From: Olivibacter domesticus
Lineage (GTDB): Bacteria > Bacteroidota > Bacteroidia > Sphingobacteriales > Sphingobacteriaceae
DNA length: 64,000 nt
Reading direction: 5' to 3'
Assembly (NCBI RefSeq): GCF_900109575.1
Contig: NZ_FOAF01000011.1
Span: 62,001-126,000, forward strand
Made by a program: the position numbers and the translations under genes
Notes under the pieces: generated by a model
The model's input: only the letters and a program-made list of their open reading frames with translations
Databases searched by the model: none
Told to the model about the DNA's origin: nothing
Shown here: positions 1 to 64,000 of the stretch, in pieces
How positions within the stretch are numbered: position 1 is the first letter of the stretch
Layout of the letters: the number at the start of each line of letters is the position of its first letter

Positions 1-148
1 CGCCAAAAGATATATCTGTCAACCCTAGACTATCTGGCTTCTCAGAGAAACGCCTGGATAAATTACTTACTTGAATATACGATAGTCCCTGTTTCTGTAT
101 GTCAGAAGCTATAAAATCGCATGAAGAGAATTCTGTATTGTTTGCCAT
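1..148 (-). CDS. N-terminal fragment of an unrecognised protein (runs off the window)
   Basis: Reading the minus strand from an ATG at 148, 49 codons stay open to the left edge; the protein begins MANNTEFSSCDFIASDIQK. I do not recognise a family. There is no signal peptide or membrane segment in the visible part, so it is probably cytoplasmic. A promoter-like sequence lies about 35 bp upstream (184-210), which supports a real gene start. The reading frame is short and could still be chance. Confidence 0.45.
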   Translation of the reverse strand, partial: MANNTEFSSCDFIASDIQKQGLSYIQVSNLSRRFSEKPDSLGLTDISFG

Positions 149-183
149 CTAAAAAACCATCCGCACCCTTAGTGCAAACGCTT

Positions 184-210
184 CGAAGATATTAATTTTT
201 TTTAAATCAA
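184..210 (-). promoter_or_regulatory. Bacteroidota-type promoter for the edge-truncated gene
   Basis: On the minus strand, TTG (210-208), a 16-bp spacer and TATCTTCG (191-184) resemble the Bacteroidota consensus TTG-N17..20-TAnnTTTG, with one mismatch in the -7 box. Transcription would start near 179, about 30 bp before the ATG at 148. The rest of the stretch 149-358 holds nothing else I can identify. Confidence 0.4.
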
Positions 211-358
211 GTCGAAGGATTACTATACATAAGACACAAGTAATAAGATTGGACTGCGCTGTGTTTACTTATATCTAGTTTTTATTATATCTGCAAACCT
301 GCACGGGTACATAAATACGGCAGCGTCTACATACCCTTATGCTATTTGCTTGTTTAAG

Positions 359-1225
359 CTAAAAAAACAGCATTACTCCAAAGGACAGATTCTTGAGGCC
401 TTCCTGTTGTGGGCTATTTTCAAACATATCATTAAAGTAGTATTTGGCATATAATCCAAATGACTGATACCCTACTCTCGCAAAGGCACCATAACGAAAC
501 TTAGCGTAGTTAAAATCGTCTTTCACTTTTCTTTTTCCTTCTTCATCGCTTTTAAATTTCTGGCTTCCACTCAATAAAAAACCACCTATGGGGCCATAGG
601 CAACTTTCAAATCTCTATCGGAGCCAAAACGATGCTCAAAAGTAATGGGAATTCTGAGATAGCTGGAACTGAATCTATTTTTCTTATAATCTATGTCCGA
701 CTGAACATAGGTTAATGGGGCAGTATTGCGCTCAAAAATTATATTCTCCTTCAATCTTATGTGCGTCCAATCAAAACCAGCAGCCATAAATAATCTGAAT
801 TTCTCATTAAACCGATAACCAAATTGAAAAACATCAAAGCCTACATTGATGGTTTTCCAGGTTCTATTCTTTAAGAAACTGTTTTCGGGACTTAAGGTAA
901 AACTGCCATTGTCTAATAAAGTTGCCAATCCTAAATCAAAACGAGAAAAAGTGATGCCTAATATTACCTTTGGCTTTTTACTGTATGTCTTTACTTCTTT
1001 GTTATCCTTTTCCTTCCCGTCTTCTTTGGTGACCTCCAATAATTTATCGCTATCACTATCGAATTTAAAAGTTATTTTTCGCTTCCTTTTCGTCTCAGAT
1101 TTAACAGTGTCCATATTCGTTGTGTCTGCCGAAAGCGACACAAGGGGAGTTTCCCGAAGCTTGTGACCAAAAACAGTCGTTCCAATGCAAAAGAAAACTA
1201 TTCCAGTTAATAAAATATATTTCAT
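359..1225 (-). CDS. outer-membrane beta-barrel protein, PorT-like
   Basis: A 288-residue protein with an N-terminal signal peptide (hydrophobic stretch at residues 3-19), a charged low-complexity linker rich in Lys, Asp and Glu (about 40-85), and from about residue 86 a run of alternating hydrophobic/aromatic strands ending in Phe-Phe. This is the pattern of the Bacteroidota outer-membrane beta-barrel family (PF13568-like). It presumably sits in the outer membrane; no substrate or partner can be read from the sequence. It lies 62 bp downstream of the anti-sigma gene on the same strand, so it may be co-transcribed with the sigma/anti-sigma pair and be one of its targets (inference). Confidence 0.6.
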   Translation of the reverse strand: MKYILLTGIVFFCIGTTVFGHKLRETPLVSLSADTTNMDTVKSETKRKRKITFKFDSDSDKLLEVTKEDGKEKDNKEVKTYSKKPKVILGITFSRFDLGLATLLDNGSFTLSPENSFLKNRTWKTINVGFDVFQFGYRFNEKFRLFMAAGFDWTHIRLKENIIFERNTAPLTYVQSDIDYKKNRFSSSYLRIPITFEHRFGSDRDLKVAYGPIGGFLLSGSQKFKSDEEGKRKVKDDFNYAKFRYGAFARVGYQSFGLYAKYYFNDMFENSPQQEGLKNLSFGVMLFF

Positions 1226-1287
1226 ATAGCTGCTTTTAAATATTTCTATAATTTATTATGAAGTTTCGATATTAGTATTAACGTGAT

Positions 1288-1992
1288 TTATAATTTAGTT
1301 TTTAGGGCTTTTAAATCCAGTGCTATTTTTAATATCCCTTCGTCATCATTAGCGAATGAAATTACCTTTTTGTCACCTTGATTTACAGATGCCACCACAT
1401 AATTGAGCACATCGCTCACAGCAAAAGCCTTTTTATTTCTTTTAAGTTTTGTCTCCTCAACCGGTTCAGAAGGGATTAATGCTAAAGAAGCGATATGCTC
1501 AGGTAATTTAACATGGTTTTCAACCAACAAAATATTCGGCCTCGTTATTTCAGCATTAATTGGTTGATGAGGAGAAGTTTGTTCATCCTGAACAGCAACG
1601 TCAATTACCGGCTTCTGTTCAATATATTCTTCCTTTAAGCCTTGAGGTTTATCCGCATGCAATTCAATTACTCCATCGTTCGTGGTGGCCACCTCAGCTA
1701 TTTGGGGTTGCAAAACTTCCTTTTGTTCTACCTGTTGAATCGCTTTGCCACTTAAATAAATAACTTCATGTGGTTTCTTTACGTATAAAGTAATCGTCAC
1801 GAGTACCACGCCAATAGATGCTGCAATTTTTATCCAGCCTAACGAGACATTTCTCCTTTTTAAAGATACCTTTGGTTGCTCATCGATTTCTTTCTCGATA
1901 TTATACCATAAATGTTCAGGCACATTAGGTGTAAAAGCACCTATCTTTTCTCGTAATTTTTCATCAAATCCCCTATCCTGCATATGTTCCAT
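1288..1992 (-). CDS. membrane-anchored anti-sigma factor-like protein
   Basis: A 234-residue protein with a cytoplasmic N-terminus (1-48), one transmembrane helix at about 52-68 and a periplasmic C-terminal part without a recognisable domain. The N-terminus contains a PEHLWYNIEKEID segment like those seen in Bacteroidota anti-sigma proteins encoded just after ECF sigma genes. Its start overlaps the end of the sigma gene by 20 bp, so the two are translationally coupled. The role, holding the sigma factor at the membrane until a signal arrives, is inferred from this arrangement; there is no zinc-binding HxxxCxxC motif and no FecR domain. Confidence 0.6.
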   Translation of the reverse strand: MEHMQDRGFDEKLREKIGAFTPNVPEHLWYNIEKEIDEQPKVSLKRRNVSLGWIKIAASIGVVLVTITLYVKKPHEVIYLSGKAIQQVEQKEVLQPQIAEVATTNDGVIELHADKPQGLKEEYIEQKPVIDVAVQDEQTSPHQPINAEITRPNILLVENHVKLPEHIASLALIPSEPVEETKLKRNKKAFAVSDVLNYVVASVNQGDKKVISFANDDEGILKIALDLKALKTKL

Positions 1993-2545
1993 AATTTCCT
2001 TCTCCTTCCGTAGTAATCAATTTATTTCTTAACCAAGCTCTTGCCCTAGATAATTGTGATTTAGAGGCCCCTTCGCTAATCTGAAGCGTATTCGCTATCT
2101 CTTGGTGGGAATACCCCTCAATGGCGTACATGTTAAAAACAATTCTATAGCCATCAGGCAGCTGTTGAATAAGCTTCATAAGATCCTCCGTCTCTAGATT
2201 ATCCATGTCGAATACCTGTTGCTCATAGTCAAAAACTTCCGTGATGTCTGTTGTCTTTAGCATTCTTAAATTTTTACGATAAATCTCTATTGCCGTGTTC
2301 ACCATAATACGCCTTATCCATCCTTCAAAAGAACCTTCACCTCTAAAGTTTGAAATATTTTTAAACACTTTTACAAACCCTGTCTGCATCATATCTTCCG
2401 CCTCAAAATCATTGGATGCATATCGTAAACAAATACCCAACATTGGAGCAGCAAGTCTTCTGTAAAGCATTTCCTGCATCTTACGTTCGCTGCGCTTACA
2501 GCCATTTACTAATTGTTCAATTGAGTATGTATGCTCCAAATCCAT
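1973..2545 (-). CDS. ECF-type RNA polymerase sigma factor
   Basis: A 190-residue sigma-70 family protein of normal ECF length. Region 2 covers about residues 25-92 (YASNDFEAEDMMQTGFVKVF, then the GWIRRIMVNTAIEIYRK segment that binds the -10 element). Region 4 covers about 120-175, with the helix-turn-helix GYSHQEIANTLQISEGASKS. It directs RNA polymerase to a small set of promoters in response to an envelope signal transmitted by the overlapping anti-sigma gene. The beta-barrel gene at 359-1225 is a candidate target. The family is certain; the regulon is unknown. Confidence 0.9.
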   Translation of the reverse strand: MDLEHTYSIEQLVNGCKRSERKMQEMLYRRLAAPMLGICLRYASNDFEAEDMMQTGFVKVFKNISNFRGEGSFEGWIRRIMVNTAIEIYRKNLRMLKTTDITEVFDYEQQVFDMDNLETEDLMKLIQQLPDGYRIVFNMYAIEGYSHQEIANTLQISEGASKSQLSRARAWLRNKLITTEGEGNYGTYAG

Positions 2546-2793
2546 CGTATTTTTTAATTAGATGTTTTATTTACCTAAATGGTTGCATCCGGTGTCAAAT
2601 AAAATCTTCTTTGAACATATCCATTTTATTTCGTTATATTAGTTTGAAGAATTTGTGGCCGATTCCGATAATCATTAATTATTCATCGCTTTAAGCCCTT
2701 AATATAGGCATAATAATTTTCCATCTAACAAAGCAAAAACAATTATGTTGGGGTGAACATCAGATAAAAACTGGGCATCTCAAGCAAAAAAGT

Positions 2794-2801
2794 TACTTTT
2801 G
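2794..2801 (+). promoter_or_regulatory. -7 promoter box overlapping the apparent start of the oxidoreductase gene
   Basis: TACTTTTG is an exact match to the Bacteroidota -7 element TAnnTTTG and ends 2 bp before the ATG at 2803. I find no good TTG element at the usual distance upstream. If this box is used, transcription starts at about 2806-2810, inside the longest open frame, so translation must begin further in (see the next gene). Confidence 0.45.
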
Positions 2802-2844
2802 CATGTTAGAACAGTATCATCTCAAATATTTACACAAGAATATC

Positions 2845-3933
2845 TTGGAAAAAAAATATTATACCATACAAGAGACCGCACTACGTCATTTTACGGAACA
2901 AATATTTCGAGCCATGGGATGTAGCGAAGAGCATGCCGTTCTTTCGGCAGATGTACTAATTAAAGCAGACATGAGAGGCGTTGACTCGCACGGAGTCGCC
3001 CGTTTAAGCGGTTATGTGCGTCTTTGGCAAAAAGGTCGTTTAAATGCAAAGCCCGTTATGCGCATAATTCATGAGACCCCAACAACTGCAACTGTTGACG
3101 GTGATCAAGGTTTGGGTTTAGTGGTGGCTCCCTATGCAATGAAAATTGCTATTCAAAAGGCGGAAACCTATGGTTCCGGCTGGGTGGCCGTTCGCAATTC
3201 TAATCATTTCGGTATCGCTGGTTATCACGCATTAATGGCTGTTGAAAAAGATATGATTGGCTATGCGATGACCAATGCAAGTCCGCTGGTAACACCCACG
3301 TTCAGTAAGGAACGTATGCTAGGTACCAATCCCATGTGTTATGCTTTTCCAGCAGGCAAATACCCACCCGTCATTATCGATATGGCGACCTCGGCTGCCG
3401 CAAATGGAAAGCTTGAGATTGCACAAAGAAAAGATTTGCCGATTCCTGAAGGATGGGCCCAAACTTCTTCAGGTCTTTCTTCTACAAATCCAAATGAACT
3501 TAAGCAAGGAGGGTCCTTACTTCCACTTGGAAGCGACCGTCTGCATGGTAGCCATAAAGGTTACGGTTTAAGTGCCACAGTAGATATTTTGAGTGCAGTT
3601 TTATCCGGTGCTAACTATGGTCCTTGGGCACCTCCTTTTGTTTCCTATTTAGACCCTGTGCCAGATCCGGTAGGCCTGGGCCTAGGTCATTTCTTGGGGG
3701 CTATGCGGGCAGATGGATTTAGACCGATAGCAGATTTCAAGCAACACATGGACAACTGGATAACACGTTTTAAAAATGCTGAACCGATTAACAAAATCCA
3801 ACCTGTTATTGTTCCCGGAGAACCTGAATTGGTTGCTGAAAGAGAAAGAAGTATCAGTGGCATACCAATTATTGAAGATGTGTGGGATGACTTAAAAAAG
3901 CTTGCTGAACATTTAAAGGTAGATCATTTATAA
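2845..3933 (+). CDS. Ldh family oxidoreductase (malate/L-lactate/ureidoglycolate dehydrogenase type)
   Basis: This NAD(P)-dependent 2-hydroxyacid dehydrogenase belongs to the LDH2/MDH2 family (PF02615), distinct from classic Rossmann-fold lactate dehydrogenases. Visible family features are the GVDSHG catalytic-His segment, RNSNHFG, GTNPMCYAFPA and the late GSHKGYGLS motif. The frame is open from an ATG at 2803, which would add 14 residues (MLEQYHLKYLHKNI) not expected in the family, and a -7 promoter box overlaps that ATG. A TTG at 2845 gives MEKKYYTIQETALRHF, which matches the normal N-terminus and a 362-residue length, so I chose it. The substrate cannot be told from sequence. It is a single-gene unit, 143 bp before the efflux operon. 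Confidence 0.82.
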   Translation: MEKKYYTIQETALRHFTEQIFRAMGCSEEHAVLSADVLIKADMRGVDSHGVARLSGYVRLWQKGRLNAKPVMRIIHETPTTATVDGDQGLGLVVAPYAMKIAIQKAETYGSGWVAVRNSNHFGIAGYHALMAVEKDMIGYAMTNASPLVTPTFSKERMLGTNPMCYAFPAGKYPPVIIDMATSAAANGKLEIAQRKDLPIPEGWAQTSSGLSSTNPNELKQGGSLLPLGSDRLHGSHKGYGLSATVDILSAVLSGANYGPWAPPFVSYLDPVPDPVGLGLGHFLGAMRADGFRPIADFKQHMDNWITRFKNAEPINKIQPVIVPGEPELVAERERSISGIPIIEDVWDDLKKLAEHLKVDHL

Positions 3934-4076
3934 TTACAATTAGTCCGTTTTTTTGCTGTTTGGCATCAATTCTGAGACTTACAGTAGAGCTATCAATAAA
4001 ATATCAGACAAAGCAAAACGCTTTAAAATTCACTTAAAAACAAATAAAAGGCATAGCTGATAAAACAAAAAAATAA

Positions 4077-5249
4077 ATGATTATTCTATTAAAAACAAGC
4101 ATCAAAACACTCCTATTTTTAACTATACCTGTTTTTTTTACAACCTTTTTTTCAGGATGCCACTCTGGCTCCTCCAGTGAAGATGCTGATTCCACTAAAC
4201 GACTTTCAGTTCCCGTATTTATGGTAGATACTGGTACGGCGATTACTGTGCGAGATTATTTAGGAACAATTGAAGGAAAGGGAAATGTAGAAATCCGTCC
4301 ACAGGTTGAGGGCGTTCTTGAAAAAATTTACATTGACGAAGGCTCTTATGTAAAGCAGGGGCAAAACCTATTTAAAATTAACGAACTTCCTTATCGTGAA
4401 GCCGTAAAAAATGCTGTAGCCGAAGAGACGGTAGAAAAGGCAAAACAAAAAAATGCACAATTAGAGGTCGAAAGTTTAAAACCTCTTGTCGATAATGATG
4501 TCATTTCAGATGTACAGCTACAAACTGCCCAAGCAAACAATGAAGTTGCAAAAGCTTCTGTTGCAAAGGCTGCAACAGCTGTTGCCACCGCAAAAATTAA
4601 TTTAGGCTTCACCAATTTAAAGGCTCCTTCTAGCGGCTATATAGGGCGTATTCCTAAACGTATTGGAAACGTTGTAACAAAAGGTGATTCACAACCCCTT
4701 ACCATTCTATCAGACACACGGGAGGTATATGTATACTTTTCCATGAGTGAGTCAGACTTTTTACATTTTACCAAAGGTGGTCGTTCTAACGATTCACTTG
4801 CAAATAATGATAAATTAATACCTTATGTCCGCCTAATATTAGCGGACGGTACTGAGTACGCCGAGAAGGGAATCGTGGATGCCATTGACGGCCAGGTAAA
4901 TCGCACCACTGGCGCAATTTCGCTTAGAGCCTCCTTCTCAAACCCAAATGATATATTACGGCAAGGAAACACAGGTACACTTAAAATGGAAGAGCGGAAA
5001 CCAGGTGTTCTGTTAATGCCACAAGTGGCCGCTATTGAGCTACAAGACAAAACCACTGTGTATGTTGTTACGCGCGATAATAAAGTTAAAATGCGTGCAA
5101 TAGTATTAGGCGGAATAAGTGGTTCTAATTATATCGTTAAAGAGGGATTAAAACCTGGCGATCGGGTTGTACTGGCCGGATTTGAACGTTTGGAAGATGG
5201 ACTCGCAATTAATCCGCAATTACAAAACCCAAAAAACATTTCATTATAA
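4077..5249 (+). CDS. RND efflux periplasmic adaptor (membrane fusion protein, AcrA/MexA type), lipoprotein
   Basis: A 390-residue HlyD/AcrA-family adaptor that links the inner-membrane pump to the outer-membrane channel. The signal peptide ends in a lipobox FFSGC (Cys28), so the protein is lipid-anchored. Next come a lipoyl-like half (VEIRPQVEGVLEKIYIDEGSYVKQGQNLF), a coiled-coil hairpin (about 105-170, Ala/Lys/Glu rich), the second lipoyl half (LKAPSSGYIGRIPKRIGNVV), a beta-barrel domain and a membrane-proximal domain. It is the first gene of a three-gene operon; the pump gene follows after 48 bp. The cargo is unknown: drugs, bile-like detergents or solvents are typical of the family. Confidence 0.93.
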   Translation: MIILLKTSIKTLLFLTIPVFFTTFFSGCHSGSSSEDADSTKRLSVPVFMVDTGTAITVRDYLGTIEGKGNVEIRPQVEGVLEKIYIDEGSYVKQGQNLFKINELPYREAVKNAVAEETVEKAKQKNAQLEVESLKPLVDNDVISDVQLQTAQANNEVAKASVAKAATAVATAKINLGFTNLKAPSSGYIGRIPKRIGNVVTKGDSQPLTILSDTREVYVYFSMSESDFLHFTKGGRSNDSLANNDKLIPYVRLILADGTEYAEKGIVDAIDGQVNRTTGAISLRASFSNPNDILRQGNTGTLKMEERKPGVLLMPQVAAIELQDKTTVYVVTRDNKVKMRAIVLGGISGSNYIVKEGLKPGDRVVLAGFERLEDGLAINPQLQNPKNISL

Positions 5250-5297
5250 AACTTCAATTTTAGCGGCGGCAATCCCAGGCGTCCAAAATCTGAAAAT

Positions 5298-8200
5298 ATG
5301 TTAAAAACAATCATAAGCAGGCCCGTGCTGGCCACCGTAATTTCCATTTTACTGGTAATGCTTGGCGTGGTGGGAATGATGCAATTACCTGTTACTCGTT
5401 TTCCAGAGATCGCTCCTCCAAGTGTAAGTGTTACCCTATCTTATCCCGGAGCAAATGCCGAAACTGTAGCACAGAGCGTGCTTTTACCAATTGAAGAGGC
5501 AATCAATGGTGTAGACAACATGGCATATATACGGTCTACTGCATCCAATACTGGTTCGGGCAGTATCAATGTTTTTTTTAAAGCAGGTACCAACCCCGAT
5601 CAAGCAGCCGTAAATGTGCAAACACGTGTATCGAAAGCTGCCAGCCAAATTCCGGCAGAAGTAAATGAAGCGGGTATCAGTGTGATGCCCAAGCAAAATG
5701 GAATCATCATGACCATGAATATATTCAGTGATCATCCTGAAAAAATTTATGATGAAACCTTTCTGCAAGCATACGCACAAATAAACATTAACAGAGAGTT
5801 ATTACGAGTGTCTGGTGTGGCTGCTATTAGCCGTATAGGCGCACGTGATTACTCCATGCGCACTTGGTTGAATCCCGAAAAGCTCGCTTCTTATGGCCTT
5901 ATTCCACAAGATGTGATTACAGCCATTAAAGATCAGAATTTTGAAATAGCACCCGGAAAATTTGGAGAAGCATCAGATGAAGTATTCGAAACCGTTCTTA
6001 AACACCGGGGCCGCTTTAGTAATCCCGAGGATTATGAAAATCTTGTCATTAAAACAAATCAGGATGGATCTGTTCTTTATCTCAAAGACATTGCTCGTAT
6101 CGAATTTGGGGCTTCGAATGTAGGTACAGACAATAAGGTAAACGGATTTCCTGGCCTCACCATTAATGTTGTGCAGACAAGTGGTTCTAATGCAGTGGAA
6201 ATTGACGGCCAGGTACGAAAGGTATTGGAAAAACTCCAAAAAACTTTCCCTGAGGGGATAAAGTATGAAATCACTTACAGTGTACGCGATCAAATAGACG
6301 AATCTATCAGTCAAGTAAAACACACACTCTTTGAGGCTTTCTTTTTAGTTTTTGTAATTGTATTTATCTTCTTGCAAGACTTCAGGTCTACCCTTATACC
6401 GGCAATTGCCATTCCCGTTTCGTTAGTCGGCACCTTTTTCTTTTTGTTGCTGTTCGGATTTTCTATTAATGTATTAACCATGTTTGCGTTGGTACTGGCT
6501 ATAGGCATTGTAGTGGATGATGCAATCGTAGTGGTAGAGGCTGTGCATCAGAAAATGGAAGGGACCGGCTTATCTGCCAGAAAGGCTACTCTCTCGGCTA
6601 TGAGTGAAATTACAGGAGCCATTCTTTCTATTACGATGGTAATGGCAGCCGTATTCCTGCCAGTAGGATTTATGGAGGGACCATCGGGCCTATTTTACAA
6701 ACAATTTGCCTACACCTTAGCCACAGCCATTTTGATTTCTGCTTTGAATGCATTGACGTTAAGTCCGGCGTTATGTGCCATCCTTTTAAAGAACACACAT
6801 CATGTGAAGAAGGGTGAAGCGCTAAATGGAAATAAATTGAGCCAATATTCGAAAAAATTTTTTGGTGCTTTTAATACCGCTTTCGATTCCCTCACGAATA
6901 AATACGTTCGTTCATTAAATTTTTTAATTTCAAAAAAATGGCTCAGCATACTAGGGCTTGCTCTTTTATCTGGCATAGGTGTGTTTTTGATGAACCGAAC
7001 TCCTGCTAGTTTTATTCCAACAGAAGACGATAGTTTTATTACATTTTCTATGTCTATGCCTCCAGGAGCCTCCTTGGCGAGAACAACGGAAGTATTAAAA
7101 AAAGCTGACAGTATCATTCGTCAGCGAAAACAGTTGTCCGGGATGACAACCATTTCAGGCTATAATGCGATAGATGCCACAGCTAGCCCGGCATTTGCAG
7201 TGGGTTACATCAACCTAAAGGAGCACGACAAACGTGAAGACATAAAAGATATCAATGCTTTTATGGATACCATACGAAATGATTTATCTCAAATCGCCGA
7301 AGCAACTTTCAGTGTTTACCCTCGGCCAACGGTACAAGGTTTTGGTGACTTTAGCGGTATAGAACTCGTATTGCAGGATCGTTTAGGGGGCACCTTCTCT
7401 TCCTTCAGCAAAGTAGCTGATAATTTTATTAAGGATTTAACACAGCGACCCGAAATCGAAACAGCTTTTACACCTTTTAAATCTAATTTCCCCCAATATC
7501 AGCTAGACATAGATTTTGTAAAAGCCCGCGCTTTAGGTGTTACAGCAAAAGATCTTATGACAACGGTAAGAGGTTATTATGGCAGAGGACAAGCGGGAGA
7601 CTTTAGTCGCTTTGGAAGGCAATATAGAGTATACATTCAGGCTGATGCGAAGTTCACGAATGATCCTGAGTCGTTCAAATCTATTTTCGTAAGAAACGAA
7701 GACGGGAATATGGTTCCTGCAAATACGTTAATTAAATTAAAGAAGGTTTTTGGTCCAGAAACAGTAAACCGGTATAATCTCTTTAATGCGATAGCTATCA
7801 ATGCCACCCCTGCGGCAGGTTTTAGTACAGGTGACGCAATGAAAGCCATTGAAGAAGTTGCAGCAAAAAACCTAACGGCCAATTATAGCTATGAATGGAC
7901 GGGAATGAGTTTGGAGGAACGGCAATCCAGCGGCCAAACAACATTAATTTTTACGTTAAGTATTCTTTTCGTTTATTTCTTGCTTGCCGCTCAATACGAA
8001 AGCTATATTCTTCCATTTGCCATCTTACTCTCTGTTCCTGTAGGTTTAGTAGGTGTATATACTGCCGTTAATCTTGCAGGTTTACAGAACAATATTTATG
8101 TACAGGTAGGCCTAATAATGTTAATTGGATTATTAGCAAAAAACGCTATTCTAATTGTCGAATTTGCTGTTCAACAGCGCAAAAATGGTTTATCTATCTA

Positions 8201-8459
8201 TGATGCTGCTATCGAAGGATCCAAACTAAGATTAAGGCCAATTTTAATGACCTCGCTTGCTTTTGTAGCAGGCTTGGTACCGCTGATGTGGACTGTTGGA
8301 CCTTCTGCTCAAGGCAATCATTCTATTAGTATTGGAGCTGCTGGAGGCATGTTATTCGGTGTAACCATCGGTGTTTTTATTATACCTGTACTTTACTTGG
8401 TATTTCAGCATTTAGATGAAAAAGTAAAATCAAAAATGATCCAAGATGATGATGAGTAA
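5298..8459 (+). CDS. RND multidrug efflux permease (AcrB/MexB, HAE1 family)
   Basis: A 1053-residue proton-driven inner-membrane transporter, the usual length for the HAE1 family, with 12 transmembrane helices and two large periplasmic loops. The proton-relay residues are present: Asp407-Asp408 in GIVVDDAIVVVE (the same numbering as E. coli AcrB) and Lys948 in LLAKNAILIVEF. The N-terminus shows the typical RPVLATVISILLVMLGVVGM segment. It captures hydrophobic compounds from the periplasm or membrane and passes them through the adaptor and outer-membrane channel encoded on either side. Its last 14 bp overlap the start of the channel gene. Hydrophobic drugs are more likely than metals, because no metal-coordinating motif of the CusA type is seen. 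Confidence 0.96.
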   Translation: MLKTIISRPVLATVISILLVMLGVVGMMQLPVTRFPEIAPPSVSVTLSYPGANAETVAQSVLLPIEEAINGVDNMAYIRSTASNTGSGSINVFFKAGTNPDQAAVNVQTRVSKAASQIPAEVNEAGISVMPKQNGIIMTMNIFSDHPEKIYDETFLQAYAQININRELLRVSGVAAISRIGARDYSMRTWLNPEKLASYGLIPQDVITAIKDQNFEIAPGKFGEASDEVFETVLKHRGRFSNPEDYENLVIKTNQDGSVLYLKDIARIEFGASNVGTDNKVNGFPGLTINVVQTSGSNAVEIDGQVRKVLEKLQKTFPEGIKYEITYSVRDQIDESISQVKHTLFEAFFLVFVIVFIFLQDFRSTLIPAIAIPVSLVGTFFFLLLFGFSINVLTMFALVLAIGIVVDDAIVVVEAVHQKMEGTGLSARKATLSAMSEITGAILSITMVMAAVFLPVGFMEGPSGLFYKQFAYTLATAILISALNALTLSPALCAILLKNTHHVKKGEALNGNKLSQYSKKFFGAFNTAFDSLTNKYVRSLNFLISKKWLSILGLALLSGIGVFLMNRTPASFIPTEDDSFITFSMSMPPGASLARTTEVLKKADSIIRQRKQLSGMTTISGYNAIDATASPAFAVGYINLKEHDKREDIKDINAFMDTIRNDLSQIAEATFSVYPRPTVQGFGDFSGIELVLQDRLGGTFSSFSKVADNFIKDLTQRPEIETAFTPFKSNFPQYQLDIDFVKARALGVTAKDLMTTVRGYYGRGQAGDFSRFGRQYRVYIQADAKFTNDPESFKSIFVRNEDGNMVPANTLIKLKKVFGPETVNRYNLFNAIAINATPAAGFSTGDAMKAIEEVAAKNLTANYSYEWTGMSLEERQSSGQTTLIFTLSILFVYFLLAAQYESYILPFAILLSVPVGLVGVYTAVNLAGLQNNIYVQVGLIMLIGLLAKNAILIVEFAVQQRKNGLSIYDAAIEGSKLRLRPILMTSLAFVAGLVPLMWTVGPSAQGNHSISIGAAGGMLFGVTIGVFIIPVLYLVFQHLDEKVKSKMIQDDDE

Positions 8460-9924
8460 AAAATTAAATAAAATGAATAAAATAGGGTGTGTTCTAACAG
8501 CCTTTATCATCCTTCTGGGGTTCCAGGCTTGTAAGGTTGGTAAAGACTATAAGCGTCCACACCTCAATCTTCCAGAAAAGTATCGGGACGAAATAGACAG
8601 CGCGGATTCAGTAGGTATTGGAAATATTTATTGGAAACAGTTTTTTGTCGATACTACCTTACAGAAATTGATAGACACCGCTATTGCATACAATTACGAT
8701 ATGCAAAAGACTTTAAAAAACATACAAATAGCAGATCAACAGGTCCTGCAAGCACGTGCCCAATTTCTACCGGAAATAAATGCTGAACTCGGAACCATCA
8801 ACCAACAATATCGTTCTAAAAACTACTATGGAACACATGGAGCAGCAAAATGGTATGATAGAAAAGAAAAAAATGCTCCTAATTCAATGGCCGTAAATCA
8901 ATCGCAATACATTACCGGATTGAGTTTAAGTTGGGAATTAGATATTTGGGGAAAAATACGACGGTTAAACGAAAGCACATTAGCGCAATATTTGCAAACT
9001 TACGAGGCACGTAAACTATTACAAACAAGACTGGTTGCGGATGTTGCCGAGGGATATTATAACCTTTTAATGTTGGATGCCCAATTAGAAGTAGCTAGAC
9101 GAAATTTCCAGCTAACTGACAGTACATTAAGAATTGTTAAGTTGCAACGAGAGGCCGGGCAAGTAACCTCGCTAGCCATCCAGCAAACTGCTTCCCAAAA
9201 ACTTGCAGCGCAATCGCTTATACCCCAGTTAGAGCGTCAAGTTGTGATTCAGGAAAACAGCTTAAGAGCGTTAGCAGGACAATTACCCGAAAGCATAAAA
9301 AGAAACGCTTCATTAACAGACTTCTTAATAGAAGATTCTGTTTCTGCGGGCATACCACTTCATATGGTAAACTACCGTCCGGATGTTCGCTCCTCTGAAT
9401 TAGCCTTAAGAGCAGCAAATGCCGAAGTAGGGGTTGCGCAAGCATACCGGTATCCAACGCTTACCATAGATGCTACGGGTGGGCTGAATAGCATGCTCCC
9501 ATCTAATTGGGTAAAAATACCAGGCTCCTTGTTCGGGGGTATCATTGGAAGTTTGACGCAGCCTATCTTTAGTAGAAGAAAATTAAAGACTGATTTTGAA
9601 GTAGCTAAATTAGAACGAGATAAAGCTGAATTGGATTTTCAACAAACTGTATTAGACGCCATCAATGAGGTTACAAATACCTTAATTACATTGAAAAAAC
9701 TTCAGGAAGAATATGATATAGCAGAAGAAAGAGTGAAGGTAGCCCAATTAGGTATTAAACAAGCAGGACTTCTCTTTAAAGCTGGTTACGCAACCTATTT
9801 AGAGGTTATTACTGCGCAACAAAATACGATTGACAGTGAACTTGAATTAGTAAGTTTAAAACAACAGCTCTTATTGGCAAGAGTTGAACTCTATAGAGCT
9901 TTGGGCGGAGGATGGCGAGGATAG
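8446..9924 (+). CDS. outer-membrane efflux channel (TolC/OprM/NodT family lipoprotein)
   Basis: A 492-residue outer-membrane factor with two OEP domains, about 60-270 and 295-485. The signal peptide carries a lipobox GFQAC (Cys29), followed by VGKDYKRP, the standard start of mature OprM/NodT-type lipoproteins. Long amphipathic helices rich in Ala, Gln and Leu form the periplasmic tunnel. The start overlaps the pump gene by 14 bp; the ATGATGATG run and a further in-frame ATG at 8473 make the exact start uncertain. It completes the tripartite pump. A hairpin-forming repeat begins right after its stop codon. Confidence 0.93.
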   Translation: MMMSKKLNKMNKIGCVLTAFIILLGFQACKVGKDYKRPHLNLPEKYRDEIDSADSVGIGNIYWKQFFVDTTLQKLIDTAIAYNYDMQKTLKNIQIADQQVLQARAQFLPEINAELGTINQQYRSKNYYGTHGAAKWYDRKEKNAPNSMAVNQSQYITGLSLSWELDIWGKIRRLNESTLAQYLQTYEARKLLQTRLVADVAEGYYNLLMLDAQLEVARRNFQLTDSTLRIVKLQREAGQVTSLAIQQTASQKLAAQSLIPQLERQVVIQENSLRALAGQLPESIKRNASLTDFLIEDSVSAGIPLHMVNYRPDVRSSELALRAANAEVGVAQAYRYPTLTIDATGGLNSMLPSNWVKIPGSLFGGIIGSLTQPIFSRRKLKTDFEVAKLERDKAELDFQQTVLDAINEVTNTLITLKKLQEEYDIAEERVKVAQLGIKQAGLLFKAGYATYLEVITAQQNTIDSELELVSLKQQLLLARVELYRALGGGWRG

Positions 9925-9925
9925 T

Positions 9926-9998
9926 TTAGTTGTGAGTTGCCAGTTATGAGTTGTGAGTAGCAACACCCGCAACTGGCAACTTTCAACTCACAACTAGT
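9926..9998. terminator. inverted repeat between convergent genes, probable bidirectional terminator
   Basis: The left arm (9926-9948, TTAGTTGTGAGTTGCCAGTT then ATG) is followed by a near reverse complement (9970-9998, including AACTGGCAACT and CAACTCACAACTA). The arms can fold into a long imperfect stem. It fills the gap between the stop of the efflux channel gene and the stop of lepB, so it can end transcription from both sides. The left arm is a member of a short repeat family also found at 28636-28736. Confidence 0.55.
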
Positions 9999-11422
9999 TA
10001 ATGGATACCCATAAAGATCCTGTTCCATCTAATTTTATCAAAGAAAGAACCTTTATCGTCTAAACTTAACCAAACAAACAATGCTTTTCCAACGATGTGA
10101 TCCTCTGGAACGAAACCCCAAAATCTTGAATCCAAAGAATTATGGCGATTATCTCCCATCATCCAGAAGTAGTTCATTTTAAAAGTATAGCTATCCGACT
10201 TGTTACCATTTATATAATATCCGTCTGTTTTCTTTTCAAAAGTATTTCCTTCATAAATGGTAATAGCCCTTTCATATATGGGAGCAGTCTGATCATTTAG
10301 CTGCACGGTCCATCCCTGATGAGGGACGATGACTGGCCCATAGTTATCGCGATTCCATTTGGCACCTTGAGGAAAAATATCTTGTGTAGGTTCTGGAGTA
10401 CCTTTAGGATAAATAACAGGTCTAACCTCTTTTACATTGCTCCAACCTTTAATAGTGTTAGCCAAAGAAGGCGTAAGATAAAAACCATAAGAATTAGGCA
10501 CGCCTATTGGAAAGGTCTCAATGCGCATATCATATATCCGATCCGGATTAATATCTGTTCCATCAGTGATAACTTGATACATCAACTGTCCTTCTACTGG
10601 TGTGATTCCTTTTTTCCCATTCACATACACCTGTGCATCTATAATAGCAATAGTATCTCCAGGAACCCCGATGGCTCTTTTTATATAATTTTCTCGTTTA
10701 TCAACAGGTCTATTATAGGGAGCATCAGCTTCCATGGGATAGTTAAATACAACCACATCATTGCGTTTGATCTTCTGCAATCCCGGTAGCCGTCTATAAT
10801 CCATTTCTAATCCATCCCAGTAAGCCTTCGTCCCTGTAATGGGCATTGTATGATGGGCAAAAGGAAAGGCTATAGGCGTCATTGGTAAACGAGGGCCGTA
10901 GTTAATTTTGCTTACAAATAGGAAATCACCCGTTAGGAGACTCCGCTCCATTGAACCGGATGGTATCATATAAGCCTCTATTAAAAAAGTTCTGATTAAG
11001 GTCGCAGCCACCACCGCAAATACAATCGCATCAGCCCATTCTCTAGTAGCGGATTTTTTATAAGGATATTTCTTCTTAAATTCCTCCGTTGCAGAGGCTC
11101 CCCAATAAGTGACACTACTATCGGCACCCCACCATGGAAACACGATAAAAGGCACTAGGATAGTCCCAACCTGGTCTAAAAAAGATCTTCTTCCATAGCA
11201 GCGTACAAAATCTATGTAAAGTCCGACACCAATAAATAAATTAATTACCGGTACAATCAGTAAGATTACCCACCAATTTGGTCTTCCCGTTAATTGTGTA
11301 ATGATATATTCTCGATAAAATGGAATGAGGGATTCCCAACCTTGCCGCCCCGCTTTTACAAAAAGCATCCACAATCCAACCTGTGTCCCTAGAAAAAATA
11401 TGATAAGAAAAGCTATCAACAT
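9998..11422 (-). CDS. lepB: signal peptidase I (long Bacteroidota form)
   Basis: This peptidase cuts signal peptides from exported proteins at the outer face of the inner membrane (S26 family). Residues 1-20, 50-72 and 82-98 are hydrophobic membrane segments, more than in the E. coli enzyme. The catalytic serine is Ser157 in IPSGSMERSLL and the general base is Lys248 in YIKRAIGVPGDTI; the closing family box MGDNRHNSLDSRFWGFVP is near the C-terminus. At 474 residues it has the long form usual in this phylum, with an insert between the Ser and Lys boxes. It is the last gene of the parA-parB-DUF5683-dapB-lepB run, 78 bp after dapB. Confidence 0.95.
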   Translation of the reverse strand: MLIAFLIIFFLGTQVGLWMLFVKAGRQGWESLIPFYREYIITQLTGRPNWWVILLIVPVINLFIGVGLYIDFVRCYGRRSFLDQVGTILVPFIVFPWWGADSSVTYWGASATEEFKKKYPYKKSATREWADAIVFAVVAATLIRTFLIEAYMIPSGSMERSLLTGDFLFVSKINYGPRLPMTPIAFPFAHHTMPITGTKAYWDGLEMDYRRLPGLQKIKRNDVVVFNYPMEADAPYNRPVDKRENYIKRAIGVPGDTIAIIDAQVYVNGKKGITPVEGQLMYQVITDGTDINPDRIYDMRIETFPIGVPNSYGFYLTPSLANTIKGWSNVKEVRPVIYPKGTPEPTQDIFPQGAKWNRDNYGPVIVPHQGWTVQLNDQTAPIYERAITIYEGNTFEKKTDGYYINGNKSDSYTFKMNYFWMMGDNRHNSLDSRFWGFVPEDHIVGKALFVWLSLDDKGSFFDKIRWNRIFMGIH

Positions 11423-11457
11423 GCTCTATAAAGTAAAATTAAAATTAAAAAATTAAC

Positions 11458-11512
11458 CGCCAATAACTACCGCTAGCCCCCAACAACGAATAGCCAATAA
11501 CTAACAACCAAA
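11458..11512. repeat. short intergenic repeats of the form AGTTATTGGC
   Basis: On the minus strand the segment contains two copies of AGTTATTGGC about 35 bp apart separated by a G-rich stretch, beginning at the stop codon of dapB. It resembles the other stop-codon-linked short repeats in the window (9926-9998, 28636-28736) in style but not in exact sequence. Function unknown; possibly a transcript-end signal. Confidence 0.35.
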
Positions 11513-12244
11513 GTCAAACATATCAGTTACCGTGTAAAACCCCTTTTTCTGATGCAACCATTCGGCAGCGACCACCGCACCCAAAGCAAAACCAGCTCTA
11601 CTATGTGCGGTATGCTTAAATTCTATCTGATCAACTTCAGAGCTATACAAAACAGTATGGGTGCCAGGCACATCTTCTATGCGATGTGATTCTATAAGCA
11701 GTTGATCTTTTTTTGGTACTACCTCCTCCCCTTCTCCTACTAAATCGTTTACCCATTCCGTCTTATCATCGCTATACTCCAAAATTCCTTCAGCAATTGT
11801 GATGGCAGTTCCACTTGGGGCATCCAGCTTTTGCGTGTGATGTATTTCTTCTACCTGTACATCGTATTGCTTGTATGGATTTACGGCTTTTGCCAGCAGC
11901 TTATTAATATGAAAAAAGATATTCACGCCAATACTGAAGTTAGACCCGTACATCATGGTTTTGTTACCAGAAAGGCAGTTTTCTTTTATCTCTTCCAAGT
12001 GATCATACCAACCTGTGGTACCTACCACAATGGGTAAGTCGGCCTCGAAGCAAAGATTTATATTATTTATTGCGGAATGAGGGGTGCTGAAATCTATGGC
12101 TACATCAGCCACATATAAATCATCTGCCTGTATATCGGGCCGATTATTCTCATCAATAATCAATGTAACCTGATGCCCTCTTTGCAAGGCTATTTTCTCA
12201 ATTATACGGCCCATTTTACCGTATCCAATTAAGGCTATATTCAT
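11501..12244 (-). CDS. dapB: 4-hydroxy-tetrahydrodipicolinate reductase
   Basis: This cytoplasmic NAD(P)H-dependent enzyme reduces hydroxy-tetrahydrodipicolinate in the diaminopimelate/lysine pathway, which feeds peptidoglycan. The nucleotide-binding motif GYGKMG is at residues 7-12. The active-site signature EIHHTQKLDAPSGTA is at 133-147, with His135-His136 and Lys139. Length 247 is normal for the shorter Bacteroidota version. It sits between DUF5683 and lepB in a conserved phylum-specific neighbourhood. Confidence 0.96.
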   Translation of the reverse strand: MNIALIGYGKMGRIIEKIALQRGHQVTLIIDENNRPDIQADDLYVADVAIDFSTPHSAINNINLCFEADLPIVVGTTGWYDHLEEIKENCLSGNKTMMYGSNFSIGVNIFFHINKLLAKAVNPYKQYDVQVEEIHHTQKLDAPSGTAITIAEGILEYSDDKTEWVNDLVGEGEEVVPKKDQLLIESHRIEDVPGTHTVLYSSEVDQIEFKHTAHSRAGFALGAVVAAEWLHQKKGFYTVTDMFDFGC

Positions 12245-12315
12245 GGTATGATTGGATAAGTTCGTTTAGGCCCGCAATATACGATTTTAGTTAACATGTA
12301 TAGGGTATTTTTGGC

Positions 12316-13020
12316 TTACTTAAGAGCAAACGTCGCTTTTAATCCTACAACGGGCATTGAGCTGTAAGAATAAGCACCAGGTGCCTGCAAGAGAGTAGGT
12401 CGTATATTAAAGGTAAGATCATCGCTCATATCGTAGCGTTTGAATTTAGCATCAATATAGGCATCAATCACATTCAAGGCATACCATCCAACGGTTATTA
12501 AAATGGTGAGATCTCGATTTCGTCGGTAAAAATCCTTTGCATTAATCAACCAATCTGTAGGCACAGTCATCGGATATTTCGGATTTTCGTTAAGCCCTTG
12601 GTTGGCCAACCGGAACCGAACTTCCTTCAATGTTTCCTGATAATTATTTTGCGCAAACACAAAAGAATATCCAAGACCTCCAAAACCTGCCCAAACAATA
12701 GGCGCTTTTACATAACCCCACCCACCATTAAAAAGCTGCCCCCAACCAGGAAGAATAGCGGAACGACGTGCAGCTTTTTTAGTTAATGCCTCAAGTGCTA
12801 AACGAGTGGAATCCTTATAAATAATAGGTTTTTGCTGTTCTTCTTTTTCTTTCGCTCTTTTTTTACGCTCTTTCTTTGAAAGATTAGTCGTATCAGTCAT
12901 ATTATAACCATCCCGACTAATGTCTTTCGGGGTACGGACACTATCCGGCACCTGTGCAGAAACCCGACAAACACCTATTGTCACGAAGGCAATTAGAAAA
13001 AAAAATCGTAGAATAATCAT
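12316..13020 (-). CDS. DUF5683 family protein
   Basis: A 234-residue protein with an N-terminal signal peptide or membrane anchor (MIILRFFFLIAFVTIGVCRVSAQ), a Lys/Glu-rich segment (about 45-65), then the DUF5683 core with RRSAILPGWGQLFNGGWGYVKAPIVWAGFGGLGYSF and two hydrophobic segments. The longest open frame starts with a TTG at 13026, but an ATG at 13020 overlaps the parB stop codon by one base (TAATG), so I chose the ATG. Function is unknown; it is regularly found between parB and dapB in this phylum, suggesting an envelope or cell-cycle role (inference). Confidence 0.8.
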   Translation of the reverse strand: MIILRFFFLIAFVTIGVCRVSAQVPDSVRTPKDISRDGYNMTDTTNLSKKERKKRAKEKEEQQKPIIYKDSTRLALEALTKKAARRSAILPGWGQLFNGGWGYVKAPIVWAGFGGLGYSFVFAQNNYQETLKEVRFRLANQGLNENPKYPMTVPTDWLINAKDFYRRNRDLTILITVGWYALNVIDAYIDAKFKRYDMSDDLTFNIRPTLLQAPGAYSYSSMPVVGLKATFALK

Positions 13021-13946
13021 TACCAATCTAATAATTCCAAGATCCGGCTAAGATCATCTTCCGACATAAATGGAATCTCAATCGTTCCTTTACCATTTTT
13101 TCCGTTTACGTTCAGTGTTACTTTTGTAGCAAACTTAGATGCCAAATCGTCTTGAATTTTCTGAAACTCAAACGACATAGATTTCTCTTTAGTATTAGCT
13201 TTGGATTTATTCTTACCGGCTGCGTCATTTACCAAGCGCACCAGCTCTTCCACTTTACGTACGGAAAGGCCTTTATTAATAATTTCCTGAAAAATATAAA
13301 GTTGTTTATCTACGTCTGTTACATTAATTAATGCGCGGGCATGTCCCATACTTAATTGTCCATCACGTATAGATGCCTGAATGGCAGGCGGAAGCCTCAA
13401 TAAGCGAAGATAGTTTGTTACGGTTGAGCGGTTTTTGCTAACTCTATCACCAAGTTCTTCTTGTTTTAAATTGCATTCATCTATCATTCGCTGAAAGCTT
13501 AAAGCAACCTCTATGGCATTTAGATTTTCACGTTGAATATTCTCAATAAGCGCCATTTCCAGCATCTGCTGATCGTTGGCAGTACGGATATAAGCAGGTA
13601 TTTCCGTAAGCCCCGCTATCCTGCAAGCCCTTAAACGTCTTTCTCCAGATATTAGCTGATACTGATCGCCACCAATCTTCCGAACGGTTATCGGCTGTAT
13701 CAGTCCCTGCAGTTTTATAGATTCTGCTAACTCATTCAATGCAGTGACATCAAAATCAGTTCTTGGTTGAAAAGGATTCACCTCAATCGCTTCTATTTTA
13801 ATATGACTCACAGATCCTGGTGGCACTTCCCTGCCCAGCCCATCATTAGCAGATTTTTGAGCCGCACTTACCTGCCTAACCTCTTCAGTGTCGTTCAACA
13901 GAGCACTTAAACCTTTACCTAATCCTATTTTTCGCTGTTGCGCCAT
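13020..13946 (-). CDS. parB: chromosome partitioning protein ParB
   Basis: ParB binds parS sites, spreads along DNA as a CTP-dependent clamp and works with ParA to segregate chromosome origins. The N-terminal GLGKGLSALL motif is followed by the ParB/Srx CTP-binding domain (about 50-140: NPFQPRTDFD, GERRLRACR, ENIQRENLNAIEVA) and a helix-turn-helix (about 155-180, LGDRVSKNRSTVTNYLRLL). 308 residues is a normal length. It lies 4 bp after parA and is transcribed with it. No clear parS site was found nearby. Confidence 0.96.
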   Translation of the reverse strand: MAQQRKIGLGKGLSALLNDTEEVRQVSAAQKSANDGLGREVPPGSVSHIKIEAIEVNPFQPRTDFDVTALNELAESIKLQGLIQPITVRKIGGDQYQLISGERRLRACRIAGLTEIPAYIRTANDQQMLEMALIENIQRENLNAIEVALSFQRMIDECNLKQEELGDRVSKNRSTVTNYLRLLRLPPAIQASIRDGQLSMGHARALINVTDVDKQLYIFQEIINKGLSVRKVEELVRLVNDAAGKNKSKANTKEKSMSFEFQKIQDDLASKFATKVTLNVNGKNGKGTIEIPFMSEDDLSRILELLDW

Positions 13947-13950
13947 ATCT

Positions 13951-14745
13951 TTATACTTTTGCGTCCTGTTGCTCTTTTTGCAATCCGTTTTTAATTAATA
14001 TTTCTCTTGCCAAATTTAGGTAATTGATGGCTCCTTTAGAATTTGCATCATGCATAATAACGGAGATACCAAAGCTTGGTGCTTCACTTAATCTTGTATT
14101 ACGTTGTATAATGGTACCGAAAACCAAGTCATTAAAATGCGAGCGTACTTCTTCTACCACTTGATTGGATAATCTCAATCGCACATCATACATGGTTAAT
14201 AAAATACCTTCGATTTCCAAATTGGTATTCAACCTGTTCTGAACGATCTTAATGGTATTAAGTAATTTACCCAAACCTTCCAACGCAAAATATTCGCATT
14301 GAACAGGTATAATAACTGAGTTGGCCGCAGTAAGGGCATTGATAGTAATCAAACCCAAGGAAGGAGAGCAGTCAATAATAATAAAATCATAATCGTCTAC
14401 CACTTGGTTCAGCACCGACCGCATTTTAAATTCCCGATCATTCAGATTAATCATTTCTATTTCAGCACCTACTAAGTCTATGTGTGCCGGTAATAAATCC
14501 AAATTGGGTGTATCCGTTTTTTGTATAGCTTCCCGAGGATCTAGATCGTTGATGATACACTCATACACACTTGCCTTGATCGCTCTTGGATCAAAGCCGA
14601 TACCCGAAGTTGAATTAGCCTGAGGATCTGCATCCACTAAAAGTGTCCTGTACTCTAACACAGCTAAACTCGCTGCTAAATTAATGGAAGAAGTAGTTTT
14701 ACCCACTCCGCCTTTTTGGTTGGCTAATGCTATGATTTTACCCAT
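13951..14745 (-). CDS. parA: chromosome partitioning ATPase ParA (Soj)
   Basis: A 264-residue MinD/ParA-type ATPase with the deviant Walker A motif KGGVGKTT at residues 11-18, the switch DADPQANSTSG at about 39-49 and the Walker B segment DYDFIIIDCSPSLG. It binds DNA non-specifically in its ATP form and moves ParB-parS complexes. It is the first gene of the leftward run; its upstream region (14746-15054) is about 300 bp long and contains two DnaA-box sequences at its far end, consistent with a location near the replication origin. Confidence 0.96.
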   Translation of the reverse strand: MGKIIALANQKGGVGKTTSSINLAASLAVLEYRTLLVDADPQANSTSGIGFDPRAIKASVYECIINDLDPREAIQKTDTPNLDLLPAHIDLVGAEIEMINLNDREFKMRSVLNQVVDDYDFIIIDCSPSLGLITINALTAANSVIIPVQCEYFALEGLGKLLNTIKIVQNRLNTNLEIEGILLTMYDVRLRLSNQVVEEVRSHFNDLVFGTIIQRNTRLSEAPSFGISVIMHDANSKGAINYLNLAREILIKNGLQKEQQDAKV

Positions 14746-15036
14746 TGTTCAATTGTAAGTCGTCATTCATATAATCAACAGTTTAACAGATAACCCATCC
14801 ACACTACCTGGTGTCTATTTATCATTAAACTGGAAAGATGTCATAATATTGTGTTAAGAAATTGTAATGTCATAGTTAGATAAATAGCTGGCATTCTTTC
14901 TGAAAAACACTTTATCATTATATAGTTTTAAATCAAAAACGCCTTTTATTATTATCTTCGCAGTTTTTAACACCTTATGTTAAGGTTGCTAAGATACAAA
15001 ATTTAAACAGCTTAAAAACCTGATTGGGTTTAGATT
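14746..15036. other. intergenic region upstream of parA, AT-rich
   Basis: This non-coding stretch between the divergent parA and FMN reductase genes is AT-rich, especially 14920-15036. A TATCTTCG box (14953-14960, one mismatch to TAnnTTTG) could belong to a plus-strand promoter for the FMN reductase gene. I found no perfect parS-like palindrome. The two DnaA boxes at the right end are listed separately. Confidence 0.5.
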
Positions 15037-15055
15037 TTATACACATTTATCCACA
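15037..15055 (+). promoter_or_regulatory. two adjacent DnaA boxes
   Basis: TTATACACA (15037-15045) and TTATCCACA (15047-15055) both match the DnaA box consensus TTATNCACA exactly, in the same orientation and 1 bp apart. They lie between parA and the FMN reductase start codon, next to an AT-rich stretch. They could be part of a replication origin or a DnaA-controlled promoter. Only two boxes were seen, so the origin role is not established. Confidence 0.5.
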
Positions 15056-15576
15056 TGATAACGATTATAGTCGGCACAAACCGCAAAAACAGCAATTCGC
15101 TCAAAGTAGCTGCTTATTACAAAAGGCAGCTAGAAAAGAAAGGATTTGGATCAGAAATTCTTTCATTGGAAGAATTGCCGGACAATTTTATTGTCAGCGA
15201 CCTTTATGGAGCGAGAAGCGAATCTTTTCAACCCATTCAAGAACGGATAACAATGACAACGAAATTTATTTTTGTCATTCCTGAATATAATGGCAGTTTC
15301 CCAGGTGTCTTGAAAATGTTCATCGATGGTTGTTTATTTCCCGACAGTTTTGTTGGAAAAAAGGCTGCGTTAGTAGGCATCAGCAGTGGAAAATATGGAA
15401 ATATTCGGGGGGTGGAGCATTTTACCGGCGTATGTCATTATTTGAATTTACACACACTGCCCTTAAGAATTCATATTCCTTATATCAATCAAGAATTGAA
15501 TCAGGATGTTGAGTTTCACAAAGAAGACACGCTTCGATTTACAAATCAGCAAATTGAAGAGTTCTTGCAATTTTAA
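15055..15576 (+). CDS. NAD(P)H-dependent FMN reductase family protein
   Basis: A 173-residue flavodoxin-fold protein (PF03358). Residues 2-12 (ITIIVGTNRKN) form the first strand and phosphate-binding loop for FMN. The PEYNGSFPGVLKMFID motif at about 83-98 is the family hallmark for flavin and dimer contacts. It reduces FMN, quinones or azo compounds in the cytoplasm; the true substrate is unknown. The ATG overlaps the last base of a DnaA box. The gene ends 1 bp before the stop of the convergent DeoR gene, leaving no room for a separate terminator. Confidence 0.88.
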   Translation: MITIIVGTNRKNSNSLKVAAYYKRQLEKKGFGSEILSLEELPDNFIVSDLYGARSESFQPIQERITMTTKFIFVIPEYNGSFPGVLKMFIDGCLFPDSFVGKKAALVGISSGKYGNIRGVEHFTGVCHYLNLHTLPLRIHIPYINQELNQDVEFHKEDTLRFTNQQIEEFLQF

Positions 15577-15577
15577 A

Positions 15578-16345
15578 CTAAGACGCTACCACTACCTTTA
15601 CTCCCTTTTTTTCAATTTGCTTAATCAACGTTGATGGTACATTTTCATCTGTAATAATATATTGAATTTCGTTGAATTCACAGATTCTACCTATCCCTCG
15701 TTTTCCAAACTTTGTACTATCGGCTAATACCGCAACAGTTTGTGCAGCTTTAATCATTTTTTGATTAAGCCCTGCTTCAGCTAAATTGCTGATCGATAAG
15801 CCAAAATCTACATCAATCCCGTCCACCCCTATAAACAATACGCTACAGGAAATATTCTCCAAGATATGTTCTGCGTGAACACCCGCAACAGAAGACGAAT
15901 TGGGCCTTACTAAGCCACCTAATTGTAGTACCTCAATATTTTTTTTACCGCTCAGCTCAAAAGCAACTTTTATCGCTGGCGTTATTATCGTTAAAGGGCG
16001 CTCTGCTTGTAAAATTTTTGCCAATTCAAAAACAGTCGTTCCCGAACCAATCATGATGGAGTCATTCTCTTTAATTAAAGCCATTGCTGCTTTTGCGATC
16101 TTCTGCTTTTTGTCGGGATGAATGAGGGCTTTTTCAATAATAGGTCTATCATTTGCATAGGGATTGGTAAGCGAAGCACCACCTCTAGTACAAAACAGCA
16201 GATTTTTGTCTTCCAAGAATTTCAGATCTTTCCTTATTGTTACACCGGAAACTTTCATCGTTTCTATCAATTCAGGAATAGTTGCACTTCCATTCGCCTT
16301 TATAAGCTTTATGATTGTCTCGTGCCTTTTGGTAATATTTCTCAT
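15578..16345 (-). CDS. DeoR family transcriptional regulator
   Basis: The N-terminal DeoR helix-turn-helix (residues 1-57, MRNITKRHETIIKLIKANGSATIPELIE...VTIRKDLKFLE) is followed by the sugar-phosphate sensor domain (DeoRC, about 75-235, with GSGTTVFELAKIL and GVDGIDVDFGLSI). The frame is open from 16414, but the extra 23 residues are hydrophobic and atypical; the ATG at 16345 gives the standard start and 255 residues. DeoR proteins usually repress sugar catabolic operons and respond to a phosphorylated intermediate. It is divergent from the SusC-to-GDPD cluster and is its probable local regulator (inference from position and from the two kinases in that cluster). Confidence 0.92.
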   Translation of the reverse strand: MRNITKRHETIIKLIKANGSATIPELIETMKVSGVTIRKDLKFLEDKNLLFCTRGGASLTNPYANDRPIIEKALIHPDKKQKIAKAAMALIKENDSIMIGSGTTVFELAKILQAERPLTIITPAIKVAFELSGKKNIEVLQLGGLVRPNSSSVAGVHAEHILENISCSVLFIGVDGIDVDFGLSISNLAEAGLNQKMIKAAQTVAVLADSTKFGKRGIGRICEFNEIQYIITDENVPSTLIKQIEKKGVKVVVAS

Positions 16346-16762
16346 AAAACGTCCTGCTAGTCGTATGACACAATAGTAATAAATATTTATTAAAATCCCT
16401 AAAGGGCTTACCAAAACATTTCATATTGTTGTTTTTTATTAAAAAAACTAAATAAAAACATAAAATTTTATTGTATTTTGTTAAATTAAATAAAATATTC
16501 TATTTTAGCCAAGCCATTATAAACGATTAAAAAAGAAAAAACACCTAATATAGAGCCATTTGAAAATAGCTTATAAGAGCCCCAATAAATCGGACCTGAT
16601 AAGCTAAGCAATATATCAAACAGCTCTAAAAATTAAATAAAACCTAAATAATCAGCAATTTACTATGGAATCAATCGACCACTAAGGAACAGAAAAGAGA
16701 TATTCCGAAACCAGATAAAACAATTATAAACAAAATAAAACTTCCAATTAAACTTTAGTAAC
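16346..16762. other. regulatory region between the DeoR gene and the SusC operon
   Basis: A 417-bp, very AT-rich divergent intergenic region. It contains a good promoter candidate for the SusC operon (16478-16508, listed separately) and leaves a 5' untranslated leader of about 250 nt before the SusC ATG. No clear palindromic DeoR operator stands out because of the A/T-rich background. Confidence 0.5.
16478..16508 (+). promoter_or_regulatory. Bacteroidota-type promoter of the SusC/SusD-polyol operon
   Basis: TTG (16478-16480), a 20-bp spacer and TATTTTAG (16501-16508) fit the layout TTG-N17..20-TAnnTTTG with one mismatch in the -7 box (A for T at the seventh position). Transcription would start near 16515. 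It is the best match in the 417-bp region upstream of the operon. Confidence 0.45.
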
Positions 16763-19700
16763 ATGAAAAGAAAGATTTATCTAGCATTTTTCTGCTTACT
16801 CTGTTGTACATGCTTAATGGCACAGCAGCAGCAAACCGTAATAGGGATTGTAAAAGACCAACGTGGGGCACCACTACCCGGCGTTTCAGTATCTGTCGTT
16901 GGCACGAATAAGCGGCAAGGTATCTCCACAAATGAAAAAGGTGCCTTTAATTTAGTGGTACCTCTTGGTGCTCAGCTATCCTTTTCTATGATCGGTTACA
17001 TTTCTCAAACGCTATCTGTAAAACAAGGTTCATCCATAGAGGTAACCATGAAAGAAGGTCAGGCCGACTTACAAGAAGTAGTTGTAGTAGGTTATGGCAC
17101 GCAAAAAAAAGCAAATCTAACCGGTGCCGTAGACCAAGTGGGTAAAGAAGTATTTGAAAACAGGCCACTAACAAGCACCACTCGCGGTTTACAAGGAGTC
17201 ATTCCCAATTTAAATATCCGAATGACCGACGGGAAACCAACAAGAGACGCCGAATTCAATGTAAGAGGAACTACTTCTATTGGAGCTAAAGGATCAGCAC
17301 TAGTACTTATCGATGGGGTACCCGGCAACCCTGATTTACTGAACCCGAATGATATAGAAAGCGTTACGGTATTAAAAGACGCGGCCTCAGCAGCCATTTA
17401 TGGTGCACGAGGAAGTTTTGGTGTTGTGTTAATTACAACAAAAACGCCAACCAAAGAGCGTTCCGTTATTAACTATTCATCCGGCTATTCCAGAAATGAT
17501 CACACGATACGCCCGGACCTTGTAACGGAAGGCTACCCATGGGCAAAAACTTTCAATGATGCTTTTAGTTCATGGAATGATTACAGTGCCGACCCACAAA
17601 AAGCAAATAGCGTATTCCCATGGTCGCAAGAATACCTGGAAGAACTTCGCAAAAGGCACGAAGCAGGGAATACGCCCTCTGTAGATATAGACCCTGCAAC
17701 CGGAAACTATGTCTATTACGGAAATACCGATTGGCTTAAAGAGCTGTATGCCGACCACACACCTTCCATGGAACAACAATTAAGTTTTTCAGGTAGCGGT
17801 GAGAAAACATCCTTTTATCTTTCCGGAAGATATAACAATCAGGGAGGAATTTTCAGATATAACCCGGATAAATTTAACCAATATAATATTCGCGCTAAAG
17901 GAAGCATTCAGGCAAAGGACTGGCTACGTATTGAAAATGATATTGCTTACAATGAAAGGGGCTACTTTACGCCGATTTTAAATCATGCAAGCAATACGCC
18001 CGTTTGGCGAAGAATTTCAGATGAGGCCTTCCCTGTCGCCATGCTACGCAATCCAGATGGCACGCTAACAGAAAATGCCTCTATTGTGTTTGGAAGTTTT
18101 ATTTCCGGCAATAACCACTGGGACGAATCCCGTCGCCAAACTCGTAACACGACCCGACTTTTTTCAAATTTTTTCGACAATAAATTAAAGATAAATGGTG
18201 ATTTCACATTTGACAAGACCTTTTATAATAGAACGCGACTCTATACCCCGGTCCCCTACAGCAACGCGCCTGGTATATCATTGGAACGCGGCATCAATAA
18301 AATGAACGAGCTAACGGAAAACAGCACCTATTTAGCACTGAACACGTATGGTCAATATACAAATCAATTTGGCAAACACAATCTAAGTGCTTTATTAGGG
18401 TACAACTACGAACGCTCTAAACTTGATCGTCGTTACGTGGAGCGCGACAACCTGATCAACCCATCACTTCCAGATTTCTCATTGATTGACGGACAAAATT
18501 TCACCTTAACCGGAGGGGGTGACGAGTGGCTCACAGCTGGTGGTTTTTATCGCATCACATATGATTATGAGGGGAAGTACTTATTGGAAACAAATGGCCG
18601 TTATGACGGGTCTTCAAAATTCCCGAACGGGCAGCAATGGGGATTTTTCCCCTCTATTTCAGGAGGATGGCGCATCTCTGAAGAGAATTTTTGGCAAAAC
18701 AGTTTAAAAAATATTATTGGAGAAATGAAGCTACGTGCTTCTTATGGAAGTCTTGGAAATGGCAATATCGACCCCTATCAGTTCCTAGAAACCATGAACG
18801 TTGTTAAATCAGGCTTAATTCTTAGCGGCATAAGTCCAAATTACACCTCCAACCCCAATGTCATTCCTGATGGACTTACATGGGAAAAAGCAACCACGAT
18901 TAATTTAGGGGCAGACATCTCCCTTATAAAAAACAGACTTAGCACAACCTTTGATTGGTATACGCGTAAAACGACTAACATGTTTACGGTAGGTTTGCCC
19001 CTGCCCGCCATTTTTGGAACAGGCGTACCAAAAGGCAATTATGCAGATCTGAAAACGATTGGTTGGGAACTTTCAATTGCCTGGCGCGACGAGATCAAAA
19101 CAGCAAAACCCATTCATTACGACCTTAGATTTACGCTTGCTGACAGTAGGGCATTCATTACCCGATTTAACAATCCACTTCATCTCATCACTACTTATTA
19201 TGAGGGACAGCGCGTAGGCGATATATGGGGTTTTGTGAACGACGGTTTTTTCGCCGACCAACAAGACATTGACAACCACGCAGACCAGAGCCTTATACGC
19301 GTATCAGCAGCTAACACCCCTCTTCCCGGAGACCTTAAATTTAGGGACCTTAATGGAGACGGGGTAATTGATCAGGGAACCAATACTTTAGATAATCCGG
19401 GAGATCAACGGATTATTGGAAACACCGAATCTCGCTATCAGTTTGGCTTTAATGCCAATTTCAGTTGGAATAATTTCTTCTTAACTAGCTTCTTTCAAGG
19501 TGTTGGTAAACGTGATTTCATGCCTGGCAGCGACAATTCGTTATTTTGGGGTCCGTACAATAGACCTTACAGCTGGCATCCAACCTATGTAGTGGAAAAC
19601 ATGTGGTCGGAAGAAAATCCAGATGCCTACTTTCCTCGTTTACGTGGCTATACGGCGCTCAATTCTCGTGGTGAGCTCACGTTTAATCAGACTCGATATC

Positions 19701-19969
19701 TTCAAAATGCAGCTTACATCCGTTTGAAGAGTTTCTCAGTAGGATACAACCTTCCAAAGTCGTGGCTAGATAACCTTAACATAGAAAATCTCAGTGTATA
19801 CTTCACCGGACAAAACCTTTGGACATGGTCGCCCATGTTTAAGCATAACCCAAATATGGATCCAGAAAACATTGAGCGCGCCGATCCTGAATTGAATTCT
19901 GGAGCCGGACAAGGAATGGCTTACCCTATGCTCAAGACATATACATTAGGCATCAATGTTACGCTTTAA
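16763..19969 (+). CDS. SusC/RagA-type TonB-dependent outer-membrane receptor
   Basis: A 1068-residue outer-membrane importer that works with the lipoprotein encoded next to it and is powered by TonB. The signal peptide (1-21) is followed by a carboxypeptidase-regulatory-like beta-sandwich (about 25-95, VIGIVKDQRGAPLPGVSVSV), the plug (LQEVVVVGYGTQKKANLTGAVDQV and the VLIDGVPG and VLKDAASAAIYGARG boxes), then a 22-strand barrel. There is no STN domain, so it is not coupled to a FecR/sigma pair; control by the divergent DeoR gene is more likely. The substrate is unknown, but the downstream genes suggest a polyol-containing, perhaps phosphodiester-linked compound. Confidence 0.95.
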   Translation: MKRKIYLAFFCLLCCTCLMAQQQQTVIGIVKDQRGAPLPGVSVSVVGTNKRQGISTNEKGAFNLVVPLGAQLSFSMIGYISQTLSVKQGSSIEVTMKEGQADLQEVVVVGYGTQKKANLTGAVDQVGKEVFENRPLTSTTRGLQGVIPNLNIRMTDGKPTRDAEFNVRGTTSIGAKGSALVLIDGVPGNPDLLNPNDIESVTVLKDAASAAIYGARGSFGVVLITTKTPTKERSVINYSSGYSRNDHTIRPDLVTEGYPWAKTFNDAFSSWNDYSADPQKANSVFPWSQEYLEELRKRHEAGNTPSVDIDPATGNYVYYGNTDWLKELYADHTPSMEQQLSFSGSGEKTSFYLSGRYNNQGGIFRYNPDKFNQYNIRAKGSIQAKDWLRIENDIAYNERGYFTPILNHASNTPVWRRISDEAFPVAMLRNPDGTLTENASIVFGSFISGNNHWDESRRQTRNTTRLFSNFFDNKLKINGDFTFDKTFYNRTRLYTPVPYSNAPGISLERGINKMNELTENSTYLALNTYGQYTNQFGKHNLSALLGYNYERSKLDRRYVERDNLINPSLPDFSLIDGQNFTLTGGGDEWLTAGGFYRITYDYEGKYLLETNGRYDGSSKFPNGQQWGFFPSISGGWRISEENFWQNSLKNIIGEMKLRASYGSLGNGNIDPYQFLETMNVVKSGLILSGISPNYTSNPNVIPDGLTWEKATTINLGADISLIKNRLSTTFDWYTRKTTNMFTVGLPLPAIFGTGVPKGNYADLKTIGWELSIAWRDEIKTAKPIHYDLRFTLADSRAFITRFNNPLHLITTYYEGQRVGDIWGFVNDGFFADQQDIDNHADQSLIRVSAANTPLPGDLKFRDLNGDGVIDQGTNTLDNPGDQRIIGNTESRYQFGFNANFSWNNFFLTSFFQGVGKRDFMPGSDNSLFWGPYNRPYSWHPTYVVENMWSEENPDAYFPRLRGYTALNSRGELTFNQTRYLQNAAYIRLKSFSVGYNLPKSWLDNLNIENLSVYFTGQNLWTWSPMFKHNPNMDPENIERADPELNSGAGQGMAYPMLKTYTLGINVTL

Positions 19970-20029
19970 TTATTTATAAACCGCTATGCGGTTCATGAAA
20001 ATAAACGCAAATTAATTAATTACTTAGAG

Positions 20030-21778
20030 ATGAAAAAGACATTTTTAATAGTAAATATCGCTATCGTATTTTTGACTTCTTGCCAAAAATCCTTTGAGCT
20101 AACCCCTCCGGACAAACTTTCTCCATCCAACGCCTTTAAGACCGAAAAGGACCTTCAATTATACGCCAACTCTTTCTACAATGATTTACCTCAAGGAAAT
20201 GATATAGTAAGAGGCGATCAAACGAGCGATTTCTTAGTAGGATCTACAATCGACGCGTATCTTTCAGGAAGCTATTCTGCAGAGCAGGCAGGAGGATGGA
20301 GCTGGACATCGCTCCGGAACATTAACTACTTCCTTGAACAAATGACAAATGCTGAAATCCCCGATGATGCACTTAATCATTTCCAGGGCTTAGCAAGATT
20401 TTTCCGTGCAAATTTCTACTTCAATAAAGTTAAACAATTTGGCAATGTGCCCTGGCAGGCCACCACTTTAGCTATTGATGATCCCGATTTGTATAAAACG
20501 CAAGACCCCAGGGAATATGTAATGGACCGCGTACTGGAAGACCTAAATTTTGCTTGCGAGAATATCAGGGAGCCGATCGATCCTACCTCCTCCAATATTA
20601 CTCGTTTAGTTGCGCTTGCTTATAAAGCCAGAATATGTTTGTTTGAAGGCTCCTATCGTAAATACCATGATGAATTATCGCTACAGGCAAGTGCAAATCA
20701 ATGGTTGTTGGCCGCTGCAGATGCAGCGAAAAAAGTGATAGACGCACAACAATATCGCCTCAACATCGAGTCGGATCCAGTGATGAGTTTCAGAAACCTG
20801 TTTATAAATGAGCAACCTAAAAGTAATGAGATCATGCTGGCCGCCGTTAATAACCTATCGCTCCGCGTATTGAACGATGCAAACTGGTATTGGACAAGTG
20901 CTACCTATGGAAGGAGACTAAGTTTCACCAAAAACTTTATTAATACTTTTCTAAATATTGATGGCACCCGATTTACAGACCAAGGTAACTACAATACTAT
21001 CCCGTTTTGGGAAGAAGTTGAAAACAGAGATTTAAGACTTCAGCAAACAATCCGTATGGGCAACTATAAACGGGAAGGACAAGCTGCACCACCAGATTTC
21101 ACCTACACTTATACAGGGTATATGCCTTATAAGTTTACGCTCGATTCAAAAGCGACCGACGGGAGAGCAGAAAACAGCAATTCATTACCTTTAATGCGCT
21201 ACGCGGAAGTGCTCTTAAATTATGCAGAAGCAATGGCAGAATTAGGCTCTTTCACGGCTGCCGAGTGGAATATAACTATTAAACCACTACGCGAACGGGC
21301 AGGGCTACTTAATACCGAAATGCCTATCGTAGCAGATGAATATTTAAGAAAAGAGTATTTCAACAATATATCCGATCCTCAATTGTTAGAAATTCGACGT
21401 GAGCGAGGCATTGAATTAGCTATGGAGGGTTTTCGTTACGACGACCTTATGCGTTGGAAACTTGGAAGCCTGCTACTAAAACCTTATATGGGGCTCTATG
21501 TTCCTGCCATGAACACGGCCTACGACCTAAATCAAGATGGCAAGGACGATGTATCTTTTGTAACAGCAGTGCCATCCAATCCCCAAAAAGGAATTGTGTA
21601 TTTTGTTGTTAACGGCACACAACATTATTTAACCGAACAAAACACTGGCAATATCGTAGCACAAAACAACTTAAAAAGAGTGTTTGATGAGTCTTTCATG
21701 TATTTGAGGCCTATTCCGATAAAAGAAATAACACTCAATCCCAACCTCAAACAAAACGATAAATGGGAATCGAAATAA
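20030..21778 (+). CDS. SusD/RagB-type surface lipoprotein
   Basis: A 582-residue substrate-binding lid for the SusC-like receptor encoded 60 bp upstream. The lipobox LTSC places the lipid on Cys18. The N-terminal TPR-like helices and the C-terminal RagB/SusD domain are visible (PLMRYAEVLLNYAEAMAELG and IRRERGIELAMEGFRYDDLMRW, the latter a strong family signature). It sits on the cell surface. A perfect hairpin follows its stop codon, which could reduce transcription into the transporter gene downstream. Confidence 0.95.
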   Translation: MKKTFLIVNIAIVFLTSCQKSFELTPPDKLSPSNAFKTEKDLQLYANSFYNDLPQGNDIVRGDQTSDFLVGSTIDAYLSGSYSAEQAGGWSWTSLRNINYFLEQMTNAEIPDDALNHFQGLARFFRANFYFNKVKQFGNVPWQATTLAIDDPDLYKTQDPREYVMDRVLEDLNFACENIREPIDPTSSNITRLVALAYKARICLFEGSYRKYHDELSLQASANQWLLAAADAAKKVIDAQQYRLNIESDPVMSFRNLFINEQPKSNEIMLAAVNNLSLRVLNDANWYWTSATYGRRLSFTKNFINTFLNIDGTRFTDQGNYNTIPFWEEVENRDLRLQQTIRMGNYKREGQAAPPDFTYTYTGYMPYKFTLDSKATDGRAENSNSLPLMRYAEVLLNYAEAMAELGSFTAAEWNITIKPLRERAGLLNTEMPIVADEYLRKEYFNNISDPQLLEIRRERGIELAMEGFRYDDLMRWKLGSLLLKPYMGLYVPAMNTAYDLNQDGKDDVSFVTAVPSNPQKGIVYFVVNGTQHYLTEQNTGNIVAQNNLKRVFDESFMYLRPIPIKEITLNPNLKQNDKWESK

Positions 21779-21791
21779 GCTTATTGGCATA

Positions 21792-21825
21792 GTCATCACA
21801 GCGGCAAAAATGCCGCTGTGATGAC
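21792..21825 (+). terminator. perfect 15-bp hairpin after the SusD gene
   Basis: GTCATCACAGCGGCA (21792-21806), a 4-nt AAAA loop and its exact reverse complement (21811-21825) form a strong stem 13 bp after the SusD stop codon. No T-run follows on the plus strand, so it may act as a partial terminator or a 3'-end protecting/processing structure that lets SusC/SusD be made in excess over the enzymes downstream. Confidence 0.65.
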
Positions 21826-21935
21826 AAAACCAAAACGCTTTGTATTTATTAAATTAAGTTTATTTAACTTAAAATTTGTTAATTTTTATTTCTTTTTGTT
21901 TATTTGAAAGGTAAACCAATGTAAACACATAAATT

Positions 21936-23210
21936 ATGACGCATAACTCCTCCACTTTGCTCACTAAAGCTGGGCTACCGAAATCCCTCACATGGGGATA
22001 TTTAGGAATACTAATCTTTATGATGGGCGACGGAGTGGAGCAAGGTTGGTTAAGCCCATACCTGCTAGAACATCAAATGAGCATTGAGCAGTCTGCCTCC
22101 CTCTTCACCGTGTATGGCATTACAATAGCAATTTCTTCGTGGTTTTCAGGGGTATTAGCAGAAAGTTATGGACCCCGCAAATCTATGGCAGTCGGTTTGC
22201 TGTTATACATCATAGGAACCATCGGATTCGTTGGGTTTGGAATGGCAAAACTTAATTACCCCATTATGCTAGTCACCTACGCAATAAGAGGATTTGGTTA
22301 TCCTTTATTTGCTTATTCTTTTCTAGTATGGATAACCTATCGTACACCAACAAACATGCTAGGAAGAGCCGTAGGGTGGTTTTGGTTCGTTTTTACAGGC
22401 GGATTGAATGTTTTAGGTGCTTATTATTCCAGCTGGGCAATAGAGCGTCTTGGTTATCAGAATACCCTTTGGAGTTCCATTTTTTGGGTTGCCGTTGGAG
22501 CCTTCTTTGCATTAATTATCAATAAAGATCAATTTAATCTTCAAAGGACCCAGCAACATAGTACTAAAATGCAAGAGCTCATGAAAGGCTTTACCATTAT
22601 TAAAGAAGAACCGAAAGTTTTATTAGGCGGCATTGTACGTATCATTAATACAACAGCCCAGTTTGCCTTTCCAGTATTTCTACCTATTTACATGGCCCAA
22701 TTTGATATTTCAACGAAAGAATGGCTTCAGATATGGGGCACCATTTTTACGGCCAATATTATTTTTAATCTCTTATTCGGTTTTATTGGCGACCGCTTAG
22801 GATGGCGCAATACAATCATCTGGTTTGGAGGAATCGGTTGTGGTATAACAACTTTATTACTCTTCTATGCGCCAACTTGGTTTGGAGGAAGTTATTGGGC
22901 TATCATGATAGCAGGTGTATTATGGGGGGCGCTTTTAGCGGGTTACGTACCACTTTCTGCGCTAGTGCCCTCTTTGGTAAATAAAGACAAAGGTGCCGCC
23001 ATGGCTATATTAAATTTAGGAGCAGGGTTACCGGTTTTTATCGGGCCAGCCATTGTTGGTTTGCTAATAGGTATGGTAGGCAGTGAGGGTGTAGTATGGA
23101 TACTTGCTGCTCTCTATTTCCTAAGTGCCTTTTTAACCATTTTCATCACGCTACCTTCACCATCGGAAGAACAGGATACAGCCTTCTTAACGGAAAAAAA
23201 CTTAATTTAA
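21936..23210 (+). CDS. MFS transporter, polyol permease type
   Basis: A 424-residue major facilitator with 12 predicted membrane helices. The N-terminal TWGYLGILIFMMGDGVEQGWLSPYL resembles the polyol permease family (ribitol/arabinitol transporters such as RbtT/DalT), and the cytoplasmic loop GVLAESYGPRKSM is the usual MFS motif A. It should move the product of outer-membrane uptake across the inner membrane. It has its own 157-bp upstream gap with a strong hairpin but otherwise lies in line with the SusC/SusD genes. The substrate class (sugar alcohol) comes from family resemblance only. Confidence 0.85.
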   Translation: MTHNSSTLLTKAGLPKSLTWGYLGILIFMMGDGVEQGWLSPYLLEHQMSIEQSASLFTVYGITIAISSWFSGVLAESYGPRKSMAVGLLLYIIGTIGFVGFGMAKLNYPIMLVTYAIRGFGYPLFAYSFLVWITYRTPTNMLGRAVGWFWFVFTGGLNVLGAYYSSWAIERLGYQNTLWSSIFWVAVGAFFALIINKDQFNLQRTQQHSTKMQELMKGFTIIKEEPKVLLGGIVRIINTTAQFAFPVFLPIYMAQFDISTKEWLQIWGTIFTANIIFNLLFGFIGDRLGWRNTIIWFGGIGCGITTLLLFYAPTWFGGSYWAIMIAGVLWGALLAGYVPLSALVPSLVNKDKGAAMAILNLGAGLPVFIGPAIVGLLIGMVGSEGVVWILAALYFLSAFLTIFITLPSPSEEQDTAFLTEKNLI

Positions 23211-23252
23211 CGAGCCGACCTATCTAGGTTGCCCCTTATTAAAAATGACTAT

Positions 23253-24257
23253 ATGAATATTTTGATCACTGCCCCTTATCATGAGAAGGCGCTTAAGGAA
23301 CTTGAAACACTTTTTGGCCCTGTTACCTACCGCTTATGGAAGTCCAAAGGAAGCGCTTACAACGAGCATGAATTAATGGCCTTATTACAGGAAGTTAAAC
23401 CAGATGCGCTTATTACCGAGCACGATGAGGTAACAGAAAAAGTTATACAATCATATCCTACCTTAAAATTCATAGGTGTTTGTAGAGGAACACCTTCTAA
23501 CGTAGCAATAGAAGCTGCCACTCAATTGGCTATACCTGTTTTTAATACTCCTGCAAGAAACGCCCAGGCGGTTGCCGAAATGTTTATCGCGAACCTGATA
23601 ACCTTTATGCGAAATACCTTGGCAGGAATAAAATGGCTTGAAGAAGAAAAATGGGAGGAAGGCGCGCATACCTCCTATTTACAGTTTAAGGGAAATGAAA
23701 TAGCAGGAAAAAAAATAGGTATGGTTGGTTTTGGAGCAGTCGGTCAAACGATCGCTAATATCTTACAGCATTTCCCTACGGAGATTATGTACTATGACCC
23801 GTATTATACTTCCGAAAATCCTCATTATACAAAAGCCTCTCTACATGATCTCTTTAGCACCTGCGACATAGTGGCGATTCATCTTCCTGTTACCGAACAA
23901 ACTATTGGCATGATTAATAGAGACTTCATTGCACTAATGAAACAAGATGCGATCTTTATTAACACCTCTCGAGCGGTCGTTGTAAATAGAGAGGCTCTAC
24001 TTGATGCAATTGAACAAGGCAAAATCAGAGGAGCCATATTGGACGTATTTGACCACGAACCCCCAGATGAGATAGATTATAAACTGATCCACCATGTACA
24101 CGTGTTGGCAACTCCGCATATCGCCGGAGCAACGCACGAGGTGGAAGATCATCACGCTTATATTATGAATGGATGTTTAAAAGACTATTTCAAAGAGGGA
24201 AATAAAAACATCAAACAGTTGGTAAATAAACGTATACTTGATTCAATGCCATCTTAA
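23253..24257 (+). CDS. D-isomer-specific 2-hydroxyacid dehydrogenase (phosphoglycerate dehydrogenase-like)
   Basis: This NAD(P)-dependent enzyme interconverts a D-2-hydroxyacid and a 2-oxoacid. The substrate domain (1-105) is followed by a Rossmann domain with GFGAVG at 159-164. The catalytic triad typical of the family is present: Arg240 (NTSRAVVVN), Glu269 (DVFDHEPP) and His289 (ATPHIAGATHE). The frame extends to a TTG at 23229, but the ATG at 23253 gives the normal start MNILITAPYHEKAL. It lacks an ACT domain, so it is unlikely to be the serine-biosynthesis enzyme. It stands 10 bp before two sugar kinases, suggesting oxidation of a sugar-derived acid in the same pathway (inference). Confidence 0.88.
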   Translation: MNILITAPYHEKALKELETLFGPVTYRLWKSKGSAYNEHELMALLQEVKPDALITEHDEVTEKVIQSYPTLKFIGVCRGTPSNVAIEAATQLAIPVFNTPARNAQAVAEMFIANLITFMRNTLAGIKWLEEEKWEEGAHTSYLQFKGNEIAGKKIGMVGFGAVGQTIANILQHFPTEIMYYDPYYTSENPHYTKASLHDLFSTCDIVAIHLPVTEQTIGMINRDFIALMKQDAIFINTSRAVVVNREALLDAIEQGKIRGAILDVFDHEPPDEIDYKLIHHVHVLATPHIAGATHEVEDHHAYIMNGCLKDYFKEGNKNIKQLVNKRILDSMPS

Positions 24258-24267
24258 TTATAATCGA

Positions 24268-25716
24268 ATGAACTTGAAAGAAAAAGAAGCTTACTTGATT
24301 GTGGATATCGGCACGGGCAATGCACGTGTGGCAACGGTTTTACCAAACGGAACAATTTGCTGTTTAAGAAGGGAGAATGTTCATTATGAAAAAGACGACG
24401 CCTATCCAGATTCCATATCATTCGATCCCAATACCTTATGGCAACAGATCGTTGAGATGACCCTTCAGGTACTTCAGGAAACAAATGTGAAAATAACGGC
24501 TATTACAGCCACCAGTCAACGTGAAGGTGTTGTTGTACTCGATGAGCAAGGCAATGCCCTTATAGGCATGTCTAATCATGATAATCGTGGAAGGGAATGG
24601 GAACATCTGGTTCAAGATAAATCAGCCATGTACGGCATTACCGGTCGATACCCTAGTGCCCTCTTTTCGGCCTTAAAATTAGTAGGCCTCAGAGAAAGAA
24701 GACAAACTATTTGGAAGCAAGCGGCCTCTTTTACAAGTATAAGTGATTGGATCGAATTTAAATTTTCCGGAAAATTGGGATATGAACATTCTCAAGCATC
24801 AGAGACATTACTGTACGATGTTCAACAAGGCAAATGGACGCCAGAACATTGTGCTATTTTTGGCCTTTCAACGCAACTATTACCACCTCTAAAACTATCG
24901 GGAACTATTCTTGGAAATATCTTGGCTCCTTTAGCGGAAATGTTGGGAATTAGCCCAGAAGCAATCATTGTAAGTGGTGGATCTGACACACAGGTAGCCA
25001 TCAAAAGTGTTTCTCCTGAAATAGACGACGTTGTCATTGTTTCCGGCACAACAACGCCCCTAGTTAAGGTTGCTAATAAATATATTATCGATCAATACGA
25101 AAGAACCTGGACAAGCAGACATGTGGAACAGGACACCTTTCTTTTAGAAGCCAACGCAGGGGTAACAGGACTAAATTATCAACGGCTGAAAGAAATTTTT
25201 TATCCTAATGAAGGCTATGATATCATTGAAAAAGAATTAGCTAATATTAATCAACAGCAGTGCATCGCCTCATTAGGCTCGCTGGTGGCCGACGAGAAAT
25301 CTCCACTTACCAAAGGAGGGTTTATTTTTAACGCTCCTGTTTCCCATCAATTAACACGTGGAGATTTCGCTTGGGCCATTCTTTGGGATATCGCCTGCAG
25401 CATCTATGAAAATTACAAAACCTTATGCGATGTTAGCCCCCATTCAAAAGACTATTTATTGGCTTGTGGCGGTGGCGTTCAAAGTCTTACTTTACGCCAA
25501 TTTTTAGCAAATCTCTTTAATAAAAAAGTGGTCATCAAAAATACCTATAGGCAGTCCTCCGTAATAGGAGGTGCGTTTATATGTAACCATGCACTACATA
25601 AGACAGACGATACATCGCATATTTTGGAAACCACCACACCAACGGATCCTATCTACTATGCAAAGCGCTATCAAGAATGGCAAGCAACCCGTAAAACTTT
25701 TAAACAAGTAGTATAA
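24268..25716 (+). CDS. FGGY-family carbohydrate kinase, LsrK-like
   Basis: A 482-residue FGGY sugar kinase (ASKHA fold) that transfers phosphate from ATP to a sugar or polyol. The N-terminal phosphate-1 loop is VDIGTGNARVATV. SQREGVVVLDEQG and SISDWIEFKFSG resemble autoinducer-2 kinase (LsrK) more than glycerol kinase, and the adenosine motif is ACGGGVQSLTLRQFLANLF. The frame reaches a TTG at 24238, but the ATG at 24268 gives the proper start. No other lsr gene is present, so an autoinducer role is not supported. The stop overlaps the next kinase gene by one base (TAATG). Confidence 0.88.
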   Translation: MNLKEKEAYLIVDIGTGNARVATVLPNGTICCLRRENVHYEKDDAYPDSISFDPNTLWQQIVEMTLQVLQETNVKITAITATSQREGVVVLDEQGNALIGMSNHDNRGREWEHLVQDKSAMYGITGRYPSALFSALKLVGLRERRQTIWKQAASFTSISDWIEFKFSGKLGYEHSQASETLLYDVQQGKWTPEHCAIFGLSTQLLPPLKLSGTILGNILAPLAEMLGISPEAIIVSGGSDTQVAIKSVSPEIDDVVIVSGTTTPLVKVANKYIIDQYERTWTSRHVEQDTFLLEANAGVTGLNYQRLKEIFYPNEGYDIIEKELANINQQQCIASLGSLVADEKSPLTKGGFIFNAPVSHQLTRGDFAWAILWDIACSIYENYKTLCDVSPHSKDYLLACGGGVQSLTLRQFLANLFNKKVVIKNTYRQSSVIGGAFICNHALHKTDDTSHILETTTPTDPIYYAKRYQEWQATRKTFKQVV

Positions 25717-27155
25717 TGGCATATGTAATAGGGATAGATATCGGAACACAAGGCGTAAGAGCTGCTCTTATAAGATCAGACGGCACCGTACAGTCCAGTG
25801 TTTCCATTCCATTTAAGCTTACGGCGATGGCTCGGGAGGAGCAATCACCATTGATGTGGTGGGGCAATACCTTAGTGGCGCTAAAAGAGATAATCAAAAA
25901 AGCCTCGGCCGATATTAATCTCCATGAAATTAGCGCTATTGCAACTACGTCCACTTCTGGAACTGTCATCCCAATAGATGCCCAGGGGCAACCAATACAC
26001 GATGCATTAATGTATAGCGACAAACGTTCCATGGAAGAAGGCATCTTATGTAAAAGTCTAGCGCAACAATACGTTCCGAATGGCTTTAGCGGATTCAATG
26101 CCTCCTGCGGTTTACCAAAAATACATTGGTTTACGAAAAATTTTCCTGCGAAAGTGCCTTCCATACATAAATGGATACATGCGGCCGACTTTATTACGGG
26201 CAGGCTGAGTGGTATTTATCACATAACAGATGTTACAAATGCGTTGAAAACAGGTTATGATGTTGCCAATTATGCATGGCCTGAATATATTATGGAGCAT
26301 TTAGCCAATAAGCATTGGTTACAAGAAGTTGTACCTTCTGGCACAGTCATTGGTAAATTAACCTCTTCGCTCGCAAAACTATTAACTATTCCAACAATTG
26401 ATGTAGTTGTTGGAATAACCGATGGCTGTGCCTCACAGATGGCTTCAGGAGCCATTACTCCTGGGAGCTGGAACACGACAATAGGTACTACATTAGTTAT
26501 CAAAGGCGTGACAGAAAAAGCGATTATTGACCCTTTAGGCAGCATCTATAACCATCGGCATCCAGAGGGATTTTGGATGCCCGGAGGGGCAAGCAATACG
26601 GGTGCAGATTGGATAAGTACAGACTTCAATTCCAATGAGCTTGACTACTTAAATGATCAGGCGGCAAAATTGATTCCTACAGCTTACCTGGCATGGCCAT
26701 TGAGACAGGAAGGCGAACGCTTTCCTTTTGTCGCTCCTCATGCCCGGGGCTTTTCCCCCAAGAACTTGTCAAAAACTGCACTTTACACAGCCAATATGGA
26801 AGGGGTAGCCTATATCGAGCGTTTTGCTTATGAACAAATTGAAAGACTTTCTTTAGAGCAAGTGAAATCGATCTATACAGCGGGTGGTGGAAGCAATAGC
26901 GATACATGGCTACGTATTAGAAGTGCTGTGCTTAACAAACCAATTTATCGATGTCAAGAAGCTTCTGGCGTACTCGGAGCGGCCATATGCGCCGCTTCTA
27001 AAACAATCTATCATTCCGCTTCTGAAGCGGTCAAAAATATGACGAGCATAAGCTTTGAATCGCTACCAGATCAAACGTTGATTCAACGATATGAAGAAAA
27101 TTATCATAAATTTATTAAAGAATTAATAGTAAAAGAATATCTTACATCATGTTAA
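25716..27155 (+). CDS. second FGGY-family carbohydrate kinase
   Basis: A 479-residue FGGY kinase, different from its neighbour. The phosphate loop is IGIDIGTQGVRAALI, the family box STSGTVIPIDAQGQPIHDALMYSDKRS lies at about 72-98, and the adenosine motif is YTAGGGSNSDTWLRIRSAVLNKPI. It is closest in feel to xylulokinase/ribulokinase-type enzymes; the exact substrate cannot be told. It overlaps the upstream kinase by 1 bp and the downstream phosphatase by 7 bp, so the three are translationally coupled. Two adjacent non-identical FGGY kinases suggest two phosphorylation steps or two related substrates. Confidence 0.9.
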   Translation: MAYVIGIDIGTQGVRAALIRSDGTVQSSVSIPFKLTAMAREEQSPLMWWGNTLVALKEIIKKASADINLHEISAIATTSTSGTVIPIDAQGQPIHDALMYSDKRSMEEGILCKSLAQQYVPNGFSGFNASCGLPKIHWFTKNFPAKVPSIHKWIHAADFITGRLSGIYHITDVTNALKTGYDVANYAWPEYIMEHLANKHWLQEVVPSGTVIGKLTSSLAKLLTIPTIDVVVGITDGCASQMASGAITPGSWNTTIGTTLVIKGVTEKAIIDPLGSIYNHRHPEGFWMPGGASNTGADWISTDFNSNELDYLNDQAAKLIPTAYLAWPLRQEGERFPFVAPHARGFSPKNLSKTALYTANMEGVAYIERFAYEQIERLSLEQVKSIYTAGGGSNSDTWLRIRSAVLNKPIYRCQEASGVLGAAICAASKTIYHSASEAVKNMTSISFESLPDQTLIQRYEENYHKFIKELIVKEYLTSC

Positions 27156-27748
27156 ACATCTATTTACTTCGGCATGGCGAAACGGCCTATAATGCCGATG
27201 GAAATCGCTATTGTGGCAAAACAGATATAGAATTAACTGAAAAAGGAGTGAAACAAGCACAAGTCCTTCGACAATCGCTTAAAGACACTCATTTTGAGGC
27301 TGTTTATTCGTCTCCCTTGCAAAGGGCATATAATACTGCTCGTATTGCATCGAATGATAGTAATCTTGTTATAAAAGATGATCGATTAATTGAAATGGAT
27401 TTTGGTGCGTGGGAAGGTAAAACTAGAGAAGAATTTATTGCCGAAGCCCCTGCGCTATGGACGAACTGGGATCAAGCGCCTGATATTAATAGGGCTGGAG
27501 GAACAGGTGATACTGCCACCGACATAGTAAAACGAATGGATAGCTTTTTCACGGAAATAGCGGCCAAACATGCCAAAGGCGCCGTGCTGGTAGTGGCACA
27601 TAATACCGTTAACCGTCTTTACCTTGCTTATAAACTCGGCATGCCTTTAAGAAATTATCGCAGGATAGCTCAGGAAAATTCAGCCATCACTTTATTTAAT
27701 TTAGATGAATTTGGAATATTAAGTTTATTAAAGCTTAATGCTCATTAA
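27149..27748 (+). CDS. histidine phosphatase (phosphoglycerate mutase-like)
   Basis: A 199-residue member of the histidine phosphatase superfamily. The phosphorylated histidine is His9 in the RHGET motif (8-12), the acid is Glu82 in EMDFGAWEG and the second histidine is His151 in VVAHNTVNRL. The short length and lack of the mutase inserts point to a small-molecule phosphatase (like CobC or sugar-phosphate phosphatases) rather than a glycolytic mutase. Overlapping the second kinase gene, it probably dephosphorylates an intermediate or clears a toxic sugar phosphate in this pathway (inference). Confidence 0.88.
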   Translation: MLNIYLLRHGETAYNADGNRYCGKTDIELTEKGVKQAQVLRQSLKDTHFEAVYSSPLQRAYNTARIASNDSNLVIKDDRLIEMDFGAWEGKTREEFIAEAPALWTNWDQAPDINRAGGTGDTATDIVKRMDSFFTEIAAKHAKGAVLVVAHNTVNRLYLAYKLGMPLRNYRRIAQENSAITLFNLDEFGILSLLKLNAH

Positions 27749-27760
27749 TTAAAAACCATC

Positions 27761-28639
27761 ATGAACCGCTTATTTTTTATTATTATTTTTATGTGGATTT
27801 GCTTCTCAAATCCGAGTTTTGCACAAGATGGGCTCAATACCATCTCATTAGCAAATGCTAACGGCTTACATGCCTTTTTTAAGTATTCACCACAGGGTAA
27901 ACCTATCATTTCCGGACACAGAGGTGGCACAGAAAAAGGGTTTCCAGAAAATTCGATAGAAGCATTTGAAAATACATTAAAATACACACCCGCTTTTTAC
28001 GAGATAGACCCTCGACTCACAAAAGATAGCGTAATTGTACTCATGCATGATGCTACCTTAGATAGAACAACAACAGGCAAGGGAAAATTGAGCGACTATA
28101 CGTATGATGAAATTAAGCAATTATACTTAAAAGACGTAAATGGTAATATTACATCCTATCGTATTCCCACATTAGCAGAGGCCATTGAGTGGGCGAGAGG
28201 AAAAACCATCTTAAATCTCGACAAAAAGGATGTTCCTATGGAGATGACTGCCGCCATCATAAAAGAGCATGATGCCCTCTCATTTGTAATGGTAACAGTG
28301 CACAATGCTGATCATGCCAAATTCTATTATAAAAAAAACAGCAATCAGATGTTCTCTGCTTTTGTAAAAACGCCCGATGCTTTAAAACCATATGAAGCCG
28401 CAGGAATTCCCTATAATCAAATGATTGCCTATATTGGTCCCGATATCAAACCTGACAACCAACAGATGTATTCATTACTCCATGCCAAAGGCATTCGTTG
28501 CATGATTTCTTCAGCACCTACGTATGATAAATTGCCCACAAAAGAAGAACGGGCCACTGCCTATCGAGCTATTATAAAAGATGGTGCAGACATTTTAGAA
28601 TCGGACTTACCAATAGAAGTAGCAGAGGCTATTAATTAG
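27761..28639 (+). CDS. exported glycerophosphodiester phosphodiesterase family protein
   Basis: A 292-residue GDPD-domain protein (PF03009) with a signal peptide ending near SFAQD (residue 23), so it acts in the periplasm or outside. All metal and catalytic residues are visible: His53-Arg54 (SGHRGG), Glu64-Asn65 (PEN), Glu81 and Asp83 (YEIDPR), His96-Asp97 (MHDATLDRTTTGKG). The family hydrolyses glycerophosphodiesters to glycerol 3-phosphate and an alcohol. As the last gene of the operon, 12 bp after the phosphatase, it may release the polyol that the MFS permease and kinases handle. Short repeats begin at its stop codon. Confidence 0.9.
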   Translation: MNRLFFIIIFMWICFSNPSFAQDGLNTISLANANGLHAFFKYSPQGKPIISGHRGGTEKGFPENSIEAFENTLKYTPAFYEIDPRLTKDSVIVLMHDATLDRTTTGKGKLSDYTYDEIKQLYLKDVNGNITSYRIPTLAEAIEWARGKTILNLDKKDVPMEMTAAIIKEHDALSFVMVTVHNADHAKFYYKKNSNQMFSAFVKTPDALKPYEAAGIPYNQMIAYIGPDIKPDNQQMYSLLHAKGIRCMISSAPTYDKLPTKEERATAYRAIIKDGADILESDLPIEVAEAIN

Positions 28640-28736
28640 TTGCGAGTTACCAGTTGTACGTTGCGAGTTTTAATACGCTTATAATTAGTTGTGAATTACC
28701 AGTTATGCTTGCGAGTTACCAGTAATACACTTATCG
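28636..28736 (+). repeat. cluster of short direct repeats (TTAGTTGYGARTTACCAGTT)
   Basis: Two degenerate units, TTAGTTGCGAGTTACCAGTT at 28636 and TTAGTTGTGAATTACCAGTT at 28685, plus partial copies of GCGAGTTACCAGT and TTGCGAGTT, fill the gap between two convergent genes. The second unit matches 20 of 23 bases with the left arm of the inverted repeat at 9926-9948. Unlike that site, no complementary arm is present here. It may mark a transcript end; the function is unknown. Confidence 0.55.
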
Positions 28737-29768
28737 TTAAATTGAGGCTCTTTTGAAGAGATAAAAGGGTACTTCTATGTGTCGTTTCGAATTTTCCAAT
28801 ATCAGATGCGCAGCGGTTGTCCCCATTTTTTCAAAATCGGTAGAAATCGTCGTTATACCGTTCAGAATAAATTTTTTAACGCGTGTTTCATTATAAGAAA
28901 TTACACCCACTTGTGTACCTACCTGTAGTTTCATAGAGATGATTCTGTCTAACAGAATCACTAAGTCATCTTCCATTAAATTAATATAAGCTTCCCCCTC
29001 ACTGATTGGTTCATTTATAATATCGCTTACTAATAGATGATCAAAAGCATATTGCTGACAAAAGCGATAAAATCCTTTTATGATTTCTCGGGGAAAATAA
29101 CTTCTATCCGGAAAAATCAGTTTTAAGGTATGGTATTTAGCCAATTCTTCTCTCGCCTCCTCCAAGGCATGATATATATCTTCTTCAAAATTTTCATATA
29201 CTGCCGCATAATCCCCTTCAACGCCCGGCACCTTCTTGTCTAAAAGCAACAATTTCTCTTTAGGAATTTGATTAATTACTTCAGCCGCCTTGTCTCTACC
29301 TTCTACAAAATGGGGTATGATGACATAATGCGTATATTCTTGTTTTTGGTTCTGTAGAAGTTTCTTAAAAAGATTAAAATCATTATTGTAAATATAAAAA
29401 TCTACCGCCGCATCAGCTCCCAATGTGTTTACAAAAGCATCATACACGATCTTTTTGTGCGCACTCAGTTTATTAAAAAGTAACATGATACTTCTTTTTT
29501 GCCTAAAATCTATTCGGCTAACATAATATCCTTTTCCCGGTACTGAGTCAATTACACCTAGCTTTTTTAGGTAGCGATATCCCTTTTCTGCTGTATCCCG
29601 CGAAACTTCTAAAACAAAACTTAATTCATTGATAGAAGGAAGCATCGTATCTTTTTCTATTTTGCCTTCTTTTATCGCATTTAATATCGTATTTGTTAAT
29701 TGCAAATATTTTGGAGTAGCAGAAAATTCATCAATCTTAATATAATCAAAAAAAGGGTCGCACTTCAT
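28737..29768 (-). CDS. GntR-family regulator with a LacI-type ligand-binding domain
   Basis: A 343-residue regulator. Residues 15-80 form a GntR winged helix (PKYLQLTNTILNAIKEGKIEKDTMLPSINELSFVLEVSRDTAEKGYRYLKKLGVI). From about residue 90 a periplasmic-binding-protein-like domain of the LacI type follows, as in AraR-like and Bacteroidota sugar regulators. It lies downstream of the rhamnosidase/arabinofuranosidase genes on the same strand and 315 bp from the nearest one, so it has its own leader. It could sense a released sugar such as rhamnose or arabinose (inference from position). Confidence 0.88.
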   Translation of the reverse strand: MKCDPFFDYIKIDEFSATPKYLQLTNTILNAIKEGKIEKDTMLPSINELSFVLEVSRDTAEKGYRYLKKLGVIDSVPGKGYYVSRIDFRQKRSIMLLFNKLSAHKKIVYDAFVNTLGADAAVDFYIYNNDFNLFKKLLQNQKQEYTHYVIIPHFVEGRDKAAEVINQIPKEKLLLLDKKVPGVEGDYAAVYENFEEDIYHALEEAREELAKYHTLKLIFPDRSYFPREIIKGFYRFCQQYAFDHLLVSDIINEPISEGEAYINLMEDDLVILLDRIISMKLQVGTQVGVISYNETRVKKFILNGITTISTDFEKMGTTAAHLILENSKRHIEVPFYLFKRASI

Positions 29769-29860
29769 GATATAGGTTAAAAAACTAAAGGTAGGTAATT
29801 TTAGTGAATTATTTTAATGAGTATTGGGTATTACCTACAACTTCTTTATTAAATTCTCTA
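29769..29860. other. leader of the GntR gene with one arm of a 24-bp direct repeat
   Basis: The interval before the GntR start codon holds, at 29794-29817, an exact copy of 24 bp that also covers the last codons and stop of the next upstream gene (30077-30100). The copies start with GGTAATTTTAGTGAATT. The remaining bases have no recognisable function. Confidence 0.6.
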
Positions 29861-30083
29861 ATACTTTTTTTCATCAAATGCTTGTTCTATAAGGCATTCA
29901 AGCTTTCCCTTACAGGGAAGGTTTCCGAAAAAAGTATCCAAAAACTCTGGCTTAAAATCTTCTGGCAAAGTCTCTGCTATTACTTAGATAGTGCTACCAG
30001 AATATTTTGAGGCCAATTTCAAGCCACCGATCAGTTTTTCCCTCGACCATATACGTCATTTATCATGGTTTCTTTGGGTAATT
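29861..30083 (-). repeat. dispersed intergenic hairpin repeat, copy A
   Basis: This non-coding element is present three times in the window in the same orientation (also 50888-51077 and 58389-58670). It has an outer inverted pair ATACTTTTTT (29861-29870) and AAAAAAGTAT (29928-29937), an inner module with TTCCCTTACAGGGAA, then a conserved body (GTGCTACCAGAATATT, GAGGCCAATTTCAAG, CTTTGGGTAA). It starts just after the stop codon of the minus-strand gene at 30084 and precedes the GntR gene. No transposase is encoded. It may be a miniature mobile element or a structured 3' RNA. Confidence 0.75.
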
Positions 30084-31847
30084 TTAGTGAATTATTTTAA
30101 CCCCTTTGGGTGCTTTAAAAATAGTTTTTACCTTACCATTACGATCTTTTGTATGTTTTACCCAGAGTGTTCCCATGGGAGTTGGAAAGGTACCTTCTGC
30201 AAAACTAAGATCACCCAAATGAGGTATTATCTGAATTTCTTTACATCCTGGAGCAATCACCTTAATTCCTAACACATGTTCGGTAAGCCAAGCTGTTGGA
30301 CCTGAAGCCCAGCCGTGAGATAAACTATGTCTAAACCCCTCATAACAATAGGCGCCATAGTCTCCATGAATATCTTTTTTCCCTGGGGGCACGAGCTCAT
30401 CTATTCTAGCTGCATTTGGAAGCCAATCCATATTGAAATCCTCCCAAAAGGTTGTGGCCCCAAGATCGAGCATTGCGCCCCAATATGTTTTGATATCGTC
30501 TATAGCTGTTTGGTAGTCGCCAGCTTTCGCCAAAGCTTGTAACATATAATAGCCGTAGAAAGTAGAGAAATCTTTCACTCCGCCAACGGTCAGGACCTCC
30601 TCAGAAGCCTTCTTGGCAGGCATTAAATCAGCTAACGCCATTAAAGCCGCTGCCTGTTTTGATCCGTTAGGATCAGGAACGTATTTTTTCAATCTGGTAA
30701 CAGCTGCTTCACAAATACTAGCTGTTTCGCTATCGCCTAATATTTTTGACAATTCGGCACCAGTATTTAAGGATAGCACCATCATCGCCTGTAGGCCTGC
30801 ATGTATGCCCTTCTCGTTTTCGCTGGAAGGCCAGTCCAAAAATCGTGTACCATCTAATTGTTCCTTATTATTTTCATCAATCTTAGCAGCAATTTGTCTA
30901 AGCAAAGACGAAAGATATTGCTGTTGTTCTTTCAGGTATGTTAAATTTCCATTATGCATATACCAATCTCTTTGTATAATAATCCACCACATAGAGTAGG
31001 TACTGATGCCATTCATCCAGTTAGGAAGCGGTGTAATCTCTTTTGAGAGGTCTAAACTTTTTGGCACAACCTCATTATAACCAAACACGCTGTTAATCGT
31101 TGCCACCTCTGGATGCATATCGCCTACCCATACCAATCGATCCCTTTTTATTCCATCCCACAAATATTCCTGCATATTTAAATGCACGGTATAAGCACCG
31201 GTCTCCCAGATTTTGTTCAGCCGTTCATCGCTACTTGTAAAAGAACCAACATAAGGAATATCTCTATACGTAAAGATGGCACGGACTTCTTTAAGTTGGA
31301 GCTCAGCGCTATCCTCTTCAAGATCAATTTTCACAAACCGAAACCCACTTTCACCAATCTGCAGTTTTCCTAACCATGGAAGCAAAGTAGTGAAATCGCG
31401 CAGGGCATGATCGTTCGTAGCACCTTTTACTCCTACATCACTCATAGCTTCACTTGCTGACTCCCCAAAGCGCACCCTAACTTTTACTGGTTTATTTCCT
31501 TTCCACATTCCGGTAACAATTTCAACACCACCATGTAACTCTCTTCCGAAATCAAGCAATAAACTTGTTTTATTACCATCGCCAATATTTTTCAAGACAC
31601 ACATGTTTTGATTGGACAGATCAGCTTGACCGATCCCCTTTGCCAATAGCGCCTCGCTATTATTAATGTGGCCTGACGTATAAAGTATCTTCTGAGGCGG
31701 AATAAACTTTCTTGTTAGGCTACTTGTGGGGTATTCCTTTGCAAAGTCTAAAGGATTCTTTAAGCGTTCCTGAGCGAGACATAGAAGATGGGTAAATAAA
31801 ATGACGATGGTGGTGATATTTTTTTTTGTTATAATGGATGTAAACAT
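30084..31847 (-). CDS. short GH78-like six-hairpin glycosidase (putative alpha-L-rhamnosidase)
   Basis: A 587-residue secreted protein (signal peptide to about residue 25, LLCLAQE). A beta-sandwich region (about 80-195, LLLDFGRELHGGVEIV) is followed by the (alpha/alpha)6 barrel from about 210. WDGIKRDRLVWVGDMHPE at about 228-245 matches the GH78 catalytic segment. It is about 330 residues shorter than the full GH78 enzyme at 33855, lacking the N-terminal sandwich domains, but the frame is intact. It probably removes alpha-linked L-rhamnose in the periplasm; a relaxed or different sugar specificity is possible. It is the last glycosidase of the run, 47 bp after the GH127-like gene. Confidence 0.8.
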   Translation of the reverse strand: MFTSIITKKNITTIVILFTHLLCLAQERLKNPLDFAKEYPTSSLTRKFIPPQKILYTSGHINNSEALLAKGIGQADLSNQNMCVLKNIGDGNKTSLLLDFGRELHGGVEIVTGMWKGNKPVKVRVRFGESASEAMSDVGVKGATNDHALRDFTTLLPWLGKLQIGESGFRFVKIDLEEDSAELQLKEVRAIFTYRDIPYVGSFTSSDERLNKIWETGAYTVHLNMQEYLWDGIKRDRLVWVGDMHPEVATINSVFGYNEVVPKSLDLSKEITPLPNWMNGISTYSMWWIIIQRDWYMHNGNLTYLKEQQQYLSSLLRQIAAKIDENNKEQLDGTRFLDWPSSENEKGIHAGLQAMMVLSLNTGAELSKILGDSETASICEAAVTRLKKYVPDPNGSKQAAALMALADLMPAKKASEEVLTVGGVKDFSTFYGYYMLQALAKAGDYQTAIDDIKTYWGAMLDLGATTFWEDFNMDWLPNAARIDELVPPGKKDIHGDYGAYCYEGFRHSLSHGWASGPTAWLTEHVLGIKVIAPGCKEIQIIPHLGDLSFAEGTFPTPMGTLWVKHTKDRNGKVKTIFKAPKGVKIIH

Positions 31848-31894
31848 TGAATTGGTGTTGTAATGGTATGAAGAATGTTTTAAATATATTCAAA

Positions 31895-33799
31895 TTATTT
31901 GTCTCTAGGATCTACTAGCTGTGGCAGCCACACTTGAAAAAACGGCTGATTCTTATCGTTACCTGCCGAAGCATAATCACATAAATTAATAGGAATCGGT
32001 GCTGCACCACCTTCGGAATAAGATTCTGGAACAAATAGTGCTGAATATTGCATCCAAATTCCTTCGGAATTGCTTTTAGCCTGACTTAAGTTGATATATC
32101 CTTTATCATTGACAATAGGCTTTAGAATAGCACCCACTGGCGTAGTATCATTAAGCCTCGCATCCCTTGATAAAAGCACAGGGCCTCTCATAATAGCCAA
32201 ATAGGAAGGATTCTTTCCTGTTTTCTCTATTCGACCTCTCATATCAAGATGAAGTTCAATCTGATCACCCGGTTTCCAAGTTCTTTCAATAGAGCGATAT
32301 GAACCTACTTGCACGCTGTGAACCTCTTTCCCATTAACCTTTACAGTTGTTTGCGCGCTCCATTCGGGGATACGTAGCGACACTGTTAATGCTGCTGCTT
32401 TATCTGGATACACCTGCAACATAACCTTATCTTCTACCGGATAAGCCGTATGCTGTTTTACTAAAACACGTTTCTTATCTGGCATTTTTAGCGTGTACTC
32501 GCCATCAACATAATAATTAACCTGCACACCTTCATTTGTTTCGGTTACAGCATAAAAAGGAAAATTAAATAAACCCCGTGGCCCGCTGGCTTCGCAACAA
32601 TTTAGGCCCATACCACATTGTTCACTTCCCGGTAGGCGCTGCCCGGTTAGGGGCGTATATTTTGCCCAATGAAAACCATCGCTGCTCATAGATCCCAATA
32701 AAGCATTATAATAAGCTTTTTCAACTGCATCCGCATACTTAGCTTCACCGGTTAAGCGTAGCAGTTGTGTACTCAACTTAATCCAGGTAACTGTAACACA
32801 GGTTTCTTGATAATGATAAACAGGATTGCCCTGTAAGGCTTTACCTCCGAACCACATTTCTACAGATGCACCCGATCCAGCTACATTGATTTCGGTATCT
32901 TTTATATTCTGCCAGGTATTTTCAACAGCTTTTTTATATTCGTCTTTTCCCGTTAGCCTATATAACTCCAACAACCCTTCATAGCAAGACATCATTTCAT
33001 ACGCCTTTTGCCCCTGCTCCCAGCTGTACCAATTTTTAGGTTTGGGAAAACGATCTGCTACATTGATGTTACTTTTACTGATGAGCTGTGGCCCTTCTGA
33101 TGTTTCCCATTGCTTAACAATTTCTTCTGCAAATGCCAGGTATTTTTTTTCTTGCGTTCGCCCATACAACAAAGCAATGGGTTCCAGCACAGAGGAAGCG
33201 GCCATCCCTCTGTAATTTCCTTTGGTTACAAGAATGCCATCTGATTTGGCGAGGTCATCCATCAGGTTATCGGCCAACCTAGCAGCCGCTTTTAGGCTTT
33301 TCTTATCTCCCGTAAGATCATAGTAGTCTAATAAGCCCAGCATGCAATATTTCCGCCCCCAAACATCCCATTGTTCCAATAAGTGTTCCTTATCATAGTT
33401 GCCTATATAGCCATTTGGCGTTTGAGTAGCTATTAAACCGTTTACGGCATAGTCAAGCACTTTTTTCAGTCGCGGTTCAGGTTTATAACGATAAGCAAGT
33501 ACTGCCGAAGTAAACCACTTACCCCAAAATTCGGATTGCCACATCCGAGTTTCAGTTCTATTTTCCGCTTTAAAAACAGCAATTAGCCTATCTACATCCT
33601 GCACAAGAATTCTATTTTCATAAGATGCATTTAAACGATCGCCGATCGTTCCATTCATATGAACGCTAATTACTGGACTAAGCCGATCTTGCACCTGCTG
33701 TTGACTGAATACAAGTGATGGCAATAATAGTACAGAAACAGCAAACAAGCTTCTAATGATGAACGTATTAAATGATTGAAAAAGAACCATAAATAGCAT
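31895..33799 (-). CDS. GH127-like (DUF1680) beta-L-arabinofuranosidase family enzyme
   Basis: A 634-residue exported enzyme; the signal peptide ends near VFSQQ (about 33). The (alpha/alpha)6 barrel of the DUF1680/GH127 family follows. The zinc-cysteine centre used for catalysis is conserved: Glu332 and Cys334 in QETCVT, and Cys401-Cys402 in GLNCCEASG. In GH127 one Cys is the nucleophile. The family removes beta-L-arabinofuranose; related families act on other furanosides, so the exact sugar is open. It lies between two rhamnosidase genes in a rhamnose-directed cluster, which suggests a side chain carrying both sugars, as in pectic polymers or plant glycosides. Confidence 0.88.
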   Translation of the reverse strand: MLFMVLFQSFNTFIIRSLFAVSVLLLPSLVFSQQQVQDRLSPVISVHMNGTIGDRLNASYENRILVQDVDRLIAVFKAENRTETRMWQSEFWGKWFTSAVLAYRYKPEPRLKKVLDYAVNGLIATQTPNGYIGNYDKEHLLEQWDVWGRKYCMLGLLDYYDLTGDKKSLKAAARLADNLMDDLAKSDGILVTKGNYRGMAASSVLEPIALLYGRTQEKKYLAFAEEIVKQWETSEGPQLISKSNINVADRFPKPKNWYSWEQGQKAYEMMSCYEGLLELYRLTGKDEYKKAVENTWQNIKDTEINVAGSGASVEMWFGGKALQGNPVYHYQETCVTVTWIKLSTQLLRLTGEAKYADAVEKAYYNALLGSMSSDGFHWAKYTPLTGQRLPGSEQCGMGLNCCEASGPRGLFNFPFYAVTETNEGVQVNYYVDGEYTLKMPDKKRVLVKQHTAYPVEDKVMLQVYPDKAAALTVSLRIPEWSAQTTVKVNGKEVHSVQVGSYRSIERTWKPGDQIELHLDMRGRIEKTGKNPSYLAIMRGPVLLSRDARLNDTTPVGAILKPIVNDKGYINLSQAKSNSEGIWMQYSALFVPESYSEGGAAPIPINLCDYASAGNDKNQPFFQVWLPQLVDPRDK

Positions 33800-33854
33800 A
33801 TTGGTTTTGAGTTTTAAAATACTTTTATATTGAAAACAGGCATCACGCGCTCAA

Positions 33855-36584
33855 TCACTTATCTTTTACGTTAAATGTAAACTTATATTTACCTGAGCCC
33901 AACCAGTGCTCCTCCTTTGCTATATCCTTTCCATTTTCCTGTTTTATCGTTCCAGGCACAGCGTTCGGAAAAACAACTTTAGCTTTTGTATTAGGTGGCA
34001 CTTCCACAGCTAGCTGCATAACGCTGTTTTGAATTTGCCATGTAGCGCTTACCTTACCATAGACGCTCTCAAAAGAGGCTTCAGCATTCGTAATCCCGCC
34101 GCCTGGTTTGGGTGCTACCATAAATTGCTTATATCCAGGGAACTCCTCGATTGGTTGAATCCCGGCGATATTTTTATACATCCAATCGCCTATAGCGCCA
34201 TAGGCATAGTGGTTGAAAGAGTTCATTTCTTTATTTTGGAAAGTTCCATCTGGTTTTATTCCATCCCACCGCTCCCAAATAGTAGTAGCCCCTTTTTTAA
34301 CAGGATATAGCCAGGAAGGATATGTTTCCTGCATCAATAGCTTATAGGCGATATCTTCGTAACCGAACCGGCTAAGTACATGACATAAATAAGGTGTCCC
34401 TAAAAACCCGGTAGTAAGATGGTAATCATAACTTTCTATATTTTCTACCAATCTTTTTGCTGCTTGCGCTCTCCTACTCTCAGGCAGCATATCAAAATTT
34501 AATGCTAATACATAAGCTGTTTGAGAGCTGGAAACCAATCTCCCGGAAGGCGTTACAAATTCGTTTAAGAAAGCTGCTTTTACCTTCTCCAGCAGCGATT
34601 CATATTTTAATACATCCTCTTGCTTACCCAGCACCTTTGAAGTGTTGATCATCAGCTGTACAGAATGTGCGTAAAAGGTTTGGGCTATTAAATATTTATC
34701 AGTTATCGCTGCTTTACCATCTCTATCATCATCAGGAATATAAAATAGCCAGTCACCAAAATGCCAACCCTTATCCCACAAATTATTCGTGCTGTTATTT
34801 GTCATAAACTGCACCCACTTAGCCATGGATTCATACTGATCAGCAAGGATTTTTCGATCGCCGTAGACTTGATAAAAGTCCCACGGAATAATGGTAGAAG
34901 CATCTGCCCAACCCGCCGAACCTCCTTGTTCACCTTTCCAATAATAGGGAATAACATGCGGTATCGCCCCGTTTGAGAATTGATCTGCCTTTAAATCTTT
35001 TAACCATTTTATAAAAAAACCGGCTACATCCATATTATAAGCAGCCGTATTAAAGAATGCTTGTGCATCACCCGTCCAACCCAAGCGCTCATCACGCTGC
35101 GGACAATCCGTAGGTACATCTAGAAAGTTCCCTTTTTGTCCCCATTGTATATTGTGTTGAAGTTGATTGATTAGCGCATTGGATGTTTTAAACGTGCCGG
35201 TAGGTGCCATATCTGAATGTAACACAATTGCTTCTATATTGTCGGTCGTTATCTTCTCTTTTGCTCCCTCAATTTTTATATAACGAAAACCTTGAAAAGA
35301 AAAATGCGGATGGTAGGTTTCTTCTCCTTGACCACTTAAAATGTACATCAGCTGCTGCTTTGCTGCGCGTAAATTTTCTGTATAGAAATTACCTTCTTTA
35401 TCTAACACCTCCGCATGTGTGATTGTTAAAGAATCGCCAGCTTTACCATTTACTGTGAAATTCACCCATCCAACAAGATTCTGACCAAAATCAATTACTT
35501 TCTCGCCTTTTGGCGTGGTAATCACTTTTATCGGCTTTATCCGTTCATGGGCGGTTACCGGAGGTGCACTGGATATAATAAGATTATTAAGGGGAAGTTC
35601 ACTATTAACCAACACTTTATTCCAACCTTTACTATTAAAATCCGCATTTGACCAGTTAGCAATTTCCTTTCTTGCATCATATGTCTCCCCATTATATATG
35701 TCGGCTGAGCGTATCGGCCCATTGGTAGACATACTCCAGCTTTCGTCTGTAGCGATCACCTCTTTTTCTCCATTTTCGTATTCAACTAACAGTTGTGCTA
35801 ATAAGGCAGGCTCTTTTCCATAAAAATTTCTTCCACCCATCAAATTACCGCGATACCATCCATCACCTAGCATTACGCCGATTGCATTACTACCACTTAT
35901 TAATTGCGTGGACACGTCGTAAACCTGGTATTGTAATTGCTTATGAAAACTTGTCCAACCAGGGGTAAAATAGGCATTCCCTAATCTTTTGCCGTTTATA
36001 TAGGCGTCATAAAGTCCATAAGAGCTAATATAGAGTCTTGCCTTTTTTATCTTAGTTTTTAAGCTAAAGGCTTTTCTGAATAAGGGCGAAGGAGCAGTTT
36101 CTGTAGGGGTGACTTGACTGCTCTGAATCCACTTTGCTTTCCAATCACTAACATTTAGCAGTCCCATTTCCCAAAAATTCACTTCGCTCCATGGAGAGAC
36201 ATTTCCCTTATTATCCCAAATACGGACCTGCCAAAAATACCGCTCTCCACTTTTAAGTTCCTTCCCGTTATAAGGTATGTGAACGGAAGCTCCGTTGCCT
36301 ATCTTCCCGGAATTCCAGTAAATATTTTTTCCTTGTAAGCCTTTTACATCGTTTGCCACTCTTATTTCATAAGCGGTCTGAAGAACATCCTTTGCATCAG
36401 CACTGATCTTCCAACTTAAACGAGGATGAGGACTGTCGACCCCAATAGGATCCTTCTTGTATTCGCAGGTGATACCGTAGACCTTAATTGTTTCTTTGCC
36501 TTGCGTATAACCGCACCAGCAACAGAAGATCAACATGCAGCTCAAAATTTTTGTATTCATATTTAAAATAAATTTCTTGTTCAT
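33855..36584 (-). CDS. alpha-L-rhamnosidase, GH78
   Basis: A 909-residue exported enzyme cleaving terminal alpha-L-rhamnose. In order it shows a signal peptide, an N-terminal Ig-like domain (YGITCEYKKDPIGVDSPHPRLSWKI), the rhamnosidase beta-sandwich (ARLYISSYGLYDAYINGKRLG), a concanavalin-like domain, the six-hairpin barrel and a C-terminal sandwich. The catalytic segment DVPTDCPQRDERLGWTGDAQ and the second acidic segment TIWERWDGIKPDG...MNSFNHYAYG are intact. The frame opens with a TTG at 36602, but ATGs at 36584 and 36560 are better; the latter gives the shortest clean signal peptide. It follows the GH106 gene closely. Confidence 0.94.
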   Translation of the reverse strand: MNKKFILNMNTKILSCMLIFCCWCGYTQGKETIKVYGITCEYKKDPIGVDSPHPRLSWKISADAKDVLQTAYEIRVANDVKGLQGKNIYWNSGKIGNGASVHIPYNGKELKSGERYFWQVRIWDNKGNVSPWSEVNFWEMGLLNVSDWKAKWIQSSQVTPTETAPSPLFRKAFSLKTKIKKARLYISSYGLYDAYINGKRLGNAYFTPGWTSFHKQLQYQVYDVSTQLISGSNAIGVMLGDGWYRGNLMGGRNFYGKEPALLAQLLVEYENGEKEVIATDESWSMSTNGPIRSADIYNGETYDARKEIANWSNADFNSKGWNKVLVNSELPLNNLIISSAPPVTAHERIKPIKVITTPKGEKVIDFGQNLVGWVNFTVNGKAGDSLTITHAEVLDKEGNFYTENLRAAKQQLMYILSGQGEETYHPHFSFQGFRYIKIEGAKEKITTDNIEAIVLHSDMAPTGTFKTSNALINQLQHNIQWGQKGNFLDVPTDCPQRDERLGWTGDAQAFFNTAAYNMDVAGFFIKWLKDLKADQFSNGAIPHVIPYYWKGEQGGSAGWADASTIIPWDFYQVYGDRKILADQYESMAKWVQFMTNNSTNNLWDKGWHFGDWLFYIPDDDRDGKAAITDKYLIAQTFYAHSVQLMINTSKVLGKQEDVLKYESLLEKVKAAFLNEFVTPSGRLVSSSQTAYVLALNFDMLPESRRAQAAKRLVENIESYDYHLTTGFLGTPYLCHVLSRFGYEDIAYKLLMQETYPSWLYPVKKGATTIWERWDGIKPDGTFQNKEMNSFNHYAYGAIGDWMYKNIAGIQPIEEFPGYKQFMVAPKPGGGITNAEASFESVYGKVSATWQIQNSVMQLAVEVPPNTKAKVVFPNAVPGTIKQENGKDIAKEEHWLGSGKYKFTFNVKDK

Positions 36585-36605
36585 CGTACCATTATTTTTC
36601 AAAGG

Positions 36606-39602
36606 TTATTTATCCCACGCTTGTAATATGCTAACAGGGCCCAACAACCCTGAAGACCTCAACGTGTCATTCTTATCATACGGATTAAACGTTGTGAACG
36701 TAATACGTCGGCTATCATGGGGTTTGTAAGCCTGATCGCCTATTAATCGATTTATCCAAAGATTAGCCACTTCAATTTTTAACTGGTTATTTTTCTCTTT
36801 AATAGCTTCCGTCACATCAACACGCCAGGGTGCAGTCCAAACGGTGCCTAGGTCTTGGCCGTTTAGATATACCCTGGCCATATTTTTCACACGTCCCAGG
36901 TCAATAAAAATTCGTTTAGCTTTCGGTTTTTTTGGACAATCAAATGAGCGTTCATAGCTAACAATACCTGAATAATATTTCACACTATCGTTCGACGATT
37001 TAGTCCAATCCGTCAAAGTATCATAAATAGACTGTTTAGGCCCACCTAAACGGGTATCGAAAGTCAACCTCCAGTCACCATTTAATTTTTTTAGCTCTGC
37101 TAGCTGGATATGATTGCTTACCTGTTTATCAAAATCGTTATTTTCACTTTTAAACTTTGGGAAAACTACAAAATAACTTTGGTAAGGTTCAAACCTAATG
37201 GAAAGCGTAATGCTATTCCCTTTCTTATTAAATTCGGGTAATAACCGTCTTTCGCCGTTAATAGGATCCCATAGTTCAGGAGAGGTATTGGCCGTTTTGA
37301 ACTGAGCATTAACCAGCGTTGCCTGCGCTGTTTTGTTAGACAAAAAATAAATATCAAACTCGGGTGATGTCCGGTGGGTATATCGAACGGATTCAGTACC
37401 TTTAAAATCTTCCGCAATTCCTTTCTCTTTTAAAATATGGCTTATAAGCTCGTAAGTTGGATAAAGTTCTTGGCTTTTGTACAATGCAGCACCCCACCTT
37501 ATCTCACCCTTCCCAAAAGGCCTATTAGCAACCGATCTTGTTAGTGTGTCGGTCCCCCACAGATCCATACTGATTGATTTAACCTTTTGATCACATATCG
37601 GATAATCAACCAGACTAGGTGATTTTTTTGGCGGGTTGCCAACAACAGTGGCTCCATCTTCCACGAGTGATTTTATCTTATTTATGAATTGCGGTGTCAT
37701 GGTAGCAATGTTCGGCAATACCAGTATTTCATAACGTGCCCCACCGGGGAAAACTACCTGATGGTTTTTTACAGAAGCCTTCATGAGTTGGAGTGGGCTA
37801 CAACCATCAAAATTATAACCCCGTTTATCAGGCATGGTCTCATCATCTGTTGTGGCAGACGAAGGCGGCGTAAAAACTTGGGGAGCGCCTTCTGGTGTTA
37901 CATATAATATGTCTGCCACCGTACGCCCTTGCTGTAACATGTACGAGCATCTTGCAATATATTGGTGATAATCGCCAACCAGCGGCCACCAAGTTTGGTT
38001 TCTATCCCAATGAACACCGTACGGTCCCATCGTCATGCCCGGCCGCAAGCTATCGGGTAACGACTGATGCTGAAAAGTATGGTATAGAAACTGATTAATA
38101 CCGGATGCAAAGGCCCAGTCTCCCTGATTCTTCATCACTTCGGGGTACTGCTTCCATGCCTCATCATTTTGCGCTGTAAACGACTCGGCCGCTACCACTT
38201 GTTTCCCTCCAACGTGTGCAAGTGATGTTGCTTCATGTACACTAAAAATCGTATTAAAGCCATAACCTTCGCTCCAAAATTCTGCCATCGGCACATCCGC
38301 TATAGCCCCTAAATCGAAGTCAGCATTAGGATTCATGTCATAAGGTTCTATTGATAATTTCAACTTACGCTGATGACTATAATTCTTTAAATATTGAGCA
38401 TGATTAGCCAAAATAAGCTCCTGCGCTGTTAAACGTAAATCCCACAAAAACCGCTCACTCGTTTCGGTATCCTTTACGGTATAACCAGCATAAACAGGGT
38501 AAAAAGGAAGTGGATCATAACCTCTTCTTTTTGTAAATTCTTCTCTAAATTTAGTGGTCCAATTTTGAGCTCCCATTTCCCAACTATCAATATGCAAGCG
38601 CTTCAAGCCACCCGGTAAGTTATGGTTTCCGGTTCCAATTTTTTTCAGCAATACGCCTACATAGTTCTCCAGATGTCCGCGAAAAGCTGCGCTATCCATC
38701 TTATCTACTTCAAAGCCTAAGCCCGCTAACGGTGCCGGGCGCGTAATTGCACCGTTATTTCGGCTACCAAAACGCATAACAGTCCAATTCCCCTCGGGCA
38801 CATTCCAATTAAGTTTGCCATCAACTGTCAGCTTATCGCTTAAATCAATAATTTGCTGTTGCGGAATAGACCTGTTTATTGAGCCTTCCAAAACCGCCAA
38901 CATTGATAGTCGCGGCTTTACGTTGGGTACCGAAGAATAAGGCGCTCTATAGTAGAGTGCTTTTTCATCAATATCAGGTAGCGACTGCTGATCTGAAGGT
39001 GTGGGAAAGGCAAGCACGGCCACATCTCGGTAATAATTTAGCCATTTTTCTTTTAGCTCCTGCGTAAAAATGCCCTCACCGAAATAGGGTTTCTTTGGTA
39101 TTGGTAGAGGTAATTCTATATGCTGATGACGGCCATTGCCAGATACGCTCACACTGCTCGACACTAAGTGCTGCATAGACTGCTCGGGCTTTACCCACCG
39201 TCCGCCACTTCCTGCCCAGCCCGGTCCGGAGCCCAAAATTACCGCTATATTTAATCGTTCAGCCTCTTTAATAGCGTGGGCAAAGCAATCTTGCCATTCC
39301 TTTCCTAAAAAATTCACGTTGCCCCTAGGAACACCTACATTCACTTCCAAAAACACCACACTTCCAATCCCAGCCTTTTTCATGGATTCCAGATCTTTCG
39401 TCATAGCGTCCTTCGAAATATTACCATCCATAAAATACCAATAAACGCCCGGACGTACGGAATCAGGAGGATTTACAAAAGCCTCATAGAGTTTATCAGT
39501 CGTAACATGCTGTCGACTAGCTCTGTGACCACAGGTAGACAAAGTGAAAACTGAAACGATCACTACTAAATAGGTAAACAACTTCCTTTTGCAGGATACC
39601 AT
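36606..39602 (-). CDS. GH106 alpha-L-rhamnosidase, first copy, lipoprotein
   Basis: A 998-residue GH106 protein with a lipobox LSTC (Cys24), so anchored in the outer or inner membrane. The family start FVNPPDSVRPGVYWYFMDGNISKDAMTKDLESMKKAGI is followed by the TIM-barrel boxes GSGPGWAGSGGRWVKPEQSMQHLV, the GLKRLHIDSWEMGAQNWT segment and PMAEFWSEGYGF. C-terminal galactose-binding-like sandwiches (VYLNGQDLGTVWTAPWRVDV) are present. GH106 enzymes remove L-rhamnose from rhamnogalacturonan-type glycans. The gene has its own 214-bp leader with a shared operator-like motif at 39677-39691. Confidence 0.92.
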   Translation of the reverse strand: MVSCKRKLFTYLVVIVSVFTLSTCGHRASRQHVTTDKLYEAFVNPPDSVRPGVYWYFMDGNISKDAMTKDLESMKKAGIGSVVFLEVNVGVPRGNVNFLGKEWQDCFAHAIKEAERLNIAVILGSGPGWAGSGGRWVKPEQSMQHLVSSSVSVSGNGRHQHIELPLPIPKKPYFGEGIFTQELKEKWLNYYRDVAVLAFPTPSDQQSLPDIDEKALYYRAPYSSVPNVKPRLSMLAVLEGSINRSIPQQQIIDLSDKLTVDGKLNWNVPEGNWTVMRFGSRNNGAITRPAPLAGLGFEVDKMDSAAFRGHLENYVGVLLKKIGTGNHNLPGGLKRLHIDSWEMGAQNWTTKFREEFTKRRGYDPLPFYPVYAGYTVKDTETSERFLWDLRLTAQELILANHAQYLKNYSHQRKLKLSIEPYDMNPNADFDLGAIADVPMAEFWSEGYGFNTIFSVHEATSLAHVGGKQVVAAESFTAQNDEAWKQYPEVMKNQGDWAFASGINQFLYHTFQHQSLPDSLRPGMTMGPYGVHWDRNQTWWPLVGDYHQYIARCSYMLQQGRTVADILYVTPEGAPQVFTPPSSATTDDETMPDKRGYNFDGCSPLQLMKASVKNHQVVFPGGARYEILVLPNIATMTPQFINKIKSLVEDGATVVGNPPKKSPSLVDYPICDQKVKSISMDLWGTDTLTRSVANRPFGKGEIRWGAALYKSQELYPTYELISHILKEKGIAEDFKGTESVRYTHRTSPEFDIYFLSNKTAQATLVNAQFKTANTSPELWDPINGERRLLPEFNKKGNSITLSIRFEPYQSYFVVFPKFKSENNDFDKQVSNHIQLAELKKLNGDWRLTFDTRLGGPKQSIYDTLTDWTKSSNDSVKYYSGIVSYERSFDCPKKPKAKRIFIDLGRVKNMARVYLNGQDLGTVWTAPWRVDVTEAIKEKNNQLKIEVANLWINRLIGDQAYKPHDSRRITFTTFNPYDKNDTLRSSGLLGPVSILQAWDK

Positions 39603-39676
39603 AAGATAAGTTTATAAGTGATGATTTTAGGACTTCTAATTCAGATAAAGTAAGCTATTAATCTTATAAATAGCAA

Positions 39677-39691
39677 CCTGTACCATCCTGA
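39677..39691 (-). promoter_or_regulatory. operator-like motif upstream of the first GH106 gene
   Basis: CCTGTACCATCCTGA on the plus strand, 75 bp before the start codon, is identical at 14 of 15 positions to the site at 43136-43150 before the second GH106 gene. Each site is made of two CCTG-containing half-sites 10 bp apart, the layout favoured by AraC-type regulators. The rest of the 214-bp gap (39603-39816) shows nothing I can name. Confidence 0.5.
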
Positions 39692-39816
39692 AATTTTTAT
39701 TTTTCCTGGTCCTCAACGAACAATCTTTAACAGCGCTAAAGATCAAACTATAAGTACGTGATACGAGATATTTCATCTTTATTTAATCACTATTTTAGCA
39801 AGTGGTAAATTCTTCG

Positions 39817-42800
39817 TTAATACGAATATCGTTCTATGGTTACTGGCCCCAACAAACCTGCTGCATGCAGCTTTGAATCTGCGGTATAAGGATTAACATA
39901 GCTCCAACTCTTTCGCTTGTTTTCGGGTAATTGCAGATCACCAATTAAACGATTTACCCAAGTATTTACCACTTTTATCACTAACTTGTTTTGTCCCGCG
40001 TGGATGGCCGATGTAATATCCAGTTTATAGGGAGGTGTCCAAACACCACCAACATCCTGATCATTTACTTTGACTTTTGCTAAAGCTGTTAAAGACCCCA
40101 TATTAAGGAAGACCCGCTCGTCGGCAGTGGGTTCCTGAAGATCGATGGTTGTTTGATACCAAGCTGCTCCCGAATAATGAGCAATGCGTTCATCAGGGTG
40201 CTTTGACCAATCGGTCAGCCGATTAAATATTACTGGTTCTTCCGGCCCGCTCGCTTCTTTACTAAATGTCACGCTCCAAGGTTGATTCACGGCAATAGTT
40301 TTCTGAGCAGCTGGAAAATTCAGTCTGTCGGGCGCATCCTTCTTCGAGCCTTTTTTACGAAAGATAACAAATGCACTTTCATACGCCTCTAATGACAGCG
40401 GAATGGTTGTCGTATGCGCATCGGAGGTAAACTCCGGTAAATCCCACTGTTCACCTGTTATTCCATTCCATAACTCAGGAATCTTGCCGCTGACACGGAA
40501 AGACGGGTTAATTGTTACCTTTTTATCAGCTTGGTTCGACAAGAAATAAATATCCCCCTCTTCCAACCTCCGATGGATAAAGAGCGCAGTATCCCGGTCG
40601 GCCAATTTCATATCGGGCAGAATTTCCATTTTAGTGAGTGCCTCTTGCAGGTTGAGGCCCTGCATCACTAATCCTTTACCATACTTGTGGGTTGTCACCT
40701 GTTTTCCATCAATATTTCCCCACAATGTTTCCGCTAGTTGCTGCACCTGTTTGTCTGCTTCTCTATAATTTTGCAAACTAGGTGAGCGCTTTGGTTTAGG
40801 GCCTAAAATCACTCCGCCGTCTTTGACAAGTTTTTCAATTTTCTGCAGTAGTTCAGGCGTGATCGTTTCCAATTGAGGCAGTACCAATATGCGGTAAGAC
40901 ATCCCATCTGGCAATATAAACTTGCCATCTTTCACTGTTAGTCTATCACGAATCACTTCACCGTTAATATAGTCAAACGAATAACCTTGTGGAAGCACAG
41001 GATCCTGTATTCCGGTCATTTTCGGTGCATCCTCTCCGATAAAATAGGCTACATCCGCTACGTATTTCCCCTGCTGCAACATGAAATTGCAGCGCTTTAA
41101 ATAGCGAACGAACATATCCATATCATAGAACCAGGTATTAAAGCGATTAAATTCGTTACCGAACCAAGCATTCACACCCGGCTTTTTATCCTCATATGGT
41201 TGTTGAATATACACGTGCAATAAGGTATTGTTTATCCCCTCCGTAAAGAAACGGTCACCTCGCTGTTTCATCATTGCAGGATAGCGTCCAAAAGTGTTGC
41301 CCGCAGCGGTAAATGATTCTGCCGAAACTTTATTTTTACCATAAATATGTGCAGCAGAAGATGCAGCACGATTTTCTATATTCCCGAGCTCCCCCTCACT
41401 CCAAAACTCACCTCCTACCTCATCCGATTGCCCGCCGTATTGTAGAAACTCACCTGGAAATCCCCAATGCCCGTAATTTTCAAGCCATATTGTTAAGCCA
41501 TGTTTGTGGCTAACATCACGCAGACCACCCACATATTCATAGGCAACATTATCTGCCACAAAACGTCTTAGATCCCATAGAAATCGGTCTGATTCATCCT
41601 GGCTTCCTACCACATTTCCATACATCACGGGAATATATTTGGCCGGGTCATAGCCATAATGTTTTTTAAATTTACTGATAAAATCATCCGTCCAATTCTG
41701 TCCTCCCATCTCATAACTATCTTGTACAGCCACCCTCCAAGTTTTGCGATCCTCCGCAGGTATTCGCTTTATTATCTCCCCAAGAAAAGCATCAAAGTGT
41801 TTTATCACATGTTCATGATTCATTTTGTCAACTTCCAGTCCCGTTCCCTCTGGAGATGCCGGCCCGTTTTTAACACCCGTTGGTACCATACCCGTACGTA
41901 ATATCACCCAATCCCCTGCCGGCGCTTCCCAATTTAAAGTTCCATCTGTAGACATATTTGTGGTGATATCCAGTACATCGGATTTATTAACGAGGTATTC
42001 TTTATCAGCAATGGCTGCTTGCCGCTTCCATTGATAGTCATGCCAATAAGGTAAAGGTGTGGGATGCATTCTAGCCAGCACTTTTTCATTGAAACGCTCC
42101 ACTTTGGGGGTTGACGTGATTTCTATTTCTGCAATCCCTGCGCCAGGTGAAACGTTATCAAAAGTCAAACGAAAAGATTTTCCTCTCACAGCGTCAAATG
42201 AAACGGTTACCGGCGCAAACTGTTCAAAACCAACATTGAGTTCATTATTGCTTCGATCCAAACTAAATTTTTTAACTTCCTGATAGCCATCATCAAGTAG
42301 TACCTCGAATTTAACATCCATACGCATATTACGTTTCGAAGGATAGACCGTTAAACTTCTTGCTACATATTCTTCAGGAGAAGAAAAGGTAAGAACCGAA
42401 GCTTGGTTTTCAGGTATCCGCACTTCCGTTTCCTTATTTTTATCGATAAGTTTTGATAGTGCTGCAAGTGTTGGCTTTGACGAAATTTTTGGGGATCGAT
42501 CGGCTAATGAATTTGCATAATCCTTCGGTGCACGAAATGCAATAACACGAACATCTTGAAATGCTCCCGAAGGCTTTGAAAGTTTCTTTGAAACTTTTTG
42601 TCCTCCTTTTAACAAGGTCTCGGTACTGGCCAAATAGCGCATAGCCTCCTCCGGTTTTACCCATGGCCCACCCGACTGGCTCCAGCCCGGACTATTGAAC
42701 AGTCCGATTTCAATATTAAGATCCGTGGCCGTTTTTAAAGCCGTATGTGTAATATCCCACCATTCATCTGAAAACAATTTAACCTTTCCATAGGGTACAT

Positions 42801-43071
42801 CCTCCAAACCAATGTTGCCGATAAAAGCTCGGTTAATACCAATGGCTTTCATGGCTTTTAAATCTTTAATGACCCCCTCTTTAGAAATATTATCAGAAAG
42901 CCAATACCAATAGACACTTGTCTGAATGGAGTCTGGTGGTGTTTGAAATCCTTTCTCGATATTCGAGAAGGCAACATTATTTTCGTTTGATGAGCATGAT
43001 GCAAAAAGACATAAAAACACAGCGAACAACTTCGTGCCAATACTTTTTCTATGCAAGCGATTATAGATCAT
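39817..43071 (-). CDS. GH106 alpha-L-rhamnosidase, second copy, lipoprotein
   Basis: A 1084-residue GH106 protein related to, but clearly different from, the downstream copy. Lipobox FASC (Cys26). Family boxes are FQTPPDSIQTSVYWYWLSDNISKEGVIKDLKAMKAIGI, FNSPGWSQSGGPWVKPEEAMRYL, VQDSYEMGGQNWTDDF and GGEFWSEGELGN. It carries about 90 extra residues, including a discoidin-like insert near 200-320. C-terminal sandwich domains are present (VKVNDQDVGGVWTPPYKLDI). It probably acts on a rhamnosyl linkage different from that of its neighbour. A 103-bp gap with an operator-like motif separates it from eboF, so it starts its own transcript or is boosted there. Confidence 0.92.
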   Translation of the reverse strand: MIYNRLHRKSIGTKLFAVFLCLFASCSSNENNVAFSNIEKGFQTPPDSIQTSVYWYWLSDNISKEGVIKDLKAMKAIGINRAFIGNIGLEDVPYGKVKLFSDEWWDITHTALKTATDLNIEIGLFNSPGWSQSGGPWVKPEEAMRYLASTETLLKGGQKVSKKLSKPSGAFQDVRVIAFRAPKDYANSLADRSPKISSKPTLAALSKLIDKNKETEVRIPENQASVLTFSSPEEYVARSLTVYPSKRNMRMDVKFEVLLDDGYQEVKKFSLDRSNNELNVGFEQFAPVTVSFDAVRGKSFRLTFDNVSPGAGIAEIEITSTPKVERFNEKVLARMHPTPLPYWHDYQWKRQAAIADKEYLVNKSDVLDITTNMSTDGTLNWEAPAGDWVILRTGMVPTGVKNGPASPEGTGLEVDKMNHEHVIKHFDAFLGEIIKRIPAEDRKTWRVAVQDSYEMGGQNWTDDFISKFKKHYGYDPAKYIPVMYGNVVGSQDESDRFLWDLRRFVADNVAYEYVGGLRDVSHKHGLTIWLENYGHWGFPGEFLQYGGQSDEVGGEFWSEGELGNIENRAASSAAHIYGKNKVSAESFTAAGNTFGRYPAMMKQRGDRFFTEGINNTLLHVYIQQPYEDKKPGVNAWFGNEFNRFNTWFYDMDMFVRYLKRCNFMLQQGKYVADVAYFIGEDAPKMTGIQDPVLPQGYSFDYINGEVIRDRLTVKDGKFILPDGMSYRILVLPQLETITPELLQKIEKLVKDGGVILGPKPKRSPSLQNYREADKQVQQLAETLWGNIDGKQVTTHKYGKGLVMQGLNLQEALTKMEILPDMKLADRDTALFIHRRLEEGDIYFLSNQADKKVTINPSFRVSGKIPELWNGITGEQWDLPEFTSDAHTTTIPLSLEAYESAFVIFRKKGSKKDAPDRLNFPAAQKTIAVNQPWSVTFSKEASGPEEPVIFNRLTDWSKHPDERIAHYSGAAWYQTTIDLQEPTADERVFLNMGSLTALAKVKVNDQDVGGVWTPPYKLDITSAIHAGQNKLVIKVVNTWVNRLIGDLQLPENKRKSWSYVNPYTADSKLHAAGLLGPVTIERYSY

Positions 43072-43135
43072 GAAATTAGGATTTAATTGGTAATATTGTT
43101 TATTACAAGTTTAACATAAATATCAATTGGTTCAT

Positions 43136-43150
43136 CCTGTACTATCCTGA
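43136..43150 (-). promoter_or_regulatory. operator-like motif upstream of the second GH106 gene
   Basis: CCTGTACTATCCTGA on the plus strand; with the preceding AT it reads ATCCTG-TACT-ATCCTG, an exact hexamer direct repeat with a 10-bp period. It is 65 bp upstream of the GH106 start codon and matches the site at 39677-39691 in 14 of 15 bases. Likely bound by an AraC-type or hybrid two-component regulator not encoded in this window. Confidence 0.5.
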
Positions 43151-43174
43151 TTGCTACAGCAGACCGAATTGATA

Positions 43175-44530
43175 TTATTGAAATAAGCAATTCCAGATAA
43201 TGTTAAAAACGTCCGTAGCTTCTATTTGAGAACAATTATTTAAATCCGGATGACTAATAATGACAGGATAGTATTCTTTGGAGACATTTGCACATCCATG
43301 TGAACCTCTAACCAAATCAGCATTTAGCGGGATGACGTCTAATACATACCGCAAACCTAATTTTTTCCGGAGCAATTTATAGGCCGCTCTCCATTTAGAT
43401 GTCATGAAAAGCTCAACAGGATCATATCCTGGCTTTTTATGAATATCTACTACTCTCGCATAGTCTGGAGCTTTTTCATTATCCAACCAAAAATAATAGG
43501 TAAACCAACTTTGCTGATCAGCCACCACAACAAAATCACCTGCTCGCTCATGTTGTATATGATGCGTAACTTGTTGTTCCCGATCCAGTACTAGTTCTAT
43601 TCCTGCTATGTTTTCAAGCAAAGCACGGACTTCTTGTTCCACAGCCTTATCATTGACATATACATGTGCAATTTGATGATCTGCTACAGCAAAAGCTTTG
43701 GAAGCGCCAGGATCAAGCAATTCCAAACCCCTTTCGACTCGAACTTGCAAAAGCCCATTTTCTCGGAGTAGCCTATTAATATGAATCGGATTATTTACCG
43801 GGGAAATTCCGTATTCAGACAACAATAATATCCGGGTGTTTTTCTTTTCATAGTACCCCACTAATTGCTTTACGATAGCATCGATCTCTTTGAGCTCTTT
43901 AGATATGGCATCCACATATGGACCAACTTTCTGTAAACAATAGTCTAAATGAGGCAAATAAATAAAGCTTAGTGTTGGATCGTAACGTTCGTCGGTTAAG
44001 ATAGCCGCATCTGCGATCCACTGGGTAGATTTCACATTCGCATTAGGCCCCCAGAACTGGAATAAAGGAAACTGTCCAAGCTCTTGTTGCAGATAATCTC
44101 TTAATTCTGCTGGGTGGCTATAACAATCTGGAATTTTTCTTCCATCTGCCAAATAATTCGGTCTGGGGGTGACAGAAAAATCAACTTCCGAATACATATT
44201 GTACCAACCAAACAGCTGTGAACAGGTAAACAGGGGATCTTGCCGTTTTGCTTTTTCCCATATTTTTTCACCCTGCACCAGTTTATTAGATTGTTTCCAA
44301 AATTTAACTTCACAATCTTCCCGATCATACCAACCATTCCCAACAATACCGTGTTCTTCGGGCAGTTTGCCTGTTAGAAAGGTTGATTGTACCGCGGTGG
44401 TTAAGGCTGGCAGCATTGGGCGAATAAAACCAACATGGTTTTTCGCAATGTATTCTTTTAAAAATGGTGTATATTCTCCTATGATTGAGCTAGAAAGGCC
44501 CACAACATCTATCACTACCGTTTTATTCAT
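43175..44530 (-). CDS. eboF: EboF, nucleotide pyrophosphatase/phosphodiesterase-like protein
   Basis: A 451-residue protein of the alkaline phosphatase/nucleotide pyrophosphatase fold. Metal ligand Asp8 (VVIDVVG), the nucleophile region PALTTAVQSTFLTGKLPEEHGIVGNGWYD (Thr44), the metal sites around LPHLDY and LLSEYGISPVNNPIH, and the late RGSHG box are present. No signal peptide is seen, so it acts in the cytoplasm. As the last gene of an eboA-F run it may hydrolyse a phosphodiester or pyrophosphate intermediate of the still unknown ebo metabolite. It is 10 bp after eboE. Confident in family; the precise reaction is unknown. Confidence 0.9.
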   Translation of the reverse strand: MNKTVVIDVVGLSSSIIGEYTPFLKEYIAKNHVGFIRPMLPALTTAVQSTFLTGKLPEEHGIVGNGWYDREDCEVKFWKQSNKLVQGEKIWEKAKRQDPLFTCSQLFGWYNMYSEVDFSVTPRPNYLADGRKIPDCYSHPAELRDYLQQELGQFPLFQFWGPNANVKSTQWIADAAILTDERYDPTLSFIYLPHLDYCLQKVGPYVDAISKELKEIDAIVKQLVGYYEKKNTRILLLSEYGISPVNNPIHINRLLRENGLLQVRVERGLELLDPGASKAFAVADHQIAHVYVNDKAVEQEVRALLENIAGIELVLDREQQVTHHIQHERAGDFVVVADQQSWFTYYFWLDNEKAPDYARVVDIHKKPGYDPVELFMTSKWRAAYKLLRKKLGLRYVLDVIPLNADLVRGSHGCANVSKEYYPVIISHPDLNNCSQIEATDVFNIIWNCLFQ

Positions 44531-44540
44531 AGCACTGAAT

Positions 44541-45752
44541 TTATATCAATTGGTCATTTACCCAGTTAATTTCTCTAGCAATTGATGCTACCAGTGGCTG
44601 CTTCAGCGCTTTTGGTAATACATCCCAAGTATAGGTCTCCACTTCGAGATGCCTAGAGATAGCATCTTGCTGATATATTTCCAAAACTTCTTTGATATCT
44701 TCCTGGGTAGATTCAAGGTGACCATAATTTTCCACAAATAAGGGTACATGATAATGCGCGCGCCATTCATTAACGGCCATATTTTCTACATCTAACAGTG
44801 CAGCTGGAAGATCTTTGTATCTTATTAATGTATCGTCTGCCGTCTTGGCGATTACCTGATGTAAATAAGTATCTTCATTAAAGACATCGAATGTTTTTTT
44901 AAGTTCCATCCTAGCGGATAGCAAAGGTGGAAGTTTCGCCTTTAAAGCTGCGCTGATTTGTATTTTCCCGATATGGATGCCATTTGATCTTATTTCTTTT
45001 ATAATCTCGCCGTGCGATTCATAGCCCAATGCAAAATGGCAAATATCATAACATAAACCTATATGCCTTTTAATTGCGGTCTCTACTTCGGCCTCATTCA
45101 AATTAAATGCTTTTGATAAAATTGGAATACCGATAGGTAATAAATCATTGCGATACCAATCAAGAAATTCTTCACCATTTTCTAATAAACCATCCGGTTC
45201 AGGTTCAATATCTAGATGTAAATAGTTTCCCGTTGTCTTCTGAATCCGCATTAAATGCGCTGCAATTGCTACAATGTGCTCGGTAGCTTGGCGTTTTATC
45301 TCCTTAAATCCACTATTGGAAAAATTGTGCCAATGCCTATAGCTTAATGGCGAAGTAGAAACGCCTCCATCCACGTTTTTAGGTAACAGCTCCTTTAAAA
45401 TATCAAATAATCGCTTCGTATAGTCAACACGCATATCAGTAGACCAATCAGGAGCGTGTACCTGGTCTTTTACTTTCGTTTGATGGAATGCACCATAAGG
45501 GAAGCCATTCATCGTAAATACGTACAACTGATTTTGAGTGAGCCAGTCCTTAAAAGCAAGCAGTTGGGCTGGTTTAATAAGCTCTAAACTAGCCTCATTG
45601 GAAAGGCGCAAGCCAATACCCATCGATGCATCCGGAGAAACCAGTTTTTTTACTTCAGGAATATAGACCTTTAATGCTTCAAAGTGTGATTGCCAGGTTT
45701 CTCCGGCATGAATATTTGTACAATACGTTAAGTGTCCTTTTTTAACAAACAT
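44541..45752 (-). CDS. eboE: EboE, TIM-barrel metabolite traffic protein
   Basis: A 403-residue protein with the xylose-isomerase-like TIM-barrel fold, starting MFVKKGHLTYCTNIHAGETW, the usual EboE N-terminus. Likely metal-ligand segments are YLHLDIEPEPDGLLE, GLCYDICHFALGYE and HIGKIQISAAL. It has no signal peptide. It sits 13 bp after eboD and 10 bp before eboF. In cyanobacteria the ebo genes are needed for a scytonemin precursor to reach the periplasm; what EboE does chemically is not known. An epimerase or isomerase on a sugar- or cyclitol-like compound is the natural guess (inference). Confidence 0.9.
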   Translation of the reverse strand: MFVKKGHLTYCTNIHAGETWQSHFEALKVYIPEVKKLVSPDASMGIGLRLSNEASLELIKPAQLLAFKDWLTQNQLYVFTMNGFPYGAFHQTKVKDQVHAPDWSTDMRVDYTKRLFDILKELLPKNVDGGVSTSPLSYRHWHNFSNSGFKEIKRQATEHIVAIAAHLMRIQKTTGNYLHLDIEPEPDGLLENGEEFLDWYRNDLLPIGIPILSKAFNLNEAEVETAIKRHIGLCYDICHFALGYESHGEIIKEIRSNGIHIGKIQISAALKAKLPPLLSARMELKKTFDVFNEDTYLHQVIAKTADDTLIRYKDLPAALLDVENMAVNEWRAHYHVPLFVENYGHLESTQEDIKEVLEIYQQDAISRHLEVETYTWDVLPKALKQPLVASIAREINWVNDQLI

Positions 45753-45765
45753 AATAGTGAATAAA

Positions 45766-46947
45766 TTAAAATTCGGCTAATTCGTATATTTCTTGGTTGA
45801 TGCTCATCTTTTGTAAAAGATGGATTGCCTCTTCAATTACAACCGTATTCATTTCATGAACCTCGTACCCTTCCCCGATGGTGCTTAAAAGCATAACCGT
45901 TAACTGCCCTCCCAAATGTTCTCGGAACTCCTGAAGTCCGCCCAGTAATTTTCGCCTATTGTCTTCTGATACTAATATTTCATTAAAAACAGGCAAGTTA
46001 AAGCGTAGCAAAAGCCTTAGTATACGCATACATTCATCCTTCGTTAAAGAGCCCACTAAAAAAGAGTACACACTATCGATGGCAATACCAATGGATACGG
46101 CCTCTCCATGTATAATTTCAAATTCACTTAGCTGCTCAATCTTATGAGCACTCCAATGACCAAAATCGAGCGGCCGTGATGAGCCCAGTTCGAAAGGATC
46201 ACCACCACCTATATGTGCTATATGCAAATTGGCACTGTGTTCTATCAGGTATTGCATGGCAGCCTTATCATGTTGCATGATGCTATCTGCCATCTCCTCC
46301 AGCCATAAAAAAAAGTGGCTATCTTTAATGAGCGCTACTTTGATAGCTTCAGATATCCCGGAGACCCAATGCCTGTCGGTCAAGGTCGTTAGGAAATGAT
46401 AATCATTGAAAACTGCTACGGGAGGGACAAACGTGCCTAAAAAGTTCTTCTTTCCAAAATAGTTAATCCCATTTTTAACACCTACTCCCGAATCGCCTTG
46501 CGATAGCACCGTAGTTGGAATACGTATGTGTTTAAGACCGCGATGCGCTACCGCGGCCGCATATCCTACCAAATCTAGAACACTTCCGCCTCCGATAGCT
46601 ATTACATAAGAGTGTCTATCAATCTTATAATGATTGATGGCCTCAATAATTTGATAAAAATAGTTAAGATCATTTTTAGCTACCTCACCGCCTGCGACAA
46701 TAATTTTCTCCTTAACTACTTGAATATTGTTTGCTACTTTAAAATATTCATCAATTTGAGAAGCTAAGGCTGGATGAAGAAAATGAACTTGCTCATCAAT
46801 TACAAATAATAAGCGTTGCGTAAAACCCGGTTGCCGTACCGCTTCAAGCATATTTAGCAATGCAGCATTTTGCGATGAGAAAACATGCTCCGTGAAGTAA
46901 ATATCATATTGAAAATTAACCTGAAAACTTTGTCGTAAAACATTCAT
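45766..46947 (-). CDS. eboD: EboD, 3-dehydroquinate synthase-like sugar-phosphate cyclase
   Basis: A 393-residue member of the dehydroquinate synthase superfamily. NAD-binding GGGSVLDLVGYAAAVAHRG (119-137), the IPTTVLSQGDSGVGVKNGINYFGKKN segment, and zinc ligands Glu200 (SGISEAIK), His264 (DFGHWSAHK) and His280 (HGEAVSIGI) are all present, so it should be an active cyclase. It is EboD rather than the aroB enzyme because of its place in the ebo run and its divergent substrate loop. The superfamily also makes valiolone-type and aminocyclitol rings, so a carbocyclic product is possible. Confidence 0.92.
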   Translation of the reverse strand: MNVLRQSFQVNFQYDIYFTEHVFSSQNAALLNMLEAVRQPGFTQRLLFVIDEQVHFLHPALASQIDEYFKVANNIQVVKEKIIVAGGEVAKNDLNYFYQIIEAINHYKIDRHSYVIAIGGGSVLDLVGYAAAVAHRGLKHIRIPTTVLSQGDSGVGVKNGINYFGKKNFLGTFVPPVAVFNDYHFLTTLTDRHWVSGISEAIKVALIKDSHFFLWLEEMADSIMQHDKAAMQYLIEHSANLHIAHIGGGDPFELGSSRPLDFGHWSAHKIEQLSEFEIIHGEAVSIGIAIDSVYSFLVGSLTKDECMRILRLLLRFNLPVFNEILVSEDNRRKLLGGLQEFREHLGGQLTVMLLSTIGEGYEVHEMNTVVIEEAIHLLQKMSINQEIYELAEF

Positions 46948-46984
46948 AGTGGAAGTATTAATTGGTTAAACAAATTCAAAAACG

Positions 46985-47884
46985 TTAAGTAACTGCGAAA
47001 AATCGACCTAACCACCTACTTAATGGCAGCATTAAAAGCATAATTGCTGCCAATAAAAAGACACCTGAAGCCAGCGCCCATCCTGCGTTCATTACAATCA
47101 AGCTGAGTATACCAGCCCTCACTGCTTCCCTTATATTTTTACCTGAAGAATTTTTTATTGCTTTCCATAAAGGGCGGTAAACCATCCATGCAAAAATCAA
47201 TAGCGTTGTAACGGTTAAAAAAAAATGCTGGTTATGATTTGCCAGCGAGCCAATTGCAGCTATAACAATTGCATATAAAACCGCTGCAACGAGCAAAGGC
47301 TTTTTGGTGCTTCCCGACACTTCTCCCCTACTGATTAGCGTTATAGCCCCTATATATAAGATGGGAACAAGCGCCACGTACCACATAGCAATTACCTGAT
47401 TTGGAAGAATACTGACGCCAAGCAGGAGATTTAAACCTCGACACAAGCCCATATTTGGTGGGCCGAGCATTGCATGATGTTTGCCCCATTTGTTGTATAG
47501 CAATGCCGTAAGAACAATAAAAACAGCTAAATATCCTGCAGTAAAATTTACCAGAAAAGCAGCGATCACACCCATCACAAAAAAAACAGTTCCAAGGATG
47601 AAAGCCCGTTGAATAGGTATTATTCCGCTTGGTATTGGTCTTTCCGGGCGTTCTATTTTATCAAGGGCAGCATCAAAAACATCATTGAACACGATCCCTC
47701 CACCATAGAGTCCAATAGTAGATACACAAAGTAGAACAATAGTATCCAATGCGACCGTCGAATGGTCTATAAAAAAAATGCCCGATAAAGAAATACCTGC
47801 TAATACATCTGTGATGGACGTTATTATATTCGCAGGTCTTAACAAGCGCATATACGCTTTTAGGAGACATGAAGTTTCAGGCAT
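46985..47884 (-). CDS. eboC: EboC, UbiA-like membrane prenyltransferase
   Basis: A 299-residue integral membrane protein with about eight to nine hydrophobic helices and the first UbiA aspartate motif NDVFDAALDKIERPERPIPSG (about 67-87). The second Asp-rich motif is less typical, as is common in EboC. UbiA enzymes attach isoprenoid chains to aromatic or sugar acceptors at the membrane. In the ebo cluster this is the only clearly membrane-embedded Ebo protein, so a lipid-linked intermediate made or carried at the inner membrane is plausible. It begins 2 bp after eboB ends. Confidence 0.92.
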   Translation of the reverse strand: MPETSCLLKAYMRLLRPANIITSITDVLAGISLSGIFFIDHSTVALDTIVLLCVSTIGLYGGGIVFNDVFDAALDKIERPERPIPSGIIPIQRAFILGTVFFVMGVIAAFLVNFTAGYLAVFIVLTALLYNKWGKHHAMLGPPNMGLCRGLNLLLGVSILPNQVIAMWYVALVPILYIGAITLISRGEVSGSTKKPLLVAAVLYAIVIAAIGSLANHNQHFFLTVTTLLIFAWMVYRPLWKAIKNSSGKNIREAVRAGILSLIVMNAGWALASGVFLLAAIMLLMLPLSRWLGRFFAVT

Positions 47885-47886
47885 CC

Positions 47887-48873
47887 TTAACTAATTATAA
47901 TGGAAGACTTATCTATTCTCGGTTGTTGACCACCACGTAAAATGCTATTACCGGCAAATTTCTCGCGTTGGTCTATTTGTTTCATAGCTAGAAATGATGT
48001 CACGTCCAGTTGACCACTTTGGGCAAAGGCGGTAATGGCATTCTGGTATGTCACCAATTCGATATCTTTTTCAGGTATTCCATAGGCTTTCATTAAGGCT
48101 GCCGTTTTAGGTACGGCGAGCGGATCACTGATACCCCAATCTGCTGCTGAGTTGATCATAATTCGTTCAGAGCCATACTTTTTAACGAGCGCCACCATGC
48201 GTTCATTTCCCATTTTTGTAAAGGGGTAAATGGTAAAAGCTGCCCAAAATCCTCGATTCAGGACTTCTTCAACGGTCTCTTCATTATTGTGATCAATAAT
48301 AACATGCGTGGGATTTAGCTGATGCTCTAATGCAATTTCCATACTTCGAATGGTACCCTTTTTCTTGTCACGATGGGGCGTATGTACCTGTACAGGTAGT
48401 TCGGCTTGTTTAGCTAATGCTAACTGTAAGCGGTAGTATTTTTCTTCAGCTGGGGTTTGATCGTCAAAACCAATCTCACCAATGCCGACCACGCCCTCTT
48501 TATAGATAAATAAGGGTAGCAATTCCATTACTTGCTCTGCTAAGTCGATATTATTTGCTTCTCTAGCATTTAAGCCTATGGTGCAATAATGTTTGATACC
48601 AAACTGAGAGGAGCGGAATCTTTCCCAACCGATTAAACTATTATAATAATCCCTAAAGCTAGCTAAACCCGTTCTAGGTTGCCCTAGCCAAAATGCCGGT
48701 TCTATAATGGCAACAATCCCTGCATCGGCCATTGCCTGATAATCATCCGTTGTTCGAGAGGTCATATGAATATGGGGATCAAAAAAGCACATCCCCTTAA
48801 TCGCCTCCAAATTCAAAACCTCCGTTTTTATAGTTGACATCTGGGTATTCATAAATGATTGATTTCCACACAT
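47887..48873 (-). CDS. eboB: EboB, TatD-family metal-dependent hydrolase
   Basis: A 328-residue amidohydrolase-like TIM barrel of the TatD type. Metal ligands are seen in CFFDPHIHMTSR (Asp32, His34, His36), GIGEIGFDD, VQVHTPHRD, VIIDHNNEE and INSAADWGISD. The start is uncertain: ATGs occur at residues 1, 8 and 12 before the conserved core. It is the EboB protein of the ebo run by order and sequence, not the DNase TatD. The substrate is unknown. It lies 32 bp after eboA and 2 bp before eboC. Confidence 0.9.
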   Translation of the reverse strand: MCGNQSFMNTQMSTIKTEVLNLEAIKGMCFFDPHIHMTSRTTDDYQAMADAGIVAIIEPAFWLGQPRTGLASFRDYYNSLIGWERFRSSQFGIKHYCTIGLNAREANNIDLAEQVMELLPLFIYKEGVVGIGEIGFDDQTPAEEKYYRLQLALAKQAELPVQVHTPHRDKKKGTIRSMEIALEHQLNPTHVIIDHNNEETVEEVLNRGFWAAFTIYPFTKMGNERMVALVKKYGSERIMINSAADWGISDPLAVPKTAALMKAYGIPEKDIELVTYQNAITAFAQSGQLDVTSFLAMKQIDQREKFAGNSILRGGQQPRIDKSSIIIS

Positions 48874-48905
48874 AATTTTATTTTTTTATTTGATTCTTAG
48901 GAAAC

Positions 48906-49598
48906 TTAGAAGCGATTTTCTTGTCCTATCATATTCCACAGTAATGGGTTCACGGTCCGACCTGCGGCCAGACGCTCTTGCGCATAATCAACAAGCGACA
49001 GGATAAGCGTTTCATTCATACGTGCGTGTAAACCTAGGATCCTACCTAAATCTTTATCTGTAAAAAAGGCCTTTAAAACAAGTTGATTCCAAGCACTTTC
49101 GGGTAAATAGTTTGCCGGGTAAGGGTTTTCATACATGATAGCATCCAAAACGGAACCTATATTGCTTCGAATCCCTTCCGTACATCGGAGCACCCACTCA
49201 TTAGGATGTTCCAATACCGATAGCGCACTATAGAGGGCAATAAGTTCATTCATGTCCGCATGCATAAACAACCGCTCAATTAATGCCATATAATCTATAC
49301 GACCCTCGCTTTTTACAGCTAACAATAGGCCCAAACGCGCAAGTCGATGTTTATCCCAGTCCGAAAATTTAAATCCAGACATTAATTGGCCTACTTCTTT
49401 TTCTTGAGGTTGGCTTACATGAACCCGTTCTTTTCCTAACTTCCTATTTATTGCCACAAATGGGGTAAAAATTTCAGCTGGATTGCTTTCGATGGCATCC
49501 GCTTGCCGTAAAAACCAAGTCAACTCGGTCGCCTCCAAATTTGAATGGATAATAGTTGATATAAGTGCTTTAAAAAGTGTTCTATCTTCGACATTCAT
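48906..49598 (-). CDS. eboA: EboA domain-containing protein
   Basis: A 230-residue, mostly helical soluble protein with no enzyme motif; helix-rich segments include WDKHRLARLGLLLAVKSEGRIDYMALIERLFMHADMNELIALYSALSVLEHP and MARMNETLI-like repeats near the end. The assignment rests on this pattern (resembling a HEAT/armadillo-like scaffold) together with its place directly before eboB-C-D-E-F. It may act as a scaffold for the other Ebo proteins (inference). The function is unknown in any organism. Confidence 0.85.
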   Translation of the reverse strand: MNVEDRTLFKALISTIIHSNLEATELTWFLRQADAIESNPAEIFTPFVAINRKLGKERVHVSQPQEKEVGQLMSGFKFSDWDKHRLARLGLLLAVKSEGRIDYMALIERLFMHADMNELIALYSALSVLEHPNEWVLRCTEGIRSNIGSVLDAIMYENPYPANYLPESAWNQLVLKAFFTDKDLGRILGLHARMNETLILSLVDYAQERLAAGRTVNPLLWNMIGQENRF

Positions 49599-49644
49599 TT
49601 TATCTCTTTATTTTTTATTATTCATGTTGGTGTCCTTAAGTAGT

Positions 49645-50013
49645 CTAGAAACCAGCAAAATAATCAAGTCCCAATGCCGCACTAATAATAAGTAGTCCAA
49701 AAAACTCACGCGTTTTTTCTATATAGGGCTTGGAAGCTTGCATACTCTCCACGATACTTGGCCGGTTATATTTGGTAATCCAATCCAAAACACCATCTTT
49801 TGCAAAAAAGAGGATTACAGCATAAAAAAGATAAAACCCGATAGCGATTAAGTAGAGTGTATAGAAATATCGATCAAAGATGGTTAAACCACATAACAAA
49901 GCTGCTACAACATAAATTGGCACCCATAACCAAGAGTCTTTATCATTTAAATTGACATAGGCAAAGAGCATAAACGATAAAAAGAAAATACTATTTAGGA
50001 TAATTAACCACAT
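49645..50013 (-). CDS. TMEM220-like small membrane protein
   Basis: A 122-residue protein with four hydrophobic helices (about 2-18, 27-45, 50-70 and 100-118). AYVNLNDKDSWLWVPIYVVAALLCGL resembles the signature of the transmembrane 220 family (PF15071), in which an N-D-x-D-x-x-x-W motif is followed by a tyrosine-rich helix. The family has no known function. It lies 18 bp after the DUF1080 gene and 46 bp before eboA, so it is most likely part of the same operon and may be an extra membrane partner of the ebo system. Confidence 0.75.
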   Translation of the reverse strand: MWLIILNSIFFLSFMLFAYVNLNDKDSWLWVPIYVVAALLCGLTIFDRYFYTLYLIAIGFYLFYAVILFFAKDGVLDWITKYNRPSIVESMQASKPYIEKTREFFGLLIISAALGLDYFAGF

Positions 50014-50031
50014 GATATACTCTTTTTAATG

Positions 50032-50820
50032 CTACAAGGTCTTCAATTTTATATCTTTAAACGCCACTTGCATTGGTGGACCTACATGAATCTGAACACC
50101 AATTGAACCAGACATTTTGCGGTTTTTAGTATCATTATCTACCACATCACTCATCAAAATGCCATTCACATAATGTTGTAATCGATTTCCTTTTGCCACG
50201 ATACGACATTCATTCCAATCGGCCTCTTTAATCGAACTCTTAAGCTTATCTAGATCTCCTAATGTATCTTTCACAATAACAGTTGTCCATGCGTTGTTCT
50301 TCGACTCACCTTGCTCATCATCTGGTACCTCTACAGCCTGACCTCGATAGGCAAGGGTTGTTCTTTTACGTTCCTCATAGTTCTGTCCCGTGTACTTGTT
50401 TTTTCCATCGATATCAGCCTGATAGCCTTTTAAAGCATTTGGAATACTTGCTACCGGGTCGCTCCTGTAGTTGATTCCGCTATTTCCTTCTGGCGAGATT
50501 TTATACATTAATGTTAATTCAAAATCAGCAGGTTCTCCACCTTTCCAAATGATAAATGTATTTCGCTCTAAAGGTTTATCAGAGGCTTTCCGTTCGCCAA
50601 TCAACATGCCGTCTTCCACACGCCAGTAAGCTGAATCTCCCTCCCACCCATCTAGGGTTTTACCATCAAAAATGTGCACGAACCCACTATCGGCCTGTTC
50701 ATTATCGGTGGGTGTGTCCTTCTGTTTATCCGCATTTGATTGACCACAGGCAGTGATGATCATCACTGGGAAAAGGACCAGTAGTCCGCTTCTTTTTAAA
50801 TATTTAATTGTTTTTTTCAT
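50032..50820 (-). CDS. DUF1080 lipoprotein (3-keto-disaccharide hydrolase domain)
   Basis: A 262-residue lipoprotein with lipobox ITAC (Cys25) and one DUF1080 beta-jelly-roll domain (PF06439). Family boxes are FVHIFDGKTLDGWEGDSAYWRVEDGMLIGE, GNSGINYRSD, GYQADID, WNECRIVAKGNRLQHYVNGI and GSIGVQIHVGPPMQVAFKDIKLK. DUF1080 proteins hydrolyse or hydrate 3-keto-glycosides or act as sugar-binding lectins, in the periplasm. It is the first gene of the run that continues through TMEM220 and eboA-F, and is separated from the 3-keto-sugar-type genes upstream by 270 bp containing a repeat. Confidence 0.88.
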   Translation of the reverse strand: MKKTIKYLKRSGLLVLFPVMIITACGQSNADKQKDTPTDNEQADSGFVHIFDGKTLDGWEGDSAYWRVEDGMLIGERKASDKPLERNTFIIWKGGEPADFELTLMYKISPEGNSGINYRSDPVASIPNALKGYQADIDGKNKYTGQNYEERKRTTLAYRGQAVEVPDDEQGESKNNAWTTVIVKDTLGDLDKLKSSIKEADWNECRIVAKGNRLQHYVNGILMSDVVDNDTKNRKMSGSIGVQIHVGPPMQVAFKDIKLKTL

Positions 50821-50887
50821 TAGAATATATTATTGATACATTGTTCAAGAGTATCGGATATTATACCGAAACCTCTTTTAATTTCAT

Positions 50888-51077
50888 GTTACTTTTTCCC
50901 GCAAAAAGTAACCAAAAGCTCTGGCTTAAAATCTTCTGACAAGGCCTCTGCCATTACTTAGATCGTGCTACCAGAATATTTGAGGCCAATTTCAAGCGAA
51001 CGAACAGTTTTCCCTCCGATCATATGCGTCATTTAACATAGACTCTTTGGGTAACTTCTCTGACAGTCATTTTAGTT
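50888..51077 (-). repeat. dispersed intergenic hairpin repeat, copy B
   Basis: This copy has the outer hairpin TTACTTTTT (50888-50896) and AAAAAGTAA (50903-50911) only 6 nt apart, because the inner 50-bp module found in copies A and C is missing. The body CTCTGGCTTAAAATCTTCTG to CTTTGGGTAA is about 85-90 percent identical to copy A by eye. It lies directly downstream of the stop codon of the gene at 51091 and upstream of the DUF1080-ebo operon. The rest of the 270-bp gap (50821-50887) may contain the ebo promoter, but no good match was found. Confidence 0.75.
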
Positions 51078-51090
51078 TATGTTAAGAAAT

Positions 51091-52260
51091 TTAACCAGCA
51101 TGGGTTTTCCAATTTACATCTGTTGTTTGCCACTTTTTTGAAGAAGCCGAGTTTAGTACTGCCTCACAGACTTTCTGTGTTTCAAAAGCATCTTGAAAAG
51201 TAGGAGCGCACGCTTCCCCTGATTCGAGACTCTTTAGAAAATCAGCTACCTGATGTACAAAAGAATGTTCATAACCGATGGACAACCCCGGCACCCACCA
51301 TTTATTCATATAAGGTTGATCTCCATCTGTAACATGTATAGAACGCCAACCTCGTGTAGCGGCATCGTCTTCATTATTAAAATATTCCAGTCGGTTTAAA
51401 TCGTGGAGATCCCAACGCAGCGAACCCTTTTCACCATTAATTTCAAAGGTGTATAAAGCCTTGTGTCCGCGGGCAAAACGTGTAGACTCGAAAAGTCCTA
51501 ATGAGCCGTTTTCAAAATGGCAGTGAAAGATACAAGCATCATCAATTTTCACGTCTTGTAGCTTCCCTGTATCTTCATGTAAACGTTGTTTCACAAAGGT
51601 TTCCGTTACCGCAGAAACATCTCTAATACCGCCATTCAACCACATGGCGGTATCAATACAGTGCGCTAACAAATCTCCGGTAACACCAGATCCGGCAGCA
51701 TCCGCATCCATGCGCCAAAAGACGCTCCCCCCCTGTGGAAGGTTTTCATTAATGGTCCAATCTTGTAGGAAATTAGAACGGTAATGAAAAATTTTACCCA
51801 ACTTGCCCGTGTCAACTATCTTTTTTGCTAGGGTTACCGCAGGAAGGCGACGGTAATTATACCATACCGTATTTTTAACCTTTGCTTTATCAACCGCATC
51901 AACCATTAATTGCGCTTCTGCCAAGGTTCTTGCTAGTGGCTTCTCGCATAAGATCATTTTTCCCGCTTCCGCCGCCGCGATGGCAATTTCCGCATGCATA
52001 TTGTTTGGGGTACAGATATCAATGGCGTCAATATCATCTCGTTTAATTAGCAATTTCCAGTCTGTTTCAAACGATTCATATCCCCATTGTTGTGCAAAAG
52101 CTGTTACCTTTTCCCTGCTTCGTGCGCACACAGCTTTAAGAACTGGCTGGTAAACCAGTTCGGGGAAAAAATTAGGTACTCTTCTATAACCATTTGAATG
52201 CGTTCTACCCATAAAACCGCAACCAATTAGTCCTATTCTAATCTCTTTTTTCATCATCAT
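51091..52260 (-). CDS. Gfo/Idh/MocA family oxidoreductase
   Basis: A 389-residue NAD(P)-dependent sugar dehydrogenase-like protein. The Rossmann motif GLIGCGFMG is at about 10-18, the family EKPLA box ([14 protein letters not shown], catalytic Lys) is at about 110, and the C-terminal sandwich contains [17 protein letters not shown] and [13 protein letters not shown]. No twin-arginine signal is seen, so it is cytoplasmic. Members oxidise or reduce sugars at C2, C3 or other positions; with the neighbouring genes, 3-keto-glycoside chemistry is the best guess. Its ATG overlaps the isomerase stop codon (ATGATG), so the two are coupled. Confidence 0.92.
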
Positions 52261-53327
52261 TTTATATTTTGATTGAAATTATCTTCGTTTTCATACCATC
52301 CATGCAGCTCCCGAACCTGAATCATCGCAGCTAAAATATTATTCCATGTATCTTGCTTTTCCATCACCTCATTTGGAAACATGCAACCATCCCAACAAAT
52401 ATGTCTAAAGGCTTTGGTTAGATTTCCTTGATCATCCCTCAACCAGTAGCCCGCATCCTTTCCAATATCAAGCTTCCCGTTCGGGTCATTCGCTAAACAA
52501 TGGCGTCCCGTTTTATCATGAGAGCCAGACCCGAAAACAGTACCATCGTTTTGAGCAATATGAAAATCTATCGTCCAGGGTCGTAACCTTGCTGTCAGTT
52601 GCTTAAGCGCATTGCTAAGCTCTTCTCTATCTTTCCATTGAAAATCTGCTGGTAGGATGCGGTCCTCCGGACTGTTATAACCCAACAAATACAATAGTGT
52701 ATGCGCCATATCAGCTTGAAAACCGATATTAGGTCTATCCACTTGTTCCAACGTATCCAACATGGTCTTCCAACTGTGCATGCCTCCCCAACAAATTTCT
52801 CCTTCCGCTGCTAGTTGTTCCCCAAAACCAGCGGCCACATCACAGGCCTCCCGAAAAGTCTGCGCAATCATTTTTGTGCTGTGTACAGGGTGTTCTGCCC
52901 AGGCGCTGACACTTGAAGCAGAATCTATACGGATAATATTGGTCGTTCGTATTCCAAGCTTTCGCAGCTTTTCACCAAAACGACAGGCTCGCCGTACTAC
53001 ATCTACAAATCGTTTTCTTTCCTCTTCAGACCCCATTGCGGCGCCCCCAGAAGGAGGCCAAACAGGAGCTACCAGCGTGCCAATTTGTAATCCAAAATCG
53101 CGTACTTTATCATGCAGTTTTTTAATCTCACCTTCAGAAGCATCCATCCTTATATGTTCATCAAAGAGACCTAAATCAATGCCATCAAATTTTACTCCGT
53201 TCACTTCTGCCGCCGCTGTTTTCTCCAATAGGGTATCCAATGGAATGATGGGCTCAGATCCATCTCCTTTGCCCACTATTCCGGGCCAGGTTGCATTATG
53301 TAATTTTGGGAAATTATTCTTTTTCAT
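52257..53327 (-). CDS. sugar phosphate isomerase/epimerase-like TIM-barrel protein
   Basis: A 356-residue xylose-isomerase-like TIM barrel. Metal-ligand segments can be seen: [35 protein letters not shown] and [25 protein letters not shown]. No signal peptide. Such proteins often act with Gfo/Idh/MocA dehydrogenases in cyclitol or keto-sugar pathways, for example epimerising or eliminating a 3-keto-glycoside. It overlaps the dehydrogenase gene by 4 bp and follows the cupin gene after 10 bp. Substrate unknown. Confidence 0.88.
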
Positions 53328-53337
53328 CAGTATGCAA

Positions 53338-54549
53338 TTAAAAGTCTATTTTTAAATCAGGATTGTCTGGACCGAAATGTTTCAGTATCACAATAGGATC
53401 TGTTGTTGAATGATTCGTTATTTGTACCCCGGCTATAGCAGCCTTTTCGGAAACAAAAAACTCATCGTTCGTAAGTTGATCGTAACGTATTAACGCAGGT
53501 GTTTCAATATCCCAAACACCCATCTTCCCCCTACCTTGCATCACAATTAATCCATAGGCCGCATTGTCGTAAATAGTTACCGTTTGCTCAGGTAAAATGG
53601 TCAACTCTTTTGCACTAAATGCCCTTGATTTATAACAAATCCATTTTTCTATATAACCCTCTTCCAGCATTTCGCTCATCTCTTTAACCGGTAAAGGAGC
53701 CATAAAACGATTCTTCATCATATTAGGATCAAGGTTTAAATCCCAATCGATTACATCTAACAATTCATCAAGATCACCAATCTTATCTTTTGGCGTACCG
53801 TTCCAGAGCAGTTCCTCCGGTATGATCGCTTCATTTACCAAGGATTGATACATAGCAAATACATCCGAGGCCTTTTGTGGTTCATAGGTACATAAACTAC
53901 CTGGGGCATGCAGCAGACCGGGAGGTACATCCCAACCCGTACCTGGCTCAAGACGGTAAGCTTGAGAATAATTCGTGATTTTATTATCGCCCTTCGTAAA
54001 ATTCGCGAGACAAGTCTTTATTTCGTCCTTGCTGGTACCAGGTGCAATTCCCATAAACGTGTAAGGAAAATCACCACCATGATTGTTTAATTGGGGAGGA
54101 AAATAATAGGCTTCCGGCTTTCCCTTTTGATCTATCAGCGCTGCTTTTTCATCATTATGGTGTATATGATGTGGAAGAGGGCCCATATTATCAAAGAACT
54201 TTGAGTACATCGGCCAACTTTGATATTCATTCCATAATCGTGTTCCTATGAGTTCCCCCTTCAACATATCGACTGCATCTCTGAGAAGAGCCTTATGCGT
54301 GTTTTTTCCATCATCATATACGATAAAACTTAATCCCTCATGCTCACCCGTTAACGGTCCATTTTTTGCAGGTGTAGTGGATGATAACCATCTTTCATCT
54401 ATTCCTCCACGTTCACCTCCCAAAACATAGTAATCGTCTGGATGTAATTTAATTCTTCGTCCGGGTACACAGAAAGATCTGGGCACCCAAGTAGGTGCTA
54501 ACCGTAATATGCCTTTTCCGTGTTCTATTGCTTTTTGTATAATATTCAT
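53338..54549 (-). CDS. cupin-type isomerase, mannose-6-phosphate isomerase-like
   Basis: A 403-residue protein with a double cupin layout. [15 protein letters not shown] (about 125-139) is a metal-binding histidine cluster, and [16 protein letters not shown] (about 210) resembles the PPGTLHA box of type I mannose-6-phosphate isomerases. The C-terminal cupin contains [21 protein letters not shown]. It is not the housekeeping ManA by sequence pattern and sits between a DUF4432 epimerase and a TIM-barrel isomerase, so it probably isomerises a keto-sugar or uronate in that pathway (inference). Cytoplasmic. Confidence 0.78.
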
Positions 54550-54581
54550 AAGCTTTAAATAAAAAATTGATCGTTAATTAA

Positions 54582-55652
54582 TTAATCTACATGTTCCTTA
54601 AGCAGATTTTCAATAGCTGTTGGATGATTCAGCACCTTGACTGCTATATTATATTCTTTGCGTTCGCCCGGTTGGAGGAATATTAGCTGACTATTTTCCC
54701 GTACTTTTTTCTGACCAACAGGCGGGTGTGTCCCTGGCTCCAACCCTGTTACATATTCGCCTTTTCCCCAATGTTGCCAATTTGTTAGCCACGGCAACTG
54801 ATCCTTCTGAAAATTTAAGGATACTGCTATTCCTAAATTTTCATTATGTATCCCACAACTACAAGCACCTTTTCCGTCACTTTTCGCGTCGATGAATACC
54901 GCTTCCTCGCCACTACCATTGTGATCTTGGATTGGCCCAACACATCTCTTGAAAGCCTGCCCTTCTTTAAAAATTTTATTGCCATCACCCACTTCACGGG
55001 GGTTCCACGATCCCGACCACAACAGCCTACTACCTTCGTCAACTAAGGGCCAACCAAAATTAAAGTGGTAAAGCAACATGTGCGGAGCCGGACAATTCCC
55101 ATGATTGGTAATCTCATCGTGAATATAAATCGTTGGCTCTCCTAAGATGACACGAATGGTTCGTGTTAAGGCTAAATTGGGCCCCAGAGGATGTCCTTGT
55201 CGCATCACACCCGTGATACTCATTTCTGGATGCTCCTGCTGAAAATCGGGCTGTTTAATCGAGATAATTTCGGCTGGGCAATTACTAATTTGATCATGAA
55301 GTCCTCTATCACCATATTCATCGCTTTCAGGTCCACCTATATGGGTAAGGCCACAGGTAACCAATAAGCCTCCCCCGAAAGTTCTCAGCCAATCAGCGCC
55401 CTTGTCTGAAAACGGTTGCGGTCTCGTTACACCCACCCTGCTTAGCCAGCATAAACTGTGCTGATTGAAAAATGCCTCCGCAATATCCATCGCTCTATCA
55501 ATAACTACTTTAAAGCGCAGGCCAGCACCCGTATTTATCCACGCAATGCGCGTACCTCTACCGGCGCCATTGTCCAGAACAGCTGTTTCAATACCGCCCA
55601 CTTGGGCGGTATTTGATACTTTTTCAAGCCAGCTTTTATTCTTTGCGTCCAT
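54582..55652 (-). CDS. DUF4432 family aldose epimerase-like protein
   Basis: A 356-residue galactose-mutarotase-like beta-sandwich. Features include RVVIDRAMDIAEAFFNQHSLCWLS-type text near 45-70, RTFGGGLLVTCGLTHIGGP (about 88-106), GDRGLHDQISNCPAE (His acting in catalysis), and MLLYHFNFGWPLVDEG (about 195-210). The family rearranges sugar ring anomers. It is cytoplasmic and begins 3 bp after the cytochrome gene, clearly in the same operon as the cupin and TIM-barrel genes. Its substrate is presumably the sugar released from the imported glycoside. Confidence 0.82.
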   Translation of the reverse strand: MDAKNKSWLEKVSNTAQVGGIETAVLDNGAGRGTRIAWINTGAGLRFKVVIDRAMDIAEAFFNQHSLCWLSRVGVTRPQPFSDKGADWLRTFGGGLLVTCGLTHIGGPESDEYGDRGLHDQISNCPAEIISIKQPDFQQEHPEMSITGVMRQGHPLGPNLALTRTIRVILGEPTIYIHDEITNHGNCPAPHMLLYHFNFGWPLVDEGSRLLWSGSWNPREVGDGNKIFKEGQAFKRCVGPIQDHNGSGEEAVFIDAKSDGKGACSCGIHNENLGIAVSLNFQKDQLPWLTNWQHWGKGEYVTGLEPGTHPPVGQKKVRENSQLIFLQPGERKEYNIAVKVLNHPTAIENLLKEHVD

Positions 55653-55655
55653 AAA

Positions 55656-58340
55656 CTATTTATTTTTGGGTTTAAACAGCTCACTATCTTTATTTCCGCC
55701 TGACTTTAAAAAGGCCATTAAGTCCTTCAATTCATCGGCATTTATTACGTTGATAGTGCCGGGAGGCATCATAGAAACTTCAGCAGTTTTGACACTTGTT
55801 ACGTTTTTCTTTGGGATCTCTTTTAGCACTTGAGGGGCGTATGGATTTTGTGAGATATAGTAGGTTTTTTCATCTTCATTTTTTAACCTACCCAACATGG
55901 AGCTACCGTCTTTTAGCTGGAAAATGGTAGATGCGTACTGATCGGAAATGACATTATTAGGCTCAATGATAGACTCCAATATATCTTTCGCCGTAAACCG
56001 CGTACCCAATTGCGTTAAGTCGGGACCAATGGATCCACCTTCTCCACGAACGGTATGGCATGATCCACAACGAATGGCCGAGAATAGCATCGCACCGCGT
56101 TTAAAATCACGATCACCAGAATCCTTTTCGACAATTGGCAATGCATCTTCCATTTTCCAATTTTTACCAGGTCCTTTTGGTCCTTCTCCCTCAAAAGCCA
56201 AAGAAGTTCCTGTACTACTAAGGAGCGAATCACCCGATAGCTTATTATAATGAGCATATTGCGATTTAGAGACTCTTTCTAATGCCATCTTCCGTGCCTT
56301 ATCTATAAAACCGATATAGCTGTTGCCCCCTTTATAACCAAAGGCATCATAAAACCATTTAAAGTAATTTTCATATAGCTCTTTTGTCCAACCTTCATTA
56401 GCAACACTCAGTACAGTGGCGAAGTATATCTGCTGTGCAGGAGGCATTTTGGCTAACATGTTGGCTATATCCAGCCCATATTGCGGATTTCGAAGAATTA
56501 AATCAGAAGATTGGGTAACGTTTTGATTCGTGGTATCGTCCTTTACGGTGTAGAGTAAGGGGATCGTTTTTTCAACGACATTTCCAGCTCCAATCTTTAC
56601 TAATATTTTACTAAGCTGCTGATCTAGCGTGTTGATATGGGAGGGGTATAAACCTGCAAGATGATTAACGAGCTCTTCTCTATCTTGCTTCTTCGGAACA
56701 CCCATACGGGCTATTGCCAACTCATACGCTCTTAATAGATTTTGCTTCATCACAAGCGGCAAATCAGAAATCGCTACTGTTTCCATTTTTTTCAACATCG
56801 CAGGTTGTAGGGAAGCATCTCCATTTCTTGCTAAGGCAATCATGGCCTCCGTTAAAGCCGTTACGTTGGTTTCTCGCAAAGCAAGATCTTTCCAAGTACT
56901 TACCGGTTGATGTTCAATTGCTATGCGCGCCGCATAACGTATAAATCGATCTTTATACTTCAAGTAGGGCCAAAGCTTTTCAGCGGTTCCTTCAGCAGAT
57001 AATTTGTGATATCCTTCTAACATTTTCCTTAATCGCTGCTTCTCCGTTTCTTTTTCTATCTTCCTTTCCTTTAAATCTATTTTTTGATAGTCTTTATAAT
57101 AAACGCGGTATAAATCTGACTCTAGCTTTCTACCACCACTCAGAAAGTACAAAGCACCATCGGGACCAATTTCTCCATCCGTAAGCGCCAAAGGAGAACC
57201 AGAAATAAATTCTTCGGCTTTAGCCTCATAGCTTGCTCCTTTAGGCTCCATGTGAACAGCATAAATAATCCCAAAGCTCCAGTCGAATGCTAGAAGACTA
57301 TTACTATACTTTTCCGGAAAGCGTGCATTGTGTGCAAACATGATATTTGTTGGTGATCCTTGTCCAATATTCAGCATGGCAGGTAAATTATCAGGATAAT
57401 TCGGCGACCATTTGTCGTTTCCTTTACGCCAACCAAACTCCGCTCCACTCGGCACATGACAAATCCGTGTAGGACGATACCAAGGCATTCCAAAATCCCA
57501 CTCCATATCCGAGTCGTACGTAAATAATTCGCCTACATCATTAAAAGCCAAATCGAAAGGATTTCGGAATCCTGAGCTGATCAGCTCCCACTTCTTCCCA
57601 ATAGAATCTGTTTTGGCAATCCATCCACCTTTATCGTGGCTATCAGCGTCATGTCCTTGAGGATCCAAAATAATCGGGAACAGGTTATCCCGTTGTCCAT
57701 TCGGTGGCAAGCGGTAACTATCCATTTTTGGTAGATCTGTAAAATTTCCTGCCACCACATATATCGATTCTTTATCTGGGCCTAAAACGACACTATGTGG
57801 TCCATGTTCACCTGAACCGTCGAGTGCCATGAGCTGCGTGATTTTATCGAATTGATCGTCATTATCGGTATCTTGTAGCCTGTATAAGCCACTCCCTTTC
57901 TTAAACTCGTCATTGGCTTTATGATTTACCATGACGTACAAACTATTGTGAGCCCATAAAAGCCCTTGCGCATAGCCCATTCCTACCTTATTTTTTGTGG
58001 TATCTTTTTTTTCGGAATCCTCCTTCGGAAAATCTAGCTTTTGAACGTTTGGTTTTACGGTTGAATCAGCGCCTATCGGTGGCAGTTCAACCCTATAAAG
58101 GGCACCAAATTGATCGGACGTAATCATACGTCCCTTATTATCAAAAGTCATGGCGACCCAAGAACCTAATTCATTATCAGAAGGGCTATAAATATGTTCC
58201 GCAACGAAATCTGGCGGCAACACAATTTTCTTCACCTTTGGATTTACTTCTACTACTTTTTCTGATGCACGGTGACAGCCAAATAGGCTCGACACTGCAA
58301 TCAAAACCAGCCATATAGAAATTTTCTTATACAATTGCAT
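55656..58340 (-). CDS. c-type cytochrome lipoprotein with a sugar-dehydrogenase-like propeller (PVC type)
   Basis: An 894-residue lipoprotein (lipobox LFGC, Cys22). An N-terminal beta-propeller like soluble PQQ sugar dehydrogenases covers about 35-380 (FVAEHIYSPSDNELGSWVAMTFDNKGRMI; FRNPFDLAFNDVGELFTYDSDMEWD). A helical HEAT-like middle (about 390-700) and a C-terminal cytochrome c domain follow, with heme motif CGSCH at 758-762 and an axial Met in the MMPPG box near 857. It resembles Planctomycetes-type cytochromes that occur beside Gfo/Idh/MocA and DUF1080 genes. It may take electrons from periplasmic sugar oxidation. The ATG at 58340 is preferred to a TTG two codons earlier. Confidence 0.88.
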   Translation of the reverse strand: MQLYKKISIWLVLIAVSSLFGCHRASEKVVEVNPKVKKIVLPPDFVAEHIYSPSDNELGSWVAMTFDNKGRMITSDQFGALYRVELPPIGADSTVKPNVQKLDFPKEDSEKKDTTKNKVGMGYAQGLLWAHNSLYVMVNHKANDEFKKGSGLYRLQDTDNDDQFDKITQLMALDGSGEHGPHSVVLGPDKESIYVVAGNFTDLPKMDSYRLPPNGQRDNLFPIILDPQGHDADSHDKGGWIAKTDSIGKKWELISSGFRNPFDLAFNDVGELFTYDSDMEWDFGMPWYRPTRICHVPSGAEFGWRKGNDKWSPNYPDNLPAMLNIGQGSPTNIMFAHNARFPEKYSNSLLAFDWSFGIIYAVHMEPKGASYEAKAEEFISGSPLALTDGEIGPDGALYFLSGGRKLESDLYRVYYKDYQKIDLKERKIEKETEKQRLRKMLEGYHKLSAEGTAEKLWPYLKYKDRFIRYAARIAIEHQPVSTWKDLALRETNVTALTEAMIALARNGDASLQPAMLKKMETVAISDLPLVMKQNLLRAYELAIARMGVPKKQDREELVNHLAGLYPSHINTLDQQLSKILVKIGAGNVVEKTIPLLYTVKDDTTNQNVTQSSDLILRNPQYGLDIANMLAKMPPAQQIYFATVLSVANEGWTKELYENYFKWFYDAFGYKGGNSYIGFIDKARKMALERVSKSQYAHYNKLSGDSLLSSTGTSLAFEGEGPKGPGKNWKMEDALPIVEKDSGDRDFKRGAMLFSAIRCGSCHTVRGEGGSIGPDLTQLGTRFTAKDILESIIEPNNVISDQYASTIFQLKDGSSMLGRLKNEDEKTYYISQNPYAPQVLKEIPKKNVTSVKTAEVSMMPPGTINVINADELKDLMAFLKSGGNKDSELFKPKNK

Positions 58341-58388
58341 AAACAATAAGTTGAATTCAGTTTATAAAATATTAAATGAGTATCTGTG

Positions 58389-58670
58389 ATACTTTTTTTC
58401 ATCAAATGCTTGTCTTATAAGGCATTCAAGCTTTCCCTTACAGGGAAGGTTCCCGCAAAAAGTATCCAAAAACTCTGGCTTAACCTGCGAAGCAAGCTTC
58501 ATTGCCTATTAAAAATCGACACGACAATGAAAAATCTTCTGACAAAGCCTCTGCCGTTACTTAGATAGTGCTACCAGAATATTTTGAGGCCAATTTCAAG
58601 CGAACGATCAGTTTTTCCTTCGACCACTTACATCATTTTCCACAGCTTTAGCTAATTCATCCGATAGTCA
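58389..58670 (-). repeat. dispersed intergenic hairpin repeat, copy C
   Basis: It shares with copy A the outer hairpin (ATACTTTTTT at 58389, AAAAAGTAT at 58457-58465) and the inner module with TTCCCTTACAGGGAA, and shares the body with both other copies. About 48 bp (roughly 58483-58530) are inserted relative to A and B. It lies between the cytochrome gene start and the SusD stop codon. A 9-bp direct repeat TATTAAATG flanks it (58370-58378 and 58675-58683), possibly a target-site duplication, though in AT-rich sequence. Confidence 0.75.
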
Positions 58671-58694
58671 TTACTATTAAATGCATGAGCAGTA

Positions 58695-60176
58695 CTACCA
58701 GCCTGGGTTCTGCTCAAATCCATTCAGCCTAGTCTCTCTTTCCGGTATAGGATACAGCAACATATATTCCTGCAGATTGTAGGAAGCTTTGCTAAGGCGA
58801 GAAAGGCGCTTTTTCTCTTCGATTCCATGCTGATTCATGATTTCAACAGCCTTACCGCTTCTTAGTAGTTGAAACCACCGATGATTCTCAAAGGCCACTT
58901 CGACACGTTGTTCATGCGCGATAGCCTCTTTAAGTTCAGCTTGGCTCAGACCGGCCAACGGTGCTAGTTTAGCCCGTGTTCTAACCTGATTAATGTATGG
59001 GTAGGGATCTCCACCTTGTTCATTGATTGCCTCGGCCAGCATAAGCAGGACGTAAGAATAGCGGTATACCGGCCAATCTTCATTAGCGCGATTGTCTTCC
59101 AAGAAGGGAGGATGATAGAATTTTTTTATGAAGGGAATTTTTCCACCAAAAGCTACCGATTCCTGAAAGGCTGCGTTGGACGCATTATCAAATAGTTGAA
59201 TAGATATATCTTTACGTACGTCACCTTCCTCATATGCATTCACAATACTTGGTGTTGGGATATTACTTCCACCCAGTTTGCCCGGAAATCCAGTAAGCTC
59301 CATCTTACCATTGCTTGGCCCGAACATGAAGATAAAATTACTAGCCTCCGTCTGCAAAGCCGCATCATACTGAATGGAAAATACACTCTCCGAATTATTC
59401 TTCGTTGCCGGATTAAAATTATCTCCGTAATTCGCCACGAGCGAATAATTCATGGTCGTCACCTGCTCTAAGGTTGATACCGCCAAATCGTACTCTTTTC
59501 TTGTCAAATAAACCTCACCAAGCAACGCAAGTGCAGCACCTTTAGTGGCCCGACCAATATCGTTACCACTATAGGATGCGGGAAGTGTTTCAATCGCTCC
59601 CTGCGCATCACTGATGATTTGATTGTAGACCTCTTCCACGCTTGCTCTACCTTCCGCAAAAGCGCTTTCAGGATCTGAAACCTCATGAATTAACAAGGGT
59701 ACTTCGCCGAAAAGGCGCACCAGATAAAAGTACTGTAATGCCCTTAAAAATTTGGTTTCGCCAATATACCTGTTCTTCAATGCCTCATCCGCAAACGCCA
59801 CAGCATCTACTCTATCTAAAATCACATTGGTTTGCTGAATATTATCATAAAGGATTCTCCAGCAGGTATTCACGTAGTTATTGGTAGAGGTGATCATAAA
59901 CTCGTCGATTTCTTCCCGTTGCTGTGCGCCACGATCGGTCTCATCAAATTGATAATTGGTGTTATCTGCGCGCATTTCTGTAAGCGAATAAAAGCAGTCA
60001 TTCGTATACAATCCCTGCAAGGATGCATAAGCACCGTTTACCGCACGTAAAATCTGCCCTTCATTTTCATAATAGTTGCCGTCACTAGAAAAAGAATAAG
60101 GTTCCACATCCAATAAGTTTTTACAGGATGATACCACCAATAGTAGACAGGCCATTATATAGATTCTAATTTTCAT
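58695..60176 (-). CDS. SusD/RagB-type surface lipoprotein
   Basis: A 493-residue partner of the SusC-like receptor encoded just upstream. Lipobox VSSC (Cys18). Family features are LDVEPYSFSSDGNYYENEGQILRAVNGAYASLQ, FLRALQYFYLVRLFGEVPLL, the TPR helix around ATKGAALALLGEVYLTRKEYDLAVSTLEQV, and YSYVLLMLAEAINEQGG ... HEQRVEVAFENHRWFQLLRSG near the end. The TTG at 60182 is replaced by the ATG at 60176. It binds the imported glycan on the cell surface. It is 17 bp after the SusC gene and is followed by repeat copy C. Confidence 0.95.
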   Translation of the reverse strand: MKIRIYIMACLLLVVSSCKNLLDVEPYSFSSDGNYYENEGQILRAVNGAYASLQGLYTNDCFYSLTEMRADNTNYQFDETDRGAQQREEIDEFMITSTNNYVNTCWRILYDNIQQTNVILDRVDAVAFADEALKNRYIGETKFLRALQYFYLVRLFGEVPLLIHEVSDPESAFAEGRASVEEVYNQIISDAQGAIETLPASYSGNDIGRATKGAALALLGEVYLTRKEYDLAVSTLEQVTTMNYSLVANYGDNFNPATKNNSESVFSIQYDAALQTEASNFIFMFGPSNGKMELTGFPGKLGGSNIPTPSIVNAYEEGDVRKDISIQLFDNASNAAFQESVAFGGKIPFIKKFYHPPFLEDNRANEDWPVYRYSYVLLMLAEAINEQGGDPYPYINQVRTRAKLAPLAGLSQAELKEAIAHEQRVEVAFENHRWFQLLRSGKAVEIMNQHGIEEKKRLSRLSKASYNLQEYMLLYPIPERETRLNGFEQNPGW

Positions 60177-60193
60177 GTTCAATCAGTTTAAGT

Positions 60194-63100
60194 TTAAAAA
60201 GTTAGATTGGCGCCTAACGTAAATATGCGAGGAACTGGATAGTTGGAATAATCAATCCCGGGAACCAGCGCGCCGGTATCTTCTCGATTATAATTCGTTC
60301 CTTCCGGATTACCACTATATCCAGTAAATAAGAACGCATTTTGTACCGTGCCGTATAGCCTTACCTGCTGTATGAATTTATTTTTGCCTAGTCCATTTGG
60401 CAGGGTATAACCTAAAGTGATATTTCTTATCCAAGCGTAATCTGTTTTTTCAACTGAATAAGAATGCGTATCACGATACATCACACGACCTCTTCCGGTA
60501 CCATTTGTTGTGGGAACCTTACCATTTCCAGGCTGCTCGGGTGATCTCCATCGGTCGGCTATTTCTTTCCGAACATTGAATACACCATCTATATTGCCTG
60601 TATAGAAATTCGTAGCACGGAGCATTTCAGCACCTACAGAACCTACTACTAATACCCTGAAATCCCAGTTTTTAAAGCGTAACGAGTTGGTAATACCCCA
60701 TGTAAAATCGGGATAAGGATTTCCGATCACATCGAAATCCTCTACTGGCGTAATCTGCCCATCACCATTTACATCTCTGAAACGCATATTACCCGGTATA
60801 GCGCCGGGGAAAGAAGGATATTGCGCAAGATCTGCCTCATTCTGGTAGATACCTTCTGCGACATAACCAAACAAGAGACCAACAGGGCTCCCGATTTTTG
60901 TGATGTTCGTTGGGTTTCCTTCACTGCTTACACCAGAATAAATAGGATCATCACTTCTACCCAAGGCAAGCACTTTATTTCTATTGAATGAAATATTAAA
61001 GCTGGTGCTCCAGTTAAAGTCATCTTTCGCAATATTAACTGAGTTTAAGGCGAATTCGAGTCCTTTATTTAACACATCACCTCGATTTTCAGTTACTGTG
61101 CTAAATCCGGAAGATTCAGGAATCTCTACATTTAAAAGTAAGTCTTGTGTATTCCGGTGATAATAATCTATGCTAAATGTTAAGCGGTTATTGAATCCAA
61201 CAAAATCAACCCCTGCATTAAATTCGCGCATCTTCTCCCAACCTAAAGAGGGATTTCCGAGGGTGTTCATCACACGACCACTTGCTAGCGTACCATTAAA
61301 AACATAATCATTTGTGCCAATATTGCTCATATAAGAATAGTTGCCAATATTGAAGTTGCCCGTAAAGCCATAAGATGCCCGAAATTTTAAATCATTTAGC
61401 CATTTCACATCCTTTAAAAAGGTTTCTTGAGATGCTCTCCAGCCCAATGCGAGAGAAGGAAAAGTTCCCCATCGATTATTTACACCAAAACGGGATGATC
61501 CATCTGTTCTGACAGTAGCTGTTACCAGGTATTTATCTAAATAGGAATAATTAGCTCTCGCCAAATAGGAGATCAAAGCCCAATCACTTTTGTCGGTTCC
61601 CCCTGTTATTCTAGCAGCACCATTGAGTGTTTTTATGTCATCATCTGGAAATTGATTACCAGTAAAATCGGCGGACTGATTTTTTTGTGACTGCACTGTA
61701 AATCCTATCAGCGCTGTAAGGGAATGCCCATTATCCGTATTAAAATCGTAATTCAGTGTGTTTTCATTTAACCAGTTCAGGTATTTTGATTGGATGTATT
61801 GTCCACTTGGAACGGATGGTGGTGCCGCATTCTGGTTTCCTAAAATGGAAGGTCTAAAATATTCACTATTTCCATCCTCATAATCTACATTGAAAGTCGT
61901 TTTGAATTTCAGGTTGTCCAGAATACTATATTCCGCATAGGTATTCATCAATAGTTTTATCCTGCTTGCTTTGTTCGTTGTTTCATTCAAAAACATCACA
62001 GGATTTGGCACTCCAAAACTACCGGGCGACTGTATATACGCATTATAGCTACCGTCTTCATTATACACGGGCGGAATCGGACTCGCAATATCGAAACCCT
62101 CATCCCGTCCCTGTCCGTTTACGCCACCTCTCGTAAACGTGAGCGAAGGAGACAGGTTAATCCCTACTTTAAAGCGATCTGACAAATTAGCGTCTACATT
62201 TGTACGGATCGAGAACCTATCAAATCCTGTATTCAACATCACTCCTTCTTGGTTAAAATAACCCGCAGACACGTATGTTTTTATCTTTTCCGTCCCACCT
62301 GAAATACTCAAATTAAGATCCGTCATTGGCGCAACTCGTGTCACTTCATCAAACCAATTCGTACCTTCTCCTATCAATGAGGGGTCTCTGTAAAGTTCCG
62401 GAACATCTTCCAGTGTAGGCTCTCGTCCTTCCTCAAAGCGTATTTTATCCATAATGGCTTCTTTACGCCATTGCGCAAACTCCTGGCCGTTCATTAAATC
62501 GGGTCTGCCTGTTTGCGGCACTTCTTGGAGCCCAGTACTTCCGGAAAATTGAATCACCGGCTTTCCACTTGCGCCACGTTTTGTGGTAATAATAATGACG
62601 CCGTTAGCTCCTCTCGATCCGTATATCGCCGTTGCAGAAGCATCCTTTAACACGGTCATAGAGGCTATATCTTGTGGATTTATGGCACTCATCGGGTTTG
62701 ACTGCTGTCCGGAAGAAGAAGGGATCGGAAAACCATCGATTACATAAAGCGGCTCGCTCCCCGCGCCAATAGCTCCTATACCTCTTACCTGTATTCTTGG
62801 ACCTCCGCCCGGTGTACCGTTCGAGGTACTGACATTAACCCCTGAAACCTGTCCAGTAAGCGCCTGATCTGGACTAGAAATTGCCTGTCCGCGCACGTTT
62901 TCCATAGAAATTGGTGCAACAGACCCCGTTACATCTCGACGCTGTTGACTTCCATATCCTATTACGACCACTTCTTCCAAGCCCTCAGAAGCACTTGCCA
63001 ACACAACGTCTAATTTAGCACCCTCCCCTATAGTGACCTCTTTCTCCTGGTAACCAATGTTTCTAAAAACTAATACCTGCCCTTTTTCCGCTTGAAGCTG

Positions 63101-63667
63101 ATAATTCCCTTCCGCATTTGATGATGTGCCTTTAGACGTGCCTTTAATTAATACTGAAACACCGGGAATAGGTGATCCGAGCGAGTCCGTTATCGTGCCT
63201 CCAACAAGTCGATCCTGATGAGTTGACGGTGCTTCCGTAACAGGCGTCAATACTCTTTTTTTGAGGACTATCAGTTTGTTCTGAACTTGATAACTGCATG
63301 GCTGGTCTTTAAATATGTAATTTAAAGCATCTTCAACAGTCACGTTTTGCAGGGAAACGCTGATCGGCTTCATCTGTTCAACATCATTCTTTCTATAAAA
63401 GAATGTATAACCCGTTTGCTTTTCAATCGTTGTTAGCAATTGAGTAACGGTCGCATTCTTTTGATCAAGGCTAACTTTTTGTGCCAAAACTTTTTCGGCC
63501 ATGGCCGTTTGTAAGCACATTACTGTTGCCAGCGCCACTAACATATTCATGAGAAGAAGCTTTTTAAAGTTTATTGGCCAGGGTCTTTTTTTACTTAGTA
63601 CAGTAACCCCCTTCCTATTGTATCGGCTGCATATTAGCCGTCTTTGGTCAAATTGATTTATTTGCAT
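60194..63667 (-). CDS. SusC/RagA-type TonB-dependent receptor with STN signalling domain
   Basis: A 1157-residue outer-membrane importer. A long N-terminus (signal helix at about 36-58) is followed by an STN domain (about 65-130, VSLDQKNATVTQLLTTIEKQTGYTFFYRKNDVEQMKPI), a carboxypeptidase-regulatory-like domain (GGTITDSLGSPIPGVSVLIKGTSKG), a plug with EEVVVIGYGSQQRRDVTGSVAPI and VLKDASATAIYGSRGANGV, and the barrel. The STN domain signals substrate arrival to a FecR anti-sigma protein in the inner membrane, and a FecR gene end lies directly upstream (63854-64000). So this transporter should be induced by its own substrate through an ECF sigma factor encoded beyond the window. Confidence 0.95.
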   Translation of the reverse strand: MQINQFDQRRLICSRYNRKGVTVLSKKRPWPINFKKLLLMNMLVALATVMCLQTAMAEKVLAQKVSLDQKNATVTQLLTTIEKQTGYTFFYRKNDVEQMKPISVSLQNVTVEDALNYIFKDQPCSYQVQNKLIVLKKRVLTPVTEAPSTHQDRLVGGTITDSLGSPIPGVSVLIKGTSKGTSSNAEGNYQLQAEKGQVLVFRNIGYQEKEVTIGEGAKLDVVLASASEGLEEVVVIGYGSQQRRDVTGSVAPISMENVRGQAISSPDQALTGQVSGVNVSTSNGTPGGGPRIQVRGIGAIGAGSEPLYVIDGFPIPSSSGQQSNPMSAINPQDIASMTVLKDASATAIYGSRGANGVIIITTKRGASGKPVIQFSGSTGLQEVPQTGRPDLMNGQEFAQWRKEAIMDKIRFEEGREPTLEDVPELYRDPSLIGEGTNWFDEVTRVAPMTDLNLSISGGTEKIKTYVSAGYFNQEGVMLNTGFDRFSIRTNVDANLSDRFKVGINLSPSLTFTRGGVNGQGRDEGFDIASPIPPVYNEDGSYNAYIQSPGSFGVPNPVMFLNETTNKASRIKLLMNTYAEYSILDNLKFKTTFNVDYEDGNSEYFRPSILGNQNAAPPSVPSGQYIQSKYLNWLNENTLNYDFNTDNGHSLTALIGFTVQSQKNQSADFTGNQFPDDDIKTLNGAARITGGTDKSDWALISYLARANYSYLDKYLVTATVRTDGSSRFGVNNRWGTFPSLALGWRASQETFLKDVKWLNDLKFRASYGFTGNFNIGNYSYMSNIGTNDYVFNGTLASGRVMNTLGNPSLGWEKMREFNAGVDFVGFNNRLTFSIDYYHRNTQDLLLNVEIPESSGFSTVTENRGDVLNKGLEFALNSVNIAKDDFNWSTSFNISFNRNKVLALGRSDDPIYSGVSSEGNPTNITKIGSPVGLLFGYVAEGIYQNEADLAQYPSFPGAIPGNMRFRDVNGDGQITPVEDFDVIGNPYPDFTWGITNSLRFKNWDFRVLVVGSVGAEMLRATNFYTGNIDGVFNVRKEIADRWRSPEQPGNGKVPTTNGTGRGRVMYRDTHSYSVEKTDYAWIRNITLGYTLPNGLGKNKFIQQVRLYGTVQNAFLFTGYSGNPEGTNYNREDTGALVPGIDYSNYPVPRIFTLGANLTF

Positions 63668-63751
63668 AATTTTGCAATGTTTGTGGTTTATCTTAGTTAA
63701 TGATATAGCTCGTCATCGCTATGAATACTTGGCTAGATTTACTCAATTGAT

Positions 63752-63778
63752 ACCGATAGTGTTACGAGCACTATCGGT
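63752..63778 (-). terminator. hairpin between the FecR gene and SusC
   Basis: ACCGATAGTG (63752-63761) and CACTATCGGT (63769-63778) form a perfect 10-bp stem with a 7-nt loop. There is no T-run behind it in either direction. Lying in the 186-bp gap after FecR, it may end or thin out the sigma/FecR transcript so that SusC starts from its own promoter. Confidence 0.5.
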
Positions 63779-63853
63779 TATTTAATAAATAGGCCTTTGT
63801 AAGTTGTATGCTTAAGGTTTATACATAAAGCTCCCTCCTTTCCGAATTTTATA

Positions 63854-64000
63854 CTAGATGATAGTTAATTTTCGACCTTCTATTTTAAATTTCACCCCTA
63901 CTGTTTCCAAGACATTTAATGCTTCATCCAGGCTTAAAGATTTTGGAATTTTGCCAACAAAAACATCGGCAACATGACGCCTTTCATATATCACATCCAC
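63854..64000 (-). CDS. FecR anti-sigma factor, C-terminal end (truncated by the window)
   Basis: The minus strand reads 48 residues from the right edge to a TAG at 63856-63854: VDVIYERRHVADVFVGKIPK, then a segment SLSLDEALNVLETVGVKF and a final KLTII. This is the DUF4974 domain that closes FecR proteins in this phylum and that docks with the STN domain of the receptor. Only the end is visible. Together with the STN-SusC downstream it completes a cell-surface signalling set; the ECF sigma gene should lie just beyond 64000. Confidence 0.88.
   Translation of the reverse strand: MDVIYERRHVADVFVGKIPKSLSLDEALNVLETVGVKFKIEGRKLTII

Follow-up and report, generated by a model that had tools for sequence, protein, structure and literature searches.

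Gene company of the ebo cluster in Olivibacter domesticus: a recurrent TMEM220 family membrane protein and an adjoining sugar block

Genes for TMEM220 family membrane proteins recur with the ebo cluster, and in Olivibacter domesticus a six-gene sugar block adjoins both. The ebo cluster itself is already published, and the new part is this gene company. Together with the replacement of EboD by an inositol-phosphate synthase, TMEM220 and the sugar block offer new handles on ebo function. We tentatively propose, with a little less than even confidence, that the ebo genes produce a prenylated cyclitol lipid with TMEM220 as membrane partner, and that in this organism the lipid serves a 3-keto-type sugar pathway starting outside the cytoplasm.

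The ebo locus and its adjoining genes

The window, i.e., the whole stretch of DNA analyzed, comprises 64,000 nt of O. domesticus (GCF_900109575.1, contig NZ_FOAF01000011.1, positions 62,001-126,000 of the forward strand). The first-pass annotation had described a complete ebo cluster in eight co-directional genes with gaps of 2-46 bp. ORF coordinates and strand confirm this: DUF1080, TMEM220 and eboA-F occupy 43175-50820 on the minus strand, with gaps of 10, 13, 37, 2, 32, 46 and 18 bp from the eboF end, and judged from this spacing the eight genes are likely co-transcribed. The six ebo genes are present in ABCDEF order, and both EboC and EboE pass their equivalog cut-offs (Table 1). Since EboA reaches the domain model NF035938 (162.1 bits) and stays below the subfamily model NF035937, it is filed as an EboA domain protein outside that subfamily. 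The metal-binding residues kept in EboB are what we take to be the TatD-type ligand positions, and the second Asp-rich motif of EboC is degenerate compared with the usual motif. EboF matched phosphonoacetate hydrolase and autotaxin weakly in a PDB sequence search.

Overlooked in the first-pass annotation, the co-directional run extends upstream by five genes at 51091-58346. These are spaced -4 to 32 bp apart, whereas 270 bp lie between Gfo/Idh and DUF1080. These five and DUF1080 constitute the six-gene block. A promoter scan gave 44 promoter-like hits against a shuffle mean of 46.3, i.e., no excess, and is uninformative on transcript units. SusD relatives with 38-39% identity are also found upstream of the block in three loci outside the window (L147, L153 and L154).

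Table 1. Genes of the ebo run, the sugar block and the SusCD pair in the window
Feature	Position	Strand	Evidence
eboF, phosphodiesterase-like	43175..44530	-	PF01663 209 bits; 22 sequences aligned
eboE, TIM barrel 'metabolite traffic protein EboE'	44541..45752	-	NF035939 495.7 bits, cut-off 250
eboD, sugar phosphate cyclase	45766..46947	-	PF01761; Zn ligands E200 H264 H280; D261 where own AroB has N
eboC, UbiA-family prenyltransferase	46985..47884	-	NF035940 372.8 bits, cut-off 250; PF01040
eboB, TatD-like metal hydrolase	47887..48873	-	PF01026 55.8 bits; H34 H36 E133 H164 H195 D245 kept
eboA	48906..49598	-	NF035938 162 bits, cut-off 50; NF035937 204.9 bits, below cut-off 320
TMEM220 family membrane protein	49645..50013	-	PF15071 93.7 bits, gathering score 27; four long helices predicted
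DUF1080 (3-keto-disaccharide hydrolase family) lipoprotein	50032..50820	-	PF06439 130 bits, gathering score 26.8; lipobox-like ITAC; block member, heads ebo run here
Block: Gfo/Idh dehydrogenase, levoglucosan-dehydrogenase-like	51091..52260	-	NF052479 346.6 bits, below cut-off 650
Block: xylose-isomerase-like TIM barrel (SPI)	52257..53327	-	PF01261 53.6 bits
Block marker: 403-aa protein, class I phosphomannose isomerase fold	53338..54549	-	Model pLDDT 84.5; Foldseek 5zuy E 4.8e-18
Block: DUF4432	54582..55652	-	PF14486 324.9 bits
Block: PVC-type propeller + cytochrome c, one CxxCH, lipobox-like N-terminus	55656..58346	-	TIGR02603 100.6 bits (cut-off 68.15); TIGR02604 79.8 bits, below cut-off 122.2; PF00034 35.5 bits
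SusD-like protein upstream of block	58695..60182	-	PF07980
SusC-like TonB-dependent receptor, partner of SusD	60194..63667	-	PF07715 + PF13715

The window has the six genes, the gene order and the family models of the published ebo operon (PMC5133447; PMC6282210), and adds TMEM220 in front and the adjoining conserved 3-keto-type sugar block. ABCDEF is the ancestral gene order of Bacteroidota, and the cluster is known from several bacterial phyla as well as some algal plastids (PMC5133447, whose main text mentions neither TMEM220 nor DUF1080).

TMEM220 and the sugar block across genomes

We compared 123 ebo loci outside the window: 23 came from an even sample, 80 were named loci, and the remaining 20 were drawn from 51 plasmid-collection records with EboB. 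A smaller set of 111 loci leaves out the final 12 of these plasmid records. L143 and L159-L166, nine loci that for the most part repeat genomes already in the count, were designated for exclusion from the set of 123. The locus counts are not independent events because some loci are close relatives (for example L092/L097, L019/L021 and the Streptomyces records). The even Bacteroidota sample holds 296 genomes, 24 EboC-positive and 272 EboC-negative.

The survey of ebo neighbourhoods bore out one of the two leading genes of the earlier annotation. No gene outside ebo recurs at these loci as often as TMEM220 (19/111 loci; 20/123 by HMM), which lies beside ebo in both Bacteroidota and proteobacteria. 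Across Bacteroidota genomes it is present in 18/24 EboC-positive and 22/272 EboC-negative genomes, mostly unlinked to ebo. The association was also seen after stratification by family (14 observed, 6.0 expected, with 16 EboC-negative genomes left out), and within family f8 28/30 ebo-positive and 20/53 ebo-negative genomes carry TMEM220, which holds under genome-size stratification, with relatedness inside families taken without a tree model. TMEM220 was absent from 12/12 ebo-positive cyanobacteria and 4/4 ebo-positive Halomonadaceae in a search that covered 49 genomes, after submission of 50 loci from the 80 named ones. Residues N23, D24, D26, W30, Y34, E99, R102, E103 and G106 are invariant in 26 TMEM220 sequences, and the predicted fold is a good model (pLDDT 90.3) with no match among PDB structures (best E 0.75). 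The family is named after a vertebrate membrane protein, and a bacterial context would offer a biochemical lead on the animal family.

DUF1080, proposed earlier as the other leading gene, did not recur: BLAST and HMM searches found it at 0/23 of the other even-sample Bacteroidota loci, four of whose stretches end early at contig ends. An HMM built from 13 sequences detected it in 4/123 ebo loci, all four of them in the training set. Because it is absent at those 23 loci and belongs to the separate six-gene block, DUF1080 is not an ebo gene.

The block adjoins ebo in some genomes only, as in the window and at L085, L092 and L097, Cyclobacteriaceae being among them. Its marker, the 403-aa protein, is found in 9/296 genomes, 9/9 of which are ebo-positive, as are 7/7 carriers in an overlapping sample; 15/24 EboC-positive genomes are without it. 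In family f8, 15/18 carriers are ebo-positive where 6.5 are expected (size-stratified P 1.7e-5, relatedness inside the family being taken without a tree model). Three f8 genomes, all fragmented assemblies (G625, G641 and G652), have the marker and neither EboB nor EboC, and the block may therefore not need ebo. In Haladaptatus, DUF1080, Gfo/Idh and TIM barrel genes lie beside an archaeal ebo-like cluster, of which only Gfo/Idh matches that of the window by BLAST (37.7% identity), while DUF1080 and the TIM barrel do not.

DUF1080 relatives hydrolyse 3-keto-glycosides, and the block resembles pathways of the BT2157 and CCNA_01705 type in its DUF1080 lipoprotein and Gfo/Idh dehydrogenase (PMC9007349), the latter also resembling levoglucosan dehydrogenase below that model's cut-off. 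Among the window proteins that were scanned, none was recognisably a LacABC-type dehydrogenase; in its place the block has a propeller-cytochrome c together with DUF4432 and a protein of isomerase fold, and it further differs from those pathways in being coupled to ebo. The predicted model of the 403-aa protein also matched 1qwr_B in Foldseek (TM 0.62/0.77), whereas its sequence had no Pfam or NCBIfam match and a best PDB sequence match of E 0.69.

EboD and its replacement

At least 20 of 21 aligned EboD proteins from Bacteroidota retain the zinc ligands, as do 10/10 of a cross-phylum set. EboD aligns over residues 11-376, near its full length, with the sedoheptulose-7-phosphate cyclase ValA (4p53, titled Cyclase) and has ValA-like DFGH and KVAL.KD motifs, whereas the 4/4 dehydroquinate synthases shown have LNLGH, with KY replacing KV. 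In its PLDFGH stretch, D replaces the N of LNxGH and the preceding R is not at the AroB position, a pattern invariant in 10 EboD from several phyla. EboD thus has the zinc ligands and motifs of sedoheptulose-7-phosphate cyclases without the Arg-preceded LNxGH of AroB, and differs from these cyclases in forming a separate clade in the published tree (PMC5133447). The genome additionally encodes a separate AroB (33% identity to EboD) with LNFGH. As the first-pass annotation had suggested, the motifs and this second enzyme indicate that EboD, with intact zinc ligands, is not a simple dehydroquinate synthase. We consider it highly improbable that EboD is an ordinary dehydroquinate synthase and the run a shikimate side branch: NCBIfam model NF004852 does label it 3-dehydroquinate synthase at 536 bits, but the motif changes, the separate AroB, the position of EboD outside DHQS in the published tree (PMC5133447) and the exchange described below all speak against it.

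The eboD slot of the 123 loci holds eboD in 89, a gene for inositol-phosphate synthase (MIPS) in 11, and both in 0. The swap is seen in Actinomycetota, Halobacteria and Gemmatimonadota (Gemmatirosa), with inositol-3-phosphate synthase in place of EboD in 8/8 actinomycete and 2/3 haloarchaeal stretches. Despite this difference, SCO3242-type actinomycete and haloarchaeal ebo-like clusters keep EboB, EboF and a UbiA-type prenyltransferase, and the actinomycete ones also EboA and EboE; in the haloarchaeal clusters EboA was not found and the EboE match was not significant. The leading idea of the first-pass annotation, a prenyl-linked carbocyclic product, had already been proposed (PMC5133447) and is strengthened because an inositol-phosphate synthase replaces EboD.

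Possible roles of the ebo product

In our proposal, EboD would cyclise a sugar phosphate, with sedoheptulose 7-phosphate as the likeliest substrate, and EboE, EboB and EboF would rework the resulting cyclitol. EboC would add a prenyl chain in the membrane, and TMEM220 might handle the resulting small membrane lipid. In O. domesticus this lipid may serve, directly or indirectly, the adjoining sugar pathway, where SusCD uptake would be followed by the propeller-cytochrome c, the DUF1080 3-keto-glycoside hydrolase, and then DUF4432, the isomerase-fold protein, the TIM barrel and Gfo/Idh, and the block would need the ebo product. This reading is favoured by the EboC equivalog match, by the in vitro farnesylation of 8-HQA that published EboC relatives carry out (PMC9235831) and by the EboD/MIPS exchange, while the degenerate second Asp-rich motif of EboC counts against it. 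A broader form, in which ebo is a service module shared by bacteria and haloarchaea whose prenylated cyclitol lipid, with TMEM220 as membrane partner, is needed by extracytoplasmic systems oxidising or moving sugar-like substrates, seems doubtful.

The published view, that ebo yields a glycolipid-like carrier moving small molecules to the periplasm, would leave the TMEM220 and block links to a shared habitat or genome lifestyle, and we regard it as possible though somewhat unlikely. In Nostoc ebo deletions the scytonemin monomer stays in the cytoplasm, which the authors took as transport (PMC6282210), and f8 ebo-positive genomes are larger on average (5.6 vs 4.9 Mb); the three block-positive, ebo-negative genomes also fit. 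However, both associations hold under genome-size strata in f8, and that of TMEM220 also under family strata. The rank of TMEM220 as top recurrent neighbour, its occurrence beside ebo in both Bacteroidota and proteobacteria, and the physical adjacency of block and ebo in the window and Cyclobacteriaceae point the same way.

The Nostoc data, taken as transport, also count against the ebo product being a redox-active, quinone-like prenylated ring or a cofactor for extracytoplasmic oxidoreductases, such as the propeller-cytochrome c here, GSDH with cytochrome c in proteobacteria, and ScyD/ScyE in cyanobacteria and Streptomyces. This is unlikely in our judgement, even though GSDH-type genes occur in 15/111 ebo loci, 13 of which also have cytochrome c genes (a single representative of either type was scanned), and ScyD/ScyE family genes adjoin three Streptomyces ebo clusters whose stretches hold cydC/cydD or quinol oxidase genes. 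Propeller genes lie near 4/23 even-sample Bacteroidota ebo loci and 5/33 TMEM220-only control loci, the sole Bacteroidota control run, so they are not enriched near ebo in this sample, and the propeller as redox client was kept as a rival only. The absence of pqqC from 24/24 ebo-positive Bacteroidota, including the propeller-bearing genome of the window, favours such a cofactor, but pqqC is present in 5/8 ebo-positive proteobacteria and 1/2 ebo-positive cyanobacteria tested; on these counts PQQ was rejected as the missing link. A dedicated secondary metabolite, such as a farnesylated quinoline or prenylated aromatic acting in defence and unrelated to the sugar block, is more improbable still. 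UbiA-297, the EboC of Maribacter, Zobellia and Algoriphagus and like the window EboC a Bacteroidota protein encoded in the ebo operon, has 8-HQA as its in vitro acceptor, and farnesylation of 8-HQA by EboC relatives in vitro speaks for such a metabolite (PMC9235831). Nematode grazing is influenced by the EDB locus of Pseudomonas (as cited in PMC6282210), and a ferritin-like and large protein pair adjoins ebo in 5/111 loci from three phyla. Against this, no quinoline-forming gene was recognised among 25 window proteins scanned beyond the first 20 kb, and the same ebo core is found in very different neighbourhoods.

Besides TMEM220, IPP-isomerase-like genes are found in 10/111 and VTT-domain genes in 7/111 ebo loci, which favours the proposed lipid; against it, the one representative of each that was scanned did not reach the curated cut-off of the NCBIfam models for IPP isomerase and UptA. 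A census of c-type heme proteins counted 21/123 loci, a figure without a control and unused as evidence, and a GSDH, ScyD/E or DUF7133/propeller-type gene occurs in 38/123 loci.

Gene content of the window locus

The eight-gene run described by the first-pass annotation was confirmed in gene content and coordinates, with every gene on the minus strand, and its intergenic gaps of 2 to 46 bp match those reported there. Pfam matches in a scan of 25 window proteins encoded outside the first 20 kb included DUF1080 PF06439, TMEM220 PF15071, EboB PF01026, EboC PF01040, EboD PF01761 and EboF PF01663. The EboA domain, EboC and EboE exceed NCBIfam cut-offs, and EboA falls below the stricter NCBIfam EboA family cut-off (204.9 vs 320). 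The co-directional run extends past DUF1080 into five tightly packed genes, preceded upstream by SusD-like and then SusC-like genes. A run of alpha-L-rhamnosidase/arabinofuranosidase type lies downstream of eboF; thus, the ebo run is flanked on one side by a rhamnose-type glycan locus and on the other by a SusCD sugar block (propeller-cytochrome c, DUF1080, DUF4432, a 403-aa protein, a TIM barrel and Gfo/Idh). The regulator-like protein beyond it has no Pfam match at E 1e-8, and relatives of about 40% identity are found directly before an unlinked sugar block (stretch L148) and near ebo (L085).

Coordinates of features in the window
Feature	Coordinates	Strand	Content
Regulator-like protein	28737-29768		343 aa
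Run downstream of eboF	30084-43071		two GH106, GH78-type, GH127, six-hairpin rhamnosidase-like
ebo run	43175-50820	-	DUF1080, TMEM220, eboA to eboF
EboF	43175-44530	-	
EboC	46985-47884	-	
EboB	47887-48873	-	
Run upstream of DUF1080	51091-58346	-	five genes, after 270 bp

TMEM220 and the sugar block as partners of ebo

The ebo cluster is associated with both TMEM220 and the sugar block, as judged in tree-free tests with strata of family or genome size. In an even sample of 296 genomes of the Bacteroidota phylum, EboC was over its cut-off in 24 and TMEM220 was present in 40 (39 over its cut-off). The two occurred together in 18 genomes against 3.2 expected (P 3e-13), with TMEM220 close to ebo in only six of them (G000, G080, G138, G182, G130 and G234). 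Stratified across the seven families holding genomes with and without ebo, the overlap was 14 vs 6.0 expected (P 3e-8). Within one Bacteroidota family (f8; 83 genomes, 82 genera), 28 of 30 EboB-positive genomes held TMEM220 vs 20 of 53 EboB-negative ones (P 4.5e-7), and this persisted within genome-size quartiles (P 3e-6).

Outside the window we compiled 123 ebo loci: 23 from the even sample, 20 of 51 plasmid-collection records with EboB, and 80 named loci, taken as the best 80 of 590 that were confirmed and skewed toward relatives of the Salipiger query. ORF clustering without a prior list made TMEM220 the most widespread neighbour family, at 19 of 111 loci (the last 12 plasmid records excluded; some loci closely related) with the runner-up at 15, and HMM searches found it at 20 of all 123, the best 80 of 590 included. 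The position before eboA, as first annotated, stood for the window and for L008, L009 and L094, and other positions are taken elsewhere. TMEM220 follows eboF on the same strand in L018, L019, L021, L092 and L097 and on the opposite strand in L079 and L103, and proteobacterial TMEM220 adjoins eboD (L035, L036, L042, L045, L047, L049, L051, L052). Among 49 named ebo-positive genomes searched, drawn from the best 80 of 590, 21 hold TMEM220: 15 of 17 from Bacteroidota, Rhodothermales and Fodinibius (our own grouping), 5 of 9 alphaproteobacteria and one Granulosicoccaceae, and none of 12 cyanobacteria or 4 Halomonadaceae. Being common in some ebo-positive groups and absent from others, TMEM220 is a frequent partner of ebo and no universal part. 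Across 26 members, nine of its residues do not vary, and its structure model shows four long helices and has no PDB relative.

DUF1080 did not hold up as a leading ebo gene, since neither BLAST nor HMM found a relative in the stretches around ebo of 23 other Bacteroidota genomes. All six window block genes have orthologues upstream of eboA in the Cyclobacteriaceae stretches L085, L092 and L097 (the latter two from the same genus), with identities of 54-59% for propeller-cytochrome c, 50-53% for DUF1080, 55-57% for DUF4432, 76-79% for the 403-aa protein, 67-70% for the TIM barrel and 72-74% for Gfo/Idh. These three have DUF1080 inside the block; in the window it opens the ebo run. L092, from Cyclobacterium roseum, combines ebo, TMEM220 and the block in a single locus.

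The 403-aa protein served as block marker, counted at 72% identity or more in the 296-genome sample. It was found in nine genomes, all among the 24 with EboC (P 3e-11), and in eight of them it lies apart from ebo, on another contig or, in G249, 0.46 Mb off. Unlinked blocks kept DUF4432, DUF1080, the marker, Gfo/Idh and the TIM barrel in 8/8 stretches and the propeller protein in 7/8. Nine more genomes with weaker marker relatives (34-50%) all had EboC under cut-off, and four such stretches fetched (L155, a 3.7-kb contig, and L156-L158) held no such block. A further sample, 326 genomes from the class and partly shared with the first, had ebo in 7/7 marker-positive genomes, one of them new (G599). 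In f8, 15 of 18 marker-positive genomes were EboB-positive vs 6.5 expected (P 5e-6; size-stratified P 1.7e-5), and the three exceptions (G625, G641, G652) are also without EboC, absence calls in fragmented genomes being weak evidence. Marker and EboB share a contig at 25 kb or less in 5 of the 15 (G622, G654, G683, G685, G688), some of which possibly belong to species already represented among the named loci.

Residues H128, H130, K144, E146 and H214 are invariant in the marker and, judged by motif, resemble the class I phosphomannose isomerase active site. In its make-up the block resembles a 3-keto-type sugar pathway, because DUF1080 proteins hydrolyse 3-keto-glycosides (PMC9007349), Gfo/Idh resembles levoglucosan dehydrogenase (346.6 bits, under the cut-off of 650; PDB relatives found) and the marker model has the class I phosphomannose isomerase fold (pLDDT 84.5; 5zuy, E 4.8e-18). 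An archaeal ebo-like cluster, in Haladaptatus, is also adjoined by DUF1080 (PF06439, 175 bits), a TIM barrel and a Gfo/Idh 37.7% identical to that of the window. This neighbourhood may reflect convergence, as its DUF1080 and TIM barrel have no BLAST match to their window counterparts. Ebo-like clusters on the haloarchaeal plasmids L171, L172 and L173 encode EboB and EboF together with TIM barrels and a UbiA-type prenyltransferase, and two of the three include inositol-3-phosphate synthase (MIPS).

Ring chemistry and a proposed pathway

PMC5133447, which gave the six-gene ebo operon its name, predicts an isoprenoid-cyclitol compound and sets EboD outside true dehydroquinate synthases; its main text makes no mention of TMEM220, DUF1080 or inositol. 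In ebo deletions of Nostoc the scytonemin monomer stays cytoplasmic, and a lipid carrier was proposed as the ebo role (PMC6282210). EboC proteins of three Bacteroidota act in vitro as farnesyltransferases on 8-hydroxyquinoline-2-carboxylic acid (PMC9235831). A literature search covering few subscription papers found none joining ebo with inositol or MIPS with UbiA and TatD, and none on TMEM220 in bacterial operons.

EboD aligns with the cyclase ValA over nearly its full length, and the DFGH motif is common to both. This position reads LNLGH in four dehydroquinate synthases compared and LNFGH in the AroB of the same genome, which is encoded on another contig and is 33% identical to EboD. Ten EboD proteins (Bacteroidota, a cyanobacterium, proteobacteria, Deinococcus) all keep D261 and R258. 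The ValA-type DFGH, the separate AroB and the invariant D261 bear out the earlier view that EboD is not a simple dehydroquinate synthase.

Among the 123 ebo loci, the best 80 of 590 included, 89 carry eboD, 11 MIPS, none both and 23 neither within the stretch (Fisher P 2e-7); the 11 MIPS records (eight actinomycete, two haloarchaeal, one Gemmatirosa) are not 11 independent events, because all are among the 20 plasmid-collection records included. For the Streptomyces enzyme in this slot, the archaeal enzyme 1u1i (E 8e-67) is a far closer match than the mycobacterial 1gr0 (E 9e-9). The Streptomyces enzyme is also related to 6k96, a five-membered-cyclitol-phosphate synthase, so its ring may also be five-membered. 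Two unrelated ring-closing enzymes sharing one slot are an argument for a cyclitol as its product.

We infer the chemistry and direction of the most likely pathway as follows: EboD would form the cyclitol, EboC would prenylate it, and EboB, EboE and EboF would rework it. TMEM220 would handle the resulting lipid within the membrane, and the sugar block may be a frequent user or companion of this lipid. IPP-isomerase-like genes (10/111 ebo loci) and VTT-domain membrane proteins (7/111), with one representative of each scanned and under its NCBIfam cut-off, are consistent with a membrane-crossing prenyl lipid. A redox version of the ebo role is not supported in Bacteroidota by one control, in which propeller genes lay near ebo at 4/23 loci vs 5/33 control loci.

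Individual ebo proteins show further features. In EboC the first Asp-rich motif, NDxxDxxxD, is intact, but the second region reads TLISRGEVSG and lacks the Asp residues usual in that motif. EboF has conserved Q200, E239 and Y240 at what are presumably the metal-binding H, D and H positions of typical PF01663 enzymes, so its second metal site may be altered. EboB is highly conserved, with identities to the window protein of 60-79% in 23 Bacteroidota loci, 46-64% in most plasmid records and about 40-44% in Deinococcus, Gemmatirosa and haloarchaea; the aligned Bacteroidota proteins retain all six putative metal ligands.

Other neighbours recur. DUF7133 propeller proteins lie near ebo in L017 (fused to ThuA) and L029, both scanned, and in L013, L016 and L022, whose proteins fall in the same ORF cluster; the hosts are Bacteroidota-phylum genomes and an alphaproteobacterium. 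A ferritin-like protein paired with a large protein is found near ebo in L010, L026, L027, L031 and L104 (PF12902 tested for L010), spanning Bacteroidota, cyanobacteria and a betaproteobacterium. The Streptomyces plasmid clusters L032, L167 and L178 adjoin ScyD/ScyE family and multicopper oxidase genes, with cydC/cydD or quinol oxidase genes also beside ebo.
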